A stretch of DNA of 64,000 nucleotides, taken from the NCBI GenBank assembly GCA_028289425.1, contig JANQPL010000009.1:186001-250000 (forward strand), written 5' to 3'. Origin of the DNA: Alphaproteobacteria bacterium. GTDB taxonomy: Bacteria; Pseudomonadota; Alphaproteobacteria; JANQMY01. Position 1 is the first letter of the stretch. Every line of letters starts with the position of its first letter. Below are positions 1-64,000 of this stretch, one piece after another. The notes under the pieces were generated by a model, which saw nothing but the letters and a program-made list of their open reading frames with translations, was not told the DNA's origin and did no database searches. Both the position numbers and the translations under genes were made by a program.

Positions 1-233
1 AACGGGCCGATATTGCCAAGCCCCAAGACGGCCGTTCCATTGGTAACCACCGCCACAAGATTGTTGCGATTGGTATAACTTCCCGCCGCGTCGGGATCCG
101 CCGCAATGGCCCGGCACGGCGCCGCCACGCCTGGGGAATAGGCCAAAGACAGGTCCAATTGGGTTTCCAGTTCTTTGGTGGGCTGGGTCGACATTTTGCC
201 GGCCGGTGCGCGCCGGTGATAGGCCAGCGCCAT
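1..233 (-). CDS. maeB: NADP-dependent malic enzyme, N-terminal fragment
   Basis: The visible part is the first 77 residues; the rest lies left of the window. The reverse strand reads ALAYHRR, then [16 protein letters not shown], then [25 protein letters not shown], which is the conserved start of the bacterial malic enzyme domain (oxidative decarboxylation of malate to pyruvate, cytosolic). The ATG at 233 is followed directly by family sequence. Homologues usually carry 10-20 residues before ALAYH, so an in-frame TTG at 275 (adding 14 residues) is a real alternative start. Transcription probably starts near 400 from the promoter at 408-435. The family call is secure; the start is not. Confidence 0.9.
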
Positions 234-407
234 GTCGTCGAGAGAGGCGGATCTGTCCTCCGGCGCGCCTTTCAAAAACGCGGGATAAGGCGTGGGCGTG
301 CGCCGGCGCCAAGACGACAGAAATCTGAACAAAGTTGATGCCCCCAATTCCCCGAAAGGCTGTGGTTGGTTGTCACCGGGAAGGACAGCCCCCGCTGTAT
401 GGAAACT

Positions 408-435
408 ATGTTAAGGGGCGTATCGGGCATTGCAA
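408..435 (-). promoter_or_regulatory. Predicted sigma70 promoter of the malic enzyme gene
   Basis: On the minus strand, TTGCAA (430-435) and TAACAT (408-413) are separated by 16 bp and point at maeB. This would give a leader of about 125-165 nt, which contains the hairpin ACAGC-GGGG-GCTGT. The promoter lies just left of the tRNA-like repeat at 454-480, so it would survive an insertion at that repeat. Prediction from sequence only. Confidence 0.35.
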
Positions 436-453
436 GTCACGATGAAGGGCAGG

Positions 454-480
454 TGGCACCGCCGCTCAGGTTCGAACGGG
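454..480. repeat. tRNA-His 3'-end-like direct repeat, possible attL remnant
   Basis: This 27-bp stretch matches 8541-8567, the 3' end of tRNA-His with its CCA, at 23 of 27 positions and in the same orientation. Both contain TGG-ACCGCC and GGTTCGAACGGG. The T-stem of this copy is broken (at least two mismatches), so it is not a functional tRNA end. Such a copy is what site-specific integration at a tRNA 3' end leaves at the far side of an island. Part of the match is the generic T-loop sequence, so chance similarity to a tRNA or another structured RNA is not excluded. Confidence 0.45.
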
Positions 481-582
481 AACCAAGTCGAACAATCAAA
501 TCTACAACATCGACCGACCTCGTTTGAGGTCCATTCCTGGTTGATTCACGCCGGAGGCATACCCCCCAGGTATAACCCAAAG

Positions 583-612
583 TTGAACCAGGTCTTAAAA
601 TCCGACTAATAT
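583..612 (+). promoter_or_regulatory. Predicted sigma70 promoter of the TIR-NACHT operon
   Basis: TTGAAC (583-588) and TAATAT (607-612) are separated by 18 bp, about 50 bp upstream of the TTG start at 665. This is the best promoter match between 480 and 665 and would drive the three-gene cassette. No operator palindrome was seen nearby. Confidence 0.45.
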
Positions 613-664
613 GTAAGGCATTTTGTGCGTAGGGTGAGAAATCAGAACTGGGGGTCGCGGGGCC

Positions 665-3600
665 TTGAGTGTTCGAGACCGGTACGACGGCTTTATAAGC
701 ATTCGGCAGGGGGCCGAACCCGTCTGCTATGAGTTAAAGACTTTGCTGGCGCAGCGGGATCTTTCTACCGCCTGGCAGGAGAACATAAATGAGTTCAGTT
801 CGCGCTCGCACATGGATGGTGTCCAGCAGATCATTCGCAACACCCATTTTTCGATTGTATTGATTACGCCAAATCTTTTCGATCCCCCATCTAACCAAAG
901 CCAGTGCCATCAGAAAGATGAACTGATTGCTATCAGTGAACGATTGTCTCGCGTTACCCATGAATCCGACGAAGCCGGTCGACTGAAATACAGTGTCTTC
1001 CTCGCCTTGTTACAGGATGAGCAGGGCTTTCCCCGTCACAGCGACTTGGTCACCAGCATCCAAGACGATAAGAAGATCAACTGGATAAGGGACGCTACGA
1101 ATTGGTGTGCCATTCCCAATTTTGAAGACGTTTCCGATCGTGAACGAAATGAGGCGATCGAGAAGCTCGTCGGCGATGTCTATCTTTGGGCAACCCGGCA
1201 AAGCGATATCGATTTTGGTTCTCGCGGAACGCGCTCAACTACAAACGGAACGTTGTCGTCCGCCAATGACGCAGACGCCGATAGCCAGCCAGAAATGCCG
1301 AATGGAACCGGGTCGCCGTCTGACGAACCGGACGAGCTTAGCGCGTTGGGCCAGCTGCAAAAATCCGAACGCGCTTATTTGGAGCGGGGGGCGCGGCTTT
1401 GGCATCGGGGACGCATCGACCGTGTCGAAGACGTTGCATTGGATGAAAGCCCTCTCGGTGCTGATGAATCTCCGTTTTCGTTCGACCCACAACGATTTAT
1501 CGAGCTGTTTGCACAGTCCGACCATTCGGCTGCCCCGACTCTCGCGACAAATGCAATGCCGGTTTCTGAGTTTTTCCTCCACGCGTGGGACCGACCGCTT
1601 ATCCTCCAGGGTGACGCCGGTGTCGGCAAGTCGACGACCGCCGCGGCGGTTGCTCTTGCGATGGCATCCACATGGGATGACGCATTCGCCGGATTTAGCG
1701 GCCGGCTTGCAAACGGCGCTTGGCTCAAAAATGCGGTCCCTCGGATTAATAGAGGTTCGCAGTGGTTTCCAGTCCTCACCCGTTGCAGTTGGGCGTCCAA
1801 ATTCTTTGTCGACGGCAGTCCCGATGTGGATCGTCTGCTTGATATTGTTACGATGGTCATCTTGGGAACGGACGAGATTCCCTCGCCGGATGCGCGTGAG
1901 GATTTGCGTGAACGCATGTCCAACCAACCGTACGCGCTTTTGTTCGATGGGTTGGACGAAGTTGAAGATTCTCGGCAAGGCATGGCGCTTGTCAATTCGG
2001 CGGTTGACCTATGGAATGAGATCAATCGGGGCGATCAAAAACTACGGGTGATGATTCTTACGCGAGAATTCAAACGAAACATCGCCGATGTCGACAAGGC
2101 CTCACTCAAACAACTTAGTTGGAACCAAATCTCAAACTTCCTGTCGTCCTACGCATTGTCGGCGGGCGAACAACAAAACGAAGCCATACAAGGACATATT
2201 TTTCGCGATGCGGAAGAGTTGTGGCGCGACGGGGGTGTCAACGCGGATCCGCTTAAAACGCCCTTGCTGTTAAACGCGTTCTGCTGGATGGAGATCAATA
2301 GAGGAAGTTTCAAAGGTAATCGCACCGAGTTCTGCCGCAACGTCATAGACTTTTTGGCAGCCAACCGAAAAATTGTCGCGCGGTCAGGCGAAGTTTTGAC
2401 CAGCGAGAAAGTACGCAAACTTCTTCAAAGATTGGCGTATGACGCAACCAGTTCGGATCTCGGTCGCGGCATTCTGACGGCGGACGATGCCGAGCAAGTG
2501 GTTGAAAGCTGGGGGCGGTCGGTGATCGACCACCATCTGTCGGGCGAGCAATGCCGGGCGATCCTGCAGCAAGTCAGCCATCAGACGGGCCTCTTCTATC
2601 GAATGAGGTCTAGTGACGGATCATCATATTACTCATTCGAGAAACGAGAATTGTTCCGTGAATACCTTGCGGGCGAGCGAATGGCGGAAGGCGGGCTCAC
2701 CCACCAAACAATTCGCCAACTTAGGGCGACGCCGGAAAAACTACAGCAATGGGAGCCTGCGATCGGCTTTGCCGCGGCGATGCGGTCGACGGACACCGAC
2801 GTCCACACGGCAATGAAATTGCCCAATTCCCTTCTGGATTCCGCACAAGCAAGCGATGCGTCGTCGGAAGCCTATTTGTGGTCGTCTGCCGCGCTGACCA
2901 CCCTTGTGGAAAGCGCGCGACGACTCGAGCTCCCCGACTTTAGTTCGTACATTGATAAAATACTGTTAGTGTACGGAAAGAACAAATCTCAATGGACCCC
3001 ATTGGAACGCAGTCGGTTTGCCGAACGGATGTTTTTATTGGCGCGCAAAACGAACGCGAAGATATCCACCAAAATCGCCAATCACCTGTTGGACAGATTC
3101 CTGGTCGGCTCGTCACAATGGCTGCCGCTGAAACAGAAGCCGAGCCTGTCGATTGCACGTACGCCGGTTTTGGTTTTTGAGTACCGGCAATTTCTGGAGG
3201 ACAACCCGTCCAGCAAGCAGTACTGGACCCATGCGCGTCTGCCGGAAGAGAAACACCTCATTACAGAAACACAAAGCCCCTCTGACAGCAGCCTGCCGGA
3301 GCCGGACGGCAGCGCGCGAGAGCATTGGACAAGCTCTGATCAATGGAACCGGCAGATGGATCACCCGGGCAATCCCATCGTTTTTGTTACCTGGTTTGAA
3401 GCGGTGGCCTACTGTGCTTGGAAAACCCACTCCATGAGAGAAAGCGGCGAACTTGATCCGGATGAAGTCGTGCGATTGCCGACGGCAGACGAATGGATGT
3501 CGGTTGTCGGCTTTGCATCAGACGGAGACCGATATCCGTGGGGCAACACGAGCCTGCGGGTGGGCACACCGTCTCAAGCCGTTGTGAATTCGTATCATTC

Positions 3601-3871
3601 CGGGATTAATGGATCGTCTGTACCCGGCGTGTTTGATCCCTACGGCTTGGACGGTTTGTATGACTTCGGTTCAAATGTACGCTGCTGGCTGGCAAACGAC
3701 ACCGCCCTGTCGGATCGGATTGACGAGGACGAGGATGTGCCCACGGCCGGCGGTTCGTGGGCAGACTTCGAAGTTTCTTTGTTTCGCTCGAATACGGAGC
3801 CGCGGCTGGAAGACCCGTTAGCGCGTCGCGTCTTTCTTGGCTTTAGGGTGGTGAGAGAGCGTCTGTCGTGA
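665..3871 (+). CDS. TIR-NACHT-FGE multidomain protein (NLR-like conflict/defence protein)
   Basis: 1068 residues, TTG start. Residues 1-175 resemble a TIR domain: a first strand DRYDGFISI, and an S-x-C-x4-E-L stretch (S79, C81, E86) matching the TIR NADase active site with E86 as candidate catalytic Glu. An acidic linker follows. Residues 310-560 form a NACHT-type STAND NTPase with Walker A GDAGVGKST (316-324), Walker B LLFDGLDEVED (425-435) and an ILTRE sensor strand near 464. After a helical middle part, residues about 827-1068 form an FGE-sulfatase/C-type-lectin-like domain (FVTWFEAVAYCAW, RLPTADEW, YPWGN, GGSW, GFRVV). The end of that domain lacks the paired cysteines of active formylglycine-generating enzymes, so it is probably a ligand-binding module. 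It is the first gene of a cassette whose partners start 45 bp after this stop. Inferred role: NTPase-gated immune effector, with TIR as the toxic domain and FGE as sensor. Domain calls are from motifs only; the TIR is divergent. Confidence 0.8.
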   Translation: MSVRDRYDGFISIRQGAEPVCYELKTLLAQRDLSTAWQENINEFSSRSHMDGVQQIIRNTHFSIVLITPNLFDPPSNQSQCHQKDELIAISERLSRVTHESDEAGRLKYSVFLALLQDEQGFPRHSDLVTSIQDDKKINWIRDATNWCAIPNFEDVSDRERNEAIEKLVGDVYLWATRQSDIDFGSRGTRSTTNGTLSSANDADADSQPEMPNGTGSPSDEPDELSALGQLQKSERAYLERGARLWHRGRIDRVEDVALDESPLGADESPFSFDPQRFIELFAQSDHSAAPTLATNAMPVSEFFLHAWDRPLILQGDAGVGKSTTAAAVALAMASTWDDAFAGFSGRLANGAWLKNAVPRINRGSQWFPVLTRCSWASKFFVDGSPDVDRLLDIVTMVILGTDEIPSPDAREDLRERMSNQPYALLFDGLDEVEDSRQGMALVNSAVDLWNEINRGDQKLRVMILTREFKRNIADVDKASLKQLSWNQISNFLSSYALSAGEQQNEAIQGHIFRDAEELWRDGGVNADPLKTPLLLNAFCWMEINRGSFKGNRTEFCRNVIDFLAANRKIVARSGEVLTSEKVRKLLQRLAYDATSSDLGRGILTADDAEQVVESWGRSVIDHHLSGEQCRAILQQVSHQTGLFYRMRSSDGSSYYSFEKRELFREYLAGERMAEGGLTHQTIRQLRATPEKLQQWEPAIGFAAAMRSTDTDVHTAMKLPNSLLDSAQASDASSEAYLWSSAALTTLVESARRLELPDFSSYIDKILLVYGKNKSQWTPLERSRFAERMFLLARKTNAKISTKIANHLLDRFLVGSSQWLPLKQKPSLSIARTPVLVFEYRQFLEDNPSSKQYWTHARLPEEKHLITETQSPSDSSLPEPDGSAREHWTSSDQWNRQMDHPGNPIVFVTWFEAVAYCAWKTHSMRESGELDPDEVVRLPTADEWMSVVGFASDGDRYPWGNTSLRVGTPSQAVVNSYHSGINGSSVPGVFDPYGLDGLYDFGSNVRCWLANDTALSDRIDEDEDVPTAGGSWADFEVSLFRSNTEPRLEDPLARRVFLGFRVVRERLS

Positions 3872-3916
3872 CGTCAAGCAACATAATCATCAATATGCAA
3901 AAAGTGGATTTGATCT

Positions 3917-5161
3917 ATGGCAACGGCCAACAACGGGGTTCAGTCGCGAACGCTCCAAGCGGTTTTAGAGCATGCAAAAGAACGTGTCAGTGTGCATTGG
4001 CGGGTTCTTGAAGACGAATTGGATGACGAAACGGACTGGGATCCGTATTTCGTCTCAGAACGTCAGCTAAATCGTCTTTCCAAAGAACTGCGGGAGCAAT
4101 TGTCGCTGTTGCAAGCCGTGGATTGGACCGGTTTTGAACATTGGACCGTGAAGAGAAAAAAAGAGGCCTTTGGGGAAATCCTCGAAGAAATGGCGAACAC
4201 GGGCACCGAGTTATACGGTGCTCTGATGACCGGCTTGCAGGGTGATCGGCAGTCCGAAGAGGATTCGAAGGTGTTTCGAGATTGGTTTGAGGAAACCGTC
4301 CTGCCGGCAGACGAAGGCAGCTGGCGTATTCAGATCATCCATACCAACTACTCAAAAGAAATCGTTCCATGGGGCCTGGTGTTCACGCCACGCTTGCCGG
4401 ATGACGACGATCGATCACCGACGTTTGAGAACTACAAGAACTTTTGGTGTTCGTGTTTCCGCCTTGCCTGCCGAGGCACGTTCTTGGAAGAAGCCGATGA
4501 GATCGAAGACAGGCGTGACGGCGACCTGACCAAAGTTGCCGTCGTCATCGAACGCGACGTGGATCAGTTCGATTCTTTCGAAAGGACACGCGCACGCAAG
4601 CCCGACCGCGATCGAGATCTCCGACGTGACTACATTGCCCATGACAAAAGAGAATTTCGCAGGTTGGCCTTCAATCAAAAGAAGAATGATGTCTTTTGGT
4701 ATATTTCGCTCAAATCGGACGGCGGGGCTTATTCGCTCGGGGGGCAGACTCTCGGCCATCAAGAAATCAGCAGTTCCTACGAACAGGTAAACGAAGATCG
4801 TATCATCATTATGCTGATTGATGGGGATGCCGTTATCCGCAATGACCGAGGGTCTCAATGGGTGGAATCGGCGCTAGAGATCGGACGGGCCGGGTTGATC
4901 GCCGTTGAAACCGACATTCAGAACCCGCAATTGCGATACTTCGGCTGGTTACTTTTGAAGTCTCTCATCAAGTCGCTATCGAAGAACCCGCTCATTGATG
5001 CGATGCAGGAAGCGCGCCGGGAGTTCTGGCCTCACAGTCTGCTCTATGGTGTTTATTGCAACCCACTGCATTTTTACCTTCACGACCGGCCTGACGACAT
5101 CATCGACTTCATTGACCGTTTTTTGGAGATCCCGTCCGTGCCTGCCGATGAATCCGACTAA
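3917..5161 (+). CDS. CHAT-like protein with degenerate catalytic site
   Basis: 414 residues. The first 130 residues are helical and charged with no recognised domain. From about residue 138 the layout matches the CHAT (caspase HetF-associated) fold: IIHTN then VPWGL (150-154, the family's PWEL signature), a strand at 258-264, a second strand at 295-301, WVESALEIGRAGLIAV (315-330), and the typical tail with an ALxxAR-like helix and a LLYGVYCNPL strand (376-385). The position that should carry the catalytic His-Gly reads FWYISLKSDGG, and the one that should carry NAC reads IMLIDGD, so the His-Cys dyad appears to be missing. It is probably a non-proteolytic scaffold or a binding partner of the two NTPases encoded on either side. 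The fold call is tentative; function is unknown. Confidence 0.55.
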   Translation: MATANNGVQSRTLQAVLEHAKERVSVHWRVLEDELDDETDWDPYFVSERQLNRLSKELREQLSLLQAVDWTGFEHWTVKRKKEAFGEILEEMANTGTELYGALMTGLQGDRQSEEDSKVFRDWFEETVLPADEGSWRIQIIHTNYSKEIVPWGLVFTPRLPDDDDRSPTFENYKNFWCSCFRLACRGTFLEEADEIEDRRDGDLTKVAVVIERDVDQFDSFERTRARKPDRDRDLRRDYIAHDKREFRRLAFNQKKNDVFWYISLKSDGGAYSLGGQTLGHQEISSSYEQVNEDRIIIMLIDGDAVIRNDRGSQWVESALEIGRAGLIAVETDIQNPQLRYFGWLLLKSLIKSLSKNPLIDAMQEARREFWPHSLLYGVYCNPLHFYLHDRPDDIIDFIDRFLEIPSVPADESD

Positions 5162-5210
5162 CACGAATTATTGGACCTAACCTAACAAATCGACCGGAAG
5201 TCTAATCACG

Positions 5211-8200
5211 ATGGCTGAGACCTCGTTACCCAAGAAGACCTCGCCGAAAAAGCGGCCAGCGTCGAAACGACCGAAACCGAAATCCAAAACCAAAGAAAGC
5301 CAAAGCAAGCCGACGCCCAGCGAGCCGGCACCGCATGCGGATCGAACTCCCGGTTATGAATCTTCTCCCTATCCGGGTCTGCAGTACTACCAAGAAGAAC
5401 AGGGCGATATTTTCGCCGGACGTGACATCGAGATTGCGAAATGTGCGCGCCTGCTTGTGAAATCGAGAGTTCTGGTTCTGCACGGCACGTCCGGGTGCGG
5501 AAAGTCGAGTTTTCTGCGGGCCGGTGTCAAACCGTACCTAGCCCGCGCCCGGCTTCCAATTTCGTTTGAGGAAAATCCGGATGGATTTCAGGTTATCCGC
5601 TCGACCGACAAACCCCTTCGGCAGTTCGCAACCCGCCTGTTGGAAGTCGTGGATGATTTGGCGGCGGGCAAGTCTTCCTATGGCCGGCTCAGGCGATCCG
5701 TCGACGCACACGAACTACAAGAAAAGTTCACCTCGGAAGAGCGACGGGAGCTCATCGGTACCGATTCTGATGCGGCATTCGAGGCCTTGGTAGATGTCGC
5801 CGGTGCCATGAGAACGGCGCCGGTTTTCGTGATTGATCAGGCCGAAGAAGTGTTCACATTGAGGGAACGTTTGGAGCACGACGACACATCGAACGCCGAG
5901 GAAAAGGACGCCGAACAAGAAATCGAAACCGCTGCATTCTTTAGGTTCCTAAACGAGGTCGCCCAAAGGGGGGCAAAGAGCCGAATTATTATCTCTCTGC
6001 GGACGGAGTATAAGGGGCGATTTGACGATCAGGTGTCGGCACATGGCCATCCCGGCGATGGCCTGCGCGGCTTTTACTTGAGTGAGTTGACCCATGAGGG
6101 ACTTAAGCACGCGATAACGCGCCCCACGCTGGAAGGTGCCGAGTGGGAAAAGGTGAAGAAGCGCAAACATGTTAAAGACAAGTCTTCCCCCTTCGAGCGC
6201 TTCCGATTTCGCATCGACGATGATGTGGTCGAACGCCTTGCTTCGGATCTCCTCAGCGAGCGGGTGCCCGCGGGCGGCATACTGCCTGCCCTGCAGATTG
6301 CCTGCCTGCAGCTATGGCGCCAATCGGAAGACGCCCGGTCCACCAAAGAGGAAAGCACCGGCAGGGCGCTGCGCATACGCATGCTGAACTATCGCCGGTT
6401 AGGAAAGATAGAAACGCAAGTCGAAGAGTATTTGGCCCAATCGCTTGAAGAGGTTGTTCTGCAGTCTTCTCGGTGGTCGCTTCGAATATCCGAAGTGGTC
6501 GAGAAATGGCACCAGGCATTTCGAAAAATTTTGGTCAGCGTTGAAGCCGACGGACGGGCAGTGACTCGGCGCCCACCGGAATCCGAATTGGTGAGCGAAC
6601 TTGTGGACTTTTTTGGTGCGAACAAGTCACTCGAAGCCGATATCCGGAAGATCATCGGCGAACTCAGCTCGAGCCGCTTCGGCATCCTTCGCAGAGAGCA
6701 AGACCGCATCACGTTGGGGCACGATAGCCTGGCGCTGGCCCTAAACAAATGGTGGATGGTCTTCAATCGCGAAGAGAACGCCATGATGCGTATGAGCATG
6801 GGATCCTACAAATCGCCGGATGAGATCGAAGCAACCGATCTATTTTTGAAAGGCGAGGAACCGCACGCATCAACGATTTACATGCCGGCAGAGCTGGGCT
6901 GGGACAGTCAGCTGCCTCATTTCGCGAGTATTCGCGGATTTGATAAGCGGCTCGGCATTACATTGCAGATCGGTGAAACAGACGATGCGTCAAACCTGAG
7001 CACCGTCTCGGGAGAGAACCGGCCAAAAGACTGGAACCAGTTGCGACGGCGCCTCTGGTCGCGGGAAAACGACCGCCGCGAGCAGGTCGACGCAACAAAA
7101 GACAAAGGCAAATCGCTTACAAATACCTACTTCTTGGCGCCGACCGAATGGGCGAGTTTCCCAGGCCGAGAAAGCAGCGGCGTGTCCAACAATGAACGCA
7201 CGCGCCATGCGCTCCGTTGGACCGATGTGCTCGTGACCGATCTGTTCGTTGGCAATGGACTTATTGGGTTGGAGCAAAAATGGTCGGAAGAAATGGTCAA
7301 AGTTCATGCGCTTCCGGCGAGCGACCAACCCGAACGCCTGCGCGAGGTCATTTCAGGGGCGCTCACCGAAATCTGTGAGAGGCGCGGCGAAGTAAAGTGC
7401 TTCAAGGACAGCGCGCGCAAATTCTTGCTTTTCGCGGCGGACATTTGCGAAGTCGCCCCAAAGGTCAAAAGGTACCTGTCGAGCGAAAAAAATGTATCGA
7501 TTGACGAAGGCACCTATTCCCAGCGGCGAAATCCGATGCTGACGTGGCTGTTGGAAAATGAGAACGCGGAAGAAGACGCCGCCTCCGTTCGTCCTCGCTA
7601 TATTGTATCGTCGTCATTGCCCCGAGCTTTGGCGGTGCAGTCAGGATATACGGTTTATTTTGGTGCGAACGATCTTGCGTCCCTTGCGCGGGATGAAATG
7701 TCGGGCCGGCAAGCCAATCAAAAAAAGCGTGTGACAGCCATTGATGATGTGGCAGATCGCATGCAGTCGGTTGTTCAGCACACGTTGTGGCAGGTAAGCG
7801 TGCCGTCCGCAAAGTGGAACAGCGGGTTGAACCGAGCTTTCATTTTGCGGCTCGCCGGTCTTGGATACTTTACGGCCGAATATGTGCGTTCAAACTCTGA
7901 TGAGTTTGTGCTGCACCTTCATGAATTCATGAACCGTGTCTTTGGGGAAGCCGGCGGTGGGCGCGATAGCGTCAAAGGTGTTCGGTTGAACCGGCAGATC
8001 ATTCGAGACACCTTCCAGAGCTGCTTCAACTTCCTGAAGTTCGAGGAATATGGCCATGAGATTTATGATCTCGACTCGCCGTTCGCCTATCGGACCGATC
8101 ATGCGTCGCTAGATACGCAAAGCATTGCCGACGAGATTTATATCGAACTTACGGATCTTCGGCGGAAAACATTGGCGCATTTTCATCGTGTGGCAGACAG

Positions 8201-8399
8201 CATTCGCTGGCTAAAGGATCGGGACGATTACGATCCATTGGAAAAAGCCGTACGGGATTTCTTCAAGCTTAAGCAGCTCGCCTGGAACAATTACAGGATT
8301 TTCAACTATTACGATTCCGAACGGTACATGGCACGCGCTGCCGCGGCTGCTCAAATTCTTATGGAGAAAAAAACCCACAATTCGGACGATACCGCCTAA
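5211..8399 (+). CDS. nSTAND-family NTPase with unassigned C-terminal region
   Basis: 1062 residues. Residues 1-45 are a disordered Lys/Pro/Ser-rich tail. Then PYPGLQYY and IFAGRD introduce an nSTAND1-type NTPase: Walker A GTSGCGKSS (92-100), Walker B VFVIDQAEEVF (about 203-213) and IIISLRTEYKGRFD (about 263-276), all in the usual order. Helical bundles follow to about residue 520, ending in LGHDSLALALNKWW, typical of the family's winged-helix end. The last 540 residues match nothing I recognise and have no evident TPR, WD40 or LRR repeats. It lies 49 bp after the CHAT-like gene, same strand, with a GGAAG ribosome site. STAND ATPases act as ligand-gated oligomerising switches, so this is probably a sensor or amplifier working with the TIR-NACHT protein. 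NTPase call firm; role inferred. Confidence 0.8.
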   Translation: MAETSLPKKTSPKKRPASKRPKPKSKTKESQSKPTPSEPAPHADRTPGYESSPYPGLQYYQEEQGDIFAGRDIEIAKCARLLVKSRVLVLHGTSGCGKSSFLRAGVKPYLARARLPISFEENPDGFQVIRSTDKPLRQFATRLLEVVDDLAAGKSSYGRLRRSVDAHELQEKFTSEERRELIGTDSDAAFEALVDVAGAMRTAPVFVIDQAEEVFTLRERLEHDDTSNAEEKDAEQEIETAAFFRFLNEVAQRGAKSRIIISLRTEYKGRFDDQVSAHGHPGDGLRGFYLSELTHEGLKHAITRPTLEGAEWEKVKKRKHVKDKSSPFERFRFRIDDDVVERLASDLLSERVPAGGILPALQIACLQLWRQSEDARSTKEESTGRALRIRMLNYRRLGKIETQVEEYLAQSLEEVVLQSSRWSLRISEVVEKWHQAFRKILVSVEADGRAVTRRPPESELVSELVDFFGANKSLEADIRKIIGELSSSRFGILRREQDRITLGHDSLALALNKWWMVFNREENAMMRMSMGSYKSPDEIEATDLFLKGEEPHASTIYMPAELGWDSQLPHFASIRGFDKRLGITLQIGETDDASNLSTVSGENRPKDWNQLRRRLWSRENDRREQVDATKDKGKSLTNTYFLAPTEWASFPGRESSGVSNNERTRHALRWTDVLVTDLFVGNGLIGLEQKWSEEMVKVHALPASDQPERLREVISGALTEICERRGEVKCFKDSARKFLLFAADICEVAPKVKRYLSSEKNVSIDEGTYSQRRNPMLTWLLENENAEEDAASVRPRYIVSSSLPRALAVQSGYTVYFGANDLASLARDEMSGRQANQKKRVTAIDDVADRMQSVVQHTLWQVSVPSAKWNSGLNRAFILRLAGLGYFTAEYVRSNSDEFVLHLHEFMNRVFGEAGGGRDSVKGVRLNRQIIRDTFQSCFNFLKFEEYGHEIYDLDSPFAYRTDHASLDTQSIADEIYIELTDLRRKTLAHFHRVADSIRWLKDRDDYDPLEKAVRDFFKLKQLAWNNYRIFNYYDSERYMARAAAAAQILMEKKTHNSDDTA

Positions 8400-8432
8400 G
8401 GCGCTTCGGTGGCCGGGAACTGCAGGCCGGGC

Positions 8433-8462
8433 TTTGCAGTCCTCAAAACCGTGTACTGCAAA
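8433..8462. repeat. Inverted repeat between the accessory cassette and tRNA-His
   Basis: TTTGCAGT and ACTGCAAA form a perfect 8-bp inverted repeat with a 14-nt loop. It starts 34 bp after the nSTAND stop and lies 79 bp beyond the 3' end of the opposing tRNA gene. No T-run follows on either strand, so it is at best a weak or Rho-assisted terminator; it could also be part of the junction of an inserted element. Confidence 0.35.
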
Positions 8463-8540
8463 CCGATTGGCGTACTCTTCCGAGCGCGGATTGGTCTCAA
8501 ACCAAAATAGAGAAGGTCTCTGAAATCGGTTGGTGTTGGA

Positions 8541-8617
8541 TGGTACCGCCTCCCCGGTTCGAACGGGGGACCTCTAGATCCACAATCTAGCGCTCTAACC
8601 AACTGAGCTAAGGCGGC
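8541..8617 (-). tRNA. tRNA-His (anticodon GTG), CCA encoded
   Basis: The minus strand folds into a full cloverleaf: acceptor stem GCCGCCT/AGGCGGT, D-arm, anticodon stem TAGA/TCTA with loop TTGTGGA (anticodon GTG), variable region GAGGT, and T-arm CCCCG-TTCGAAC-CGGGG, followed by A73 and an encoded CCA. G1 pairs with U72 and the discriminator is A73 rather than C73, the pattern known for alphaproteobacterial tRNA-His that does not rely on G-1. Its 3' end faces the accessory cassette, and a copy of that end occurs at 454-480. Confidence 0.97.
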
Positions 8618-8679
8618 CCATGTCAGGGTGCCCCACAAGGGCCTTTCGCGGCCGCCAAGGGGTCCGCGAGGGAGGGGAC

Positions 8680-8706
8680 ATTATGCCGTCATCGAAGCTA
8701 TTGCAA
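8680..8706 (-). promoter_or_regulatory. Predicted promoter of tRNA-His
   Basis: On the minus strand TTGCAA (8701-8706) and CATAAT (8680-8685) are separated by 15 bp, about 60 bp upstream of the tRNA 5' end. The spacing is short for sigma70, so this is a modest prediction. Confidence 0.3.
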
Positions 8707-8786
8707 GGGCGCTGCGGCCCTTGGACGGATGGTATTTCACCTCATATATGCGTATGTCTAGCGGACACAAGAAGTAAGGAAGCCGC

Positions 8787-9746
8787 ATGGATCTCATCGC
8801 CCGCGACCCGCGCATCAAGACCGAATTCGTCACTGCAAACGGCCTGTCCTTCGAGGTGGACATCTGCGGCGACGGCGAGAAATTCGCGCTGCTCTTGCAC
8901 GGATTTCCGGAAACGAATTTTTCCTGGCGTCACCAGATGCCGCTGCTGGCAGACATGGGATATCGTGTTTGGGCGCCAAACTTGCGCGGCTACGGCCGGT
9001 CGAGCAAGCCACGCGGCATCAGCGCCTACTCTCTTGATCATCTGATGGCCGATGTGCGGGGCTTGGTGGATGCGGCGGGGGCAAAATCCGTCACCCTGAT
9101 CGCTCATGATTGGGGCGCACTGATTGCCTGGAATTGCGCCATGGCCAAGATCAAGCCCATCGACAGGCTGGTCATTATGAACGTGCCGCACCCGGGGCCC
9201 TCCCGCAAAGCCATTCGCAAATGGTCTCAATTGCGTAAATCCTGGTACATCTTTGCCTTCCAACTGCCTTGGCTGCCGGAATACGCGCTGCGCCGCAAAG
9301 ACGCTCAGGCCATGGACTATGCGTTTGGCCATGAAGAGGTCGACAAATCGCGCTTCCCCAAAGAAGTGGTCGATGTCTACAAGCGCAATGTCCTCATTCC
9401 CGGCGCGGCAAACCGGATGGTCAACTATTACCGGGCGCTGCTGCGGCGCCCCGTCCAGCACCCCGCTCTGAAAGGCGGGCAACTGCCGCTTATCGAGGTG
9501 CCCACCCTGATGGTGTGGGGCGAGGCCGATATGGCCCTGTCGAAGTTTATGACATACGGCACGGACAAATACGTCCGTGATCTGACGATCCGCTACTTGC
9601 CGGGCGTGTCCCATTGGGTCCAACAGGAATCCCCGGAAATCGTCAATCCTCTGTTAGAAGATTTCCTGACCGGCCAACCGGTGCGCCAAGTGGAAGAGGT
9701 CAAGGCCGGCCTGTCACCTTCGCCAAGCGCCGCCGAAGCAGCCTAA
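8787..9746 (+). CDS. Alpha/beta hydrolase, epoxide hydrolase-like
   Basis: 319 residues. The oxyanion-hole motif HGFPE (38-42) and the nucleophile elbow AHDWGA with Asp108 are those of epoxide hydrolases and haloalkane dehalogenases, and YGRSSKP (69-75) follows the same family. Later come VWGEAD (acid region) and GVSHWVQQE with the catalytic His. Asp rather than Ser as nucleophile argues against an esterase. The protein should open epoxides or dehalogenate in the cytosol; the substrate cannot be read. AAGGAAG lies just upstream of the ATG. It sits alone between tRNA-His and a CtrA-marked histidine kinase, with no obvious operon partner. Confidence 0.8.
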   Translation: MDLIARDPRIKTEFVTANGLSFEVDICGDGEKFALLLHGFPETNFSWRHQMPLLADMGYRVWAPNLRGYGRSSKPRGISAYSLDHLMADVRGLVDAAGAKSVTLIAHDWGALIAWNCAMAKIKPIDRLVIMNVPHPGPSRKAIRKWSQLRKSWYIFAFQLPWLPEYALRRKDAQAMDYAFGHEEVDKSRFPKEVVDVYKRNVLIPGAANRMVNYYRALLRRPVQHPALKGGQLPLIEVPTLMVWGEADMALSKFMTYGTDKYVRDLTIRYLPGVSHWVQQESPEIVNPLLEDFLTGQPVRQVEEVKAGLSPSPSAAEAA

Positions 9747-9766
9747 AAAGTGCGGAACGGCGCCCA

Positions 9767-9820
9767 TTAACCATAATTGGTTCTTCCCTCACCGCACGGG
9801 AATCGTTAAACATTTCTTAA
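9767..9820 (+). promoter_or_regulatory. Predicted CtrA binding sites upstream of the histidine kinase
   Basis: TTAACCAT (9767-9774) is the alphaproteobacterial CtrA half-site. TTAA-N7-TTAA (9806-9820) is a perfect full CtrA consensus. Both lie in the 176-bp gap before the PAS histidine kinase gene at 9923, so the kinase is probably under cell-cycle control by CtrA. No footprint data; inferred from the consensus. Confidence 0.55.
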
Positions 9821-9922
9821 CGGCGGTTTTGGCGCAACCACCCGGGCGGCACCCCCCTCAACGTCCCGTCGCCAGAGCCGGTTTGTCGGGCATTTTGTGC
9901 GCTGGATGTTGAGTACACACTA

Positions 9923-11773
9923 GTGGGACGATCGGATAGATCTTTAATCGACGGGTTGGAACAGGACTCGCACCCCGCTTGGCTATGGGATGTGGGCCGG
10001 CAGCGCATGGCCTGGGCCAATGGCGCCGCCGTTTCGTTTTGGCGTGAATCGTCTCCCTTCGATTTGATCGATCGTATCTTTTCTCCGGCCGAAATCGGGG
10101 CCGTGGAATTCGGTCAAACATTCAACGCCCTTTCCGAAGGTCAGGAAGAACAGATTTCGCTGCTGCTCTTTCCGACCGCGGCCGGCGCCCAGGTGGATGC
10201 CGCCTGCCGGCGCCATCTGCTGCCGGACGGCCGCACCGGTTTGCTCATCCATTTGACGGCGGCCGCCACTGACGAGGACAGCCGGACGCTGGAACGCATT
10301 CGGGCAACGCTTGAGAATTTGCCCGGCATGGTCAGCGTGTTCGCCACCGACGGGAAAGTGCTGTTGGAAAGCGCGCTCGCCCGGGAAGCCTTCGGCCCCT
10401 ATACCAGCCTGCCCGATCGTCTGGGCAGCGGACGGGCGCGGGACCTTGTGGCGGACTTATTTGACCGCGGCATCGCCCACCAAACTTGCGACGTATTTAC
10501 AGATGTGGGTCAGCGCCGTCACCGCATTTCGGGAAAACGCATATTAGACCCGGCAACCGGCTTTGCCGCGGCGATTGCACTTTTCACCGACGTGACGGAC
10601 CGGCTGGCGTTGGAGGCGCGGCGCGACGCTGCCGACGATAGTGCGACGGGCGCGACGCTTCATGACGCGATTGAGGAGACCCTTGAACCGTTTCCAGTGG
10701 GCATCATTCTCCTGGATGAAAAAGGCCGGGTTGATTTCGCAAACGCGGCCGCCCATGGGCTCGCCGGTGCTGCGCGCGGCGATCTGGCAGGGGTTGATTT
10801 CATGGCGCTTGTGGCCCCTGAAAAACCCACTGTCGGCGATTTGCCGGTAGCCATGCCCACGCTTGCCGACCGCAGCCGCCAATTGCTCAAAGGCGAAGAC
10901 TTGGTATTGCAGCGGAAAGACGGCGAACGGCGTATGGCGCGCGTGACGCTGGCCCCGCTTCCCGCCAGGGCCGACCTGCCCCCGTTTCTCGCCGTGCTGC
11001 AAGACATTACCTCTCACCAAGACACCCTTGCTCTGCTTGTGAAAGAGCTCGAAAAAGCCAAACAAGAAAGCGCTCAGAAATCTCAGTTCCTGGCCAATGT
11101 AGGACATGAGCTGCGCACACCGCTCAATGCCATTATCGGCTTTTCGGAAATCATGCGCGATCAACGTCTTGGGCCGCTGAAAAACGACAAATACCGTCAG
11201 TATGCGAAGGACATCCACCATAGCGGACATCTGCTACTGAGTTTGATCAACGACCTGCTCGATTTGTCAAAGGTACAAGCCGGTAAGCTCAAGCTTCAAT
11301 TTGCGGAGATCAATTTGCGGACCGTGGTTGAGCAGTGCATCCGTCTTGTCCAACCGCAAGCGCAAAGAAAAAAGGTCAAACTGCGCCTTAACGTGCCGCC
11401 GGTCTTGCCGCTGGTAAAAGCGGACTCCCGTAGCCTGGAGCAAGTGGTCCTCAATCTTCTGACCAACGCGATCAAATTCACCAAAGCGTCGGGGGAGGTC
11501 AGCGTGTCCATTGCCACCGGCAAGGACGGCAATCTCGACTTGCGCGTGCAAGACACGGGCATCGGCATGAGCCCGGAAGAGCTGGACCGCGCCATGAAAC
11601 CTTTCGAACAGATCGATTCAACGGTTGCCCGAAAGGAGAAGGGAACCGGATTGGGACTGCCCCTTGCAAAAGCCCTGGCAGAGGCCAACCGCGCTCAATT
11701 CTCCATCCGCAGCGTACCCGATGAGGGGACTTCCGTGGCGTTGCGCTTTTCCGCAAGCCAAGCCGGCGGCTGA
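9923..11773 (+). CDS. PAS-domain sensor histidine kinase, PdhS/PleC-like
   Basis: 616 residues, GTG start. There is no membrane segment, so it is cytosolic. The N-terminal 60 residues (LEQDSHPAWLWD, MAWANGAA) resemble a degenerate PAS found at the start of alphaproteobacterial cell-cycle kinases. Two PAS-like domains follow near residues 115-230 and 250-370, then a short coiled coil, the HisKA block FLANVGHELRTPLNAIIGFSE with phospho-His near 395, and the HATPase domain with N box NLLTNAIKF, G1 DTGIGM and G2 GTGLGL. The sequence GPLKNDKYRQYAKDIHHSGHLLL is typical of the PdhS/PleC/DivJ group that feeds DivK and CtrA. The CtrA sites upstream agree with a cell-cycle role. No response regulator gene is adjacent. 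Confidence 0.82.
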   Translation: MGRSDRSLIDGLEQDSHPAWLWDVGRQRMAWANGAAVSFWRESSPFDLIDRIFSPAEIGAVEFGQTFNALSEGQEEQISLLLFPTAAGAQVDAACRRHLLPDGRTGLLIHLTAAATDEDSRTLERIRATLENLPGMVSVFATDGKVLLESALAREAFGPYTSLPDRLGSGRARDLVADLFDRGIAHQTCDVFTDVGQRRHRISGKRILDPATGFAAAIALFTDVTDRLALEARRDAADDSATGATLHDAIEETLEPFPVGIILLDEKGRVDFANAAAHGLAGAARGDLAGVDFMALVAPEKPTVGDLPVAMPTLADRSRQLLKGEDLVLQRKDGERRMARVTLAPLPARADLPPFLAVLQDITSHQDTLALLVKELEKAKQESAQKSQFLANVGHELRTPLNAIIGFSEIMRDQRLGPLKNDKYRQYAKDIHHSGHLLLSLINDLLDLSKVQAGKLKLQFAEINLRTVVEQCIRLVQPQAQRKKVKLRLNVPPVLPLVKADSRSLEQVVLNLLTNAIKFTKASGEVSVSIATGKDGNLDLRVQDTGIGMSPEELDRAMKPFEQIDSTVARKEKGTGLGLPLAKALAEANRAQFSIRSVPDEGTSVALRFSASQAGG

Positions 11774-11808
11774 CCGACCATACCGGCCGGTCGCGACGTT
11801 CGGTCTAT

Positions 11809-11836
11809 TTGACAATAATTCTCAATTGCATAATTT
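11809..11836 (+). promoter_or_regulatory. Iron-responsive promoter of the ferric-iron permease gene
   Basis: A perfect -35 TTGACA (11809-11814) is followed after 16 bp by TAATTT (11831-11836). Overlapping the -35, TGA-N9-TCA (11810-11824) matches the iron-Rhodo box bound by RirA, and the same stretch also resembles a Fur box (12 of 19 to the E. coli consensus). The downstream gene encodes an iron permease, which supports iron repression. Which regulator binds cannot be told from sequence. Confidence 0.5.
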
Positions 11837-11890
11837 ATCGCCTAAGGAATGGTACTGGAGGAAGGCCGACGGGCCCAAATGTGATGACCC

Positions 11891-13594
11891 ATGGCGATCG
11901 CTGATGCACGGCCGCAAGAAGCCCCTGCGCGCCCTTCTTTCGCGGGCCTTTTTGACCTTCAGGGCCAGACGATCCTGACGGCGGCTTTGTTGGTCGCTGC
12001 CTTCCTGTCGCTGCCAATTCTATCGGTCGTTTCCAACTTGCTTTGGGAGAGCGGGCCGGTCTGGCAGCATTTGATCGACACGGTCCTGGCAAACTACATT
12101 TCGAACTCAATCGTTTTGGCGGCCGCCGTGTGTGTCGGCGTCATGGTGCTGGGCGTCCCTGCCGCATGGATCACCACCATGTACCGCTTTCCGGGACGCA
12201 GCGTGTTTGAATGGGCGCTTATCTTGCCCTTGGCCTTTCCGGCTTATGTGGTCGCTTATACGTATACGGATTTTCTGCAATTTTCCGGTCCGGTGCAAAC
12301 CGCCCTGCGCGATACTATGGGCTGGACGGCGGCAGACTACTGGTTTCCGGAAATTCGATCGGTCGGTGGCGCTGCCCTCATCCTGTCACTCGTCCTCTAC
12401 CCTTATGTATACCTTCTTGCCCGCGCAAGCTTCTTGGAGCAATCCATGTGCGTGCTTGAGGTAAGCCGATCCCTTGGCCATGGGCCTGCCTCAACCTTCT
12501 TGCGGGTGGCCCTTCCATTGGCACGCCCGGCCATCGCGGCCGGTGTCGCCCTGGCGCTCATGGAGACACTTGCCGACTATGGAACGGTGTCATATTTCAG
12601 TGTACAGACGTTCACGACGGGCATTTACCGCACTTGGTTTTCATTGGGCGATCCCATTGCCGCATCCAAACTTGCCGCTTGTTTGCTGATCTTCGTGCTC
12701 ATCGTTCTTTCACTCGAGGCGCTTGGCCGGCGCCAGGCGCAATACCATCACACCAGCAAGAAGTATCGCCGGCTGGCAGGTTCACCGCTCAATCTTTGGC
12801 AGGGGCTTGGCGCGATCACCGTGTGCGCCCTGCCCGTCTTTTTCGGATTTATCTTGCCCTTCTTTATCCTGGTGGAGATGGGATTGAGGGACGGTTCGTG
12901 GGGTATTGACGAACAGTTTCTGGCGGTGGCCGCGAACACGCTCATTTTGGGGTTGCTCGCGGCTGTGATCGTGGTGAGCATCGCTGCCCTGCTGACATTT
13001 GGCCTCCGCCTTTATCCCCACCCCATCACGCGGTTTTCCCACCGGCTTGCGGGCATGGGCTATGCCATTCCCGGGTCCGTCATCGCCGTGGGCATATTGG
13101 TGCCCCTGGGGCTGTTCGACAATGCGGTGGACGAATGGTTCCGCGCCACCTTCGGGATCAGTACTGGGCTGTTGTTGACCGGCAGTATCGGCGCGCTTCT
13201 CTTTGCCTATGCGGTCCGGTTTGCCGCCGTTGCTCTGCAGACGACGAACTCCGCTTTCTCCAAAATCTCCGGGAACATAGATAGCGCGGCGCGGGTGCTG
13301 GGCGCCAAACCCGCCCGGCTGCTCTTCCGCGTACACATGCCGATCATGCGGGGGTCTTTGTTCACCGCTGCACTGATCGTCTTTGTGGAGGTGGTAAAGG
13401 AACTGCCGGCAACCGTCATCATGCGGCCGTTCAATTTCGATACGCTGGCGGTACGCGCCCACAATTTGGCGGCCGACGAGCGGCTCAGCGAAGCCGCCCT
13501 GCCCGCTATCGCCATCGTGGTTGTCGGGATACTCCCGGTCATTCTGATGGCCCGGGCCATATCACGGGCACGGCCCGGCACCATCGAAGAATAG
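11891..13594 (+). CDS. fbpB: Ferric iron ABC transporter, fused double permease (FbpB/SfuB type)
   Basis: 567 residues with about 12 membrane helices in two homologous halves, as usual for iron FbpB/SfuB permeases. Each half has an EAA-type loop: LARPAIAAGVALALMETLADYG (residues about 215-235) in the first and an equivalent loop with MRGSLFTAALIVFVEV and ELPAT in the second. It moves Fe3+ released by the periplasmic binding protein across the inner membrane. The binding protein gene follows convergently at 13617-14666. No ATPase (FbpC) gene lies in this window, so the ATPase must be supplied from elsewhere. The promoter carries an iron-box-like element. Confidence 0.88.
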   Translation: MAIADARPQEAPARPSFAGLFDLQGQTILTAALLVAAFLSLPILSVVSNLLWESGPVWQHLIDTVLANYISNSIVLAAAVCVGVMVLGVPAAWITTMYRFPGRSVFEWALILPLAFPAYVVAYTYTDFLQFSGPVQTALRDTMGWTAADYWFPEIRSVGGAALILSLVLYPYVYLLARASFLEQSMCVLEVSRSLGHGPASTFLRVALPLARPAIAAGVALALMETLADYGTVSYFSVQTFTTGIYRTWFSLGDPIAASKLAACLLIFVLIVLSLEALGRRQAQYHHTSKKYRRLAGSPLNLWQGLGAITVCALPVFFGFILPFFILVEMGLRDGSWGIDEQFLAVAANTLILGLLAAVIVVSIAALLTFGLRLYPHPITRFSHRLAGMGYAIPGSVIAVGILVPLGLFDNAVDEWFRATFGISTGLLLTGSIGALLFAYAVRFAAVALQTTNSAFSKISGNIDSAARVLGAKPARLLFRVHMPIMRGSLFTAALIVFVEVVKELPATVIMRPFNFDTLAVRAHNLAADERLSEAALPAIAIVVVGILPVILMARAISRARPGTIEE

Positions 13595-13616
13595 TCTGCT
13601 TACAAATCAAAACAGA

Positions 13617-14666
13617 TCAGGGCCAGCCGGCACGGTCGAACAGGATTTGCGCGAGCGGCTGGTTCTCGCCAAGCACACCAACGTTGATGGTATCGCTTTT
13701 GAAGTCACCCAAAGCGGTGAGTTCGTCGACGGGTGCAAGGTCGCTCACGACGGGGTATTCGAAATTCGCCCCCGCAAAAATGGCCTGAGCTTCAACGCTT
13801 GACAGATATTCAAGAAGTCGAACGGCGTTGTCCCGGTTCGGGGCATGGGCCGCCACGCCGCCGCCGCCAATATTCACGTGGGTCCCCGTGGTGTCTTGAT
13901 TGGGAAACAGCAGGCCCACCTTCGCAGCGGCGTCGATGTCGGCCGGCTGATCCGAATTCTGCATGCGCACATAATAATAATGGTTGCCGATCGCCACGTC
14001 GCACTCACCAGCGGCAACTGCCCGGATCTGATCTCGGTCGCCGCCCTGGGGGCGCCGCGCGAAATTCGCGACTACGCCTTTTGCCCACTCACCGGCGGCC
14101 TCTTCACCTTTATGGGCAATCAAAGAGGCAAGGAGCGACAGGTTGTAGATGTTGCTGCTGGAGCGGACGCAGACTTTGCCGTTCCACGCAGGGTCCGCCA
14201 CGTCGTCGTATGACGCCAATGTGGCAAGATCCACCCGCTCTTTGCTGTAGAAAATGACACGGGCGCGTGTCGAAAAGCCAAACCAGCGGCCGTCGGGATG
14301 GCGTAGATGTTCCGGAACCCGTTCGGTCAAGACATCGGATTGAACCGATTGAAGAACACCCGCTTCGTCGGCACGCCACAAATTGCCCGCATCCACCGTC
14401 AAGAAGATATCGGCCGGGCTATTGCGCCCTTCTATTTTGAGGCGTTCCAACAGCTCGCCGCCTTTGGCTTCGAGCACATTGACCCGAATCCCGGTTTTAG
14501 CTTCAAAGCCGGCATAAATCTCCCGGTCCGACGTGTAGTGGCGCGACGAATAGACATTCACCTCGCCATCGGCCAGCGACGGCCGCGTCTCGAAAGCAAT
14601 CAATACCCACACGGCGCACAAGGCGCCCAATAATCTCCACGCGATCGTCACGGTCAAAATCCCCAC
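13617..14666 (-). CDS. fbpA: Ferric iron ABC transporter, periplasmic binding protein
   Basis: 349 residues with an N-terminal signal peptide ending near LADGEVNVYSSRHY. The mature start VNVYSSRHY and the NHYYYVRM segment with clustered tyrosines are characteristic of FbpA/FutA-type Fe3+ binding proteins, where Tyr residues bind iron. It should deliver periplasmic iron to the permease encoded convergently. The GTG at 14666 has no ribosome site; an in-frame GTG at 14651 has GGGG at good spacing and still leaves a full signal peptide, so it is a plausible true start. A Fur-box-like element lies just upstream. Confidence 0.9.
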   Translation of the reverse strand: MGILTVTIAWRLLGALCAVWVLIAFETRPSLADGEVNVYSSRHYTSDREIYAGFEAKTGIRVNVLEAKGGELLERLKIEGRNSPADIFLTVDAGNLWRADEAGVLQSVQSDVLTERVPEHLRHPDGRWFGFSTRARVIFYSKERVDLATLASYDDVADPAWNGKVCVRSSSNIYNLSLLASLIAHKGEEAAGEWAKGVVANFARRPQGGDRDQIRAVAAGECDVAIGNHYYYVRMQNSDQPADIDAAAKVGLLFPNQDTTGTHVNIGGGGVAAHAPNRDNAVRLLEYLSSVEAQAIFAGANFEYPVVSDLAPVDELTALGDFKSDTINVGVLGENQPLAQILFDRAGWP

Positions 14667-14673
14667 AAACGTT

Positions 14674-14713
14674 GATATTGCGAATAACTATCAATTACAA
14701 ATCACGAGGTCAA
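14674..14713 (-). promoter_or_regulatory. Promoter with Fur-like box upstream of the iron-binding protein gene
   Basis: The 19-bp element at 14674-14692 matches the E. coli Fur consensus at 14 of 19 positions and has TGATA/TATCA ends one base further out. It overlaps a candidate -10 (GATAGT on the minus strand, 14687-14692) placed 15 bp from a TTGACC -35 (14708-14713). A repressor bound here would block RNA polymerase, as expected for an iron-repressed gene. Regulator identity (Fur, Irr or RirA) is open. Confidence 0.5.
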
Positions 14714-14816
14714 TGTGTATTGATTGGTTAATGCTTCGACATCATGCCGCATTTTCACTAGATTCTACGGCAATACTTCTGGGGATCGTCAGACACTCAT
14801 CTATTGCGGAGTAATC

Positions 14817-16928
14817 ATGAGAACGTTTCTTCTCAGCCTCCTGGTGCTCGGAGGTCTTATCGTCGGTGCGCTTTTAATCGCCCCTTCCTTCATTCCGCAA
14901 GAATGGTATCGCGAGCCCATCGTGACGGCGATCGAGGAGCAGACCGGTCGGGATGTGACCATTGACGGCGATATCGGCCTGTCCCTCTTCCCGCAATTCA
15001 ATTTCCGACTTGAAGGCGTGAGCATCTCCAATGCAGAGGGTGCCAAACACCCCACCATGGCGTCGATGAAGACGCTGGATGTGGGATTGGATGCCTTCAG
15101 GCTGCTCCGGCGCGAGATTATTGTGTCGCGATTTGTGCTCGAGGACCCGGTGATCCATTTGGAAGTGGACAAATCCGGCAAGTCGAACTTCGACTTCGAG
15201 CCCCAAACCGGAAGTGAAGATCCGCAGCCTACGGAACAACCGGATGGGTCCGACCAAAGTGCGCCGCAAGATTTCGAAGTGGGCACCATCAGTCTTGGGG
15301 ATGTGAGGTTGGTCAACGGGCTTGTGACCTATACCAATCACCAGACAAATGAAGATTATGAAGTCCAAGACATTAATGCGACCGTCTCGCTTCCAAGTTT
15401 CGACGGTCCCTTCTCGGCAGACGGTTCCGTCACATGGCTTGGGGAACGTGTCGGCGCCAATGTGTCGATCGGCAATCTGAAAGACCTGCTGGAGGGCATC
15501 GAAACGGAAATCTCTACACGGATCAATTCGGATTTGATCATCCAGTCCTTTGACGGCAAAGCCGTCGCCGACCCGCTGAAGCTGACCGAAGGCAAAGCTT
15601 CGCTCAATATTCCGTCGCTGCGAAAGTTCTCCGCTTGGCTTGGATCGCCCATGCCCGATGGGGACGGGTTCGGCCCGGTCGCCATTGCCGGTGATTTGAC
15701 GGCGCGGGATCAGCGGCTCTTTTTCAAGAACGCCAATGTCGAATTCGATGACATCACGGCGACCGGCGGACTCACCTTGATCCTCGACGGAGACAAACCC
15801 TTCGTATCCGGCCGGATGGACGCGGACACGTTGAACCTGAACCCCTATTTGGGCGTGGAAGCACCATCGCAAAGCCAGTCCGGGGGCAGTTCGGGGTCCG
15901 GTGGCGGCTCTGGTGGCGCCCCTGCCCCTTCCACGGAATGGAGTGACGACCCGATCGACCTTGCGGGACTTAAGAGCCTTAATGCGAACCTCAAACTCAC
16001 CGCCAAGCGCGTTCAATTCGGCGGCATAAAACTCGACAACAGCGACCTGGATTTGAGAATCAATGACGGCTTGCTGACGGCCGACCTTGCCGATATCAAT
16101 CTCTATAAGGGCACGGGCACCGCCAAATTCTCGGCGGACGGTCGCGGCCGTACGCCTAAGATTTCGCAAACGTTAGTATTGAATGCGATCGATCTGTTGC
16201 CGCTCTTTCGGGATGCGGGCGGTTACGACCGGCTTGAAGGCACCGGCAACCTCATCCTTGATGTGACAATGACCGGCCGTTCCCAACGCCAAATGATGCA
16301 AACTTTACGGGGCTCGGGCGGAGTCAATTTCCTTGATGGCGCCATTCGCGGCGTGAATCTGGCAGACCTCGTGCGAAACATCGGAAGTGTTTTGGGCGGC
16401 GTTCAAAATACTGGCGTGCAGAAAACGGATTTCGCCGAACTCACGGGCCGCTTCAACATTCGCAACGGCATTCTGTCAAACAATGACTTCGCCCTGAAGA
16501 ACCCACTTCTCTGGGTGACCGGCGCGGGCTCGCTCAATATTCCGAATCGAACCATCGATTTTCGCTTCGTGCCGAAGGCCGTGGCAACAATCGAAGGACA
16601 AGGCAGCCGACGCGACGTGACGGGCATCAGCGTGCCCGTCATTGTCAGCGGCTCTTGGGACAATCCGACATTTGCCCCGGATGTGGGCAGCATTATCGGC
16701 GGCGTTCTGGAAGGGGCTACAAGGGGCCGAGACGAGAGCGATTCAGAAGAGGAAGAGGGTCAGCCGGCCGACCCGCTGGAATCCATCTTTAGGGACGTAT
16801 TGGGAATCCCAACCGACACGTCATCGGAAGATGGCGAACCGGAACAGCAGGAAAGCACTCAAGATGAGCAGGAACAACAACCGCCGGACCCGTTGGGGGA
16901 TTTGTTCAAGATCCTGCAAAATCAATAA
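14817..16928 (+). CDS. AsmA family protein
   Basis: 703 residues from an ATG preceded by GGAG; an in-frame upstream extension to 14724 lacks support. One N-terminal membrane anchor (residues 2-24) is followed by the AsmA start EEQTGRDVTIDGDIGLSLFP. The long periplasmic part alternates beta-rich stretches and includes a Gly/Ser linker near residues 355-372. The C-terminal AsmA_2-like block (LEGTGNLILDV, FAELTGRFNIRNGIL, then the GTGSL-equivalent) ends in an acidic Gln/Glu-rich tail. AsmA-like proteins bridge inner and outer membranes and are linked to phospholipid transport and outer-membrane assembly. It appears to be a single-gene unit. Confidence 0.82.
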   Translation: MRTFLLSLLVLGGLIVGALLIAPSFIPQEWYREPIVTAIEEQTGRDVTIDGDIGLSLFPQFNFRLEGVSISNAEGAKHPTMASMKTLDVGLDAFRLLRREIIVSRFVLEDPVIHLEVDKSGKSNFDFEPQTGSEDPQPTEQPDGSDQSAPQDFEVGTISLGDVRLVNGLVTYTNHQTNEDYEVQDINATVSLPSFDGPFSADGSVTWLGERVGANVSIGNLKDLLEGIETEISTRINSDLIIQSFDGKAVADPLKLTEGKASLNIPSLRKFSAWLGSPMPDGDGFGPVAIAGDLTARDQRLFFKNANVEFDDITATGGLTLILDGDKPFVSGRMDADTLNLNPYLGVEAPSQSQSGGSSGSGGGSGGAPAPSTEWSDDPIDLAGLKSLNANLKLTAKRVQFGGIKLDNSDLDLRINDGLLTADLADINLYKGTGTAKFSADGRGRTPKISQTLVLNAIDLLPLFRDAGGYDRLEGTGNLILDVTMTGRSQRQMMQTLRGSGGVNFLDGAIRGVNLADLVRNIGSVLGGVQNTGVQKTDFAELTGRFNIRNGILSNNDFALKNPLLWVTGAGSLNIPNRTIDFRFVPKAVATIEGQGSRRDVTGISVPVIVSGSWDNPTFAPDVGSIIGGVLEGATRGRDESDSEEEEGQPADPLESIFRDVLGIPTDTSSEDGEPEQQESTQDEQEQQPPDPLGDLFKILQNQ

Positions 16929-17045
16929 GTAGCAAGCGCAAGGACGCCCGCTTCGGCGCGCAGGTTGTGTTGCACATGAGCACCAACTCTTAACTATTTT
17001 GCGGATCTATGGTCTCGCTCAAGTCACGCTCCGAGGAGAATTCCC

Positions 17046-18140
17046 TTGCGCCGTCTTACGATCCTATCCGGCCGCGCCCTGGTGATTGCGTTATTGTGCA
17101 GCGCATTAAATGTCCCGGCACATGGCGCCGAGAAGCCTGCGCTGACGATAGCGAGTTTCGCCGGCGGTTTTTCCCAGGCGCAAAAGCAGAGTATATTTGA
17201 TGTGTATACAGAGGAAAGCGGCATAGACATCGACGTCCGCCTTCATACGGGCGGCACGTCTGCATTCATGGCGGATCCCGAAAACAAAGTCGTTCCGCAA
17301 GTGGTTGCATTGGATCTTGGAACGGCGCAGCAAGCCTGCACCGACGGGTTGATCATTCCGATTGAAGCAGAAGAAGTTGTCCGGCCGGAAAAGGGGGTCA
17401 CATTAGAAGAGGATTTCGTCCCGTTTGGGATTACGGATTGCGCTGTTGCAAACAGTGTCAACAGTCTCGTCATTGTTTTCGACCGGACCGATTACCCCAA
17501 AGACCCACCGTCCAGCCCTGAAGATTTTTTCGACCTGGAGAAATTTCCGGGCACGAGGGGTCTACGTCCGCACCCCCATTCGGCATTGGTGCTCGCCCTT
17601 TTGGCGGCCGGTACAGAGCCGGAAAACGTTTATAAGACCTTGGAATCAGCGCAAGGGGTCGAGACGGCGTTTCGAATGCTGAGATCCATAGAACGGAACA
17701 TTGTGTGGTGGCGCACGGGCCAACAATCGGTCGATTATTTGGCAACTAACATCGTCACAATGACCACGGCGTTTCACAGTTGGGCCTATCGGTCGCGTGT
17801 TATGGATGGGCGCCCACTGGGGCTCGTTTGGAATGGTCAGCAGGCGGAGGTCGATGTGTGGGCCATTCCGGCAGCGGCAGGAAAGCAATCGCTGGCGGCA
17901 AACTTCATTCGATTCGCGAGCGACAAAGAACGCTTGGCGGCTCAATCGAATCTGATGCCGTACGGACCGGGGCGCCGATCGGCGTTTCCGTTGATCAACG
18001 ACGAAATGCGCGAACATCTACCCAACACGCCGGAACATGGTGACGCGATCGTCTGGGTCGATCACGCATGGTGGCGTGAACACGGAACACCCTTGGCAAA
18101 ACGCTTTGCTGTTTGGGTTGCGAAGACGGATCAGCTGTAG
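17046..18140 (+). CDS. PotD-like periplasmic solute-binding protein
   Basis: 364 residues from a TTG start with GAGGAG well placed upstream. A signal peptide ends around AHGAEKPALTIASFAGG. The fold is that of type-2 binding proteins of the spermidine/putrescine (PotD) group: LTIASFAGGFSQAQ, then TGGTS, DLGTAQQ, an FHSWAYR segment and a C-terminal FIRFASD helix. No permease or ATPase gene is next to it, so the transported substrate (polyamine, sugar or metal) is undetermined. It may share a transporter encoded elsewhere. Confidence 0.72.
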   Translation: MRRLTILSGRALVIALLCSALNVPAHGAEKPALTIASFAGGFSQAQKQSIFDVYTEESGIDIDVRLHTGGTSAFMADPENKVVPQVVALDLGTAQQACTDGLIIPIEAEEVVRPEKGVTLEEDFVPFGITDCAVANSVNSLVIVFDRTDYPKDPPSSPEDFFDLEKFPGTRGLRPHPHSALVLALLAAGTEPENVYKTLESAQGVETAFRMLRSIERNIVWWRTGQQSVDYLATNIVTMTTAFHSWAYRSRVMDGRPLGLVWNGQQAEVDVWAIPAAAGKQSLAANFIRFASDKERLAAQSNLMPYGPGRRSAFPLINDEMREHLPNTPEHGDAIVWVDHAWWREHGTPLAKRFAVWVAKTDQL

Positions 18141-18843
18141 TTTCGCACTGCAACAAATCAATGCATTGCACACAACCCTTCGAGCGACGAGAACGAACAA
18201 CAACTCTGCACAATCTCGTTACATGCTGTAGCGCGCGCGGATTCGTTTCAGGATCAGCCGCCACATCAGGCAATACTTGGGTCGCCGTCCGCAGGACGGG
18301 GCTCAATTTGATCGCTCCAAACCCAAGCAAATCTCTAGTGATTGGGCCAATGGAAGGAGCCACACTTTTCTTCCGCGGCGGGCCTGTGCATTAACTATGT
18401 TTTTTAAATCGTGAGCTAGATTACGTTTTATCGCAGTTTCCTGGCGTTTTAGGCACGGCTTTGGCGTGGACGGGCTGTGGTTGAGATGCTATCAATTAAC
18501 GAACGGGTAAGGTTTTGGTTCGGGATTAGGCTCATTTATCGGTTCGGGGGAACATCGAATGAGCCGCTCTCATGTCGCAACTAGACGAGGATTGCGTTCT
18601 GCAATCCGGGTGTGGCGTTACCAGCACAGCTTTATTCGCGAATCTATTGTGGGGTTCTCTAGGAGGTTTCACGTTACGCTTTGAATCTGTGTTCGAACAC
18701 AAGAATCTGATGTACCCTTCCTCGAACAAGACGCCGCAATACTGCGACGAAGTTGCCGGCAACGTCATCACACGAATAGTAGGAATTGGTTCTAACGAGT
18801 ATTAATGGGCCCACGAGGGTAGTAGCTCATCGGGAGGTAAAAG
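18141..18843. other. Intergenic region of about 700 bp before the TonB operon
   Basis: No convincing gene was found. Short open frames on both strands (for example 18572-18805) overlap each other, lack ribosome sites and have composition unlike proteins. The stretch is more AT-rich than its neighbours, especially 18395-18500. One near-CtrA element, TTAA-N7-GTAA, lies at 18496-18510. It presumably contains the promoter of the DUF3450/TonB operon and perhaps an untranslated regulatory RNA. Confidence 0.5.
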
Positions 18844-19692
18844 ATGAGAGTACGAATTGGCCGCATAAATAAGCGGCATGGTGCATGCGCAGTAAGGCGA
18901 CTGCAATCAATCACGGAACAATTGAAGATGATGTCGATCGGCGGGGTGGTTGCTTTGTCGATCGCTGCGTTGATTTCGTTTGGAACAACCGGCGCGGTTG
19001 CCCAGCTCAGCCAGGCGACAAGCACGGCCAACGAAGCAGCCCAGGAAGGTGCTGCATCCCAAGAACGCATCAACAATTTGGACGATCAGACGACGGATCT
19101 GGAAGCTGAATACAAGGCAGTGCTGATCGATCTGGAAAACCTCCGGGAATACAATGAACAGCTCGATGCTCAGATCCAGGATCAAAAAGAGCAAGAAGTG
19201 TCATTGAAGAGGCAGATCGAGCAGTCCTTGACCGTTGAGCGGAATGTCATTCCGCTGATGAACCGGATGATCGAGCGGCTGGAGCAATTTGTTCAGCTCG
19301 ACGTACCCTTCTTGCCGGAAGAGAGAAAGCGCCGTGTCGAAAATCTGAAATCGCTGATGAAGCGCTCGGATGCAACGGCCGCCGAGAAGTTCCGCCGCAT
19401 TCTTGAATCCTATCAGATCGAGAATGACTACGGACGCTCCATTGAAGCGTACAATGGTGAGATTGATCAGGAAGGCAGAGTTCTGTCGGTGACCTTCTTA
19501 AAGGTGGGCCGAATTGCCTACCTCTACCAAACGAAAGACGGTTCCACGACTGCCGTTTGGGATCACGACAATAAGGTATGGGAAAGAAAGAACGGCTTCC
19601 GCGAAGAAGTCTCGACAGCCATTCGCATCGCGAACCAGCAATTGGCGCCCGACCTGATCCTCATTCCTGTAAAAGGCCCTGTGGCAGAGTAA
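18844..19692 (+). CDS. DUF3450 family periplasmic coiled-coil protein
   Basis: 282 residues; GGGAGG precedes the ATG at good distance. An unusually long basic N-terminus leads to a signal-like hydrophobic stretch (about residues 31-55). Then comes a long coiled coil (NLDDQTTDLEAEYKAVL to VSLKRQIEQ) and the DUF3450 core with FVQLDVPFLPEERKRRVE and IENDYGRSIEAYNGEI, ending in an RIAYLYQT strand. The family is found as the first gene of extended TonB systems, and here too it heads an eight-gene operon. It probably works in the periplasm with the TtpC-like protein encoded 13 bp downstream. Confidence 0.85.
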   Translation: MRVRIGRINKRHGACAVRRLQSITEQLKMMSIGGVVALSIAALISFGTTGAVAQLSQATSTANEAAQEGAASQERINNLDDQTTDLEAEYKAVLIDLENLREYNEQLDAQIQDQKEQEVSLKRQIEQSLTVERNVIPLMNRMIERLEQFVQLDVPFLPEERKRRVENLKSLMKRSDATAAEKFRRILESYQIENDYGRSIEAYNGEIDQEGRVLSVTFLKVGRIAYLYQTKDGSTTAVWDHDNKVWERKNGFREEVSTAIRIANQQLAPDLILIPVKGPVAE

Positions 19693-19705
19693 GTGGAGAC
19701 GCCCG

Positions 19706-21112
19706 ATGAAAAATTTTGCACGAAAAATTGGTATCGCAGCGTGTGCCGCAGCCGCATGGATGTTGGTGGGCACGGCCGCTGTGACGGTGGCGCCCGTGGA
19801 AGCACAGGCGCAAGAAATAAAGAGCCTCTCCGATCTGCTTGAAGCTGTGCGGCAGGGTCGTGTTCGCGACCGCCAAACGAATCAACAGCGTGAAGCCGAG
19901 TTTCGTTCCAAACGGAATCAGCAGCAGTCCCTGTTGAACAATGCAAAAGCGGACCTTGCCCGCGAGGAAGCCCGCAGTGAGGCGCTGGAATCTGAATTCG
20001 CAGAACGCGAGCGCATTCTGAACGAACTGACTCAACAGCTCCAAGAACGCTTGGGCGCCTTCGGTGAGATGTTTGGTGTGATCCGCCAGGTTGCGGGCGA
20101 CACAAGAGGTCAGATCGAGAACTCGCTGATCTCGGCACAACTACCGGGCCGGTCGGCACCTCTTGGCAGGTTGGCAACCAGCCAGGCATTGCCGGAAATC
20201 GAGCAGCTCGAAGGTCTTTGGGTCGTTCTCACTCAGGAGATGATCGAGCAAGGCAAGATTGCTACCTTCGAAGCGGATGTGATTACGCGCCGGGGCGAAA
20301 CAGAGCCGCGTCAGGTAACACGTCTTGGCCCCTTCACGGCTGTTTCTGAGGGCCGTTTCCTGGTCTTCGAATTGGATGATCAGACCGGTATCCGCAAGTT
20401 GAGGGAACTCGACCGGCAACCGGCAAGCCGTTTCCTTAGCGCCGCGGGCCGCATCGAGCGGGCCGACTCCGGTCCGGAGGCAGGTTTTGTCCGGGCCGCA
20501 ATCGATCCGTCCAGTGGCAGTATTCTTGAACTCCTGGTTCAAGCACCGGACTTGTTCGAACGCATCAATCAGGGCGGCATTGTGGGCTATGTCATCATTG
20601 GCGTGGCGACATTCGGCATCTTGCTTGGCATTTGGCGGATCTTTGTTCTGTGGACAACCTCTGCCGCCGTGAGTTCCCAGATGCGGGCTAAGCAGGCGCG
20701 CAAGGGGAATCCGCTGGGCCGGGTGATGCTCGCTTATGAAGAGAACACCAGTGCCGATGTGGAAACGCTGGAGCTCAAGTTGGATGATGCCATCTTGCGT
20801 GAACTGCCGCGGCTTGAATTCGGCCTGAACACGCTGAAGCTTTTGGCGGCCGTGGCCCCATTGATGGGACTGCTCGGAACGGTGACCGGTATGATCATCA
20901 CGTTCCAGGCAATCACCCTGTTTGGTACCGGCGATCCGAAGTTGATGGCCGGTGGTATCTCTCAGGCGTTGGTGACGACGGTTCTGGGTCTTGTCGCCGC
21001 GATCCCGCTTCTCTTCCTGCACAGTTTTGCAAACGGATCCGCACGGTCCGTGCAGCAAGTGCTTGAGGAACAAGCGGCGGGTCTGGTGGCGCGTCACGCA
21101 GAAGGGCAGTAA
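19706..21112 (+). CDS. TtpC-like MotA/TolQ/ExbB proton channel family protein
   Basis: 468 residues. A signal peptide (ends near APVEAQAQE) and a periplasmic coiled-coil and beta domain occupy the first 270 residues. The rest is an ExbB/TolQ-type channel core with three membrane segments, including LLAAVAPLMGLLGTVTGMI and ALVTTVLGLVAAIPLLFL. The layout matches TtpC, the extra component of TonB2-type systems in Vibrio and relatives, needed together with ExbB and ExbD to energise TonB. The genes on both sides of this one are the expected partners. Confidence 0.87.
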   Translation: MKNFARKIGIAACAAAAWMLVGTAAVTVAPVEAQAQEIKSLSDLLEAVRQGRVRDRQTNQQREAEFRSKRNQQQSLLNNAKADLAREEARSEALESEFAERERILNELTQQLQERLGAFGEMFGVIRQVAGDTRGQIENSLISAQLPGRSAPLGRLATSQALPEIEQLEGLWVVLTQEMIEQGKIATFEADVITRRGETEPRQVTRLGPFTAVSEGRFLVFELDDQTGIRKLRELDRQPASRFLSAAGRIERADSGPEAGFVRAAIDPSSGSILELLVQAPDLFERINQGGIVGYVIIGVATFGILLGIWRIFVLWTTSAAVSSQMRAKQARKGNPLGRVMLAYEENTSADVETLELKLDDAILRELPRLEFGLNTLKLLAAVAPLMGLLGTVTGMIITFQAITLFGTGDPKLMAGGISQALVTTVLGLVAAIPLLFLHSFANGSARSVQQVLEEQAAGLVARHAEGQ

Positions 21113-21118
21113 CACGTC

Positions 21119-21661
21119 ATGTTGCAGTTCTTAGACGCGATCAATCCGGTCCGCGTTTACGGAGATCTCGTTGCCTTCCTGGAAACAGGCGGCAACGTCC
21201 TCTTCGTGATCATGATCGTCACCTTCTTCATGTGGGTCCTGATCGTGGAACGGTATTGGTACTTTTGGACCACCCATCCTGGGCTCGTGAAGCGGGCTCA
21301 GCGTGAGTGGGACGATCGTTCCGATCACCGCTCCTGGCACGCCCACCAAATCCGGAACATGCTGATTTCCGAAGTCAAGCTGGAAACCCGCCGTGGGATC
21401 GAAATGATCAAAACCATGGTGGCCGCTGCCCCGCTTTTCGGATTGCTCGGCACAGTGACCGGCATGGTGGAGGTGTTCGACGTGATGGCGGCAACCGGAT
21501 CCAGTAACGCCCGAGCGATGGCGTCGGGCGTTTCGAAAGCAACCTTGCCGACAATGGCCGGCATGGTGGCCTCTCTCTCCGGCCTCTATTTCAGTTCCCA
21601 GTTGGAGCAACGTGCCAACCGGGAAGTGGACAAAGTGGCCGACCATCTCGAGCTCAGGTGA
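21119..21661 (+). CDS. exbB: ExbB biopolymer transport protein
   Basis: 180 residues, three membrane helices: an N-terminal one (VLFVIMIVTFFMWVLIV) and two after a cytosolic loop (AAPLFGLLGTVTGMVEVF and ATLPTMAGMVASLSGLYF). It is the stator subunit of the inner-membrane proton channel that powers TonB. It starts 6 bp after the TtpC-like gene and is followed after 10 bp by exbD, so translation is probably coupled. Confidence 0.92.
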   Translation: MLQFLDAINPVRVYGDLVAFLETGGNVLFVIMIVTFFMWVLIVERYWYFWTTHPGLVKRAQREWDDRSDHRSWHAHQIRNMLISEVKLETRRGIEMIKTMVAAAPLFGLLGTVTGMVEVFDVMAATGSSNARAMASGVSKATLPTMAGMVASLSGLYFSSQLEQRANREVDKVADHLELR

Positions 21662-21671
21662 GGGGTGCCCC

Positions 21672-22085
21672 ATGCGTAGGAAACACGGAAGACCCCAAGA
21701 CGAAGCGGAAGTAAACATCACCCCTATGTTGGATGTGGTGTTCATCCTGCTGATCTTCTTCATCGTGACGGCGACGTTCGTGAAAGAGGACGGCTTGGAG
21801 CTCGCGCGGCCGAACAAGAACGAAGACCCGCCACCTGAAGTCGAAGATTTGAGCAAAACAATATTTGTTCAGATCACCGACCAAAACGAGGTCTACATCG
21901 AAAACCGCGTCATCGATATCGATGCTGTCAGAGCAAATATCGAACGTCTGCACGCGGAACGGCCGAAGGCCGGCGTTCTGATCAGCCCAACAAAAGACGC
22001 TGAAACCGGCACCATGGTTCGGGTGATGGACCAGGCGAGGCTTGGATGCCCGGGCTGCAGTGTGTCGATCGCGAGCGGTGGATAA
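21672..22085 (+). CDS. exbD: ExbD biopolymer transport protein, first copy
   Basis: 137 residues. The N-terminal EAEVNITPMLDVVFILLIFF carries the conserved proton-carrying Asp in the single membrane helix. A periplasmic domain follows (VYIENRVID, VLISPTKDA), ending in a Cys-containing segment (LGCPGCSV) not present in the second copy. It partners ExbB in the proton channel. The gene start at 21672 follows the exbB stop by 10 bp. Confidence 0.92.
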   Translation: MRRKHGRPQDEAEVNITPMLDVVFILLIFFIVTATFVKEDGLELARPNKNEDPPPEVEDLSKTIFVQITDQNEVYIENRVIDIDAVRANIERLHAERPKAGVLISPTKDAETGTMVRVMDQARLGCPGCSVSIASGG

Positions 22086-22093
22086 CAAACGTG

Positions 22094-22150
22094 GGGTCGG
22101 CGGATAGCGCATCGCCGACCCGTTCGAGGAAACGCGGTTCTTAAACCGCG
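22094..22150 (+). repeat. Two consecutive hairpins between the two exbD genes
   Basis: GGGTCGGCG/CGCCGACCC (22094-22102 and 22113-22121) forms a 9-bp stem with a 10-nt loop. CGCGGTT/AACCGCG (22133-22139 and 22144-22150) forms a 7-bp stem with a 4-nt loop. No T-run follows, so these are more likely mRNA-processing or stability elements that set the ratio of upstream to downstream products than true terminators. Confidence 0.5.
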
Positions 22151-22179
22151 CCCAGAGTAAAGTTTAAGGGAATAAGCGT

Positions 22180-22581
22180 ATGCGAACACGGCGCCAACAA
22201 GATACCGAAGAGTCAGAAATTAATCTGACGCCGATGCTTGATGTGGTTTTCATCATGCTGATCTTCTTTATCGTCACGGCCACCTTCGTGAAACAAGCAG
22301 GCCAGGAAGTGCAGCGGCCCGAGGCGGTAACGGCTGATGAACAAAAACGGATCGCAATCCTGATCGCAATCACCGATGAAGATGAAATCTGGATCAACAA
22401 CAAAGAAGTAGATGTTCGGTCCGTGCGGTTTGTGGTGGAAAGACTGCACGCGGAGAACCCGCAAGGCGGCATCGTCATTCAAGCGGACGAAAAGTCGAAA
22501 TCGGGCGTTGTCATCGACGTGATGGACCAGCTCAAGTTAACCGGCGTCCCTGTCATCTCGATCGCAGCGGAAAAGGATTAG
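22180..22581 (+). CDS. exbD: ExbD biopolymer transport protein, second copy
   Basis: 133 residues. ESEINLTPMLDVVFIMLIFF includes the membrane helix with the functional Asp. The periplasmic part (EIWINNKEVDV, GGIVIQADEKS, VMDQLKLTGVPVISIA) follows the standard ExbD plan. It clearly diverged from the first copy (about half the positions shared by eye). Having two ExbD proteins suggests either a mixed channel or pairing of each ExbD with one of the two TonB proteins. Confidence 0.92.
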   Translation: MRTRRQQDTEESEINLTPMLDVVFIMLIFFIVTATFVKQAGQEVQRPEAVTADEQKRIAILIAITDEDEIWINNKEVDVRSVRFVVERLHAENPQGGIVIQADEKSKSGVVIDVMDQLKLTGVPVISIAAEKD

Positions 22582-22585
22582 AGCC

Positions 22586-23194
22586 ATGGGTGCATCACGG
22601 CTAGCCATTGGAGTACCGATTGCGGGCATTATCACCTTCAGCCTGTTCGTGCTGATGATGACGTTGGTGACCGGTAACTTCACAGAACCCGAGGAAGAAG
22701 TTGCCAATATTTCCATCGACCTGACGCGCATCAAGCGGGACGAAGAGGTTCAGACGAAAACGCGCGCGGAAAGGCCGGAAAAAACGGAAACACCGCCACC
22801 ACCGCCACCCAGCAACATTACACCGCAGCGGCGGGACGCAAGGTTCGACACGGGCGGATTGGATGCCAATGTGGATATCGATTTCCAAGGCCTGGACGTG
22901 GCCGCGCCAACAGATGGTGATGCCATCCCGCTGGTGCGTGTGGCCCCTATCTATCCCGAACGCGCGGCATCTCGCGGCACCGAGGGCTGGGTGGTCGTGC
23001 AATTCAACGTGCTGAAAAGCGGCCAGGTCGATCCAAAAAGCGTGATCGTTGTGGAATCTCAACCGCCCGGCGTTTTCGACCGCGCGGCCATCAATGCGGT
23101 GAAGCGCTGGAAGTACAAACCTAAAGTGGTCAACGGTCAGCCGGTGGAACGCGTCGGGATTCAGACGCAGCTGACCTTTGAGCTCCAGAACTAA
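22586..23194 (+). CDS. tonB: TonB energy transducer, first copy
   Basis: 202 residues. An N-terminal membrane anchor (GVPIAGIITFSLFVLMM) is followed by a short periplasmic linker with a six-proline run near residue 73. The C-terminal TonB domain contains VRVAPIYPERAASRGTEGWVVVQF and AINAVKRWKYKP. The linker is short for a TonB, as in TonB2-type systems that pair with a TtpC-like protein. It contacts outer-membrane TonB-dependent receptors, none of which is encoded here. The start is 4 bp after the second exbD stop. Confidence 0.9.
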   Translation: MGASRLAIGVPIAGIITFSLFVLMMTLVTGNFTEPEEEVANISIDLTRIKRDEEVQTKTRAERPEKTETPPPPPPSNITPQRRDARFDTGGLDANVDIDFQGLDVAAPTDGDAIPLVRVAPIYPERAASRGTEGWVVVQFNVLKSGQVDPKSVIVVESQPPGVFDRAAINAVKRWKYKPKVVNGQPVERVGIQTQLTFELQN

Positions 23195-23252
23195 CGTGGT
23201 TTCAGAATTAAGGGTCAGAAGTCTGCTTTAGTCCGGTAGGGAGTCAAATGAG

Positions 23253-23861
23253 ATGCGTATCAGTCGATTGCTCATCGGAATTCCGATCGCCGCCGCCGTC
23301 ACACTTGGTCTTTTTGTTTTGATGGACCATTTGGTCGAGCAAGAACAAGCACAGTTGGAGGAAGAGACACCCACAATTGCCATCAACATCGGCCGAGAAG
23401 TGGAAGACACCGAGACGGAAGTTAGGAAACGTCTGCCGCCGCGTCCGCGCAAAGCAGAAGTTCTTAAGGAGCCGGACATCGTCGTTGATCGTCCAAAACG
23501 TCCGACGGATCGCACAATTTCCGTTTCGCTTCAGGTTGAACCAGATATTGATCCGACACAATTGGGCTCTGGACCGGCCAATCAAGACGAAACGCCGATT
23601 GTTCGCGTCGCCCCCCAATACCCGACGCGAGCGCTGGATAGCGGAACGGAAGGTTGGGTGATTGTTCAGTTCGATATAATGAAAAGCGGCCAAGTCGACC
23701 CCGATAGCGTGGTTGTCGTCGATTCGCATCCCCAAAGGGTTTTTGATCGTTCGGCGATCAATGCGGTCAAAAAGTGGAAGTACCGGCCAAAAACCGTGAA
23801 TGGTGAGCCAGTTCGCCGGGAAGGAATTCAGGTTCAGTTGACCTTCGATTTGGAAGCGTAG
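23253..23861 (+). CDS. tonB: TonB energy transducer, second copy
   Basis: 202 residues, the same length as the first TonB. The anchor GIPIAAAVTLGLFVLM, linker with LPPRPRKAEV instead of a proline run, and TonB domain (VRVAPQYPTRALDSGTEGWVIVQF, AINAVKKWKYRP) show that it is a tandem duplicate. The C-terminal domains are more alike than the linkers, which suggests different reach or receptor choice rather than recent identical duplication. The 58-bp gap before it has an AGGGAG ribosome site. Confidence 0.9.
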   Translation: MRISRLLIGIPIAAAVTLGLFVLMDHLVEQEQAQLEEETPTIAINIGREVEDTETEVRKRLPPRPRKAEVLKEPDIVVDRPKRPTDRTISVSLQVEPDIDPTQLGSGPANQDETPIVRVAPQYPTRALDSGTEGWVIVQFDIMKSGQVDPDSVVVVDSHPQRVFDRSAINAVKKWKYRPKTVNGEPVRREGIQVQLTFDLEA

Positions 23862-23996
23862 TGGACGGTCAACAAATGTGTGGGAAGTAATGTGGACCAG
23901 GAAGCCGGCGGGCATTCGGGTCCAAATGACTAAGGTGGCGAGAAGCGAAAGCAATAATTGTTGCCATCGAGGATTAGGGTCCAGGAGGAAAAGTAC

Positions 23997-25436
23997 ATGA
24001 AGTGGCGCATCGGCAATCTTGGAAAGGTGGCCTCACTTGCCGTTTTGGGAGCGGCCGCGGCAATGTTTGTGATCGCTGGTCCGCAGTTAAGCGGCAAGTC
24101 ATCTGATATGGCGAAGGCGCAAGCGCGTGGCGAGGGGTCGGAATCCACCAGCGGCTCCGGGCGGCGTACGCGGCGCTTGGAACAATTGCGCCCTCAAGTC
24201 TACAAGGTGCTAACGGAAGCCCAAGAGCTGATGGAAGCCAAGCAGAATGAGCAAGCGAAACGCATTCTGCAGAACGCTATCAACCGGGGCGATCTCAACA
24301 CCCACGAAACCGCACTGGTTCAGCAATTGCTGGGCGGCCTCTACGCCAATGACGGTAATTACCAACAGGCCGCAAGTTACTGGGAAAAGGCCGTCAACTC
24401 ACAAGCCCTGCCGCTGGGCACCGAAATCACGCTCCGCGGCCAGCTCGGTCAGGTGTATGTGGCGTTGGGCCAATACCGCAAAGCCATTTCATACATCAAT
24501 GAATGGATTCGCGTTGCAGAAGCCGTTCCGCCGGACACCTACTACCTGCTGGCGCTGGCGCACTACAATCTCAAGGAATACGACGCGGCGTTGCGCAATG
24601 CCCTTGAGGCACACAACCGGTCCAAGGCCGCGAAGATTGAAGAAAAGTATATCGACTTGGTAAGTGTCCTGTACCTCCAACGTGGCCGATATCGCGATGC
24701 CCTGCCCTACGCGGAACTTGGCGTCGCCAATTTCACGGCGCAAAAGAAATGGTGGGCACGGCTGGCGGCGATCTACAATGAACTTAAGATGGAGAAACAG
24801 TATTTCGCCATTCTTGAGATGATGTACCGGCAGAACATGCTTGATAACTCTGCTCAGATCGAAAATCTGGCCTCTTTATATATTACCAACGACACGCCCT
24901 ATAAGGCGGGCCGACTGCTGGAGCGGGAAATCAAAGCAGGCCGCGTTAAGAAGAGTAAAGAGAATTGGGAGCTGTTGGCCAATGCTTGGTCGGCCGCCCG
25001 CGAGTGGGACAAAGCGATTCGGCCTCTTCAAAACGCCGCCGCCCTGTCGAGCGACGGCGAACTCTATATTCGCCTCGGGCAGACCTATTTGAACGACGAC
25101 GACTGGCAAAAGGCCGAATCCAATATTGTGCGGGGCCTGGATCGCGGTGGCTTGGACAATGAAGGGCTCGCCTGGCTGCTTTTGGGGATTGCCCGTTACA
25201 ATCAGGAAAAGACCGACAGCGCACTTGAGGCTTTTGCGCGGGCAACAGACTTTGACGAGACGAAAGTGGATGCCAAGAACTGGCTGAAGAGTCTGGACCG
25301 CGACAACCGCTATGCGACCTTGATCGCCCGGATCGAACAAGAAGAAAAGTTCAAAGAAATCGAAGAACGCAAAAAGCAGCTCGAAGAAGAGCAACAACAA
25401 GATGGCTCGGACGAAGACGATCAAGAACAAGGATAA
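23997..25436 (+). CDS. TPR-repeat protein of the TonB operon
   Basis: 479 residues from an ATG with AGGAGG upstream. A signal or anchor segment (residues 8-30) precedes a charged stretch and about nine TPR units from residue 65 on (for example AASYWEKAVNSQ, QYRKAISYINEW, EYDAALRNALEAH). The protein ends in a highly charged Glu/Gln/Lys tail. TPR proteins are the usual last gene of TtpC-type TonB operons and are thought to be periplasmic partners of the complex. A strong terminator follows 45 bp after the stop, closing the operon. Confidence 0.85.
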   Translation: MKWRIGNLGKVASLAVLGAAAAMFVIAGPQLSGKSSDMAKAQARGEGSESTSGSGRRTRRLEQLRPQVYKVLTEAQELMEAKQNEQAKRILQNAINRGDLNTHETALVQQLLGGLYANDGNYQQAASYWEKAVNSQALPLGTEITLRGQLGQVYVALGQYRKAISYINEWIRVAEAVPPDTYYLLALAHYNLKEYDAALRNALEAHNRSKAAKIEEKYIDLVSVLYLQRGRYRDALPYAELGVANFTAQKKWWARLAAIYNELKMEKQYFAILEMMYRQNMLDNSAQIENLASLYITNDTPYKAGRLLEREIKAGRVKKSKENWELLANAWSAAREWDKAIRPLQNAAALSSDGELYIRLGQTYLNDDDWQKAESNIVRGLDRGGLDNEGLAWLLLGIARYNQEKTDSALEAFARATDFDETKVDAKNWLKSLDRDNRYATLIARIEQEEKFKEIEERKKQLEEEQQQDGSDEDDQEQG

Positions 25437-25480
25437 TCTTTCGTTTACCCTGTTCATTCGAATACGGATACAAATACGAG

Positions 25481-25508
25481 AAAGCCGCTTCATTGAAGCG
25501 GCTTTTTC
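25481..25508 (+). terminator. Rho-independent terminator of the TonB operon
   Basis: AAAGCCGCTT and AAGCGGCTTT pair around a short loop and are followed by a T-run (GCTTTTTC). It lies 45 bp after the TPR gene stop, at the end of the eight-gene unit. Confidence 0.88.
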
Positions 25509-25778
25509 TATTGCCGCCTGCTGCGCGATCTATCGGCTGCCGGAAGCCCGCCGATCTTGCCTCATGAATGTCCCGATGTGAGACGCCTTCGTTAAAATTT
25601 GTCGCAAATCCATACGCCCGCGCGCGCCCAAGGTCCACCAACCAATACCAACGCGTGACATTCGGGATTTGCCAACCGCGTTAATCTCAGACCACCCACC
25701 CCAAAAACCTCAGCTTTTGTGCGGCACATAGCTGCCTAGGTGATCCGTAGGCAGAAAAAAAGGCTGCAGGGCTGCCAA
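25509..25778. other. Non-coding spacer upstream of the pilin promoter
   Basis: Between the TonB operon terminator and the pilin promoter no gene with a ribosome site and protein-like composition is seen on either strand. A sigma54 activator would be expected to bind upstream of the -24/-12 element, that is in this stretch, but I found no clear palindrome that would mark its site. Confidence 0.4.
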
Positions 25779-25796
25779 CTGGCACGCCCCCTGCAA
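25779..25796 (+). promoter_or_regulatory. Predicted sigma54 (RpoN) promoter of the Flp pilin gene
   Basis: TGGCACG followed by CCCC and CTGCA matches the -24/-12 consensus (TGGCACG-N4-TTGC) with one mismatch. The invariant GG (25781-25782) and GC (25793-25794) are exactly 10 bp apart. Transcription would start near 25806, giving a leader of about 65 nt before the pilin ATG. The element also sits in a GC-rich inverted repeat (TGCAGGG with CCCTGCA, about 25765-25795). Confidence 0.55.
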
Positions 25797-25871
25797 CCTT
25801 CGTCGCGAGCCTGACGGAAACAGGCACAAGGAATTAAAGCCAACACCACTATGTTTAAGGAGTATTACCAA

Positions 25872-26039
25872 ATGTTGAACACGATCAAGAATTTCGCAAA
25901 CGACGAAAGCGGTGCAACCCTCGTTGAGTACTCAATCCTGATTGCTCTGGTTGCTGCTGCAACGATCACGGCCATCAACGGCGTTGCCGGCACGATCACC
26001 ACGCGTTGGACGACCCTGCAGACCAACCTGGGTGGCTAA
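25872..26039 (+). CDS. flp: Flp/Fap-type pilin prepeptide
   Basis: 55 residues; AAGGAG is placed 7 bp before the ATG at 25872, which makes this start better than the upstream ATG at 25851. The short leader ends in DESG, and cleavage before ATLVEYSILIAL gives Glu at mature position 5, the hallmark of type IV and Flp pilins. A hydrophobic helix and a short tail complete it. It is the major subunit of the Tad pilus whose assembly genes follow. A terminator directly after it would allow more pilin mRNA than cpa mRNA. Confidence 0.93.
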   Translation: MLNTIKNFANDESGATLVEYSILIALVAAATITAINGVAGTITTRWTTLQTNLGG

Positions 26040-26076
26040 TACAGAAATCAGGCTTTCAGCTTGTAAAGCCTTAGAG

Positions 26077-26121
26077 GCGCCGAGGTCTCCCAACACTACG
26101 GACGATCTCGGCGCTTTTTTT
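26077..26121 (+). terminator. Terminator between pilin and assembly genes
   Basis: GCGCCGAG (26077-26084) pairs with CTCGGCGC (26107-26114), followed by seven T. It is strong enough to stop most transcription after flp, with read-through or a further promoter supplying cpaB onward. Confidence 0.8.
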
Positions 26122-26144
26122 ATGACCCGAACTGAAGGGGTCAT
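26122..26144 (+). repeat. Hairpin just before the cpaB ribosome site
   Basis: ATGACCC and GGGTCAT form a perfect 7-bp stem with a 9-nt loop, ending one base before CAGGAGG of cpaB. Its position suggests an effect on translation initiation or protection of the 5' end of a processed mRNA. Confidence 0.4.
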
Positions 26145-26156
26145 CAGGAGGACATC

Positions 26157-27125
26157 ATGCAAAAGATGGCAATAGCTATGTTGGCAGTTGCCTGCCTACT
26201 GGGCGGCGCCTCTGTCTACTTCGTTCGCGGTATGATCGAACAGAACCGCGAAATTGTCGTTCAAGAAGTTGCTCCGTCCATGGAGCTGACGACAATCGTT
26301 GTCGCCAACAAAGCGCTTGGCTTCGGCGATCAACTGACAAAAGACTTGGTCCGGGTCGTTGAATGGCCGGCCAAATCCATGCCTGCGGGCGCTTTCAGAT
26401 CTCTCGACGACTTGCTGGCAGACGGCGAGCGTCGCGTTGTTTTGAAGGACATTGAAGCGAATGAGCCGGTTTATGCTTCGCGCGTTTCCGGTTTCGGCGG
26501 CCGCGCCAGCCTTTCCGCTCTGATCGGCGAAAAGATGCGCGCAGCGACCATCCGCGTTAACGACGTTAGCGGTATCGCCGGTTTCGTTCTGCCGGGCGAC
26601 CGCGTCGACGTTCATTTGACGCACGACATCACCAAAGACGAACTCGTTACCGATCTGTTGATCGAGAACGTGCGCGTTTTGGCGGTGGACCAGCTTGCCA
26701 ATGACGAAGCTGACAGCCCGACGGTTGCTAAGGCCGTTACGCTTGAAGTAAGTGGCGAGCAGTCTCAGAAGCTGTCTCTGGCGGCAAATGTCGGCTCCCT
26801 GGGCCTGTCTCTGCGGAACCAGACGGATGCCATCAGCGGCGTTGGTCGTACGGTTCGTCTGTTGGACCTGCGGACCCGGCCTCCGGGAGTTTACGGTCCC
26901 CAGATCCAGGTCTTCCGCGGTGTCGAAGCCTCGAGCATCGACGTAGTTCGCGAGCGGAAGTCTGCGAGCGGCACGGTTTCATCCACGCCGAGAAGCAAGA
27001 CACCGGTCTTCAAGCACGCCCCGCTGTCTGCCCCGAAGGCTGGCGAAAAATCCGCCTCCGCCTCCAGTTCGCAGACAATGGCTTCCGCTGAACCGATGTC
27101 GGTTGTGCCGAACCCCTATCAATAA
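26157..27125 (+). CDS. cpaB: Tad pilus assembly protein CpaB/RcpC
   Basis: 322 residues. One N-terminal membrane segment (residues 4-23), then an SAF-like domain (TTIVVANKALGFGDQLTKDLV, and the AGFVLPGDRVDVHLT segment characteristic of CpaB/RcpC), and a disordered Ser/Pro-rich tail. CpaB is a periplasmic component that works with the CpaC secretin encoded next. AGGAGG lies just before the ATG. Confidence 0.92.
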   Translation: MQKMAIAMLAVACLLGGASVYFVRGMIEQNREIVVQEVAPSMELTTIVVANKALGFGDQLTKDLVRVVEWPAKSMPAGAFRSLDDLLADGERRVVLKDIEANEPVYASRVSGFGGRASLSALIGEKMRAATIRVNDVSGIAGFVLPGDRVDVHLTHDITKDELVTDLLIENVRVLAVDQLANDEADSPTVAKAVTLEVSGEQSQKLSLAANVGSLGLSLRNQTDAISGVGRTVRLLDLRTRPPGVYGPQIQVFRGVEASSIDVVRERKSASGTVSSTPRSKTPVFKHAPLSAPKAGEKSASASSSQTMASAEPMSVVPNPYQ

Positions 27126-27131
27126 GGAAAA

Positions 27132-27155
27132 CTGGGCGCGTGAAAGCGCGCCCAG
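27132..27155 (+). repeat. Stem-loop between cpaB and cpaC
   Basis: CTGGGCGCG and CGCGCCCAG form a 9-bp GC-rich stem with a 6-nt loop, 6 bp after the cpaB stop. There is no T-run directly behind it, so it is probably an mRNA-stabilising element or weak attenuator. Confidence 0.45.
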
Positions 27156-27212
27156 CCATTCAATCTGATTTTAACAAAGTTCAAGGTAAAAGACCCTGAA
27201 AGGATGCAGACT

Positions 27213-28685
27213 ATGTTTACCTTAGCCTCACACTTTCCGCCCAGCGCGGCATCGGCTCCAAGCCGAAACGCTTCGGTCGGCGGGTTCATCAAAACTCTGG
27301 CCTATGTGTCAGTCGCCGCTACCGCGCTTTGGATGGCGGCACCTGCTCAGGCCGAAACGCCGGCCAGCACCACGGTAGTTGCGGTTTCCGCCAACGACCA
27401 CGGTTATGGCGGTGAATTCTCGGTTTCGGTTCAGAAGTCGCAAGTGCTTCGCGTCAACCAGTCCTACAAGGACCTGCTGGTGGGCGATCCCGAGATTGCC
27501 GATGTTATTCCGTTGACGGACCGTACGGTTTACGTTCTGGGTAAAGATGTCGGTTCCACGAGCTTGTCGATCTACGGCGAAAACCGCACGTTGATCGGTG
27601 TTGTGGACGTGAACGTCACCCATGACGTTCGTGGCCTGAAGCGCCGCCTGCGTGAGCTGATGCCGACTGAGTACATCTCGGTTCGCGACGTTGGGGGGGC
27701 CATCACCCTTTCCGGTCAAGTCGACGATGCAAGCACCGCGGCCCGCGCCGTTAAGCTTGCAGAGCGCTATGCACCTGATGCGGTCAACAATTTGATCTCC
27801 ATTAAGGGCAGCCAGCAAGTCATGCTCGCCGTTCGCTTCGCGGAAGTTAAGCGCGCTGCGGCAAAGCAATTCGGCTTCAGAACCAATGTTGCGTTTGATG
27901 ACGGTTCTTCGAGCGCCAGCATCATCAGCGGCATCCTGAACCCGGACCGTTTTGCACAGACGGCAGCTGGCCTTACGACCGGCAACTTCATGATCGATGC
28001 ATTTCTGGACGCAATGGAAGAAAAAGGCATCGTTACCACTCTGGCTGAACCGAACCTGATCGCCCTGTCCGGCGAAACGGCAAGCTTCCTGGCCGGCGGT
28101 GAGTTCCCGATCCCGATTGCAGCCAACTTCGATGACGACGCAACGATCACCATCGAGTTCAAGCAGTTCGGTGTCAGCCTTGCCTTCACGCCGACCGTTC
28201 TGGGCGGTGACGTGATCAACCTGTTGGTGGCGCCTGAAGTCAGTGCATTGGATGAAGAAGCCGGCGTCAATATCGGCGGCATCGAAATCCCGGGCCTGTT
28301 GACCCGCCGCGCAGAAACCACGGTTGAGCTGCGTCACGGTCAGAGCTTTGCAATTGCCGGTTTGGTCTTGAGCGACTTCGCCGACAATGTGGACCAGTTC
28401 CCTGGCCTGGCTGACACGCCGGTTCTGGGTGCCCTGCTCCGCAGTGCAGAGTTCCAGCGCAACGAGACCGAGCTTGTCATCATCATCACGCCTTACCTCG
28501 TAAAGCCTGCAAATGATGGCGAATTGGCTCTGCCCACGGACAACATCCATCGTCCGAACGAATACGAGCTGTTCTTCCTCGGCCATGTTGAGAGCCGTAT
28601 CCGCAAGCTGAATGGCGGTGAGTACACCGACGCCAGCTACCAGGTCGGCGGTCTCGACGGTCAATTCGGTCACATCGTTCCGTAA
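27213..28685 (+). CDS. cpaC: Tad pilus outer-membrane secretin CpaC/RcpA
   Basis: 490 residues from the ATG at 27213; GAAAGG touches the alternative ATG at 27204, so the later one has proper spacing. A signal peptide ends near AQAETPAS. An N-terminal pilus-formation domain (VLRVNQSYKDLLVGDPEIADV), a BON-like part (GAITLSGQVDDAS) and the type II/III secretin core (EPNLIALSGETASFLAGGEFPIP, ELRHGQSFAIAGL, ELVIIITPYLV) follow. It forms the outer-membrane channel for the Flp pilus. Confidence 0.94.
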   Translation: MFTLASHFPPSAASAPSRNASVGGFIKTLAYVSVAATALWMAAPAQAETPASTTVVAVSANDHGYGGEFSVSVQKSQVLRVNQSYKDLLVGDPEIADVIPLTDRTVYVLGKDVGSTSLSIYGENRTLIGVVDVNVTHDVRGLKRRLRELMPTEYISVRDVGGAITLSGQVDDASTAARAVKLAERYAPDAVNNLISIKGSQQVMLAVRFAEVKRAAAKQFGFRTNVAFDDGSSSASIISGILNPDRFAQTAAGLTTGNFMIDAFLDAMEEKGIVTTLAEPNLIALSGETASFLAGGEFPIPIAANFDDDATITIEFKQFGVSLAFTPTVLGGDVINLLVAPEVSALDEEAGVNIGGIEIPGLLTRRAETTVELRHGQSFAIAGLVLSDFADNVDQFPGLADTPVLGALLRSAEFQRNETELVIIITPYLVKPANDGELALPTDNIHRPNEYELFFLGHVESRIRKLNGGEYTDASYQVGGLDGQFGHIVP

Positions 28686-28716
28686 GAACGGCAACGTTTC
28701 ATAGATGAGGTTCAAA

Positions 28717-29019
28717 ATGAAAACGTCTCTCGTAACACTCTTTGCAGCAAGCACCGTTCTTCTGGGCGCTTGCAGCACCAGCGGAGTGGTTTGCAAAAAC
28801 GTCCTCTGCAGCACCACGGACACCGAAGCGGTTCACGGCGCAGCAGTTCGGCAAAACATGGAAGTTCACATTGCCAAGGATGTCGCAATTCACCCGTCTA
28901 CCTCTCCTTCCTTCAGTGGTGAGAAGGCCGCGAAGGCGATCGACCGGTACGAAAAAGGCGAAGTCATTTCTCTTGACAGAGTCAATGTTTCCGAAATCGA
29001 TGTCGGCGGTGAAGACTAA
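28717..29019 (+). CDS. Small lipoprotein in the CpaD position of the Tad locus
   Basis: 100 residues from the ATG at 28717 (GAGG 6 bp upstream). The lipobox LGAC predicts lipidation at Cys18. The mature part has three further cysteines and ends in EKAAKAIDRYEKGEVI, which resembles the end of CpaD-type lipoproteins. Ordinary CpaD proteins are about twice as long, so this is a shortened or diverged member, or a different outer-membrane pilotin. It lies between cpaC and cpaE, where CpaD is normally encoded, and is followed by a terminator. Confidence 0.7.
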   Translation: MKTSLVTLFAASTVLLGACSTSGVVCKNVLCSTTDTEAVHGAAVRQNMEVHIAKDVAIHPSTSPSFSGEKAAKAIDRYEKGEVISLDRVNVSEIDVGGED

Positions 29020-29056
29020 GGCGTAAGTCAAGTCCTAAGCGCTTTCGCAAACTACA

Positions 29057-29082
29057 AAGGGCCCGCTTCGGCGGGCCCTTTT
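29057..29082 (+). terminator. Rho-independent terminator after the small lipoprotein gene
   Basis: AAGGGCCCGC and GCGGGCCCTT form a perfect 10-bp stem with a TTCG tetraloop, followed by TT and a T-rich stretch. It separates flp-cpaBC from cpaE onward, so cpaE must have its own promoter in the 200-bp AT-richer gap 29083-29291. Confidence 0.9.
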
Positions 29083-29291
29083 CTCATTCTGAAACACCTT
29101 CCGGCAAACGGTCTGTTACGAAACACACTTAATGCTCCGTGAACGTTCGTAATCCGATTTTGTTTCAAATTGAGAAGAAATCGCTGGACCGTTTTTTGCA
29201 GCCATTTCATCGCTATTTCCTGCGCGACCGACGCAACGGTTCGTTAGTCAGCGGTTATGGAATAGCTGGTATTGGTATCTAGTTGAGAGCG

Positions 29292-30482
29292 ATGAAGATG
29301 AACACCAAAGCAATTGCAGCAATTCGGCCCTCGTCCGTTGCGGATGAGCTTACGGCTCACGCGGCTGCGTTAAACAATGTGGAACTGGAAGTTTCCGTGT
29401 GCGATCCGATGGAGTTCATCGCGGATGCGGATTTGACCACGTTACCCGCGATCGTCATCGTCGAGCTGGATCTGGACCAGCTGGAACAGATTCGCGCCCT
29501 GGAAGGCCTGATTAACCGTTGCGGCCAGGCTCACGCGATTTTGGTGACCTCTGACAATGCATCGCTCGCTCAGATCCGCCAACTGATGCGTATGGGCGTC
29601 ATCGACTTCATCCCACAGCCGATCAATGCCGCCGACTTGAACGCGGCCGTCGAAACGGCTGTTCAAAAAACCAAGCCCCAGACCCTGCGCTCCACCGCAC
29701 GCGGTGAGATCATCTCTGTCATGAGAAGCTGCGGCGGGTCTGGCGCCACGACCCTCGCCATCGAACTTGCCGCCAGCCTTGCGAAGAGCGGAAAGAATGA
29801 CACGGCCTCGGTGGCGCTTATCGATTTTGACATGCAGAACGGCAACATGGCGATCGCCCTCGATTTGATGCCGAAGGTCACGCTTCTGGACATTCTCGAG
29901 TCGCCGTCCCGATTGGACACCTCCTATCTCAAAGGCTCCATGATCCGCCACAAATCCGGCATCGACGTGCTTGCGGCGCCGTCCGAAATCATTCCGTTGG
30001 AGGGCATGACCGACGAGACGGCGCGGACCATTCTGTCGATTGCCCGCCAAGAGTATGACTATGTGGTCATCGATCTGCCGTCCACATGGACCAGCTGGAC
30101 AGCGTCCGTTGTCGGCGAAAGCAGCGTCGCCTTGTTGGCCATGCAGCTAAACGTGGTCGCTATTCAGCGTGTGCTGCGCAATCTGCACACGGTCAAGGAA
30201 CAAGGTCTCGACGACAAGAATGTCGCCATCGTCGCCAACCGCGTCAGCAAAGGCATTGGTTTTTCCGGCGCGGATCGGGTGAAAGAATTCGAAACCGCCC
30301 TCAAGCGCCCCATCGAGCACACCATTCGCAACGATTTCAAATCGGCTGCCGCCGCCCGCGACCGGGGCGTCCTGGTGCGGGAAATCGCGCGCAAGTCGGT
30401 CATTGTTCAAGACGTCGAACGCATCAAAGACGGCCTGTTGGCCCGCTTCGATGCAGACAGTTCAGTTGCCTTATCGGCATAA
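29292..30482 (+). CDS. cpaE: Tad pilus assembly ATPase-like protein CpaE/TadZ
   Basis: About 396 residues. Residues 1-125 form a degenerate receiver-like domain (HAILVTSDNASLAQIRQLMRMGVIDFIPQPI). A MinD/ParA-type domain follows with a deviant Walker A, CGGSGATTLAIELA, and FDMQNGN as switch I. CpaE/TadZ localises the pilus machine to the cell pole. The ATGs at 29292 and 29298 are both possible starts; GAGAG has better spacing to the second. Confidence 0.92.
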   Translation: MKMNTKAIAAIRPSSVADELTAHAAALNNVELEVSVCDPMEFIADADLTTLPAIVIVELDLDQLEQIRALEGLINRCGQAHAILVTSDNASLAQIRQLMRMGVIDFIPQPINAADLNAAVETAVQKTKPQTLRSTARGEIISVMRSCGGSGATTLAIELAASLAKSGKNDTASVALIDFDMQNGNMAIALDLMPKVTLLDILESPSRLDTSYLKGSMIRHKSGIDVLAAPSEIIPLEGMTDETARTILSIARQEYDYVVIDLPSTWTSWTASVVGESSVALLAMQLNVVAIQRVLRNLHTVKEQGLDDKNVAIVANRVSKGIGFSGADRVKEFETALKRPIEHTIRNDFKSAAAARDRGVLVREIARKSVIVQDVERIKDGLLARFDADSSVALSA

Positions 30483-30494
30483 GGAGAATCTGAC

Positions 30495-31928
30495 ATGTTA
30501 CAGAGATTTCGGTCCTCGAATGCCCAATCAGGCCCGGTTCTGAAGTTCCGCGGCGAGCCTTCCGTCGACCTGCCGGCCGAGGAAGAGCGCCAGGACCCGC
30601 AAATTGAGGTTCCGGCAAAAAAGGAAGAACCCGCATCCGACTTTGTGGATTTCGAGCGGTCTTCAGATTATGTGGATCTGAAAGTGCAGCTTCACCAAGA
30701 GCTGCTCACGATGATTAATCTGGGTGCGCTTGAAAAGCTCACCGAAGCCGAAGTGCACAAAGAAATCGGCGAGATGATCACCGAGCTTCTGGCACAGAAG
30801 GAAACGCCGCTCAACATCACAGAGCGGACGCAGCTCGTTCGCGACATTGTCGACGAAATTCTGGGCCTGGGCCCGATTGAGCCACTGCTCAAAGATCCGT
30901 CTGTTGCCGATATCATCATCAACACGCACGAACAAGTTTATGTGGAGCGCAACGGTAATCTTGAGCTCACCAAGGTGAAGTTCAAGGACAGCGCCCACCT
31001 TCTGCGCATCATCGACAAGATTGTCACGGGCGTCGGACGGCGTATCGACGAATCTCAGCCCACGGTGGACGCACGTCTCCCGGACGGTTCCCGCGTAAAT
31101 GCGGTTATTCCACCGGTCGCTGTTGACGGCCCGCTGGTCTCCATTCGTAAGTTCTCCGCAAACCCGCTCACCATCGAGCGGCTGATCGAGTTTGATGCGC
31201 TTACGGAGGAAATCTCTCAAATCCTTCAGGGCATCGTCAAATGCCGCCTCAACGTGCTGATCGCCGGCGGTACCGGTACCGGTAAGACGACCATGCTGAA
31301 TGCGCTGTCGAGTTTCATCGGCGATGCGGAACGGGTGGTCACCATTGAGGACGCAGCGGAATTGGCCCTGCAGCAGCCTCACGTGGCCCGCATGGAAACG
31401 CGCCCCGCCAACATGGAAGGCCGCGGCGCCATCGATCAGCGGGAACTGGTTCGTAACTCCCTGCGGATGCGTCCCGACCGGATCATCGTTGGTGAGTGTC
31501 GTGCCGGGGAAGCGTTCGACATGCTGCAGGCCATGAATACGGGCCATGACGGTTCCATGACCACGATCCACGCTAACACGCCACGCGATGCCATGAGCCG
31601 TCTTGAACAGATGATCGGCATGACCGGCATGGACTTGCCCATGCGCTCCATGCGCGCGCAAATCGCGTCGGCTATCGACGTTGTGGTTCAGATTAAGCGT
31701 TTCTCCGATGGTAAGCGCCGGCTGATCAGCCTGACGGAAGTCACCGGCATGGAAGGCGACATCATCACCATGCAAGAAGTCTTCGGGTTCCAGCAGACCC
31801 ATGTGGATGAAGAAGGCAAGACGCACGGCAAGTTTATCGCGTCTGGCATTCGCCCGAACTTTATGGATCTGTTTGAAACGCGCGGCATTGAAGTGCCTGA
31901 AAGCATTTTCGATAACCGGAGCTTCTAG
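30495..31928 (+). CDS. cpaF: Tad pilus assembly ATPase CpaF/TadA
   Basis: 477 residues. After an acidic N-terminus come the CpaF domain ([21 protein letters not shown]) and the secretion-ATPase core: Walker [10 protein letters not shown] (about 258-266), Walker B-type [16 protein letters not shown], His box GSMTTIHAN. This hexameric ATPase powers pilus extension and retraction at the inner membrane. The gene follows cpaE by 12 bp, with AAGGAG upstream. Confidence 0.96.
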
Positions 31929-31942
31929 AAGGGCGCCGACCA

Positions 31943-32911
31943 ATGAGCGATACAGTACTTTACCTGATCTATGCCGGTGTGTTCATCGGCGTGCTGCTGG
32001 CGGTAGAAGGTCTCTTCTATTTCCTCCGTTCCATGTCCGACGGACACGAGCGGAACGTAAACCGCCGTATGCGGATGTTGTCGAAATCCCGCGACGGGCG
32101 GCTGACGCTTCAGAAGCTGCGCCGGGAAGAGCAGGGTGATTTTTCCAAGCGGTTGGCATCCGTCATCCCATCTTTGGAAAATCTTATCGCAAGCTCAGGC
32201 TTGATGATCACCACAACACGGCTGTTCGTGATGATGGGTATCACGGCGTGCGTGGTTTTCGCGGCCTTTCGTCTTTTCGTCATTTTGCCCACGGCGAGCG
32301 CCATGTTCATCGCGCTGGTTGCCGGATTTGCTTTGCCTTATTTGTACCTGGTTTTCTTGCGCGAACAGCGCTTGAAGAAGTTTGTCACTCAGTTGCCGGA
32401 TGCCATGGAACTCATGGTACGCAGTCTGAGTGCCGGTCACCCGGTACCCGTGGCCATGGAAATGGTCGCCAAGGAAATGCCGGATCCCATCGGCACCGAA
32501 TTCGGTATGGCCATCGACGAAATGACGTATGGTCTGGAATTCGAAAATGCTTTGCAGAACATGCTGGTCCGCATTCCCAATTTGGATTTGCGCATGTTGG
32601 TGATCGCCATCAACATCCAGCGGTCCACGGGCGGCAATCTTTCGGAAATCTTACAGAATTTGTCCAACGTGATCCGCAGCCGCTTCACCATGGTGGCCAA
32701 GGTCAAAGCGGCATCGGCCGAAGGCCGCATGTCGGGGATTTTCGTCGGCTCGTTGCCTGCCATCCTGGGGGTCTTCGTCCATACGCTCAATCCGGATTAT
32801 TTCGGCGCCGTATGGGACGATCCGTGGTTCATGCCCATGATGGGATTGATGGTGGGTCTTCTTGTAACAGGTGCGTTCACCATCTGGCGCATGGTCAACT
32901 TTAAGGTTTGA
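31943..32911 (+). CDS. tadB: Tad inner-membrane platform protein TadB
   Basis: 322 residues with an N-terminal helix, paired central helices (ITACVVFAAFRLFVILP and FIALVAGFALPYLYLVFL), a GspF/T2SSF domain (LPDAMELMVRSLSAGHPVPVAMEMV, GGNLSEIL) and a C-terminal helix. It forms the membrane platform with TadC. The start is 14 bp after cpaF. Confidence 0.93.
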   Translation: MSDTVLYLIYAGVFIGVLLAVEGLFYFLRSMSDGHERNVNRRMRMLSKSRDGRLTLQKLRREEQGDFSKRLASVIPSLENLIASSGLMITTTRLFVMMGITACVVFAAFRLFVILPTASAMFIALVAGFALPYLYLVFLREQRLKKFVTQLPDAMELMVRSLSAGHPVPVAMEMVAKEMPDPIGTEFGMAIDEMTYGLEFENALQNMLVRIPNLDLRMLVIAINIQRSTGGNLSEILQNLSNVIRSRFTMVAKVKAASAEGRMSGIFVGSLPAILGVFVHTLNPDYFGAVWDDPWFMPMMGLMVGLLVTGAFTIWRMVNFKV

Positions 32912-32925
32912 GGGGTTAGCTCGCG

Positions 32926-33891
32926 ATGTTTGAGTTTATGAGCACCGGCACGGGAAGTATCGTTCTCTTTGTCACGATTACCCTGTCCATCGCCATGGTC
33001 TTCGGCGCCGTTTGGTTGCTGATTGGCCGCAGCCAGCTCCAGCGGCGCCTCGGCGAGGTCACTGAAGGGCGGGACATTCCGATCGTCGGCGGCACCCTGC
33101 GGCAGGAAGACGACGCCTTGCCGTTCGAAGATTTCACGCAGCGGATCAGCAAGTCCTTCGGTCCAAAGGACGAAGAGTCCAAGACCGAAGTGCGCAGCAA
33201 ATTCGCCCAGGCCGGGTTCTATCACTCCCGCGCGGCCGAATACTTCTATGCCTGCCGTATCGTCATGGCCGCCTTGTTCCCGATCTTGGGGGTCACTTTC
33301 TATCCTCAGTTTGTCGGTGATTTCACCACGAACTCGCTAATCCTGACGATCTTTGTATCCGCGATTGTCGGCTTCTATGCGCCCGGCTACTACCTGACCC
33401 GCCGTATTCGCGAGCGGCAGCAATCGGTCCGCGACGGCCTGCCTGACGCCCTTGATATCCTGCTGGTTTGTGTGGAAGCCGGCGCAAGTCTTCCCATCGC
33501 GATCCAGCGCATGTCGGACGAAATGCAGGAAGCGTATCCGGTTCTGGCGAAAGAGTTCTCTCTTGTGTCGCTTGAGCTTAAGGCCGGCAGCGGCCGCGCC
33601 AAGGCCCTGAAAAACCTGGCGGACCGCGTCAATATTGAAGAAATCAGGTCTTTGGTAACCTTGTTGGTGCAATCTGAGGCTCTCGGAACCAGCATTGTGC
33701 AAACCCTGCGGGTTTACTCGTCCGAGATGCGGAGCAAAAGGTTACTGAAAGCTGAAGAACAGGCGAACAAGCTACCGGTGAAAATGGCTTTGCCATTGAT
33801 GCTGTGCATCCTTCCGGCTTTGATGATCGTCATTCTTGCACCAGTCATCATCCGTATGGTACGAGTTGTCCTTCCTGGCGTTGGGGGCTAA
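32926..33891 (+). CDS. tadC: Tad inner-membrane platform protein TadC
   Basis: 321 residues with the same T2SSF plan as TadB: LPDALDILLVCVEAGASLPIAIQRM, the partner segment ALGTSIVQTLRVYSSEMR, and membrane helices at both ends and in the middle. The gap to tadB is 14 bp, so both are probably translated together. Confidence 0.93.
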   Translation: MFEFMSTGTGSIVLFVTITLSIAMVFGAVWLLIGRSQLQRRLGEVTEGRDIPIVGGTLRQEDDALPFEDFTQRISKSFGPKDEESKTEVRSKFAQAGFYHSRAAEYFYACRIVMAALFPILGVTFYPQFVGDFTTNSLILTIFVSAIVGFYAPGYYLTRRIRERQQSVRDGLPDALDILLVCVEAGASLPIAIQRMSDEMQEAYPVLAKEFSLVSLELKAGSGRAKALKNLADRVNIEEIRSLVTLLVQSEALGTSIVQTLRVYSSEMRSKRLLKAEEQANKLPVKMALPLMLCILPALMIVILAPVIIRMVRVVLPGVGG

Positions 33892-33941
33892 CCAACGCCA
33901 CAACAGGATCCCGCAGGCTTCGGAAGGAGTCGATCAGGATC

Positions 33942-34874
33942 ATGTTGTCGTCGATCATTGAACTGAAAAAGTTCGAACCGCAAAAGAAAGTCTGTAGCGT
34001 CGGCATCTCTGTGCTCTGTGCTGCTTTCGTAGCAGCGTGTGCCACAGCCCCGAAAGAGCCCAAAGATGTGGAATTGGGCGACCTGCTGCAACAAACACAG
34101 TCCATGCCTGAAGAACAGCAGGCATTGGTTTTGGTTCAGGCAGATCGCGCTTTTCGTGCTAAGGACTACGACACTTCCATGCAAAAATATTCCAGCCTCA
34201 TTGCCGCTGGAAACGAAGCACCGGAAATCCAACTAGGCTATGCGGAATCGCTTCTCGCATTGCAGGATCTGGACCCCGCGCTGGTGGCCTTCAAGAAGCT
34301 TGCAAAATCTCCCGGCTACGAGGCCAAAGCTTCCCAAGGCCAAGGCATAGTGCACGCCCGCACGTTGGCGATGGATGACGCCAAGGAACATCTCCAAAAA
34401 GCAGTCGAACTTGACCCTACTTTGTGGCGCTCCTGGAACGCGCTGGGGCAGATTGCCGACATCGAAGAAGACTGGGTTGCTTCGGAGATCGCATACAACA
34501 AGGCACTGGAGGCCAATCCAAGGTCTGCAGCAACCATGAACAATTTGGGCATGTCGGCGCTTTTGCAAGGCCGGCTTGACGCCTCGCTTGCTTCGTTCGA
34601 AAAGGCCCTTGAGATTGATCCGGGGTCGGAGATTGTCCAACGCAACCGTCGCCTGGTTCTTGCCATGCAAGGAAAATACGGCGAAGCGATTAGAAGCGCC
34701 TCGCCCCAGCAAATCGCCCGCGAACTCAACAATGTGGCGTTCGTCGCGATGCATCGGGGTGACCATTCGGAAGCCCGGCGTCTTCTCGACCGTTCGATCG
34801 ACGAAAGCGACGTCTTCTACAAAAAAGCTGAAGAAAACCTTGAGGCCTTGGACGATATGTCCGGCCAGGAGTAA
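33942..34874 (+). CDS. tadD: TadD-like TPR lipoprotein
   Basis: 310 residues from the ATG at 33942 with GGAAGGAG upstream. A late signal peptide ends in the lipobox VAAC (Cys33). About five TPR units follow, for example WNALGQIADIEEDWVASEIAYNKALEANP and NLGMSALLQGRLDASLASFEKALEIDP. TadD lipoproteins are periplasmic TPR factors needed for pilus assembly, and the gene closes the locus before a terminator. No prepilin peptidase (CpaA) or minor pilin (TadE/F/G) genes are in the window. Confidence 0.85.
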   Translation: MLSSIIELKKFEPQKKVCSVGISVLCAAFVAACATAPKEPKDVELGDLLQQTQSMPEEQQALVLVQADRAFRAKDYDTSMQKYSSLIAAGNEAPEIQLGYAESLLALQDLDPALVAFKKLAKSPGYEAKASQGQGIVHARTLAMDDAKEHLQKAVELDPTLWRSWNALGQIADIEEDWVASEIAYNKALEANPRSAATMNNLGMSALLQGRLDASLASFEKALEIDPGSEIVQRNRRLVLAMQGKYGEAIRSASPQQIARELNNVAFVAMHRGDHSEARRLLDRSIDESDVFYKKAEENLEALDDMSGQE

Positions 34875-34903
34875 ATTTCTGCCGCCAAATTGGTGGCTTT
34901 GGG

Positions 34904-34930
34904 AGGGGCGACCATGAGGCCGCCCCTTTT
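34904..34930 (+). terminator. Terminator of the tad operon
   Basis: AGGGGCG and CGCCCCT form a stem with a loop of about 10 nt, followed by TTTTC. It lies 30 bp after tadD. Confidence 0.8.
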
Positions 34931-35110
34931 CTTTTGCCCAGCCATTTTTCCCAGTTTTCTGCGATTTTTTGCCACCGCCGGTTGCAGCGGCCCGCGGCGT
35001 GCAGGTGCCCCTTGCCGTCTTTTCGCAGAAACTGAAATACGTTGATTTTTTGCAGCCTTGTGTTATTATTCACCCATCGGTGCTCAATTCAGATAAGAGA
35101 GACAAATCTC

Positions 35111-35770
35111 ATGAGCCTGTGGGAGGAAAACAAGGCAAGACGCCGTGCTCAGATTTTGACCGCGGCGCGTGAACTCATTGGCGAAGGCGGTATGAATGCG
35201 CTCACCATGCGTAAGCTGGGTGAGCGGGCCAAGGTCAGTGTTCGGACCATCTACAATTTAATGGGGTCTCAGAGCGACATTCTGAGGGCGGTGATTGCGA
35301 AACCCATGAGCGACATGCTCGAAGCGGTTTCGGCGGTCCCCCAAAATGCGCCCATTGAGAAACTTGATGCGATTGTCAGCGTGTCGATCGGCCAATTTGT
35401 GCGCCAGCCAAAGGTGCTCCGGGCGGCCGTCGCGGCGTCATATCATCTGCCTGGGTACAATTGGCACGATTGGGTGAAATCCCAAGCCATTCCGTTGTTT
35501 AAGGAATGTATCGAAGACGCCATCAAAGATGGTTTGCTTACGGATCAATTATCTTCCGAGATTCTGGCAGAAAACATTTTCCACGCGACCAACAAGGCGT
35601 TTACGGATTGGACGCAAGGCACCTCAACCGACGCCAATTTGCGTGTCCAAGCCATGTCCGCGCTCTATCTTCCTTTGTTGGGTGTAGCGACTGACAAATC
35701 GCGTGCGCGCATCATGGAACGCCTGAAATCGCTGGATAATCTGCGTGCAACGCAAGCCCGCGCCGCTTAG
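35111..35770 (+). CDS. TetR/AcrR family transcriptional regulator
   Basis: 219 residues. The N-terminal helix-turn-helix (AARELIGEGGMNALTMRKLGERAKVSVRTIYNLMGSQSDIL) is standard TetR; the C-terminal ligand-binding half is helical and not assignable. It converges with the metallo-beta-lactamase-fold gene (30-bp gap), so it does not obviously control that gene by a shared promoter. An operator for autoregulation was not found in the 180 bp upstream. Confidence 0.85.
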   Translation: MSLWEENKARRRAQILTAARELIGEGGMNALTMRKLGERAKVSVRTIYNLMGSQSDILRAVIAKPMSDMLEAVSAVPQNAPIEKLDAIVSVSIGQFVRQPKVLRAAVAASYHLPGYNWHDWVKSQAIPLFKECIEDAIKDGLLTDQLSSEILAENIFHATNKAFTDWTQGTSTDANLRVQAMSALYLPLLGVATDKSRARIMERLKSLDNLRATQARAA

Positions 35771-35799
35771 TGGGCTTGCAGCGGTAATCCGGTAGGGAT

Positions 35800-36702
35800 C
35801 TACTGCGCCGACAGTCCGGCGACCACAATACGCACGAATTGATCTTCATCCAGGAAGCTTGGCGGCCATCCGAGATTGAGATCGGAGAGCGGCTTTTGCG
35901 CCACGATCTCATCCACGCTTAAGCCTTGTTCCACCAAGGGTTTGATGGCGTCCCGCACGCTGATCAGCTTGTCGCGGGTTGAGGTTAAGTCGACCTTCGT
36001 CGCCAGCGGCCCGTGCCCCGGAATGATTTTGGTGTCGTCATCGGCCATGTCCAGAATCTTATTCTGGGCCTCGATCATCCCTTCAATATTGCCGCCGCTG
36101 GTGAAGTCAATAAACGGAAAAAGGCCGTTGAAGTAGATGTCGCCCGTGTGGACGACATTGCCTTCTTTGAACTTGATGACCGCATCTCCATCTGTATGGG
36201 CGTTCGACAAATGTGTAGCCTGAACCGCCTGACCGTTGAAATGGAAGGTTACGTTTTGTGAGAATGTAATCACCGGAAGGGCGGCGTCTGGAGAAGCTGG
36301 CACAGTTCGGCCTAAGGCCTCCATCACTTGATCCACACTCATGCGGGTCCGCACGTTATCGTGGGCAACGATCACCGCACCAGCCTTGCCGAAATTCTCG
36401 TTACCGCCTGTATGGTCGCCATGCCAGTGTGTATTCAACACATATACAACCGGCTTATCCGTCAGTGCTCCAATAGCCGCCTGAATTTTCTCCGACAGGG
36501 GTGCATACTGATCGTCAATCAGGAACACCCCATCGTCCCCCACCGAAACGCCAAGATTGCCCCCGGCCCCTTCCATCATGTAAAGGCCGTTGCCAAGGTC
36601 CGTCGTGGAGATGTCGACTTTGTCGAAGTCCTGAGCTGCCGCCTGCCCTGCTGCCAATCCGGCAGCAAGCACCGCAAATGCAAGCCGTCTGCCGTAAATC
36701 AT
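35800..36702 (-). CDS. Secreted metallo-beta-lactamase-fold hydrolase
   Basis: 300 residues; GGAGGG precedes the ATG at 36702. A signal peptide ends at QAAAQDFD. The zinc motif HWHGDH (His92, His94, Asp96, His97), the later NAHTDGD (third His site) and IPGHGP are all present, so two-zinc hydrolase chemistry is likely. It belongs to the broad periplasmic B-class/SoxH-like group rather than to a specific known beta-lactamase. Substrate unknown. It stands alone between the TetR gene and the CMP-sugar synthetase gene. Confidence 0.83.
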   Translation of the reverse strand: MIYGRRLAFAVLAAGLAAGQAAAQDFDKVDISTTDLGNGLYMMEGAGGNLGVSVGDDGVFLIDDQYAPLSEKIQAAIGALTDKPVVYVLNTHWHGDHTGGNENFGKAGAVIVAHDNVRTRMSVDQVMEALGRTVPASPDAALPVITFSQNVTFHFNGQAVQATHLSNAHTDGDAVIKFKEGNVVHTGDIYFNGLFPFIDFTSGGNIEGMIEAQNKILDMADDDTKIIPGHGPLATKVDLTSTRDKLISVRDAIKPLVEQGLSVDEIVAQKPLSDLNLGWPPSFLDEDQFVRIVVAGLSAQ

Positions 36703-36909
36703 GTGACGTTCCCTCCACCATCTTTGATTTTGTGTGGATTTATTTGGCCACAGTGGTAGCAGCAAGGCAACCGGAGCCGTTTTGCTCACTAAAGAATCGC
36801 AAAACGGCGTCAAAACCTTTGATTTCTGCGTTTCCGGACGGTGAACCGGCACCCACTTCACGTAGAGCAAACACGAAATTGTCAGAATGAATCGAACGAA
36901 GAAATGGCG

Positions 36910-37647
36910 CTAGGCAGTCTGCTGCAGGGGTTGCTTGATGTCGACGCCCGCAAATCGGTCGAACAGCAGGCTGGCAATTTCCATGTCGAAGGGAGATCTT
37001 ACCTCAAACGCTTCTTCCTGCTCCGGATAGAACGGGCGGAAACTGCGCGTGTTCGCAAGCGATCGCGGCCCCCATGCCGGCAAGTCATAGTAATGCGCTT
37101 TCGTGACCGTGATGAAGGGGCTTGCGCAATAGAGCGACGGCAGCCCTTCCAGATATTCCGGTTTCTTTTTCATCTGCACGTAGTCACGCAGCCGGCCCGC
37201 CGCATCGCATTCGAACATTCGGTAGGGATGCTCCGTAACTGGAATGACAGATAGAACCGAATCCACATCGGACGTCAGAAGTTTCATCGCTTGATTGATG
37301 CGATAGGCTTTTCGGAATGGGCATACCACAGGCAGGTAACACACGGCGTCCGGAATGTATCCATCATGATGCTTCACCCAGTCGAGCGCGTGACGAATAA
37401 TATCCGTTGGGCAAGTATTGCTCGTCGCCAAATTTGGCGGCCGGACAAACGGTGCTTCCGCACCGAAGCTGCGCGCAATATTGGCAAGGCTTGGTTCGTC
37501 CGCAGAGACAATCACACGATCCAGATCGGATTCCAACGCGGCGCCAATCGAATGGGAAATTAGGGGGTGACCGCCAATCGACCGGATATTTCTTAGCCGG
37601 TTTTCGTCGGAACCATACAGGGCTGGGATCAGGCCCATGATCCTCAT
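36910..37647 (-). CDS. CMP-sugar (acylneuraminate-type) cytidylyltransferase
   Basis: 245 residues; AGGAGAG precedes the ATG. The start MGLIPAL replaces the usual IIPAR nucleotide loop, and GGHPLISHSIGAAL, DRVIVSADEP, and the C-terminal SPFDMEIASLLF follow NeuA/PseF. It would activate a nonulosonic acid-type sugar with CTP. Other genes of such a pathway are not in the window, so its product may feed surface-sugar synthesis encoded elsewhere. The altered nucleotide loop (no conserved Arg) makes activity less certain. Confidence 0.72.
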   Translation of the reverse strand: MRIMGLIPALYGSDENRLRNIRSIGGHPLISHSIGAALESDLDRVIVSADEPSLANIARSFGAEAPFVRPPNLATSNTCPTDIIRHALDWVKHHDGYIPDAVCYLPVVCPFRKAYRINQAMKLLTSDVDSVLSVIPVTEHPYRMFECDAAGRLRDYVQMKKKPEYLEGLPSLYCASPFITVTKAHYYDLPAWGPRSLANTRSFRPFYPEQEEAFEVRSPFDMEIASLLFDRFAGVDIKQPLQQTA

Positions 37648-37773
37648 GAAGCACTCTCCTCACAAAACATGATCTGTCTCGCAAACGGTCCCCCAACCGA
37701 TTGGTAACCATAGACACAAACCGCTTTAGGTCTTGTTAAAGATTATGACCAAATTGTATCTATCTGGCAGATT

Positions 37774-38895
37774 CTAGGGCGCCAGATCGAAGATGTCGTG
37801 GAAGTTCGACGGGGCATGCGGCCCGACAATGAGCTGCTCCAGAATGCCGACGCCTTCACGGCTAGTCCCGTCCGGACCCATCAGCACGGCCGTACAAAAC
37901 GCCTGAATGTGATTATTGCCGAAGTCACTCTCATCGATGTCGGCCGTGTCGAACGAGTCGTGCGCCACATCAATCTCTCCGTGATAGCGGCCATGGCCCC
38001 ATTCCGGGTGACCATAACCGATCCCGTGCATGTAGAAATTCCAGTGTGGCGTCAGTTCGACGGAATAATCGCCACGCTCGAATGATTGTGTACGGATGAT
38101 GGCTGATTTGGCGTGCCGCGTTTTCGGTGAGAACACAATGTCGGCAGTAGCATCGCCACTCACCGTTTCACCACTATTCAGCTGCCGGACCACCGCTTTC
38201 CTGTTCCACGGGCGCCCTTCCCCGTCCTCATTGGCGTGAAAGAACATGAGGCAATCGTCGAAATTAAGCGGCGACCATAGCCAATAGAATTGCGGGGTCA
38301 TTTCCGGCGCCTGCGGTTGTGCATCCGGCGCCCCCACCGGTCGAACGCCCCAGGACCGGTCGCGGGTGCCTCTCACCGTCTGACCGGTCAAATCGAAGGC
38401 CTGGCCGTTGACCGACAGCCGCCCTTCGTAAGAGCCGTTTTGCGTAAGCCGGGTATAGTCCATGAACGCCCTCGGCCCGTTCCGATAGGTGAAGCGGGGT
38501 TCTTTGATGGCATCTGCCCGCTTGGTGAACAGAAGATCTGCCTCCATCCCCCTGTCCGGCGCATCGATCAGAAGCCGGAGCTTGCTCAGGGGCTCCACCA
38601 CCTCAACCGTGATGGGACCCACGTGGAGATCCATACGCTCCATGTGAAGGATGCGGGAGGCGCGCAAATTGGATTGCACGCCGTCGACCACCACCGAGAA
38701 CGACGCATCGATAATGTTCAAGTGAGGGTACACCCCCATCGCGCAGGCAAAGAACAAGGATCCATCCGGCGTATAGCCGTTGAAAAAGTACCGGTCGTAA
38801 AAATTCCGGTCCGTGCCCGAAACGGCAATAGGGTCAGGGGTTTGGTGGATCGGATAGTCGTCCGCTTTTGTCAGAATGGGTTCGTTACCGCTCAT
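37774..38895 (-). CDS. Unknown protein, possible AttH/CrtC-like lipocalin fold
   Basis: 373 residues, no signal peptide. I do not recognise it firmly. It is beta-rich with motifs such as TRDRSWGVRPVG, FYWLWSPLNFDDCLMFFHANEDGEG and YGHPEWGHGRYHGE, which recall the two-barrel AttH/carotenoid-hydratase-like group often encoded beside acyl-CoA ligases. Its ATG overlaps the stop of the acyl-CoA ligase gene by 4 bp (ATGA), so the two are translationally coupled and probably act on the same lipid or isoprenoid-like substrate. Function inferred only from context. Confidence 0.6.
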   Translation of the reverse strand: MSGNEPILTKADDYPIHQTPDPIAVSGTDRNFYDRYFFNGYTPDGSLFFACAMGVYPHLNIIDASFSVVVDGVQSNLRASRILHMERMDLHVGPITVEVVEPLSKLRLLIDAPDRGMEADLLFTKRADAIKEPRFTYRNGPRAFMDYTRLTQNGSYEGRLSVNGQAFDLTGQTVRGTRDRSWGVRPVGAPDAQPQAPEMTPQFYWLWSPLNFDDCLMFFHANEDGEGRPWNRKAVVRQLNSGETVSGDATADIVFSPKTRHAKSAIIRTQSFERGDYSVELTPHWNFYMHGIGYGHPEWGHGRYHGEIDVAHDSFDTADIDESDFGNNHIQAFCTAVLMGPDGTSREGVGILEQLIVGPHAPSNFHDIFDLAP

Positions 38896-40511
38896 GATCC
38901 GTGTGCCAATTGTTCGGTTGCGTATGCGGTGATGCCTTTGTAATCCGCCTTACCGTTCGGCGCACGTCCCAGCGTGTCTTTAAACAACACACGCTTCGGC
39001 ACCTTGTACCCGGCGAGTCGTTCCCGAACAAAATCGCGCACAACGCTTTCATCACACGATGCGCCGGAATGGGGCTGCACAACGGCCGTGACCGCCTGAC
39101 CCCATTTTTCATCGGGCAGCCCCACCACCAATGCATCTTCGATGTCGGGGAATTCCTTCAGCACTTCTTCCACTTCTTCCGGGTACACCTTTTCGCCTGC
39201 CGTGTTGATGCACACACTGCCGCGTCCCAACAGGGTGAGCGTGCCGTCCGCTTCCACCGTGCACCAATCGCCCGGTATCGAATAACGTTGCCCATTGATG
39301 GTCTTGAAGGTTTTTTCGGTCTTTTCCGGATCCTTGTAGTAGCCGAGAGGGATAGAACCGCCCCGCGCAATGAACCCAGCTTCGTCGCTGCCGGGGACAA
39401 CTTCTTTTCCTTCCGGCGTGAAGACTTTGCATTTGTCGCCGATCGCGAATTTAGCGGTCTTCACCTCCCCGTCGGCCGTCATCAGTGAGGTGCCAAAGCC
39501 GATCGCTTCCGAAGAGCCGAATGCATCCATCATTACCGCCACCGGCATGTGTTTGAGCAGCCCGCGTTTGACATCCGTGCTCCACATGACACCGGATGAA
39601 ACCATCGACGCCACCGAAGACACGTCGTATTTGCCGGGCGCGCCGTCCAACACAGCCAAAACCGGCTTTGCAAACGCATCCCCCACGATCGCCACATTGG
39701 TCACCTTGTGGCGATCGATCGTGGCGCATAATTCTTCCGCATCGAAGTGCTTCGTATTCTCCAGCGTGACGATGGCACCCCCATTGAGCATCACACCCAA
39801 TGCGGTAAACAAGCCGGTGCCATGCATCAAGGGGCACGCTGGAATCTGCCGCGCATGAATGCCCGTTTCGGCGACACTGGCCAGATATTGATCCCAATCC
39901 TCGGGCGCCGGGCCCAGGGCGCGCATGCCCTCTAACTGGGCCTCGCGCAACACGCCTTGCGGCCACATGACCCCTTTGGGCATGCCGGTGGTGCCCCCTG
40001 TGTAGAGAAACAAGAGATCGTCTGGCGAGCGTTCGATGCCCAGCGGCGCGCCATCTCCTGTCTCGGCCAGCGACTCATAGGCCAGGGCGTCTTGCGCCAT
40101 CACATCGTCCGTAGACGGCACTTCCACCCAAGACTCGACCTTCGGCAGGTCTTTTCGGATCGCGTTTACCTGATCCCGGAAATCGGATTCATAGACAACG
40201 GTCTGCGCATCGGAATTGTCGAAAATGTAAGCGAGCTCATTCTCCCGATACCGATAGTTTACATTCACATGAACCAGTCGCGCTTTCAGGCAGGCGGCAA
40301 AGGCTTCCATATAGGCGGGACGGTTGCGCAAATAGAAACCCACCTTGTCGCCTGTTTTCGCCCCGTTGCTGAGAAAAGCTTTGGCCAGATTATTGGTCCG
40401 CCGGTGGAATTCCCCCCAGGATATCCTGCGGTCACCATGGATTAGAGCTGGATTGTCCGGCGGCACGACCTCCGGCAAACGATCCAGCATGTCTCCAAAA
40501 TTCCACTCCAT
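38892..40511 (-). CDS. AMP-forming acyl-CoA synthetase
   Basis: 539 residues from the ATG at 40511 with GGAGG upstream; the longer open frame has no support. Adenylation motifs: phosphate loop YTGGTTGMPKG, DAFGSSEAIG, GRGSVCINTAGEKVYPEEVEEVL and the catalytic Lys in PNGKADYK. It activates a carboxylic acid as acyl-AMP and then acyl-CoA; the family is FadD-like, substrate not readable. It is transcribed divergently from the F420 operon (160-bp shared promoter region) and is coupled to the lipocalin-like gene downstream. Confidence 0.9.
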   Translation of the reverse strand: MEWNFGDMLDRLPEVVPPDNPALIHGDRRISWGEFHRRTNNLAKAFLSNGAKTGDKVGFYLRNRPAYMEAFAACLKARLVHVNVNYRYRENELAYIFDNSDAQTVVYESDFRDQVNAIRKDLPKVESWVEVPSTDDVMAQDALAYESLAETGDGAPLGIERSPDDLLFLYTGGTTGMPKGVMWPQGVLREAQLEGMRALGPAPEDWDQYLASVAETGIHARQIPACPLMHGTGLFTALGVMLNGGAIVTLENTKHFDAEELCATIDRHKVTNVAIVGDAFAKPVLAVLDGAPGKYDVSSVASMVSSGVMWSTDVKRGLLKHMPVAVMMDAFGSSEAIGFGTSLMTADGEVKTAKFAIGDKCKVFTPEGKEVVPGSDEAGFIARGGSIPLGYYKDPEKTEKTFKTINGQRYSIPGDWCTVEADGTLTLLGRGSVCINTAGEKVYPEEVEEVLKEFPDIEDALVVGLPDEKWGQAVTAVVQPHSGASCDESVVRDFVRERLAGYKVPKRVLFKDTLGRAPNGKADYKGITAYATEQLAHGS

Positions 40512-40672
40512 GGTGCCTCCGATCCCTATTTCGTTGCAAATGTCGTTCGTTCGCGACGGTTCGCCCGGCTTTCTGCCCGAACCGGCGCTTCGGCGCGGGA
40601 TTTTCGTTTGTGATGTTTCGGCAAGGTGACTAAAGTCTGGCCAAATTTCAACACAGAATATGGCGGGAAAGC

Positions 40673-41332
40673 ATGTCAGACGGAAAACCATCAATCGCAG
40701 TCCTGGGCGGCACGGGAGATTTGGGGGGCGGCCTTGCCCGGCGCTGGGCTAAGGCCGGCTACAAAGTCATCATCGGCTCGCGATCCGCCGAGAAGGGGAT
40801 CAATTCAGCCGAGGAACTCAAGGCATCGCTGCCCGGATCCGATGTGAGCGGGGCGGATCTGAAGGATGCGGCCACCCAGGCCGATATCGTTGCCGTCACC
40901 GTTCCCTATGCCAACCATGGCGCAACGTTGGAACAAATTAAGGAAGCGGTCCAAGGCAAGATTGTCATCGACACAACGGTTCCCCTGCGCCCGCCAAAAG
41001 TCGGGCGCGTCCAATTGCCGGAGGCAGGATCGGCCGGACAGGAAGCCCAGAATGTGTTGGGCGACGACGTTCGCGTGGTGTCCGCTTTTCAGAACGTGGC
41101 CGCTCACCATCTTATGGCGGACCATGACATTGATTGCGACGTGTTGGTCTCTGGAAATAATGTGGAAGCACGCGAAGTGGTCATCGGTCTAGCGGCAGAC
41201 GGGGGCATGAAGGCGTGGCATGCTGGCCCCATCAACAATGCCGCCGCCGCCGAAGCCCTGACATCGATCCTTATACAGATTAATAAGAGGGAAAAGGCTC
41301 ATTCCGGCATCCGCATAACGCTTGGCAAATAA
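40673..41332 (+). CDS. npdG: NADPH:F420 oxidoreductase
   Basis: 219 residues. The Rossmann start IAVLGGTGDLGGGLARRWAKAGYKVIIGSRS and the F420-enzyme features (TVPYANHG, DTTVPLRPP, AFQNVAAHHL, CDVLVSGNN) match Fno/NpdG. It transfers hydride between NADPH and F420. It is the first gene of an operon holding the F420 biosynthesis genes, which makes the assignment strong. The gap to cofE is 15 bp. Confidence 0.92.
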   Translation: MSDGKPSIAVLGGTGDLGGGLARRWAKAGYKVIIGSRSAEKGINSAEELKASLPGSDVSGADLKDAATQADIVAVTVPYANHGATLEQIKEAVQGKIVIDTTVPLRPPKVGRVQLPEAGSAGQEAQNVLGDDVRVVSAFQNVAAHHLMADHDIDCDVLVSGNNVEAREVVIGLAADGGMKAWHAGPINNAAAAEALTSILIQINKREKAHSGIRITLGK

Positions 41333-41347
41333 GGGCCCGGCCTCACA

Positions 41348-42121
41348 GTGACCAGCCCTTCCGAACTCAACCTGATCGCCCTGCGGGATTTTCCTCTGGT
41401 CAAACCGCAAGACGATCTTGCGGCACTCATCACCGACAGCCTGGCCCAAAGCAATTTGGCCCTGGCTGACGGCGACATTGTCGTTCTTGCCCAAAAGATC
41501 GTGTCCAAAGCGGAAGGCCGCCAAGTCAAACTTTCAAGTGTCACCCCGTCGGCGAAGGCGGAGGACCTCGCCAAAAGCACCGATAAAGACCCGCGTCTTG
41601 TCGAGCTGATCCTACAGGAATCCAACGAAGTGGTGCGCACAAAGGGTCCCGTGCTGATCGTGGAACACAGGCTGGGCTTTGTGATGGCGAATGCCGGCAT
41701 CGACCAATCCAACATTACGCACGGGGACGAAAACGACAGCGCCCTTTTGCTTCCCCTCGATCCCGATGGATCGGCCAAGGCATTGCGGCAATCGCTTGAG
41801 GCCACGCACGGCAAAAAAATTGCCGTGGTGATCAATGACAGCGTCGGGCGCGCCTGGCGCATGGGGACAGTGGGACTAGCGATCGGCACAGCGGGCATCG
41901 ACCCCTTGTGGGATCGGCGCGGCGACAAGGATTTGTTCGACCGCACCCTTGAAATCACCGAGGTGGGGCTGGCAGACGAAATATCGGCGGCGGCATCCCT
42001 CCTCATGGGCCAGGGCGATGAAGGCACACCCGTCGTCATTGTGCGCGGCGTGGACTACCGATCGAGCGATGGCGGCATCGCGCCGGTGCTGCGCGACAAG
42101 GAATTCGATTTGTTCCGATGA
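41348..42121 (+). CDS. cofE: F420-0:gamma-glutamyl ligase CofE
   Basis: 257 residues, GTG start. The sequence ALADGDIVVLAQKIVSKAEGR, DPRLVELILQES, GFVMANAGIDQSN and INDSVGRAWRMGTVGLAIG are the CofE core that adds glutamates to F420-0. It ends where archaeal CofE ends and lacks the C-terminal nitroreductase-like domain of actinobacterial FbiB. It overlaps cofD by 4 bp. Confidence 0.94.
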   Translation: MTSPSELNLIALRDFPLVKPQDDLAALITDSLAQSNLALADGDIVVLAQKIVSKAEGRQVKLSSVTPSAKAEDLAKSTDKDPRLVELILQESNEVVRTKGPVLIVEHRLGFVMANAGIDQSNITHGDENDSALLLPLDPDGSAKALRQSLEATHGKKIAVVINDSVGRAWRMGTVGLAIGTAGIDPLWDRRGDKDLFDRTLEITEVGLADEISAAASLLMGQGDEGTPVVIVRGVDYRSSDGGIAPVLRDKEFDLFR

Positions 42122-43071
42122 CGGAGGATCGACGGCACATATTGGCCTTGTGCGGCGGTGTCGGCGGCGCAAAACTGGCGCTGGGCCTGTCCCACGTTCT
42201 GGACCCCGGCGATCTGACTATTGTCGCCAATACGGGCGACGATTTCGAACATCTGGGCTTCCACATCTCGCCTGACGTGGACACGGTCATGTATACGCTT
42301 GGCGGGCTTGCCAATCCGGCAACCGGTTGGGGGCGCGATGGTGAGACCTGGAGCTTTATGGAAAGCTTGCGCGCCTTTGGTGGCGAAGACTGGTTCCTTT
42401 TGGGCGACAAGGACCTGGCGACCCATGTGGAACGGTCGCGGCGGCTCCATGCGGGCGTGCCGCTCAGCGAGATTACGACAACTTTGTGCCAGAAAGTCGG
42501 CATCGACCATATCGTGACGCCCATGACCGACGACACAGTACGGACGATTATCGACACGCCCCATGGACCTCTGGCGTTTCAACATTATTTCGTGCGCGAC
42601 AAATGCGAACCGGTTGTTACCGGATTTCAGATCCAAGGCGCGCCGACTGCGTCTCCCTCCGCTCCGTTTCAGAAGGCGCTCGGCCATGCCGCCCTTTCGG
42701 CCATCATTCTGTGTCCGTCCAATCCTTTCGTCAGTATCGATCCTATCTTGTCATTGGATGGCGTGCGCGGCGCGCTGAATAAGACCGATGTACCGGTGAT
42801 TGCCGTGTCCCCCATCGTCGGCGGACAGGCGATCAAAGGACCTGCCGCGAAAATGATGGCGGAGCTGGGGCTGGAAGTAACGAGCCGGTCGGTCGCCCAG
42901 CACTATGCGTCGTTCCTCGACGGGATCGTCATCCATACGGACGATGCGGCCGAGGAACAGAGTTTACGAACCGTCTGCCCGCATGTATTGGTGACCAATA
43001 CGATCATGAAAACGTTGGACGACAAAAAACGGCTTGCCGACGACGTCTTGGCATTTGCGGAAACGATCTGA
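42118..43071 (+). CDS. cofD: 2-phospho-lactate-type transferase CofD/FbiA
   Basis: 317 residues. LCGGVGGAKLALGL, VANTGDDFEHLGFHISPDVDTVMYTL and ATGWGRDGETW are diagnostic for CofD, which joins the guanylated phospho-acid to the deazaflavin FO. AILCPSNPFVSIDPIL and SPIVGGQAIKGPAAKMM complete the family pattern. Overlap with cofE (ATGA) indicates coupled translation. Confidence 0.95.
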   Translation: MTEDRRHILALCGGVGGAKLALGLSHVLDPGDLTIVANTGDDFEHLGFHISPDVDTVMYTLGGLANPATGWGRDGETWSFMESLRAFGGEDWFLLGDKDLATHVERSRRLHAGVPLSEITTTLCQKVGIDHIVTPMTDDTVRTIIDTPHGPLAFQHYFVRDKCEPVVTGFQIQGAPTASPSAPFQKALGHAALSAIILCPSNPFVSIDPILSLDGVRGALNKTDVPVIAVSPIVGGQAIKGPAAKMMAELGLEVTSRSVAQHYASFLDGIVIHTDDAAEEQSLRTVCPHVLVTNTIMKTLDDKKRLADDVLAFAETI

Positions 43072-43094
43072 ACCACGGGAGGGGTAGACCTGCG

Positions 43095-43748
43095 ATGCGG
43101 GCGGTCGTACCCATAAAGAGTTTCGAGAACACCAAGTCCCGGCTCAAGAACCTGCTGTCGGAAGCCGAACGGTCGCTGCTGTCGCAGCTCATGCTGCATG
43201 ACGTGTTGGACGCACTTCTGGGTGCGGACGGCGTGTCGGCCGTTTCGGTCGTCACGCCCAATCAAACCGTCTCCGAATTTGCGGTTTCGCTGGGCGCAGA
43301 CACAATCACCGATGACGGCACGAAAGACCTCTCGGGCGCGGCCGCCGCTGCGGCCCATTTTTTGACCGTGTGCAATGAACCGGCCATGCTGCTCATCCCC
43401 GCCGACGTGCCCCTGGTGACGTCCGCCGATATCGAGGCGGCGATCCGATCCCATCCGGAACCGCCCGCTCTGACTCTGGTGGAAGCAAGTGAGGATGGCG
43501 GCACAAATCTGCTGATTTGCAGCCCACCGGAGGTGATCCCCTTCAGGTTTGGCAAGAACAGTTTCGCGCTTCACCGGCAAGAAGCCGAAACGGCCGGAAT
43601 TGCCTGCAATATCCCGGAAATCCCTAATATTGCCCTAGATGTGGACCGGCCTGAGGATCTGGAAATCCTGTGCAAAAATGGGGCAGCCGGGCGCACCGCT
43701 GCGTTTGTCACAAAACTGGAAAAAGAGGGCCGGTTCGTGCCATCTTAG
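43095..43748 (+). CDS. cofC: Phospho-acid guanylyltransferase CofC/FbiD
   Basis: 217 residues. VVPIKSFENTKSRLKNLLS, LIPADVPLVTSADIEAAI and the C-terminal IALDVDRPEDLE are typical of CofC/FbiD, which makes the guanylated phospho-acid used by CofD. Whether the acid is 2-phospholactate, phosphoenolpyruvate or 3-phosphoglycerate differs between organisms and cannot be read from sequence with confidence. Confidence 0.93.
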   Translation: MRAVVPIKSFENTKSRLKNLLSEAERSLLSQLMLHDVLDALLGADGVSAVSVVTPNQTVSEFAVSLGADTITDDGTKDLSGAAAAAAHFLTVCNEPAMLLIPADVPLVTSADIEAAIRSHPEPPALTLVEASEDGGTNLLICSPPEVIPFRFGKNSFALHRQEAETAGIACNIPEIPNIALDVDRPEDLEILCKNGAAGRTAAFVTKLEKEGRFVPS

Positions 43749-43757
43749 GCGCCGGGA

Positions 43758-46205
43758 TTGAAATGTCGGGCGGCAAAAAACACCAAAACGAGAGAGATTG
43801 CCAGCGTGTTGGATAAAACGAAGATCAACCGGGAAGAGGCGTCGCGCTTGGGCGCGGAAACACCGCTCAACGAGCTGATGACCCGCGCGGCGGAGCTGCG
43901 GGACAGCGGCTTTGGCGAAGTGGTGACCTTTTCAAAAAAGGTGTTCATCCCCCTCACCCACCTTTGCAGAGACGTCTGCCACTACTGCACGTTCGCAACG
44001 CCGCCCAAAAAGGGCGAAGCGGCCTATCTGTCGCCGGAACAGGTGCTTTCCATCGCCCAGCAGGGGGCCGATGCGGGCTGTAAGGAAGCACTGTTCACCT
44101 TGGGCGACAAACCGGAACTGCGCTACCGCGCGGCACGGGAAGGATTGGACGGGCTCGGGCACGATACCACCCTGTCCTATCTGGGGGAGATGGCGAAACG
44201 GGTTCTCGATGAAACGGGTCTGCTGCCGCACCTTAATCCAGGTCTGATGACGGCGCAGGATCTCTCCACCCATCGGCAAGTATCCGCTTCCATGGGCATC
44301 ATGCTGGAGACCGTGTCACCGCGCTTGAGCGAAAAAGGCATGCCCCATTACGGGTCGCCGGACAAACTCCCCGAGGCGCGCCTGGAAACATTGCGGCTTG
44401 CGGGCGAAGCGCGTGTTCCCTTCACCAGCGGCTTGTTGATCGGCATCGGCGAAACCCGGGACGAGCGGCTGGACAGCCTGTTCGCCTTGAAAGACGTGCA
44501 TGACCGCTACGGCCATATTCAAGAGATCATCATACAGAATTTCTTGCCCAAACCCGACACCAAGATGCGCGACGCACCTGAGTGTCCGTTGGACGAATTC
44601 CTGTGGACACTCGCGATGGCGCGAATCATTTTTGGGCCGCTGATGAGCATTCAAGCGCCGCCCAATCTGAACCAGGGTCATCTGAAAGATTTGGTCGCGG
44701 CAGGGATCAACGACTGGGGGGGCGTCTCGCCGCTCACACCAGATTTCGTCAATCCGGAAGCACCATGGCCGCATCTGGAAAAGCTTGCGCAAGAGACCGC
44801 CGATGCAGGCAAGGTTCTGTGCGAACGCCTGACCGTTTATCCGGAGTACATCGAGGATCACGGCACTTGGGTCGATCGCAAGATCGCGCCCAAACTGCTC
44901 AATTTGGCGGACGCCAGCGGTCTTGCCCGCTCAGACGATTGGGAAGCCGGCGCGCCGGTGACTGAATTGCCACCACTCAGCGGTTCTACAGCGCCCAACA
45001 TTCGCACCGGCACCTCGGCACGGCTTCATCAGCTTACAGATAAATCACAACGAGGCAGTGGACTATCCGTGCCGGAGATCACGGAACTGTTCGAAACGCG
45101 CGGCAGCGCGGTCGACCATCTGTGCCAGGCTGCCGACGATTTACGCAAATCCGTCTCGGGCGATACGGTCACTTATGTGGTGACCCGGAACATCAACTAC
45201 ACCAATGTGTGCACGTTCAAATGCCAGTTCTGCGCTTTCTCCAAAGGCAAGATGAGCGAGAATCTGCGCGGCAAGCCCTATATTGTCGACTATGACGAAA
45301 TTGGCCGCCGCGCCAAAGAAGCGTGGGACCGTGGTGCCACCGAAGTGTGCATGCAAGGTGGGATCCACCCCGCCTATACCGGCCAAACCTATATCGAGCT
45401 GTGCCAAGCCGCCAAGAAAGGCGCGCCGGACATACACGTGCACGCCTTCTCGCCGCTTGAAGTCTGGCAAGGCGCCAAAACGCTGGGCATTTCGCTGAAA
45501 GAGTTCCTTCAATCTTTGAAAGAAGCGGGCCTTGGCACGCTGCCCGGAACGGCAGCCGAAATTTTGGATGACGATATTCGCCGCGATCTGTGTGCAGATA
45601 AAATCAACACGGCCCAATGGCTCGAAGTAATGGAAACGGCCCATGCGGTTGGCTTCCGCACCACCTCAACCATCATGTACGGCCATATCGAACACCCCAT
45701 CAATTGGGCGCGCCATTTGGCCCGGCTGCGGGACCTACAGAACATGACGGGCGGCTTCACGGAATTCGTGCCCTTGCCGTTCGTGCATATGGAAGCGCCC
45801 ATCTATCTCAAGGGCAATGCCCGCCCCGGGCCCACCTTCCGGGAAGCGGTTTTGATGCACGCCGTGGCGCGCCTGGCCCTTCATCCGGTGATCCCGAACA
45901 TCCAGACCTCATGGGTCAAGATGGGGCTGAACGGTGTGGCCGCTTGCCTCAACGCCGGAGCAAACGATTTGGGCGGCACCCTCATGAACGAAACCATCAC
46001 CCGATCCGCCGGGGCCGCTCACGGCCAAGAAATGCCGCCGGAAACCATGGAAGAGGTCATTCGCTCCATCGGACGCACGCCTCAACAACGCTCAACCACT
46101 TATGGCGCGGTGTCCGAAAGCCAGCGCAAGGCGTCCTTTGGTGCCTCGCCCTTGTCCGACCCGATCACGCATCCCGCCAAGGAATATGAGCGGGTGTTCG
46201 CTTAA
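43758..46205 (+). CDS. fbiC: Bifunctional FO synthase (fused CofG-CofH)
   Basis: 815 residues, two radical-SAM halves in one chain. The CofG half has C-x3-C-x2-C at Cys70, Cys74, Cys77 (THLCRDVCHYCTF); the CofH half has it near Cys485, 489, 492 (CTFKCQFCAFSKGK). Together they make the deazaflavin chromophore FO from tyrosine and a flavin precursor. The fused form is the one found in actinobacteria and F420-making proteobacteria. The ATG at 43758 fits alignment to the family N-terminus; a GTG at 43806 with GAGAGA upstream is an alternative. Confidence 0.95.
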   Translation: MKCRAAKNTKTREIASVLDKTKINREEASRLGAETPLNELMTRAAELRDSGFGEVVTFSKKVFIPLTHLCRDVCHYCTFATPPKKGEAAYLSPEQVLSIAQQGADAGCKEALFTLGDKPELRYRAAREGLDGLGHDTTLSYLGEMAKRVLDETGLLPHLNPGLMTAQDLSTHRQVSASMGIMLETVSPRLSEKGMPHYGSPDKLPEARLETLRLAGEARVPFTSGLLIGIGETRDERLDSLFALKDVHDRYGHIQEIIIQNFLPKPDTKMRDAPECPLDEFLWTLAMARIIFGPLMSIQAPPNLNQGHLKDLVAAGINDWGGVSPLTPDFVNPEAPWPHLEKLAQETADAGKVLCERLTVYPEYIEDHGTWVDRKIAPKLLNLADASGLARSDDWEAGAPVTELPPLSGSTAPNIRTGTSARLHQLTDKSQRGSGLSVPEITELFETRGSAVDHLCQAADDLRKSVSGDTVTYVVTRNINYTNVCTFKCQFCAFSKGKMSENLRGKPYIVDYDEIGRRAKEAWDRGATEVCMQGGIHPAYTGQTYIELCQAAKKGAPDIHVHAFSPLEVWQGAKTLGISLKEFLQSLKEAGLGTLPGTAAEILDDDIRRDLCADKINTAQWLEVMETAHAVGFRTTSTIMYGHIEHPINWARHLARLRDLQNMTGGFTEFVPLPFVHMEAPIYLKGNARPGPTFREAVLMHAVARLALHPVIPNIQTSWVKMGLNGVAACLNAGANDLGGTLMNETITRSAGAAHGQEMPPETMEEVIRSIGRTPQQRSTTYGAVSESQRKASFGASPLSDPITHPAKEYERVFA

Positions 46206-46249
46206 AAGGCGGCAGAACAGCAACTAATCTCCAAAAACCGGCACCCGCT

Positions 46250-46274
46250 CCCGCTCACTCTTCTGTGAAGCGGG
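46250..46274 (+). terminator. Possible terminator after the F420 operon
   Basis: CCCGCT-CAC and GTG-A-AGCGGG form a bulged stem 45 bp after the fbiC stop. Only a weak T-rich stretch follows, so termination here is uncertain. Confidence 0.35.
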
Positions 46275-46409
46275 ATTGATTGCTGTTCATTCGCCGTACA
46301 TCCCACATAGCTTTTAGTTAATGACGGTTCGCATCGGGGACGTCCTCTTCTGGCCGCCGCTAAAAGCGCCAAGAGAGCAACGAAAGAGGTCGCATGAGGA
46401 GCTAGGGCA

Positions 46410-47312
46410 ATGAAATGGCTACGGCGAGGATCGCTTTGGTTTATTGGCCTGCTGCTTGCCTGGGAAGTTTACTATTCCGGGCCGGCGGACTCGGTTCTTG
46501 TGAATGGCTCCCTCACCCTGGCGGAGCGACTTGTTGAAGGCTCCAAAGAACTTCCGGACCTGCTGCAATCGGGCCTTGATTACGCAACCGGTTTCGTTGA
46601 TCGGGTTGGCCATGCAGCGGTCATTGCCTCCGATGCCGTCACCGCCGAACGGCCCAAAAACCTAAAGGCCCTGGACGACGACATCGTCTGGGCGCTCACC
46701 CTGGCCAGCAAACGCACAGGCGTGTCTTATCTTTACCTTGCCAACACCGCGCACCTGGAAAGCAACTTCAATGTGCGGGCGAAAGCGCCCACATCTTCGG
46801 CCACCGGTCTATTCCAGGTGATCGATAGCACCTGGCTTTCTCTGGTGGACGAACACGGGGCGAGATATGGCTGGGGCGGCTATGCCCGCAGCATCGAATG
46901 TTCGGCCCCGGGGCGTTGCCGCGTCGCCGATCCGGAGTTGCGCCAAGAAATCCTGGACCTCCGCTTTGATGGCCAAACGTCCACCTTCCTGGCCGCCGAA
47001 TTCGCCAAGGAAAATAAGCGCCAGCTTGAGCGGAACCTGAACCGCACAGTGTCGGACTACGAGCTTTATGTAGCCCATTTCCTAGGCGTCGCCGGTGCCA
47101 CCAAATTCTTCCGCAATCTGGAGCGGCGCCCGTTCGGGACCGCAGCGGAAACCTTTCCCCAAGCGGCCAAAGCCAACCGCACTATCTTTTATGGCCGTCT
47201 TGGCGCCGCCAAAACCTTCCGCGACGTAGATCAGCGCTTTCAGGAGCGGTGGGCGCTGTGCAAGCCCTATGTGGAAGATTTCACGCCCGACGAGATCCTG
47301 CTCGCCACATGA
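46410..47312 (+). CDS. Membrane-anchored lytic transglycosylase-like protein
   Basis: 300 residues; GAGGAG precedes the ATG. One N-terminal membrane segment (about residues 8-24) anchors a periplasmic SLT-type domain with the catalytic-Glu motif LESNFNVRAKAP and the following SSATGLFQVIDSTW (GLFQ motif). The end (EDYELYVAHFLGVAG-like segment, residues about 211-225) also fits the fold. It should cleave peptidoglycan glycan strands. A paralogue follows at 47546. The pair could remodel the wall for an envelope machine, but no such locus is adjacent. Confidence 0.78.
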   Translation: MKWLRRGSLWFIGLLLAWEVYYSGPADSVLVNGSLTLAERLVEGSKELPDLLQSGLDYATGFVDRVGHAAVIASDAVTAERPKNLKALDDDIVWALTLASKRTGVSYLYLANTAHLESNFNVRAKAPTSSATGLFQVIDSTWLSLVDEHGARYGWGGYARSIECSAPGRCRVADPELRQEILDLRFDGQTSTFLAAEFAKENKRQLERNLNRTVSDYELYVAHFLGVAGATKFFRNLERRPFGTAAETFPQAAKANRTIFYGRLGAAKTFRDVDQRFQERWALCKPYVEDFTPDEILLAT

Positions 47313-47545
47313 CGTCGACATCACTTGAACAGAAACTGCACGGCACGTTCAGCGTGCGTTCAGGACACGGCCGCCAATATCTCAATTATTGCGACAGACA
47401 CGTCCGGTATGTTTGAACGTGCTGAGAAAACAAACAGGATAACCGGCAGGCCCTAGGCCAGCGCGGGGGTCAGCACCGCAACACCGGGCTTCAAAAACAG
47501 TCTGCGCAGCCTTGGTGTAATGGTTTGAATAAAGGGGCGCGTATC

Positions 47546-48490
47546 ATGGCCCGTTTGCTGCATATCCTGTTTGTTGTTTTTTATCGCCGAACTCTGTTGT
47601 CCCTGATGGTGCTGGCGCTTGCCTGGGACTTCTATTATGTGGGCCCGAAAGACTCCGTGTTCTTGTACGGTGTGTTGACGCTTTCCGAGCGCGCCTTGGA
47701 AGGGTCCCGGCACTTTCCGGATTTCATGGATCAGGCCTATGACGCATTTCAGTCCTTCGTCGACCGGGTCAACAACGCAGCGGCCGTATTCTTAGAAACC
47801 TATCGCGAAGCGCGGCCCACAGAATTCGGCGCCGTCGACAAGGACGTGGCCTGGGCGCTCACCGCTGCCGGCTATCGTACCGGGGTTTCACCGGACTACC
47901 TGACCAAAGTTGCGCGCCTTGAGAGCCGGCTGAACGCCGATGCCGCCGACGGCGATGACGATCGAGCCGGACTCTACCTGGTCGATGCAGCCACTTGGGT
48001 GCGCCTGGTGGATGAGCATGGCGCATCTTACGGATTGGGTGGCTATGCCAAAGAGATTACATGCGATCACGCGGCGAACTGCACGGTTGCGTCCAAATCG
48101 GCCGAGCAGGAGATTCTGGAGTTGCGCCACGAGGGCATGACCGCCACGTTCCTTGCGGCCGAGTTGACCCGCCAGAACAAAGAGACTCTAGAGACCCGCT
48201 TATCGCGCGACGTGGAAGATCAGGAACTCTATTTGGCCCATCTAATGGGTGTTGACCGCGCCGAAGTGTTCATCACGTCGCTTGACATGGCGCCGTTGAC
48301 ATCAGCTTCGGATCTGTTCCCTCAATTCGCCTCCGACAATGCGTCCTTGTTCTTCGGCCCGCTCGGTAGTCAGCGGACAATCAATACGGTTCATACACTG
48401 CTGGCCGAGAAATGGACGGATTGCGAAAAAGCGGCGACCCAATACGCCGTGACCACCCCAGTGGCAACGTCCGCAAACGCCCCTTCCTGA
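47546..48490 (+). CDS. Degenerate paralogue of the lytic transglycosylase-like protein
   Basis: 314 residues from the ATG at 47546 (AAAGGGG upstream; an in-frame TTG at 47525 is less likely). Membrane anchor and overall plan match the preceding gene: LAWDFYYVGPKDSV versus LAWEVYYSGPADSV, and LVDEHGASYGLGGYAKEITC versus LVDEHGARYGWGGYARSIEC. The Glu is kept (ARLESRLN), but GLFQ has become GLYL, so substrate binding is probably altered or lost. It looks like a duplicated copy that has taken a structural or regulatory role. Confidence 0.72.
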   Translation: MARLLHILFVVFYRRTLLSLMVLALAWDFYYVGPKDSVFLYGVLTLSERALEGSRHFPDFMDQAYDAFQSFVDRVNNAAAVFLETYREARPTEFGAVDKDVAWALTAAGYRTGVSPDYLTKVARLESRLNADAADGDDDRAGLYLVDAATWVRLVDEHGASYGLGGYAKEITCDHAANCTVASKSAEQEILELRHEGMTATFLAAELTRQNKETLETRLSRDVEDQELYLAHLMGVDRAEVFITSLDMAPLTSASDLFPQFASDNASLFFGPLGSQRTINTVHTLLAEKWTDCEKAATQYAVTTPVATSANAPS

Positions 48491-48504
48491 CGGAATCTGC
48501 ACCG

Positions 48505-49101
48505 TCAGTCGCGGACGTTGTCACCCCCATCATCGAGTGTTTCCGGCCGGCGCCAGTAATTGTATTGGGGCGTCCAGTCGCCCGGCCCCATGCCGGCGAG
48601 CGACAGGAAGTGCCACATGGGGGAGTAAAGATCGCCGGGCCCGAAATTGGCCGCGCTGCGGCGCACGATTTTGTCACCATTGCGCTCATAGATCACGGCA
48701 CCCGGATAATTGCCGCCATCGTCCCCCACTGACTGTTCCGCCAAATAGTCGCCGCCCTCATGGGACGCCGTGCGGAACTTCCACCCCCGGTTCATGGCCA
48801 TGCGCCGTTGAGTTTCCGGCGGATCCTTCGACAGCAGCACCACCGACATCGCGTTCTCTAGATGCGGCAGGATGCCGTTGATCCCATCGGCCCATAATGT
48901 GCAATACCGGCAGCCCTGCCCCATATTGTGAATGGCCAGCAGCTTGTCCTGATCGCCGAACAGTGCCGACAAGGTGGTTTCGCCATCTGGTGTCTGAAAC
49001 GTGTAATCGCGGACGGGCTTTCCCTCTTCCGCTTTGCGCAGCTCCGAAAGTTTCAGGGCTTTTTCGTAGAGTTCCCGCTCAAGGGCTTCCGCTTCGGTCA
49101 T
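48505..49101 (-). CDS. DUF899-family thioredoxin-like protein
   Basis: 198 residues from the ATG at 49101 with GGGAGG upstream. The pattern KLSELRKAEEGKPVRDYTF, then HNMGQGCRYCTLWADG with a C-x2-C (Cys64, Cys67), VLLSKDPPETQRRMAMNRGW and the C-terminal SPMWHFLSLAGMGPGDWTPQYNYW belongs to the DUF899 family. A redox role is likely; the substrate is unknown. It lies 68 bp after the molybdopterin oxidoreductase gene, same strand, so they may be cotranscribed. Confidence 0.82.
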   Translation of the reverse strand: MTEAEALERELYEKALKLSELRKAEEGKPVRDYTFQTPDGETTLSALFGDQDKLLAIHNMGQGCRYCTLWADGINGILPHLENAMSVVLLSKDPPETQRRMAMNRGWKFRTASHEGGDYLAEQSVGDDGGNYPGAVIYERNGDKIVRRSAANFGPGDLYSPMWHFLSLAGMGPGDWTPQYNYWRRPETLDDGGDNVRD

Positions 49102-49169
49102 CGCACACACCTCCCATGAGTGATCGACACCGCAGTGTAGCATCGATCACCGGGAGGTGTGAGGGATGT

Positions 49170-51365
49170 CTATTCCGCGGCCACCGCCGACTGGAGCAGA
49201 CGGATATTGATCGGAATGGAGCTCATCCGCGGGATTCCGGAATAAGGATCGTAATCCTTCTCAACACTGGACAGGCGCCCGGTATTGGAGCCGTGGGTCA
49301 GCACGTCATCGTCCTGACCGGGCAGATCGCCCCAGCAATGGGTCATGGCGATGGACCCTTCGCGCACATCGGGCGCTTCTTCCACAATGCCCTTGATGGA
49401 GGCGCGTTCGGCGATCACTTCGATGATGTCGCCCGTCTTGAGCCCATGTGCCTTCATATCGTCCGGGTTCATAAAGGCCGGATTGTATTTGTACTGGCGG
49501 CTCATGCGCGGGGCGAAGTGCCAATTGGAATTGTGATGGTCGTGGAGGCGCCGGCTGATCATGCGGAACGCGTAGTCTTTTTCGCGGTCCTGAACGATGC
49601 CCGCTTTGACCTCCTCAAGCTCCTTCATCATCACTTCATTACCCACATCGAAGCGCGCCGCATGGCCTTCATCGCGCGGGGCAACCCTCACCTCGGGCAC
49701 GTCATAGATCTTTCCGGCTTCGGATTTCTTGACCTCTGACAGCGGCACGGGCGATTTCTTGAGGAGCGCCTCCCAGATTTCCGAGGCGGTCGGTTTGTTT
49801 GCCATGTCGAGCTTGGTGGCATTGGCCGCTTTGCCGGCCGGATCCATGAAGGACCACGGTTCCAGTGTCAGCTCAAGTCCCATGCGCTGGGAAATACCAT
49901 AGAAGAACTCCCAATCTTCGATCACATCCGAGCCTTCGGGCGGGTCCATGATCTTTTCGCAATGCTGGGCATAGGGCGCCTGATACCCCTCGCCCGAAAG
50001 GCCGATGCCCAGCATTTCCTGAAGCGCGGTGGTGGCTTCATATTCGAGGCTCAGCTTCGGTGCGATGACATAATGGGAGAGCCGCGCAGAAGCCGTCATC
50101 AACGGATCGATACTGATAAAAAGATCAAGCGCGCGTATGGCATCGTAGGTTTTGAGCTGATCCGGCCACGCCATCATCGGGTTACCGCCAAGGCTGATCA
50201 GGGCACGAACTTTCCCCTCCCCGTCCATAAGGATTTCATCGGCAGCAGCGGCCGTCGGCAGGCCCGCCGCCGTATTCGCTAAATTCCGCACACGAAGCTT
50301 CTCGCCGAAGCCCCACGCCGGAAACGGCCCGCTGGGTTGCGCTTTCGCAGGACCGCGGTTTACCAGCACGCCCGGGTTCGGCAGCTTGTCCCCTTCTTGC
50401 AGCCAATGACCGCAAATACTCATCATCGAAAGCAACAGATATTCGGTCAGATTGCCGTAACCGGCCATGTTGGGGCCCGTACCCGCGGTGCAGCCAGCCC
50501 GCGCCGCCCGTGCGATCATGCGGGCCGCTTCTTTCAGCTTCTCCGCCGGAATGTCGGCGCGCGCTGCTACAAAGTCGGGCGTGAACGCATCCACTGCTTC
50601 ACGCAACTCGACAAATCCTTCCACGTTTTCGGTGGTGAACTTCTGATCGTAAAGCCCTTCTTCGAAAATGACGCGCAGCATGCCTGCAAGAATAGCCGGA
50701 TCGTTCCCGGGCTTAGGTTGCAGGTGAATGTTCGCGTGTTTCGCCACGTCGGTCACGCGTGGATCGACCACGACCAATTCAAGGCCGCGCTTCTTTGCTT
50801 TTTGAATCGCCCTGGCCGGATTGACCGGTGTGCCGCCAAACATGGAGACGATGGGATTTGTACCCACAAACATCCACGCATCCGCCTCATCCAAATTCGT
50901 CGTACCGCCTTGCCAGGCGCCATGCAGCGCCGTGGCGATTGCTTTGCCCGGTTGATCGATAGTGACGCTGGAAAAACGCATGGGCGACTCGATTGCATCC
51001 ATCCACGCGTCCGCGAGCCGGTTGGTGGCAAAATTGTTAAATCCGTGCGTGCCCACATAGTATGCGATGGACCGCGGACCATACGTGTCCAGAATATGTT
51101 TCAGTTTCTCGGCGACCTCGTCGAAGGCCTGCTCATGGGGAATGGGGGCATGGGTTCCATCCGCCTGCATTTTCTGTGAATGCAGCAGGCGTTTATCGGA
51201 GTAGTGCATGTAGGGCAATTCGCGACCTTTCACGCACGTATAACCGTGATAGATCGGGTTGTTTTTGTCGCCAACCACTTTGACCGGTTTGCCGTCCTCC
51301 ATCTCCACAAGAATGGGACATTGCGCATGACATACGCGGCAAATCGAATGTTTTACGTCACCCAT
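49170..51365 (-). CDS. Molybdopterin-dependent oxidoreductase
   Basis: 731 residues from the ATG at 51365 with GGAGG upstream. A [4Fe-4S] site at Cys9, Cys12, Cys16, Cys44 leads into the bis-MGD domain (DAWMFVGTNPIVSMFGGTPVNPARAI, LVVVDPRVTDVAKHA, GGNPMMAWPDQLKT) and the C-terminal dinucleotide-binding domain (FMNPDDMKAHGLKTGDIIEV). No Tat signal, so it is cytosolic. Where formate dehydrogenases carry Cys or Sec, this protein reads FSSVTIDQPGKA, so Ser or Asp may ligate Mo and a formate dehydrogenase is unlikely. It may use F420 or NAD(P) through an unseen partner. Confidence 0.85.
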   Translation of the reverse strand: MGDVKHSICRVCHAQCPILVEMEDGKPVKVVGDKNNPIYHGYTCVKGRELPYMHYSDKRLLHSQKMQADGTHAPIPHEQAFDEVAEKLKHILDTYGPRSIAYYVGTHGFNNFATNRLADAWMDAIESPMRFSSVTIDQPGKAIATALHGAWQGGTTNLDEADAWMFVGTNPIVSMFGGTPVNPARAIQKAKKRGLELVVVDPRVTDVAKHANIHLQPKPGNDPAILAGMLRVIFEEGLYDQKFTTENVEGFVELREAVDAFTPDFVAARADIPAEKLKEAARMIARAARAGCTAGTGPNMAGYGNLTEYLLLSMMSICGHWLQEGDKLPNPGVLVNRGPAKAQPSGPFPAWGFGEKLRVRNLANTAAGLPTAAAADEILMDGEGKVRALISLGGNPMMAWPDQLKTYDAIRALDLFISIDPLMTASARLSHYVIAPKLSLEYEATTALQEMLGIGLSGEGYQAPYAQHCEKIMDPPEGSDVIEDWEFFYGISQRMGLELTLEPWSFMDPAGKAANATKLDMANKPTASEIWEALLKKSPVPLSEVKKSEAGKIYDVPEVRVAPRDEGHAARFDVGNEVMMKELEEVKAGIVQDREKDYAFRMISRRLHDHHNSNWHFAPRMSRQYKYNPAFMNPDDMKAHGLKTGDIIEVIAERASIKGIVEEAPDVREGSIAMTHCWGDLPGQDDDVLTHGSNTGRLSSVEKDYDPYSGIPRMSSIPINIRLLQSAVAAE

Positions 51366-51542
51366 GAGGTCCTCCGTCGGCGGCCGTTCGGCGCGGCCAA
51401 ATCGTTTGACCAAAGGCTACCGCTGGCGGCGTCAAAGATCCATCAAATCAAGCAGATCCTGTCCCAGAATCGGACGGTTGGCGCACCTATTCGGCTGGCC
51501 ACGAAGCGTTCGGACAACAGGTCCCAAGGGTTATGCAAAAAG

Positions 51543-52484
51543 TCAGGCTGCCTTGGCGGGGCGGTCTTCCACCTCCGGCATCACTTCTGCAACGAGACGT
51601 TTGGTTTGGTCCATCACATCACCCGCATCACTTGCCATGGGCAGCATGACAAACTTGGAGGCGCCGGCTTCCACATGACGTTTCAGAAGCGAAATCACGG
51701 CTTTCGTGTTTCCGACCGCAAGAGATTCCGTGGGGTCAAATCCCTCGGCGCGCCGGGCAGACACAGCCTTGATCGTCCGTTGCGCGGGCGCATCGTCCAT
51801 GGACCCGAAGCGGAACGGTACCGTCACGCCATAGTGATCATCATCGATGGTGCGGCCATTTTCTTTAAGCGCTTCTTTCACATTCGAGATCACCCGCTTG
51901 GTGATGGCCGGCGTGCACAGGCCCCCAAGCCATCCGGTGCCGATGCGCGCCGTTCGATTCACCGCCGCGTCACTATTACCGCCGATCCATACGGGCAGAT
52001 GTTTTTGCTTGGGCTTGGGTGAAATGGTCGCCTTGGAATATTGGAAGAAACGACCCTCATAACTCACTTCATCTTCCGTCCACAGACGGGTGATAATATC
52101 CAGCACTTCGTTCGCGCGCACGCCGCGCCCCTTGGTGCCGCGGCCTGTCGCTTCCCATTCCGCGTTCCACGGCGCGCCTACCCCAAACACCGGCAGCAAT
52201 CTGCCCTCGCTTAATTGATCGATCGTGGCACATTGCTTCGCCAGCACCAACGGATCGCGATAGCCTGCCACGATGGCATTCATCCCGAATTTGATCTTTT
52301 CCGTGGCCCCTGCCAGCGCGGCCATGACACTCATGGATTCGAATTGCGGCTCTTTGGAGACAAGCCGATCCGATTGCCACAGGGAATCGACGCCGCTCTC
52401 CTCACACAATTCAACAAACTTCCAGAAGGCCTTCGGCTCCGTCAAAGCCGGCACAGTGGACCCCAATCCCAATCGGATGCTCAT
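51543..52484 (-). CDS. Luciferase-like (LLM) oxidoreductase, probably F420-dependent
   Basis: 313 residues from the ATG at 52484 with GGAGAG upstream. The TIM-barrel LLM pattern is clear: VELCEESGVDSLWQSDRL, KIKFGMNAIVAGYRDPLVLAKQCATIDQLSEGRLLPVFGVG, and KHLPVWIGGNSDAAVNRTARIGTGWL. The F420 group, not FMN monooxygenases, typically has this SEGRLLPVFGVG form. An F420 biosynthesis operon only 5 kb away supports F420 use. Substrate unknown. Confidence 0.82.
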   Translation of the reverse strand: MSIRLGLGSTVPALTEPKAFWKFVELCEESGVDSLWQSDRLVSKEPQFESMSVMAALAGATEKIKFGMNAIVAGYRDPLVLAKQCATIDQLSEGRLLPVFGVGAPWNAEWEATGRGTKGRGVRANEVLDIITRLWTEDEVSYEGRFFQYSKATISPKPKQKHLPVWIGGNSDAAVNRTARIGTGWLGGLCTPAITKRVISNVKEALKENGRTIDDDHYGVTVPFRFGSMDDAPAQRTIKAVSARRAEGFDPTESLAVGNTKAVISLLKRHVEAGASKFVMLPMASDAGDVMDQTKRLVAEVMPEVEDRPAKAA

Positions 52485-52608
52485 CTGGTACTCTCCGTGA
52501 TGCAATGTCGCGCCTTTGCGCGTTCACTCATGCTGGCATAAACTGCCGCCCAAGCAAAGACAAGCGTGCGAGACCCATCGCTAACCCATTACCCCACGGA
52601 ATATCTGA

Positions 52609-53868
52609 ATGAACTCGATCAAACTTCCGCTCTGGCTGACCATGCTGACGACGCTGTGGACGACGGCTGCGTATGCCGACGATGCCGCTTTGCTCGAAAA
52701 AGCAAAACGCATTCACCGCGCATCCATCACCGTCGACACCCATGTGGATATTCCGACTTTTTTTGCAAGCGACCGATTTAATATGGGGGAAGTTAACCCA
52801 TCGCCCATACAAGTGGACCTGCCGGGCATGGAAGAAGGGGGCTTGGATGCCGCTTTCTTCATTGTCTATGTGGGGCAAACCAAGCGCACGCCCCAAGGCT
52901 ATGCCCAGGCCATGTCGACCGCCACCGCGAAATTCGCCGCCATCCACCGGCTGACCACAAGCGCCGATGCCGACCGCGTCGGACTTGCGGTGACCGCGCA
53001 GGATGTGCGCAACTTGCATGGCCAAAGCAAGCGGGCCGCTTTGATCGGTATCGAGAACGGCTATGTCATCGGCACACAGATCGATTTGCTTGATGTTTAT
53101 TACGATCTAGGAGCGCGATATTTCGGACTGGTTCACAATGGTCACAACGACATTGCCGATTCAGCGCAGCCCAAACTCGATTTGGGCGATCCGCCCGCGG
53201 AACATGGGGGCTTGAGCGACTTCGGCCGTGCGGTCGTTAAGCGCTGCAACCGTTTGGGCATGATGATCGACGTTTCCCACGCGTCAAAGCAAGCGACCCT
53301 GGAGGCGATCCGCGTTTCCCGCGCGCCGGTCATTGCCTCGCATTCTTCCGTCAAAGGGGTTTACGATCACCCTCGCAACATGAGCGATGAGGAACTGATC
53401 GCGATGGCCGCCAAAGGCGGCGTGGTGCAGATCGTGGCATTCGACACCTACCTCATTCCGGTGAGCGACGCCAAGAAAGCAGCCTTCGTGACCATGCGCC
53501 AGAAGTTTCCGTTCAAATCGCTCGATGAGATATTTGGAGCCGCACCCGATACCCGCCGCGCCTATGCCCGGGAATTGCAGTCCATGCAGACAAGTTTTCC
53601 ACGGGCAAGCGTGAGCGACTTGGTCGACCACATTGATTACACCGTGAAGCTGATCGGCATCGATCATGTGGGGATCTCGTCTGACTTCCAAGGCGGCGGC
53701 GGTATTGACGGCTGGAACAATGCGAAGGAAAGCCTGAACGTGACCACAGAAATGGTTCGCCGGGGCTATTCGGAAGAGGACATCAAAAAGATCTGGGGCG
53801 GCAATCTTTTGCGGGTGATGGACGAAGTGGACCGCCGGCGTGGCGGGTTCTTGTCGTCAATATTTTAA
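52609..53868 (+). CDS. Membrane dipeptidase (M19 family)
   Basis: 419 residues with a signal peptide ending at AYADDA. The zinc-binding DTHVD (His45, Asp47), GIENGY (bridging Glu), FGLVHNGHNDIADS (His), DVSHAS and SHSS segments are the M19 set. These enzymes cleave dipeptides, including D-amino-acid dipeptides, in the periplasm. It is divergent from the LLM gene with a 124-bp gap. The full family length is present. Confidence 0.9.
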   Translation: MNSIKLPLWLTMLTTLWTTAAYADDAALLEKAKRIHRASITVDTHVDIPTFFASDRFNMGEVNPSPIQVDLPGMEEGGLDAAFFIVYVGQTKRTPQGYAQAMSTATAKFAAIHRLTTSADADRVGLAVTAQDVRNLHGQSKRAALIGIENGYVIGTQIDLLDVYYDLGARYFGLVHNGHNDIADSAQPKLDLGDPPAEHGGLSDFGRAVVKRCNRLGMMIDVSHASKQATLEAIRVSRAPVIASHSSVKGVYDHPRNMSDEELIAMAAKGGVVQIVAFDTYLIPVSDAKKAAFVTMRQKFPFKSLDEIFGAAPDTRRAYARELQSMQTSFPRASVSDLVDHIDYTVKLIGIDHVGISSDFQGGGGIDGWNNAKESLNVTTEMVRRGYSEEDIKKIWGGNLLRVMDEVDRRRGGFLSSIF

Positions 53869-53940
53869 AGCGGGCTCGGCCATCCCAGCTCCCAATGTCG
53901 ACTTTTTTGGGGGAATTGGATGGCTTAGCAGCACATCAAC

Positions 53941-55029
53941 TTAGTGATCGAATTCGATGACACTGCGGGCGATATCGCCGCCTTCGTTCAGGCCGGCAAG
54001 CGCCTTGTTGACACCGTCGAGCTTGATCCGTTGAGAGATCATGTCATCGAGAAACAGTCTGCCGTTCATGTAGAAATCAACATAACGCGGCATGTCGATG
54101 CGGAATCGGTTGGAGCCCATGATGCAGCCTTGGATTTTGCGTTCCGGCAGCAGCATCGCCCCGTGAATCTCCAGCATCGTGCCCACCGGGATCATGCCGA
54201 TGATCGTGGCCGTGCCGCCTCGTTTCAACATGCCGAAGGCTTGCTCTGCTGTTTGCTTCAGGCCGATGGCTTCCAGGGCGTGGTGCACCCCGCCACCCGT
54301 CATTTCCAGTACCTCGCCCACGGGATCCATGTTGGAGGCATTGATCACGTCGGTGGCGCCGAATTTTTGTGCCAGTTCCAACTTGGACTGCACCCGGTCG
54401 ATGGCAATGATGCGGCTTGCGCCCGCTATGGACGCCCCGTTGACGGCCGCCAAACCGATCCCGCCGCATCCGATCACCGCAATCGTTTCGCCCGGTTGGA
54501 CGCCCGCCGTGTGAATGACGGCGCCTACGCCGGTAGTCGTTCCGCAGCCGATCAAAGCCGCCCGGTCGAGGGGCATGTCGTCCTGGATCTTCGCGATGGC
54601 ATGTTCATGCACCAGCATTTGTTCCGCATAGGAGGAAAGATTGAGAAACTGATGCACCGCATCCCCACCCGAACTCAGGCGCGGTTCTTTACCTTCCCCC
54701 CGCTGTAATTCCGGTTCCTGACACAAGGTCATGTGCCCGGTGAGGCAGTGTTCACAATGGCCGCAGAAAGCCGACAGGCACGTAATCACGTGATCGCCCG
54801 GTTTCACATAGGTCACTTCAGACCCGACCTCTTCCACAATCCCCGAGGATTCATGGCCCAAAATGACAGGCATGGGATAGGGATAGGAGCCGTTCTGAAA
54901 GTGCAGATCCGAATGGCACACGCCCGCATAAGCCGTGCGAATAAGAACCTCTCGTGGTCCGGGCTTGGAAATCTGAACGTCTTCGATTTCCATGGGTCCG
55001 TTCACTTCGCGCAACACTGCCGCTTTCAT
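53941..55029 (-). CDS. Zinc-dependent alcohol dehydrogenase (class III-like MDR)
   Basis: 362 residues. Catalytic zinc ligands Cys38 and GHE (His59, Glu60), structural zinc cysteines at 89, 92, 95, 103, and the Rossmann loop VIGCGGIGLAAVNGA are all intact. It oxidises alcohols or reduces aldehydes with NAD(P); the substrate is not evident. It is 37 bp downstream of the HCCA-isomerase-like gene on the same strand, so both may serve one degradation route. Confidence 0.9.
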   Translation of the reverse strand: MKAAVLREVNGPMEIEDVQISKPGPREVLIRTAYAGVCHSDLHFQNGSYPYPMPVILGHESSGIVEEVGSEVTYVKPGDHVITCLSAFCGHCEHCLTGHMTLCQEPELQRGEGKEPRLSSGGDAVHQFLNLSSYAEQMLVHEHAIAKIQDDMPLDRAALIGCGTTTGVGAVIHTAGVQPGETIAVIGCGGIGLAAVNGASIAGASRIIAIDRVQSKLELAQKFGATDVINASNMDPVGEVLEMTGGGVHHALEAIGLKQTAEQAFGMLKRGGTATIIGMIPVGTMLEIHGAMLLPERKIQGCIMGSNRFRIDMPRYVDFYMNGRLFLDDMISQRIKLDGVNKALAGLNEGGDIARSVIEFDH

Positions 55030-55065
55030 GATTCTTCCTCTTCCATTTATAGTTTTGTTTGAGTC

Positions 55066-56385
55066 TTATCGCCCGTTGGTCCATTCGGCAATCTTCGCTT
55101 CGATCAGCCAGATACGGTCTTGGCCCCAGGTCGCCAATTCCCCTCCGTCAGGGTGAACGAGGCGATAGCTTGGCACGCCCCACAGGCTTGCTGCGTACAT
55201 GGCCAGCCTGTTGTCTTCGAATTCCGCGCGCCAATCGTCGTTGTCGACCACCTGCTTGGCCTCATTCCAATCGAGACCGGCTCGTTTGAGCACTTTTGCA
55301 AGGCCCGCATCCGATCCGGTGTAAATTCCATCGGCGAATGCAGCTCTTGCAAACTCGAAAAGCAGTTCGCGGCCTTTGCTTTTGTCCCGCGCCCACGGGA
55401 AGAGCGAATAGGCGCGCTCCACAGGCCGGCCAAGGGGATCACTCATATTTCCGAAGGGGACCCCGGCGCTTTCGGCTTCCCGTTTTGTGTCCAACAGGAT
55501 GTATCGCCCCTTGTCCGACGGCACCGGCATACCGCGCATCACCATTGGCAGCACCGGCCGCAAGACAAGGTTCACGCCGGTCCGCCCAACGAGTTCGTAA
55601 GTACGTTCGAACGATATGTAAGTATACGGACTGCGCAGGGAGGGAAAATATTCCAGGGTGATGTCGCTCGCCTTGCTCGATCCATCAAACGTTTCAAATG
55701 TGGGCTTGGTAAGGCCGGGTGCGCTGCCCTTGGCCGCGCCCAAATCGGCAAGCCGGCTCTCCAGATAAGCCAAGCGATCGACGCCCCAATACCACTCCCC
55801 GCCATAGTACAAAGTGGCGCCTAAATAATGACCCCGCACATCGCGTTGGCGCCTGCCCGCGTCCAAGGCTTGGTCGACTTCGCCATCGTCGGCGCGGCCA
55901 AATCGTTGGGCCGGTGCGTCGAGTTTTGCACGGTCCTTCGACCAGAGCGCTTCTCCCACAGCGACGGCAATTTCGGGGAACTCGGTGCTCTTCGCACCGA
56001 GGGTAAGAATACGCTGCGCCAGGCGGATCGAGTCGTCTGCCGGCTGAACGCCGGGATCCTCAAACGCAAGACTGAAATACGGCGCGATTTCCGCCGCATC
56101 GCGCCTCGAATACACCAGGAGCTCTTGCCGTTCGGGTGCCGCTTCGTCTGACGGAGGCGGTACCAGATGAGGTACCAATTTCACGTCATAAGCTTGGGTA
56201 AAGTAAACAAGGGCCTGCACCAGCAAGTGGCTGTACGGATCATCGGCTTGATGAAAATAGTGGACCTCGTGCGGTGCACCGGAACGCTTACGTTTGCGTT
56301 CGATTGCTCTGCGCTGCCGCGCCTGTCGTTTACGGCTGGTTAAGTACTGGGTGATGAAAGGGCTGATGCGTGCGCGGAGGGTCAT
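55066..56385 (-). CDS. Tandem DSBA-like / 2-hydroxychromene-2-carboxylate isomerase-like protein
   Basis: 439 residues with two homologous domains. The first (HYFHQADDPYSHLLVQALVYF near residue 42) and second (FPSLRSPYTYISFERTYELV near residue 250) both have the strand-helix start of HCCA isomerases; S-P-Y-x-Y in the second is the closer match. The C-terminal half ends in LFEFARAAFADG and ASLWGVPSYRLV, typical of the family. Ordinary members have one domain of about 200 residues, so this is a fusion. A basic, Arg-rich N-terminus of about 38 residues is extra. Role in aromatic degradation possible. Confidence 0.75.
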   Translation of the reverse strand: MTLRARISPFITQYLTSRKRQARQRRAIERKRKRSGAPHEVHYFHQADDPYSHLLVQALVYFTQAYDVKLVPHLVPPPSDEAAPERQELLVYSRRDAAEIAPYFSLAFEDPGVQPADDSIRLAQRILTLGAKSTEFPEIAVAVGEALWSKDRAKLDAPAQRFGRADDGEVDQALDAGRRQRDVRGHYLGATLYYGGEWYWGVDRLAYLESRLADLGAAKGSAPGLTKPTFETFDGSSKASDITLEYFPSLRSPYTYISFERTYELVGRTGVNLVLRPVLPMVMRGMPVPSDKGRYILLDTKREAESAGVPFGNMSDPLGRPVERAYSLFPWARDKSKGRELLFEFARAAFADGIYTGSDAGLAKVLKRAGLDWNEAKQVVDNDDWRAEFEDNRLAMYAASLWGVPSYRLVHPDGGELATWGQDRIWLIEAKIAEWTNGR

Positions 56386-56574
56386 TGGCGTAACGTATGG
56401 ATTTGGACCGCTGCAAATCTAACACGCCATGCAGGAAAGCCCAGCCGTCCAAGTGGCTGCCGTAGCGTCTTCGCCATTTTTGCCGCCGGAGGAGCACTTG
56501 CTCCCAAGGGCAGGAAATCCTCGGTTAACTCTAAGCCGCTAAGGTCAAGACCTAAGTATAGACAAAGTCAAACT

Positions 56575-58788
56575 ATGAGCGGCAACACGCATTCGGTGCG
56601 GCAACAGCTTGGCTGGATCAACATTTTGTTTGTTGCGTCAGCCGTGGTCGGGATCTTCGGGGCTTGGGAGATAGCCAAAGGCGCCCGCCTGCACGAGCTC
56701 AACTTTCTCCACATCAAATACAACCACATTCTGGCCGACGCCGTTCAAGACTTCGAAAAAACCGGCCGCACAACGGCCAGCGACATCAAGGAAATCGTTC
56801 ACAAAGTACGCGAGCAACCGGCTGAGTGCTTGAATGTCGTCGGCATTTTGGAACGGGGCGCCATGCGGGCGGCCGGAACCTACGAAGCCGTGCGCCTTTG
56901 TCATCAAGATATCGCTCTGGCGGACAAGACCATCGCCGCGCTGGATGCTTATGTTTACGACAGCATCTCGAAGCCGGAAGTTTGTGCCGCCCTCAAAGCA
57001 GCCGTCCAAGGGTTCAGCGACAATTCGGCGGCATTCGAACCACTGGTTTCGAAAACGGTGAACTTCGTTTTCTACGCCATGATGGGACTCATCGTTCTTA
57101 AGAGCGTGCTCATCGCCATTCTTGGGTTTGCCCTGTCGCGCGATGTGGTGCGGAACTACACGGATTTGGAACGCGCACAACAAGAATCCGATAAGTTGTC
57201 GCAAAAACTCAGAAAAATTCGCGAACGCTTCGAACACGCCGTGCGCGGATCGGAAGTCGGTATTTGGGACTACGACATCACAAACCAAGAGGTCTACTAC
57301 TCCGGCAAGGTATGGGAACTGTTGGGATATACGCGCGAAGACGCCAGGGGCGTGACCCTCGATTTCGAGGACCGCTTGCACCCGGAGGACAAGGAGCGGT
57401 GCATGGCGGCATTCAACAACCACCTACAGGCCGGTGACCCGTACGACATTCAGTATCGCGGCCGGTGTAAAGACGGATCTTACAGGTGGTTTCGGGTCAA
57501 GGGTCAGGCCACGTGGGATGACGAAGGCAATCCCATACGCATGGCGGGCAGCGTCAGCGACATTCAGGAACTTGTCGAAAGCCGTTGGCGTGCAGAAGAA
57601 GCAAGCCAGCTAAAGTCCGAATTCCTGGCCAATATGAGTCATGAAATCCGTACGCCAATGAACGGCATGCTTGGCATGGCACAAGCCCTGCAAATGACCG
57701 ACCTCACCCGCCAACAGGAAGACATGGTCGATGTCATCACACAATCTGGCGATGCTCTGCTCAGCGTCATAAACGACATTCTTGACATATCGAAGATCGA
57801 AGCCGGCAAGCTTGAGATCGAACAAACCCAGTTCAGCCTCGAAGGGCTTCTCGACTCCGTGGAGCTTTTGCATCGGCCGAAACTGGACGCCAAGGGCATC
57901 GACTTCCGCATTCAGGTTAATGCCGGCGTTGCGGGCGACTACAAAGGCGATCCCACGCGCATCCGTCAAATTCTCAACAATCTGATATCCAACGCCACCA
58001 AATTCACGGAAACCGGTGAGGTCGATGTCATTGTGAGCGCGGACGAAACAGGCGGTGCACAAGCGCTTGTCTTCGCCGTACGCGATACCGGTATCGGTAT
58101 CGATGAGCGACAATTGCAGACTCTCTTTATGCCGTTTGCGCAAGCCGATGCGTCCACCACACGGCGGTTTGGTGGCAGCGGGTTGGGGCTCGCCATCTGT
58201 AAAAACCTTGTCAGTCTGATGCACGGCTCGATCGACGCCGAGAGCACACCAGGTGCCGGGTCCACCTTCCGTTTCCGTATTCCGCTTCATCGTTCTGATT
58301 CGCCAAACGTGACCGACGCCGATGCGCAAAGCAATATGCCGTTAAGCGGCAACGCCCAAGACGAACCGTGCCTGAAAATCTTGGCCGCCGAAGATCATCC
58401 TCAGAATCAGCTCGTCTTAAAAGCGCTACTCGACTCTATGGGCGCCGAGCTCAGCATCGTCAGCACCGGACGGGAAGCGATCGATGCATGGGCCGAGCGC
58501 GATTACGACATCATTTTGATGGACGTTCAGATGCCGGATATGGACGGCGTTCAGGCCACCTCCGAGATCCGTGCACGCGAAGCGACGGAGGGCCGGCCCC
58601 AAACACCCATCATTGCGTTAACGGCAAATGCGATGACCCACCAGGTGGACCAGTACCTGGCAGCAGGCATGAATGCCCATATCGCCAAGCCGATCCAGGT
58701 AGAGCAACTCGTCGGACTACTTGTGAGGTACGGCCAAGACCGCACCACTGCCCCCGAGACGGTCCCGCCAGTCCGGGCGGCATCCTGA
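56575..58788 (+). CDS. Hybrid sensor histidine kinase with C-terminal receiver
   Basis: 737 residues. Two membrane helices (about 13-31 and 163-188) enclose a periplasmic sensor domain with three cysteines. A coiled coil and a PAS-PAC domain (about 222-345; WDYDITNQEVYYSGKVWELLGY, YRWFRVKGQATWD) follow. HisKA with FLANMSHEIRTPMNG (phospho-His near 355), HATPase (NNLISNATKFTE, DTGIGID, GSGLGLAI) and a receiver domain with the phospho-Asp near 650 (ILMDVQMPDMDG) complete it. No cognate output gene lies nearby, so the signal and target are unknown. Confidence 0.92.
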   Translation: MSGNTHSVRQQLGWINILFVASAVVGIFGAWEIAKGARLHELNFLHIKYNHILADAVQDFEKTGRTTASDIKEIVHKVREQPAECLNVVGILERGAMRAAGTYEAVRLCHQDIALADKTIAALDAYVYDSISKPEVCAALKAAVQGFSDNSAAFEPLVSKTVNFVFYAMMGLIVLKSVLIAILGFALSRDVVRNYTDLERAQQESDKLSQKLRKIRERFEHAVRGSEVGIWDYDITNQEVYYSGKVWELLGYTREDARGVTLDFEDRLHPEDKERCMAAFNNHLQAGDPYDIQYRGRCKDGSYRWFRVKGQATWDDEGNPIRMAGSVSDIQELVESRWRAEEASQLKSEFLANMSHEIRTPMNGMLGMAQALQMTDLTRQQEDMVDVITQSGDALLSVINDILDISKIEAGKLEIEQTQFSLEGLLDSVELLHRPKLDAKGIDFRIQVNAGVAGDYKGDPTRIRQILNNLISNATKFTETGEVDVIVSADETGGAQALVFAVRDTGIGIDERQLQTLFMPFAQADASTTRRFGGSGLGLAICKNLVSLMHGSIDAESTPGAGSTFRFRIPLHRSDSPNVTDADAQSNMPLSGNAQDEPCLKILAAEDHPQNQLVLKALLDSMGAELSIVSTGREAIDAWAERDYDIILMDVQMPDMDGVQATSEIRAREATEGRPQTPIIALTANAMTHQVDQYLAAGMNAHIAKPIQVEQLVGLLVRYGQDRTTAPETVPPVRAAS

Positions 58789-58803
58789 CCCGGCAGTGTA
58801 GGT

Positions 58804-59427
58804 TCAATTCGCCGCGCGTCTGAATGTGGCAAGCCCTGCGCCCAGCACAACCAGCAAACCACCCGATACACGGTCGACCCAGCGCACGAATTTGGGCGTT
58901 CGCAAATAGGTGGCAGAGCGGTCAGCGGTAAGTCCGTAGGCGCCCAGAACAAGGGCCTCAATTACCTGGCTGGTCACGCCGAGTATCAGCAACTGCAGCC
59001 AGATGATCCCCGCCGGGTCGATAAACTGAGGAAGGATCGCCGTAAAAAACACAAGGCTTTTGGGATTTGCCAGTTGCAGCAACACACCGCCACGAAAAAC
59101 ACGTGTGAGCGGCGGCGTTGCAACCTCTTGGCCGTCCTGCTGCCGTGCCCCCCATATAAGCTGCAGGCCCAGCCAAGTAAGGTAAATGACGCCCGCCCAT
59201 TTGATGACCACAAACAGAGTGTGAGACGCAAGAATAATCGCGCCAAGACCGAGAGCCGACAGCACAAAGTAAACACTGTTCCCGGTCACGATGCCCGCAT
59301 TGGCGGAAAGAGAAGTTCGGAACCCATGACGCGCACCGACGGAAAACGTATACAAGACGGCCGGCCCCGGTGTTAGGCACAATGCGGTCTCAATTGCCAC
59401 AAACATCAGCCAGGCACTCAGGTCCAT
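58804..59427 (-). CDS. LysE/RhtB family amino-acid exporter
   Basis: 207 residues, about six membrane helices. The signature CLTPGPAVLYTFSVGARHGFRTSL-type start (split here by ETAL) and the conserved GLGAIILAS, YLTWLGLQLIWGA, LLQLANPKSLVFFTAILPQFI segments are LysE/RhtB. It exports a small amino acid or a related compound. The convergent hybrid kinase gene stops 15 bp away. Confidence 0.9.
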   Translation of the reverse strand: MDLSAWLMFVAIETALCLTPGPAVLYTFSVGARHGFRTSLSANAGIVTGNSVYFVLSALGLGAIILASHTLFVVIKWAGVIYLTWLGLQLIWGARQQDGQEVATPPLTRVFRGGVLLQLANPKSLVFFTAILPQFIDPAGIIWLQLLILGVTSQVIEALVLGAYGLTADRSATYLRTPKFVRWVDRVSGGLLVVLGAGLATFRRAAN

Positions 59428-59577
59428 GTATCCTCAGCCTTCGAACGAATGTCTTTGATACTGCTCACAACCATAAGACTCTGTTGCGTTGACCTGGGTC
59501 AAGGACAAAAGGGCATCGGGGTGGGCTGATCGGTTTCATGGTTTGGGGTTAGACTGTTATTTGCATGACCTCAAAAT

Positions 59578-61026
59578 ATGGGGGCTCTATTGGGACAAGA
59601 AATACAGCAAGATCATTTTGACGACGCGGCCTTCGAGAACTTTGCGACACGACTGCGCGACGAAACCAAGCTGCTTAAGCGCTGGTTCGATCAAGGGGCT
59701 TTTGACGACCGCGAGATCCCCCAGGGCGGATTGGAAGTAGAGGCCTGGCTGGTCGACCGAGACCATTTGCCGGCACCGAAAAACGGGGCGTTCCTCGACG
59801 CATTGTCGGATCCGTTGGTCGTACCCGAACTGTCCCAATTCAACTTTGAAATCAACACACACCCATATGCTCTTTCGGGCGACTTTCTGTCCAAAAACGC
59901 CGATGGGCTGAAAGACACTTGGGAGAAGTGCCGCTGGGCCGCCGAAAGCCTTGAATTGGCGCCAATGACCATTGGCTGCTTGCCTACCGTACGGGACGAC
60001 ATGCTGCGACTTGAAACCATGTCCACATCAAACCGCTATCGTGCGCTTAACAATCAGCTTATGCGGCTTCGTGGTGGCGCGCCCTTACACATTGATATTC
60101 AGGGGGCGGACACTTTAGACTTCCGCACGTCCTCATTGATGATTGAAGCGGCGTGCACGTCTATCCAAGTACACTTGCAAGTAAACCAGGCAGACGCAAA
60201 ACGTCTCTACAACGCCTCCATGATCGCATCGGCGCCCCTTGTGGCGGCCACCGCAAATGCGCCCTTTCTCTATGGCAAATCCCTATGGGCAGAAACGCGC
60301 ATACCCACCTTCGAGCAAGCCGTGACCGTGCACGGATTTCGCGACGCGGCGGGCCGCCAGGTAGGTCGCGTCACTTACGGGACGGGCTATGTGCGCCAGT
60401 CTCTTCTGGAGCTCTTTCTGGAAAACTTACGAGACTTTCCGATTCTGCTGCCGTCGGTGGTGGACCGTCCGCCGGAAGAGATGGCTCATTTAAAACTCCA
60501 GAACGGCACTTTGTGGCGCTGGAACCGGCCGATCCTAGGATTTGACCATCAGGGCACGCCGCATTTGCGTATCGAGCAAAGGGTGATGGCTGCAGGCCCC
60601 ACACCGACCGACATGATTGCCAATATGGCGCTTTATCTAGGCCTTGCCCTGGCCTTGGGACTACAGGACGACCCGCCGGAGGATGATCTTCCGTTCGAAC
60701 AAAGCCGTGCCAACTTCTATGCCGCCGCGAAGGATGGCCTTGATGCAGATGTCCATTGGATGCACGGCAAAGGAAACGTACAGTCGCTCCTGCTCAACGA
60801 GCTTCTGCCGGCAGCCAAAGAGGCATTGGCGCGGCGCGGCTTAGAACGCGCCGACCTTGACTATTATTTCGATGAAATCCTGCACCGGCGGGTCCTAACC
60901 GGCCGTACCGGCACCCATTGGCAGCGGGCGTTTGTGGACGTTCATGGGTCGGACTTTCAAGCCCTCACCGCGCGCTATCGTGAACTCCAAGACTCAGGCG
61001 CGCCTGTGCATGAGTGGGAAGTTTAG
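59578..61026 (+). CDS. Glutamate-cysteine ligase-like (GCS2) protein
   Basis: 482 residues. GGLEVEAWLVDRDHL resembles the Glu-rich metal site of GCS2 ligases, followed by FEINTHPYAL, a central MIEAACTSIQVHLQVN strand (QVHL, active-site His region) and RIEQRVMAAGPTPTDM. This ATP-grasp-like ligase family joins Glu or similar acids to amines; the exact acceptor is not evident. It is longer than YbdK-type carboxylate-amine ligases. The start ATG has no good ribosome site; a TTG at 59590 is possible. Confidence 0.75.
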   Translation: MGALLGQEIQQDHFDDAAFENFATRLRDETKLLKRWFDQGAFDDREIPQGGLEVEAWLVDRDHLPAPKNGAFLDALSDPLVVPELSQFNFEINTHPYALSGDFLSKNADGLKDTWEKCRWAAESLELAPMTIGCLPTVRDDMLRLETMSTSNRYRALNNQLMRLRGGAPLHIDIQGADTLDFRTSSLMIEAACTSIQVHLQVNQADAKRLYNASMIASAPLVAATANAPFLYGKSLWAETRIPTFEQAVTVHGFRDAAGRQVGRVTYGTGYVRQSLLELFLENLRDFPILLPSVVDRPPEEMAHLKLQNGTLWRWNRPILGFDHQGTPHLRIEQRVMAAGPTPTDMIANMALYLGLALALGLQDDPPEDDLPFEQSRANFYAAAKDGLDADVHWMHGKGNVQSLLLNELLPAAKEALARRGLERADLDYYFDEILHRRVLTGRTGTHWQRAFVDVHGSDFQALTARYRELQDSGAPVHEWEV

Positions 61027-61046
61027 AAAGCGCGCCCGCCCGGCTG

Positions 61047-61718
61047 CTAGAACCCTTTGAAGGTCGCAAACTCGTCGACCGGCGCGCGCTCCGACCGCAG
61101 CGAGTTAACAGGATGACGACGGTCGGGCACTCCCAGCGCCATACCGCAATAGACAACTTCATTGTCGGGAATACCGAAATGCTTGCCTAAACTTTCGCGC
61201 ACCATGCCCCAGGCTTCCTGCATGCAGGTGCCGTACCCTTCCTCTTCCGCCACAAGTGCGAGAGACTGCATGAACATGCCCAAATGGGCCCATTGGCCAT
61301 GGCCCATGCACCGGTCAATGACAAAAAACAGGCCGACCGGCGCGCCGAAGAAATTGTAGTTCTCGGCGAGCCTAGCAAAGCGTGCCGCTTTGTCATCGCG
61401 CGGGATACCGAGCTTCTCATACATGTCTTCGCCCACCTTAAAGCGGCGCGACCGATAGGGCTCTTCAAGCGATTGCGGATAGATCGGATAATCGCCGGCC
61501 TCGCCGCCGGGATTCTTGCCAAGCACCCCACCGGCCAAAGCGGAAACCGCGGCCTTTTCTTCGCCTGAAACCACAAACACTTTCCATGGCTGCAAGTTGC
61601 CGCCGGACGGAGACCAGCGCGCCTTATCGAGCAGACCACGGACGGCCTGTTCATCGATTGGCGTGTCCAAAAAGGCGCGTATGGAAATGCGCTGGTAGAG
61701 CGCGTCGGCGACGTTCAT
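61047..61718 (-). CDS. Nitroreductase family FMN protein
   Basis: 223 residues from the ATG at 61718. The start NVADALYQRISIRAFLDTPID, then ARWSPSGGNLQPWKV, and the C-terminal YCGMALGVPD are standard FMN nitroreductase marks. It reduces nitro, quinone or enone groups with NAD(P)H. It converges with the GCS2-like gene (20-bp gap). Confidence 0.88.
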   Translation of the reverse strand: MNVADALYQRISIRAFLDTPIDEQAVRGLLDKARWSPSGGNLQPWKVFVVSGEEKAAVSALAGGVLGKNPGGEAGDYPIYPQSLEEPYRSRRFKVGEDMYEKLGIPRDDKAARFARLAENYNFFGAPVGLFFVIDRCMGHGQWAHLGMFMQSLALVAEEEGYGTCMQEAWGMVRESLGKHFGIPDNEVVYCGMALGVPDRRHPVNSLRSERAPVDEFATFKGF

Positions 61719-61848
61719 GGCATCGATACCCCAATTGTGAATAGTTGCGCGCTGTTCTGCCTGACGCGTCACCAAAAGACAATGTCAAAAAAATGCACCC
61801 CGTACGGCACACGCGGATGACGCAGTGTTTTCGGACGTCTAGAGAGAA

Positions 61849-62286
61849 TTAGAGGATCTGCCGCATTTCGGAACCCACGCGAACAAATCCGTACTTTTCA
61901 TAGAAGGGCTGGTTGCGTTCGGTCGCTTCCACCAAGTACAAACCGAACTCTGTGCACCCCCGCGCGCGGGCGTTGTCCACCGTGGCTTGCACCAATTGTC
62001 CGCCGATATTTTTTCCGCGGCCGGCCGGATCGACGATCAGTTCCTCCAACTGGCAATACTCGCCGCCATAGCGCATGGCCACATTGTAGGAAACAGACGC
62101 CATCCCGAGGATGTTTCCATCCTCTTCCGCAACAATGATCCGCCCACGGCGTTGATCGAGAAGCTGATCGAAGGTTTCGTCCGCTCCGGCGTGCACCTCT
62201 TGTTCTGCAAAGGCACCCAGCTGTCCCAGCAGCTCCAAGCAGCGGTCCTTATCGCCGCGCTTCGCGTGTCGAATGGTGATGGTCAT
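61849..62286 (-). CDS. GNAT family N-acetyltransferase
   Basis: 145 residues. TIRHAKRGDKDRCLELL start, the acetyl-CoA loop VDPAGRGKNIGGQLV and ATERNQPFYEKYGFVRVG are GNAT motifs. The substrate is unknown. Its start is 6 bp from the stop of the crotonase gene upstream, so both are cotranscribed. Confidence 0.9.
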   Translation of the reverse strand: MTITIRHAKRGDKDRCLELLGQLGAFAEQEVHAGADETFDQLLDQRRGRIIVAEEDGNILGMASVSYNVAMRYGGEYCQLEELIVDPAGRGKNIGGQLVQATVDNARARGCTEFGLYLVEATERNQPFYEKYGFVRVGSEMRQIL

Positions 62287-62292
62287 GGATAT

Positions 62293-63144
62293 TCACTTCT
62301 CCAACCACTGATTAAACTGCGGCGCGCGCTTATCTTGGAACGCTTTCACCCCTTCCCGGGCATCCGGGTGGTGGTCCGCCATGGGCGTTTTCGCGGCGAT
62401 TTCGTCTAGGGATTGATCGAAGGGCATTTCGGCCGCCCGGTAAATGGATTGCTTCAGCAGGCGCATGGCGATTTGCGGACCATTGGCCAATTCGCGCGCC
62501 AAGGCCATGGTGTGACCATGCAGCGCCTCGTGCTCCACCACCTCGTGAACCAGTCCCAGCTCAAGCGCGCGCTCCGCCGGCACGATCCGTTTGCGCATCA
62601 AGAAATCCATGGTGTTGGCGACGCCCATCAATTGCACCAACAAATACTGTCCACCTTCGTCGGGCAATAACCCGAAACGTAATGTGCCCGAACCCATTTT
62701 CGCCCCTTGAGCCGCAATGCGGAAATCGCAGGCCAGCGCCAGAGAAAAACCGGTTTGAATGGCCACCCCATTGATCGCCGCGATGGTCAGCTTGTCGAGC
62801 TTGCGGATCGATTGATTGATGGGCTGGGATATCCAGCGCAATCCATTATAGGTGCCGTTATGATTGTGGTGTCCGTGGAAGATATCGGGCACCAGTCCTT
62901 CTTCCGTGTTCGGATCTTCCTTGCCGCTGATATCGTCGCCTGCGGAAAACGCACGGCCGGATCCCGTAAACACCACGACACGAATGGCATCGTCCATCTG
63001 GATCTGAGTAATGGTTTCCAGCAGATCCCGCTTCATGGTCGCCGTCATGCCGTTTAACCGGTCCGGCTGATTGAACGTGATGAGCGCGATGCCGGGATTT
63101 TCCACCGCCACATCGAATCCACGAAAACTGCCTTCCTTGATCAT
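62293..63144 (-). CDS. Enoyl-CoA hydratase/isomerase (crotonase fold) family protein
   Basis: 283 residues. The crotonase pattern is clear: NQPDRLNGMTATMKRDL, VVFTGSGRAFSAGDDI (oxyanion loop), KLTIAAINGVAIQTGFSLALACDFRIAA. The Glu that hydratases carry in the GGGxEL loop is replaced (TGFSLAL), and LPDEGG replaces PGxGG, so it may be an isomerase, a thioesterase-like or another crotonase enzyme rather than a true hydratase. AGGAGG lies upstream of the ATG. Confidence 0.85.
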   Translation of the reverse strand: MIKEGSFRGFDVAVENPGIALITFNQPDRLNGMTATMKRDLLETITQIQMDDAIRVVVFTGSGRAFSAGDDISGKEDPNTEEGLVPDIFHGHHNHNGTYNGLRWISQPINQSIRKLDKLTIAAINGVAIQTGFSLALACDFRIAAQGAKMGSGTLRFGLLPDEGGQYLLVQLMGVANTMDFLMRKRIVPAERALELGLVHEVVEHEALHGHTMALARELANGPQIAMRLLKQSIYRAAEMPFDQSLDEIAAKTPMADHHPDAREGVKAFQDKRAPQFNQWLEK

Positions 63145-63271
63145 GCCATCCTCCTGGTTGATCGCTTTGACGCAAGACTAACACGGAGATCTCGCGGGTA
63201 AATGTGGGATTCAGGCCTGGATTACCCTGCCGGACACGCTGGAAGCGCGTATTAAGCCGTAGGAAGGCTAT

Positions 63272-63299
63272 CTGACATCTCGCGCCCGCATGCTATAGT
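63272..63299 (+). promoter_or_regulatory. Predicted sigma70 promoter of the right-edge TIR gene
   Basis: CTGACA (63272-63277) and TATAGT (63294-63299) are separated by 16 bp, about 80 bp before the TIR ATG. This is the best match in the 233-bp divergent gap. Confidence 0.45.
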
Positions 63300-63377
63300 C
63301 AGGGGCAGGATTACGTCAGTATGGAACATCGTTAGAAGAAACTGGATTGTCGTCTTGGCAGGGGGAATGTGCTCGTC

Positions 63378-64000
63378 ATGAGCTGCCAGGTCTACATTAG
63401 CTACACGATTGATGACAAGGCGACGGCCGACGCAGTGTGTAATCTGGTCGAACGCCGCAAGATCCGCTGCTGGATTGCGCCTCGGGACATTCTCCCCGGC
63501 GAAAACTGGGCGGAAGCGATTCCGAAGGCCATTTCCGCCTGCGACGCACTGGTGGTCATCTTATCGGGAGAAGCGAACAAGTCCTCGCATGTATTGCGGG
63601 AAGTCGAACTCGCGGTCAGCGCCGGCAAATACGTCATTCCGATTCGTATCGAGGATGTCGAACCGTCGCAAGGAATCCAATACCTGATCCAGACCGCGCA
63701 TTGGCTCGACGCCCTCACACCCCCGTTGGAACGTCATATCGAACGCCTTGCCGACTCTCTTGAAGCGCTATTGTGTCGGGACGAAAAAACGTCTCCGCCA
63801 TCGGACGGTCAATCCCTCAAGGGCGATCGCCGCACGGGCGTTGGCGCCACGTCCGAACCTGTAACGGATCATCCACCCCACAGTGACCAACTTGATCGCC
63901 AAAAACTTGCTTTCAGCATATTCGCGGGTCTTGTGATGATCGGCCTCGTGGCATTTGCTGCAACGACGGTCTTCGATGTGTTTTTGCCCGGCGAGCGAAA
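63378..64000 (+). CDS. TIR-domain protein with transmembrane segment (3' end outside window)
   Basis: The first 207 residues are visible. Residues 1-130 are a clear TIR domain: VYISYTIDDKATADAV, the BB-loop-like CWIAPRDILPGENWAEAI, LVVILSGEANKSSHVLREVELA with candidate catalytic Glu75, and KYVIPIRIEDV. A charged linker follows, then one membrane segment at about residues 182-201 (FAGLVMIGLVAFAATTVF). Such TIR proteins usually have further sensor repeats after the membrane helix, so the extracytoplasmic part probably lies beyond the window. Bacterial TIR domains of this type cleave NAD or make cyclic ADP-ribose signals in defence. It may begin a second conflict locus. Confidence 0.87.
   Translation, partial: MSCQVYISYTIDDKATADAVCNLVERRKIRCWIAPRDILPGENWAEAIPKAISACDALVVILSGEANKSSHVLREVELAVSAGKYVIPIRIEDVEPSQGIQYLIQTAHWLDALTPPLERHIERLADSLEALLCRDEKTSPPSDGQSLKGDRRTGVGATSEPVTDHPPHSDQLDRQKLAFSIFAGLVMIGLVAFAATTVFDVFLPGER

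What the first reader, a model, noticed from the sequence alone, without database searches (positions are those of the whole stretch)
665..8399. Three-gene cassette with TIR-NACHT-FGE, CHAT-like and nSTAND proteins
Three large same-strand genes with 45- and 49-bp gaps combine two different STAND NTPases (NACHT and nSTAND), a TIR domain keeping a candidate catalytic Glu, a CHAT-like protein and an FGE-like domain. The parts are known from counter-phage and NLR-like conflict systems, but I know of no described system with this exact gene set. Inferred model: FGE and the nSTAND tail sense a trigger, the NTPases oligomerise, and TIR destroys NAD.
Basis: partly seen in the sequence, partly recalled or inferred. 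Interest (0 to 1): 0.85.

Follow-up and report, generated by a model that had tools for sequence, protein, structure and literature searches.

The report
Three-gene NLR-like bacterial conflict operon
A three-gene operon in an obscure lineage of alphaproteobacteria pairs two different ATP-driven immune-type switches with a binding domain and a possible NAD-destroying domain; it looks like a new arrangement of known bacterial self-defence parts, found so far in only two genomes.

Summary
Protein 1 has a solid FGE/C-type-lectin-fold C-terminus (Pfam E 8e-19) without the usual catalytic cysteines, and a divergent NACHT NTPase. Protein 3 has a solid nSTAND1 NTPase (E 1e-35) and a 550-residue tail without relatives. 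The TIR call is moderately supported (in-register profile match, empirical p about 1/300). The CHAT call is weak (p about 4/300); if right, P2 lacks the His-Cys dyad. AlphaFold failed for both, and catalytic activity is untested.

The trio occurs in only one other genome, a same-genus MAG, on two contigs that break inside the trio. It is under strong purifying selection (dN/dS 0.04-0.07) and less diverged at silent sites than its flanks, which suggests exchange as a unit. It was absent from 383 other alphaproteobacterial genomes, plasmids and viral contigs. No DGR template copy exists and the lectin tip is invariant.

Effector-STAND-FGS proteins (TIR with NACHT or nSTAND1) were described in 2021. 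What I found nowhere is one operon with two STAND classes plus a CHAT-like partner and the orphan tail. New variant of a known kind; anti-phage function is inferred.

The parts
581..664 (+). Leader conserved with the sister genome; nucleotide similarity begins here and not further upstream
   Evidence: blastn window 581-4626 vs L003 1228-5276, 80.6%; no consensus promoter found
665..3871 (+). Gene 1 (P1, 1068 aa): TIR-like - NACHT - helical - FGE/C-type-lectin-fold protein
   Evidence: ORF; sister orthologue 86% identical, dN/dS 0.074
680..1189 (+). TIR-like N-terminus, P1 residues ~6-175; only 7-73 aligned with confidence; candidate Glu86
   Evidence: profile match E 4e-4; 1/300 shuffles exceed; AlphaFold failed, pLDDT 32
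1592..2074 (+). NACHT NTPase core, P1 residues 310-470, Walker A 316-324, Walker B 427-432
3137..3856 (+). FGE-sulfatase / C-type-lectin-fold domain, P1 residues 825-1064, no Cys after GGSW 1029-1032
   Evidence: Pfam PF03781 E 8e-19; Cys positions
3917..5161 (+). Gene 2 (P2, 414 aa): orphan protein, possible CHAT fold without catalytic His/Cys
   Evidence: ORF; N-terminal 237 residues 90% identical in sister, dN/dS 0.042
4646..5065 (+). CHAT-like stretch of P2, residues 244-383
   Evidence: hhalign to cyanobacterial CHAT alignment, score 25.2, 4/300 shuffles exceed
5211..8399 (+). Gene 3 (P3, 1062 aa): Lys/Pro-rich N-terminus, nSTAND1 NTPase, orphan tail
   Evidence: ORF; sister 93% identical from residue 95 on, dN/dS 0.036
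5367..6737 (+). nSTAND1 NTPase, P3 residues 53-509, Walker A 92-100, Walker B 207-213
   Evidence: Pfam PF20703 E 1e-35; motifs
6738..8396 (+). P3 tail, residues 510-1062, candidate sensor or partner-binding region
   Evidence: no Pfam, plasmid or credible alphaproteobacterial relative apart from the sister
8541..8617 (-). tRNA-His(GTG) directly downstream; the DNA between it and gene 3 differs between the two genomes
   Evidence: ARAGORN; synteny comparison

Best explanation
The locus is a three-gene NLR-like conflict (most likely anti-phage, abortive-infection) operon. Shown: one strand, tight spacing, two intact STAND-type NTPase motif sets of different classes (NACHT in P1, nSTAND1 in P3), an FGE/C-type-lectin-fold C-terminus on P1, and co-conservation under purifying selection in two species. 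Inferred: the non-enzymatic FGE domain of P1 and/or the P3 tail bind a trigger; ATP-dependent oligomerisation of P1, probably gated or templated by P3, clusters the N-terminal TIR-like domains; these consume NAD+ and stop the cell. P2 is most likely an inactive CHAT-like adaptor or regulator between the two NTPases rather than a protease.
For: Pfam FGE and nSTAND1; Walker A/B of both NTPases; TIR profile support; the trio present in the sister with dN/dS 0.04-0.07; accessory behaviour: less silent divergence than flanking core genes (third-position identity 0.59-0.61 versus 0.44-0.48), lower GC, next to tRNA-His. Precedent: TIR/caspase/trypsin-STAND(NACHT or nSTAND1)-FGS proteins predicted as counter-invader systems (PMC8195603; PMC10907252); a TIR-like NADase (DUF4062) shown to defend against phage (PMC13174449); DUF4062-nSTAND1-FGE proteins occur in tandem on a Chloroflexota plasmid.
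Against: No PADLOC model matches any of the three. Not in an evident defence island: the neighbours looked at are malic enzyme, hydrolase, histidine kinase and ABC transporter genes. TIR catalytic residues not placed unambiguously. P2 fold unproven. Only two genomes, so co-occurrence statistics are thin. No functional data.
Confidence: 0.5

Rival explanations
1. Proteolytic variant: P2 is an active peptidase or other hydrolase (CHAT-like or unrelated) and is the main effector; the TIR-like region of P1 is only a homotypic adaptor, as in caspase-recruiting NLRs.
For: CHAT and caspase-like proteins are common effectors beside STAND NTPases (PMC8195603); P2 is a separate conserved gene; weak CHAT similarity.
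Against: The stretches that would carry the CHAT His and Cys read VFWYISLKSDG and IIIMLIDGDAV, without either residue.
Confidence: 0.15
2. Co-opted NLR-like machinery with a housekeeping or developmental role, for example control of lysis or release of a domesticated prophage, rather than phage defence.
For: In Caulobacter, another alphaproteobacterium, the tripartite CARD-NLR-like LypABC controls lysis for gene transfer agents (PMC13236601). The trio is conserved in both genomes held for its order and is under purifying selection.
Against: Silent-site divergence lower than in flanking core genes, and altered flanks, suggest accessory exchange. LypABC has trypsin, ATPase and TPR domains, not TIR, FGE or nSTAND1.
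Confidence: 0.2
3. The three genes are independent neighbours without joint function.
For: No shared domain or detectable adaptor similarity between the three proteins.
Against: 45- and 49-bp gaps (43 bp between genes 1 and 2 in the sister), and all three genes present in a second species despite changed flanks, with the contigs broken just between genes 2 and 3.
Confidence: 0.08
4. P1 is a target of a diversity-generating retroelement, giving a hypervariable antigen sensor.
For: FGE/CLec domains on STAND NTPases are frequent DGR targets (PMC10907252).
Against: No second copy of the 222-bp 3' end in the genome; the only RVT_1 match is a DRT2-type RT on another contig; residues 1027-1063 of the FGE domain are identical between species despite silent divergence.
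Confidence: 0.02

Closest known systems
Effector-STAND NTPase-FGS counter-invader proteins (Kaur et al., eLife 2021, PMC8195603)
   Same: P1 matches the described architecture: N-terminal TIR or other effector, NACHT or nSTAND1 NTPase, C-terminal FGS; association with further effector genes
   Different: No duplicated effector-associated domain linking the genes was found; no DGR; a second STAND class sits in a separate gene with an orphan tail instead of an FGS; a CHAT-like third gene
DGR-diversified STAND-CLec antigen sensors (PMC10907252)
   Same: NACHT or nSTAND1 fused to a C-terminal CLec/FGE domain; some have N-terminal TIR; CHAT occurs in related loci
   Different: No template repeat or DGR RT; lectin tip invariant between species
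bNACHT anti-phage proteins (PMC12169576)
   Same: Effector-NACHT-sensor tripartite plan as in P1
   Different: The bNACHT proteins of that paper carry nuclease or no visible effectors and are studied as single genes; here the partners are a second STAND protein and P2
Swarozyc / DUF4062 TIR-like NADases (PMC13174449)
   Same: Expected mechanism: TIR-like NADase activated by assembly; DUF4062-nSTAND1-FGE fusions exist
   Different: P1 N-terminus does not match DUF4062 in Pfam; no evidence of portal sensing
LypABC CARD-NLR-like system of Caulobacter (PMC13236601)
   Same: Three-gene NLR-like locus in an alphaproteobacterium, ATPase-driven
   Different: Trypsin/CARD/TPR/nuclease domains instead of TIR/FGE/nSTAND1/CHAT-like

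Membership tests
Effector-STAND-FGS conflict protein | C-terminal FGS/FGE domain (PF03781) | tested here: met
   E 8e-19, above cut-off
Effector-STAND-FGS conflict protein | Central STAND NTPase (NACHT, nSTAND1 or MNS) | tested here: met
   NACHT below Pfam cut-off but Walker A, Walker B and homologous alignment present
Effector-STAND-FGS conflict protein | N-terminal effector or EAD domain | tested here: inconclusive
   TIR-like by profile, no Pfam hit over cut-off, AlphaFold failed
Effector-STAND-FGS conflict protein | Multiple copies of an EAD shared between neighbouring genes (typical, not universal) | tested here: not met
   No convincing similarity between the three proteins by blastp; a very divergent shared domain could be missed
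DGR target | Template repeat and DGR reverse transcriptase in the genome, variable tip | tested here: not met
   invariant tip between species
TIR NADase | TIR fold | tested here: inconclusive
   residues 7-73 in register with TIR profiles; no usable model
TIR NADase | Catalytic Glu at the conserved position | tested here: inconclusive
   E86 is a candidate, but an insertion after residue ~73 blurs the alignment
TIR NADase | NAD+ cleavage | not testable with these tools
   needs a biochemical assay
CHAT peptidase | CHAT fold/profile | tested here: inconclusive
   no Pfam hit, none with alphaproteobacterial TPR-type CHAT profile, weak with cyanobacterial CHAT
CHAT peptidase | Catalytic His and Cys | tested here: not met
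   absent from the two stretches that correspond in the weak alignment
nSTAND1 NTPase | PF20703 over cut-off with Walker A and B | tested here: met
   124.5 bits versus 27.1 cut-off; motifs
Formylglycine-generating enzyme | Active-site cysteine pair after the GGS motif | tested here: not met
   only Cys 917 and 1007 in the domain, none after GGSW 1029-1032; the position rule is from general knowledge of SUMF1
Known anti-phage systems in PADLOC | Match to a PADLOC protein model | tested here: not met
   only weak generic ATPase matches, E 0.009 or worse

The most novel reading that the evidence does not exclude
A genuinely distinct defence class in which two different STAND NTPases, one carrying a TIR effector and a fixed lectin-like receptor and the other a new sensor domain, form a mixed assembly through an inactive CHAT-like bridge: a bacterial counterpart of paired sensor/helper NLRs.
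Probability: 0.2. Interest if true: 0.8.

Novelty: new variant of a known kind. Interest (0 to 1): 0.5.

Why it matters
The tested bacterial NLR-like proteins that I know of mostly work as a single STAND protein or with one partner. An operon that keeps two STAND NTPases of different classes under selection would offer a bacterial test case for paired or helper NLR logic, and its three regions without relatives (TIR-like N-terminus, P2, P3 tail) are candidates for new or very divergent domains.

Tried and rejected
AlphaFold of the TIR region and of P2 with two-sequence alignments failed (pLDDT 32 and 33), so no fold search was run. Direct homologue searches for P2, the TIR region, the P3 tail and the P1 NACHT region in 385-399 genomes of the class or phylum gave only the sister or spurious or borderline hits (the hit in G323 is in a ribonuclease J-like gene). 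Searches for each whole protein in viral contigs and plasmids found no orthologue. A CHAT profile from alphaproteobacterial TPR-CHAT proteins gave nothing for P2; only the cyanobacterial CHAT set gave a weak signal. The P3 tail matches neither TIR nor CHAT profiles. DGR diversification rejected. Insertion of the trio at unrelated sites in the two genomes was considered first because the immediate flanks differ, then corrected: P3 lies on the same side of the same tRNA-His block in the sister, with about 8.7 kb of extra DNA between.
Full report
Observation. The ORFs are at 665-3871, 3917-5161 and 5211-8399, all on the plus strand, with gaps of 45 and 49 bp. They are real genes. A same-genus MAG (L003, JANQMY010000610.1, handle G001) carries gene 1 and the first 237 codons of gene 2 on one contig, and gene 3 from its Walker A motif onward at the end of another contig. 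Both contigs end inside the missing interval, so the simplest reading is the same order with roughly 0.9 kb lost between contigs. Protein identities over the compared parts are 86, 90 and 93% and dN/dS is 0.074, 0.042 and 0.036. The TTG start of gene 1 is shared.

Domains. P1 residues 825-1064 are FGE-sulfatase (E 8e-19) and P3 residues 53-509 are nSTAND1 (E 1e-35), both far over the Pfam cut-offs. The P1 NACHT match is below cut-off (E 2.6e-4), but Walker A GDAGVGKST, Walker B FDGLDE and LTREF are present, and residues 316-718 align to annotated NACHT NTPases. The FGE domain has no cysteine after GGSW, so it should be a ligand-binding lectin-type fold rather than an enzyme (inference from knowledge of SUMF1).

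TIR. Pfam gives only a sub-threshold CAP12/Pycsar TIR match, E 0.19. A profile I built from 29 alphaproteobacterial TIR_2 domains scores P1 at 8.3 bits, E 4e-4, in full-sensitivity mode. The profile-profile match covers residues 7-73 in register from the first strand, and beats 299 of 300 column shuffles and all 33 unrelated window ORFs. Beyond residue 75 P1 carries an insertion, and the catalytic glutamate column cannot be placed uniquely, so E86 remains a candidate. AlphaFold with two sequences gave pLDDT 32, which is uninformative.

CHAT. P2 has no Pfam or PDB relative, and only chance-level plasmid matches. Against a cyanobacterial CHAT alignment P2 residues 244-383 align with score 25.2, exceeded by 4 of 300 shuffles; other CHAT profiles give nothing significant. 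By eye, IVPWGL, the hydrophobic strands, EARREF and the final CNP follow the CHAT pattern, but the strands that should end in His and Cys do not carry them. I treat P2 as possibly CHAT-like and probably not a peptidase.

Distribution. Only 2 of 385 alphaproteobacterial genomes (itself and the sister) have P2, and the same two genomes are the only credible ones for the P3 tail and the P1 NACHT region. A scan of one genome per species for P2, viral contigs and plasmids gave no orthologue outside the genus. These direct searches would miss very distant relatives. The order is represented by two genomes in the held set.

Genomic setting. Nucleotide similarity to the sister starts 84 bp before gene 1 and ends at the end of gene 3. 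Downstream, tRNA-His and 8 kb of core genes are collinear in the sister, but about 8.7 kb with efflux, TetR and P450 genes separates them from gene 3 there. Third-position identity is 0.59-0.61 for the trio and 0.44-0.48 for four flanking core genes, with dS about 1.1-1.3 versus 1.7-2.1. The trio has therefore probably been exchanged between the lineages after the core split, or is unusually slow at silent sites. GC is about 53-56% across the trio and 57-59% just downstream. The near neighbours are metabolic and regulatory, and no known defence gene adjoins the trio.

DGR test. FGE/CLec domains on STAND NTPases are often DGR targets. Here the 3' 222 bp has no second copy in the genome, the only RVT_1 match is a DRT2-type RT on another contig, and residues 1027-1063 are identical between species. 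A fixed receptor is implied.

Known ground. Kaur et al. 2021 (PMC8195603, section 7) describe STAND-FGS proteins with N-terminal EADs or effectors including TIR, caspase and trypsin, and with NACHT or nSTAND1 as the NTPase, and propose that the FGS domain senses invaders. P1 therefore belongs to a described architectural class. In the plasmid records I checked, related proteins are NACHT-FGE triplets in Herpetosiphon and DUF4062-nSTAND1-FGE pairs in Chlorohelix. I found no paper or record with two STAND classes in separate genes plus a CHAT-like third gene, but most subscription papers are not in the library.

Verdict. An NLR-like conflict operon, a new variant of a known kind. Mechanism (inferred): ligand binding, ATP-driven assembly of P1 with P3, TIR clustering and NAD loss, with P2 as adaptor. 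Confidence about 0.5 for the whole chain and about 0.75 that it is a conflict system of some sort.

Noticed in passing
L007 784-2337 (G000:C4:119366-120919): A DRT2-type defence reverse transcriptase (PADLOC Drt2, E 2e-129) elsewhere in the same genome.
   Followed up: partly
window 63390-64000, + strand, runs off the end: A canonical TIR_2 gene (Pfam E 4.5e-22), unlike the divergent TIR-like region of P1; a further cluster of TIR genes lies at G000:C15 59-61 kb.
   Followed up: partly
L068 973-2013 (G000:C4:7184-8224): A small protein with a canonical CHAT domain that keeps HFSGHG and NSC motifs (E 7e-14), beside an IS-type transposase.
   Followed up: no
window 8540-16698 versus L082 112-8337: Collinear core block next to tRNA-His; the sister has about 8.7 kb of extra DNA (HlyD, RND efflux, TetR, P450 genes) between it and P3. 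The P450/TetR block sits roughly 86 kb away in the window's genome.
   Followed up: partly
L083 13321-15021 (G000:C19:183321-185021): Trypsin_2 protease gene just beyond the malic enzyme gene upstream of the trio; weak PADLOC RT-Protease match, probably generic.
   Followed up: no
L078 3210-9196 (Candidatus Chlorohelix plasmid): Two tandem DUF4062-nSTAND1-FGE proteins: a TIR-like NADase, STAND and lectin-fold fusion on a plasmid.
   Followed up: no

Follow-up and report, generated by a model that had tools for sequence, protein, structure and literature searches.

Inactive Peptidases in NTPase-Based Conflict Systems

Bacterial immune proteins with a caspase fold are generally taken to be effectors that act by cleavage. 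In Craspase, the CHAT protein TPR-CHAT (Csx29) is an active, CRISPR-linked protease that is controlled by a separate sensor. Other peptidases occur in STAND NTPase-FGS systems, in which NACHT or nSTAND1 NTPases are found with effectors of the TIR, caspase or trypsin type (Kaur et al., 2021, PMC8195603), and in 2024 targets of diversity-generating retroelements were reported with nSTAND1, NACHT, TIR and CHAT domains (PMC10907252). In the VMAP ternary systems described in 2020, the peptidase domains that are fused to the vWA component in the effector position are inactive in about 70% of the caspase and nearly all of the trypsin cases, and a role as dominant-negative regulators or in peptide binding has been proposed for them (PMC7159879). 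Peptidases without activity have therefore been described in NTPase conflict systems before, at least for the systems covered by these sources, and the apparently inactive stand-alone CHAT-like protein in a STAND operon that is described here is a variant of them.

The Operon and Its Surroundings

The window, i.e., the whole stretch of 64,000 nucleotides that was analysed, contains a run of three genes on the forward strand, with intergenic gaps of 45 and 49 bases, and a tRNA gene directly downstream of it:

665–3871, forward strand: P0003, 1068 aa, with a TIR-like region, a NACHT-type NTPase and a C-terminal FGS domain
3917–5161, forward strand: P0001, 414 aa, degenerate CHAT-like protein, assigned by homology to P0004 and by HMM and hhalign comparison with CHAT proteins
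5211–8399, forward strand: P0002, 1062 aa, nSTAND1 NTPase (PF20703, 1e-35)
8541–8617, strand opposite to the operon: tRNA-His gene

The first-pass annotation had placed P0001 between two STAND NTPases, which agrees with the identity of its neighbours, a NACHT/FGS protein and an nSTAND1 protein. Coding on the opposite strand of the P0001 gene was considered and rejected, as several stops are present there.

Like the STAND NTPase-FGS systems in Kaur et al. (2021, PMC8195603), the operon has a NACHT and an nSTAND1 NTPase, an FGS lectin-like domain and a putative TIR-type effector, the latter recognised by motif. It differs from those described there in that a separate gene for an apparently dead CHAT protein lies between the genes of the two NTPases. 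With the VMAP ternary systems (PMC7159879) it shares the retention of a peptidase without catalytic residues in an NTPase conflict system. However, the caspase and trypsin domains described in that source are fused to vWA, whereas P0001 is a separate, stand-alone CHAT-like protein in a STAND operon from which MoxR-vWA genes are absent. As in Craspase, a CHAT protein occurs with a separate sensor, but P0001, unlike the active TPR-CHAT protease, has no sequence match to any PDB chain. The literature passages that were covered do not mention a dead CHAT protein encoded on its own between two STAND genes, a weak negative as most subscription papers fall outside this scope.

In P0003, the FGS domain is recognised above the cut-off (PF03781, 8.1e-19), while the NACHT match (2.6e-4, 21.3 bits) stays below the Pfam cut-off of 26.7. 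The NTPase contains a Walker A motif, GDAGVGKS, at aa 316 and a Walker B motif, ALLFDGLDE, at aa 424. The TIR-like region (aa 1–190) has a KDEL87-type Glu motif and a sub-threshold match to CAP12-PCTIR_TIR (E 0.16); its AlphaFold model, built with few relatives, reaches a pLDDT of 32. Formylglycine-generating enzymes, whose fold the FGS domain has, carry an active-site Cys pair after a GGS motif. The only Cys residues in the FGS domain of P0003 are at 917 and 1007 and none follows its GGS motif, so that this domain is more likely a binding domain than an enzyme, as judged from its sequence. P0002 has an nSTAND1 NTPase at aa 53–509 with intact Walker A and B motifs, while a profile search with aa 520–1062 returned no known family.

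The synonymous codon preference of the operon is weak, with scores of 0.03–0.07 vs 0.225 in one neighbouring core gene, a contrast that is somewhat inflated as the core gene itself belongs to the codon reference set. This would fit a horizontal acquisition of the operon before the split of the two species in which it is found, the source organism and a congener. The congener, a metagenome-assembled genome labelled Alphaproteobacteria bacterium PL25b_bin.64 (JANQMY010000610), contains all three operon genes, with identities of 86% for P0003, 90% for the first 237 codons of P0001 and 93% for P0002. The DNA similarity spans window positions 581 to 8381, except for an assembly gap at P0001 codons 238–414. 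A mobile cassette inserted at unrelated sites was rejected: in the congener, the flanking DNA from the tRNA-His side is found on the operon's own contig, about 8.7 kb past the operon, indicating a shared neighbourhood that has been interrupted by an insertion or deletion. Part of the roughly 8.7 kb of other DNA between the operon and the tRNA-His-side region in the congener resembles other places of the source genome.

Kinship of P0001 to the CHAT Superfamily

P0001 consists of an N-terminal helical region (approximately aa 37–130) and a CHAT-like domain (approximately aa 135–390). The open reading frame and the four motifs quoted in the first-pass annotation, VPWGL, SLKSDGG, IMLIDGD and LLYGVYCNPL, were all recovered where they had been reported. 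The features of the domain, all on the forward strand, are:

4364–4378, forward strand: VPWGL motif, aa 150–154, conserved with CHAT relatives in the alignment
4709–4714, forward strand: Leu265/Lys266 at the column of the catalytic His, within SLKSDGG (aa 264–270); which of the two occupies it depends on a one-residue shift
4826–4828, forward strand: Asp304 at the column of the catalytic Cys, the last residue of IMLIDGD (aa 298–304), with IDGD in place of INGC or INAC
5039–5068, forward strand: LLYGVYCNPL, aa 375–384, C-terminal CHAT block, from the alignment and hhalign

Recognisable relatives of P0001 are rare, being limited to the congener and one other genome, Lysobacteraceae bacterium SCN 69-320 (MEFP01000012), which encodes P0004, a protein of 377 aa carrying the CHAT motifs YIGH and FINGC. 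Searches of viral contigs, phages and plasmids returned no relative of P0001 or P0004, and a scan of the genome contigs with a sequence pattern, admittedly a poor one, returned only the two known loci. A weak match in a further genome (G620, E 0.0015) was rejected as a chance hit within a sensor-kinase gene.

The CHAT-like character of P0001 proved to be above chance in several comparisons. BLASTP aligns P0001 with P0004 at 2e-11, and three segments of P0001 each match their P0004 counterpart above shuffled sequences: the N-terminal helical region (z 9.8) and the CHAT-like domain, both in its first half (z 7.7) and in its catalytic half (z 6.7). P0004 in turn matches P0007, from another genome of its family, at 6e-10, and P0007 is recognised by Pfam as a CHAT protein (42.7 bits, cut-off 24). 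An HMM built from 14 CHAT domains, with P0001 left out, gives P0001 19.3 bits, compared to a top score of 9.4 among 2000 shuffled copies; when P0004 is left out as well, the scores are 14.8 and 8.9. Finally, hhalign of P0001 against eight CHAT proteins yields a probability of 93.8 and an E-value of 1.8e-7 over the C-terminal block. P0001 shares the order of blocks with the PF12770 subgroup defined by VPW..., YFYCH, F(I/L)N(A/G)C and a C-terminal L(L/A)Y...C block. It has the PW, the strands of the dyad and a C-terminal GLIAxE...LLYGVYC, and its N-terminal helical region is shared with P0004. Unlike these CHAT proteins, it has Leu or Lys for the catalytic His and Asp for the Cys, and the Pfam model does not recognise it.

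It is very unlikely that P0001 is not a CHAT protein and that the resemblance is local. Such a reading could be based on the profile searches, in which P0001 matched no Pfam model (even at E 10) and no NCBIfam or PADLOC model, and on the PDB sequence search, in which no chain matched P0001 and searches with the CHAT profile or the TIR region gave chance matches only. In addition, the AlphaFold model of P0001, made with the Lysobacteraceae homologue and few relatives, has a pLDDT of 34.9 and a pTM of 0.27. The low confidence of this model and of that of the TIR-like region is attributed to the small number of relatives; for P0001, the alignment rows of P0001 and P0004 were split for AlphaFold because MAFFT misaligned the His segment. 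Against a merely local resemblance stand the independent segment matches to P0004, which is linked to the Pfam-recognised P0007, and the HMM and hhalign results. Since the profile libraries do not recognise P0001, its kinship to CHAT rests on the Lysobacteraceae homologue. Taken across the domain, the homology identifies P0001 as what appears to be a very divergent descendant of the CHAT superfamily, rather than as a demonstrated protease.

Loss of the His-Cys Dyad

When P0001 is aligned jointly with its relatives, 13 of the 14 relatives have His in the His column, where P0001 has Lys266 (Leu265 with the one-residue shift), and all 14 relatives have Cys in the column where P0001 has Asp304. 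The catalytic motif, a hydrophobic residue followed by N-[AGS]-C, is replaced by IDGD. Because the flanks align strand for strand within the same strands, FWYISLKSDG with FHYIGHHHDG and IMLIDGD with LLFINGC, the double loss is not an artefact of the alignment. The catalytic columns, together with the Pfam domains on either side, thus support the earlier proposal of a CHAT-like protein that lies between two STAND NTPases and has lost its dyad. Homologues with intact His and Cys, which the first-pass annotation would have held against this proposal, do exist; however, they do not overturn it, since they fix the alignment columns and make the loss specific to the P0001 lineage.

P0001 could still be an enzyme if its active site has been relocated, with Cys178 or Cys185 acting together with His142 or His281, or if acid or metal chemistry takes place at Asp302-Gly-Asp304, where the position of the Cys has become an Asp inside a DGD triplet. 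The only Cys residues of P0001 are 178, 180, 185 and 381, no His is present between 242 and 281, and none lies within 15 residues of the His column on either side. Although the congener retains Cys178 and Cys185, a new or relocated site is improbable: Cys180 is Ser in the congener, none of the aligned relatives carries His or Cys where the site would have moved to, and the AlphaFold model lends it no structural support.

Selection on P0001

Compared with the congener, codons 1–237 of P0001 have a dN/dS of 0.042 (NG86) to 0.074 (YN00) with a dS of approximately 0.8–1.3, values that apply to these codons only, as both catalytic positions fall in the gap between congener contigs. The neighbouring domains give 0.036–0.040 (nSTAND1) and 0.041–0.052 (NACHT) with a dS near 1, and the other parts of P0003 give 0.09–0.11 (FGS) and 0.11–0.13 (TIR-like). 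These values point to strong purifying selection on codons 1–237 of P0001, which exclude the catalytic half.

A decaying gene, i.e., a recently inactivated protease that is drifting, is the least probable of the readings considered. Both catalytic residues are gone and the comparison with the congener covers codons 1–237 only, which would leave room for decay in the remainder. The open reading frame is nevertheless full-length, the low dN/dS of codons 1–237 is found at a considerable dS, and in the C-terminal half the C-terminal CHAT block is kept and the G+C content by codon position (0.56/0.35/0.62) matches that of the neighbours, which is a normal coding pattern.

A Presumably Active Relative Next to an nSTAND1 Gene

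In the Lysobacteraceae genome (locus L012), the P0004 gene lies directly upstream of an nSTAND1 gene, P0005, with an overlap of 4 nt. The arrangement is like that in the window: the CHAT gene directly precedes the nSTAND1 gene, and both proteins are homologous to their counterparts. The Lysobacteraceae locus differs in its intact dyad, the absence of a TIR-NACHT-FGS gene and the other C-terminal half of its nSTAND1 protein, and it contains an unrelated third gene (P0006) that is absent from the window operon. The NTPase domains of P0002 and P0005 are 28% identical (1e-37), whereas their C-terminal halves do not match each other. As the nSTAND1 proteins are homologous over the NTPase but not beyond, the shared unit appears to be CHAT plus nSTAND1, and because the intact P0004 adjoins an NTPase homologous to that of P0002, the pair would be old and the dead version derived. 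The protease activity of P0004 is presumably the output of the Lysobacteraceae pair. The C-terminal half of P0002 (window 6768–8396, approximately 540 aa) differs entirely from that of P0005 and is probably an exchangeable sensor part.

Possible Roles of P0001

With about an even chance of being correct, P0001 may be a pseudo-protease that a three-gene STAND operon of immune type has kept as an adaptor, binding a protein or peptide but not acting as an enzyme. A binding adaptor rather than an enzyme is probable as both catalytic residues are lost while the gene is kept in the operon, and the adaptor is further favoured by the purifying selection, by the fact that the non-catalytic parts match independently, and by the pairing with nSTAND1, which is conserved. 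In the mechanism that we infer, P0003 and P0002 would serve as sensor and oligomerisation switches in defence. P0001 would dock on nSTAND1 via the helical part at its N-terminus, presumably in the same way as its active relative, and could use the emptied CHAT cleft to hold either a peptide or the partner NTPase. The simplest account would be that an ancestral CHAT protease formed a pair with nSTAND1 and turned into an adaptor once the TIR-NACHT-FGS gene had joined, keeping the docking role and losing the enzymatic one, while the enzymatic output moved to the TIR-like domain of P0003.

Tentatively, this could be taken further: P0001 might be a dedicated coupler of the nSTAND1 and NACHT switches that moved activation from a protease to a TIR output. 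If so, it would be a prokaryotic dead caspase-fold scaffold with a logic like that of animal inactive caspase homologues and MALT1-type scaffolding.

It is unlikely, by comparison with the adaptor, that P0001 is an inhibitor, a dominant-negative subunit or a decoy, standing in for an active protease, occupying its substrate, or baiting a phage protein that is aimed at CHAT proteases. Roles of this kind have been proposed in general for the inactive effector domains of VMAP systems (PMC7159879). However, the source genome has one other PF12770 match only, an HTH-CHAT protein unlike P0001 with an intact dyad, so that poisoning of a CHAT paralogue is little supported and no paralogue to poison is evident. 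The gene of this HTH-CHAT protein (L024:7124–8221) adjoins a transposase-like open reading frame.

The presumed adaptor also bears on annotation, as a similarity-based label such as "CHAT protease" can mislead on mechanism and profile libraries overlook such members. A dead P0001 between NTPase switches and a living relative beside a like NTPase would allow a direct comparison of a non-proteolytic CHAT role.

Other CHAT Loci

A second, partial loss of the dyad occurs in WP_330242430, encoded on a plasmid of Streptomyces sp. NBC_00525 (L035:1417–5457), in which an NB-ARC-type NTPase is fused to a CHAT domain with the His replaced (LLYVFSQAYS) and the Cys kept. A hydrolase-like gene recurs behind CHAT genes of the P0007 type at three loci (L039, L035 and L010), possibly as a linked effector pair. 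The partner is annotated as an alpha/beta fold hydrolase in the Microvirga and Streptomyces plasmids and is an unannotated open reading frame of 443 aa in a further genome (G930). On the Microvirga ossetica plasmid, a protein annotated as belonging to the thiol-activated cytolysin family (L039:174–1709) is encoded approximately 1.4 kb upstream of a CHAT-like gene.
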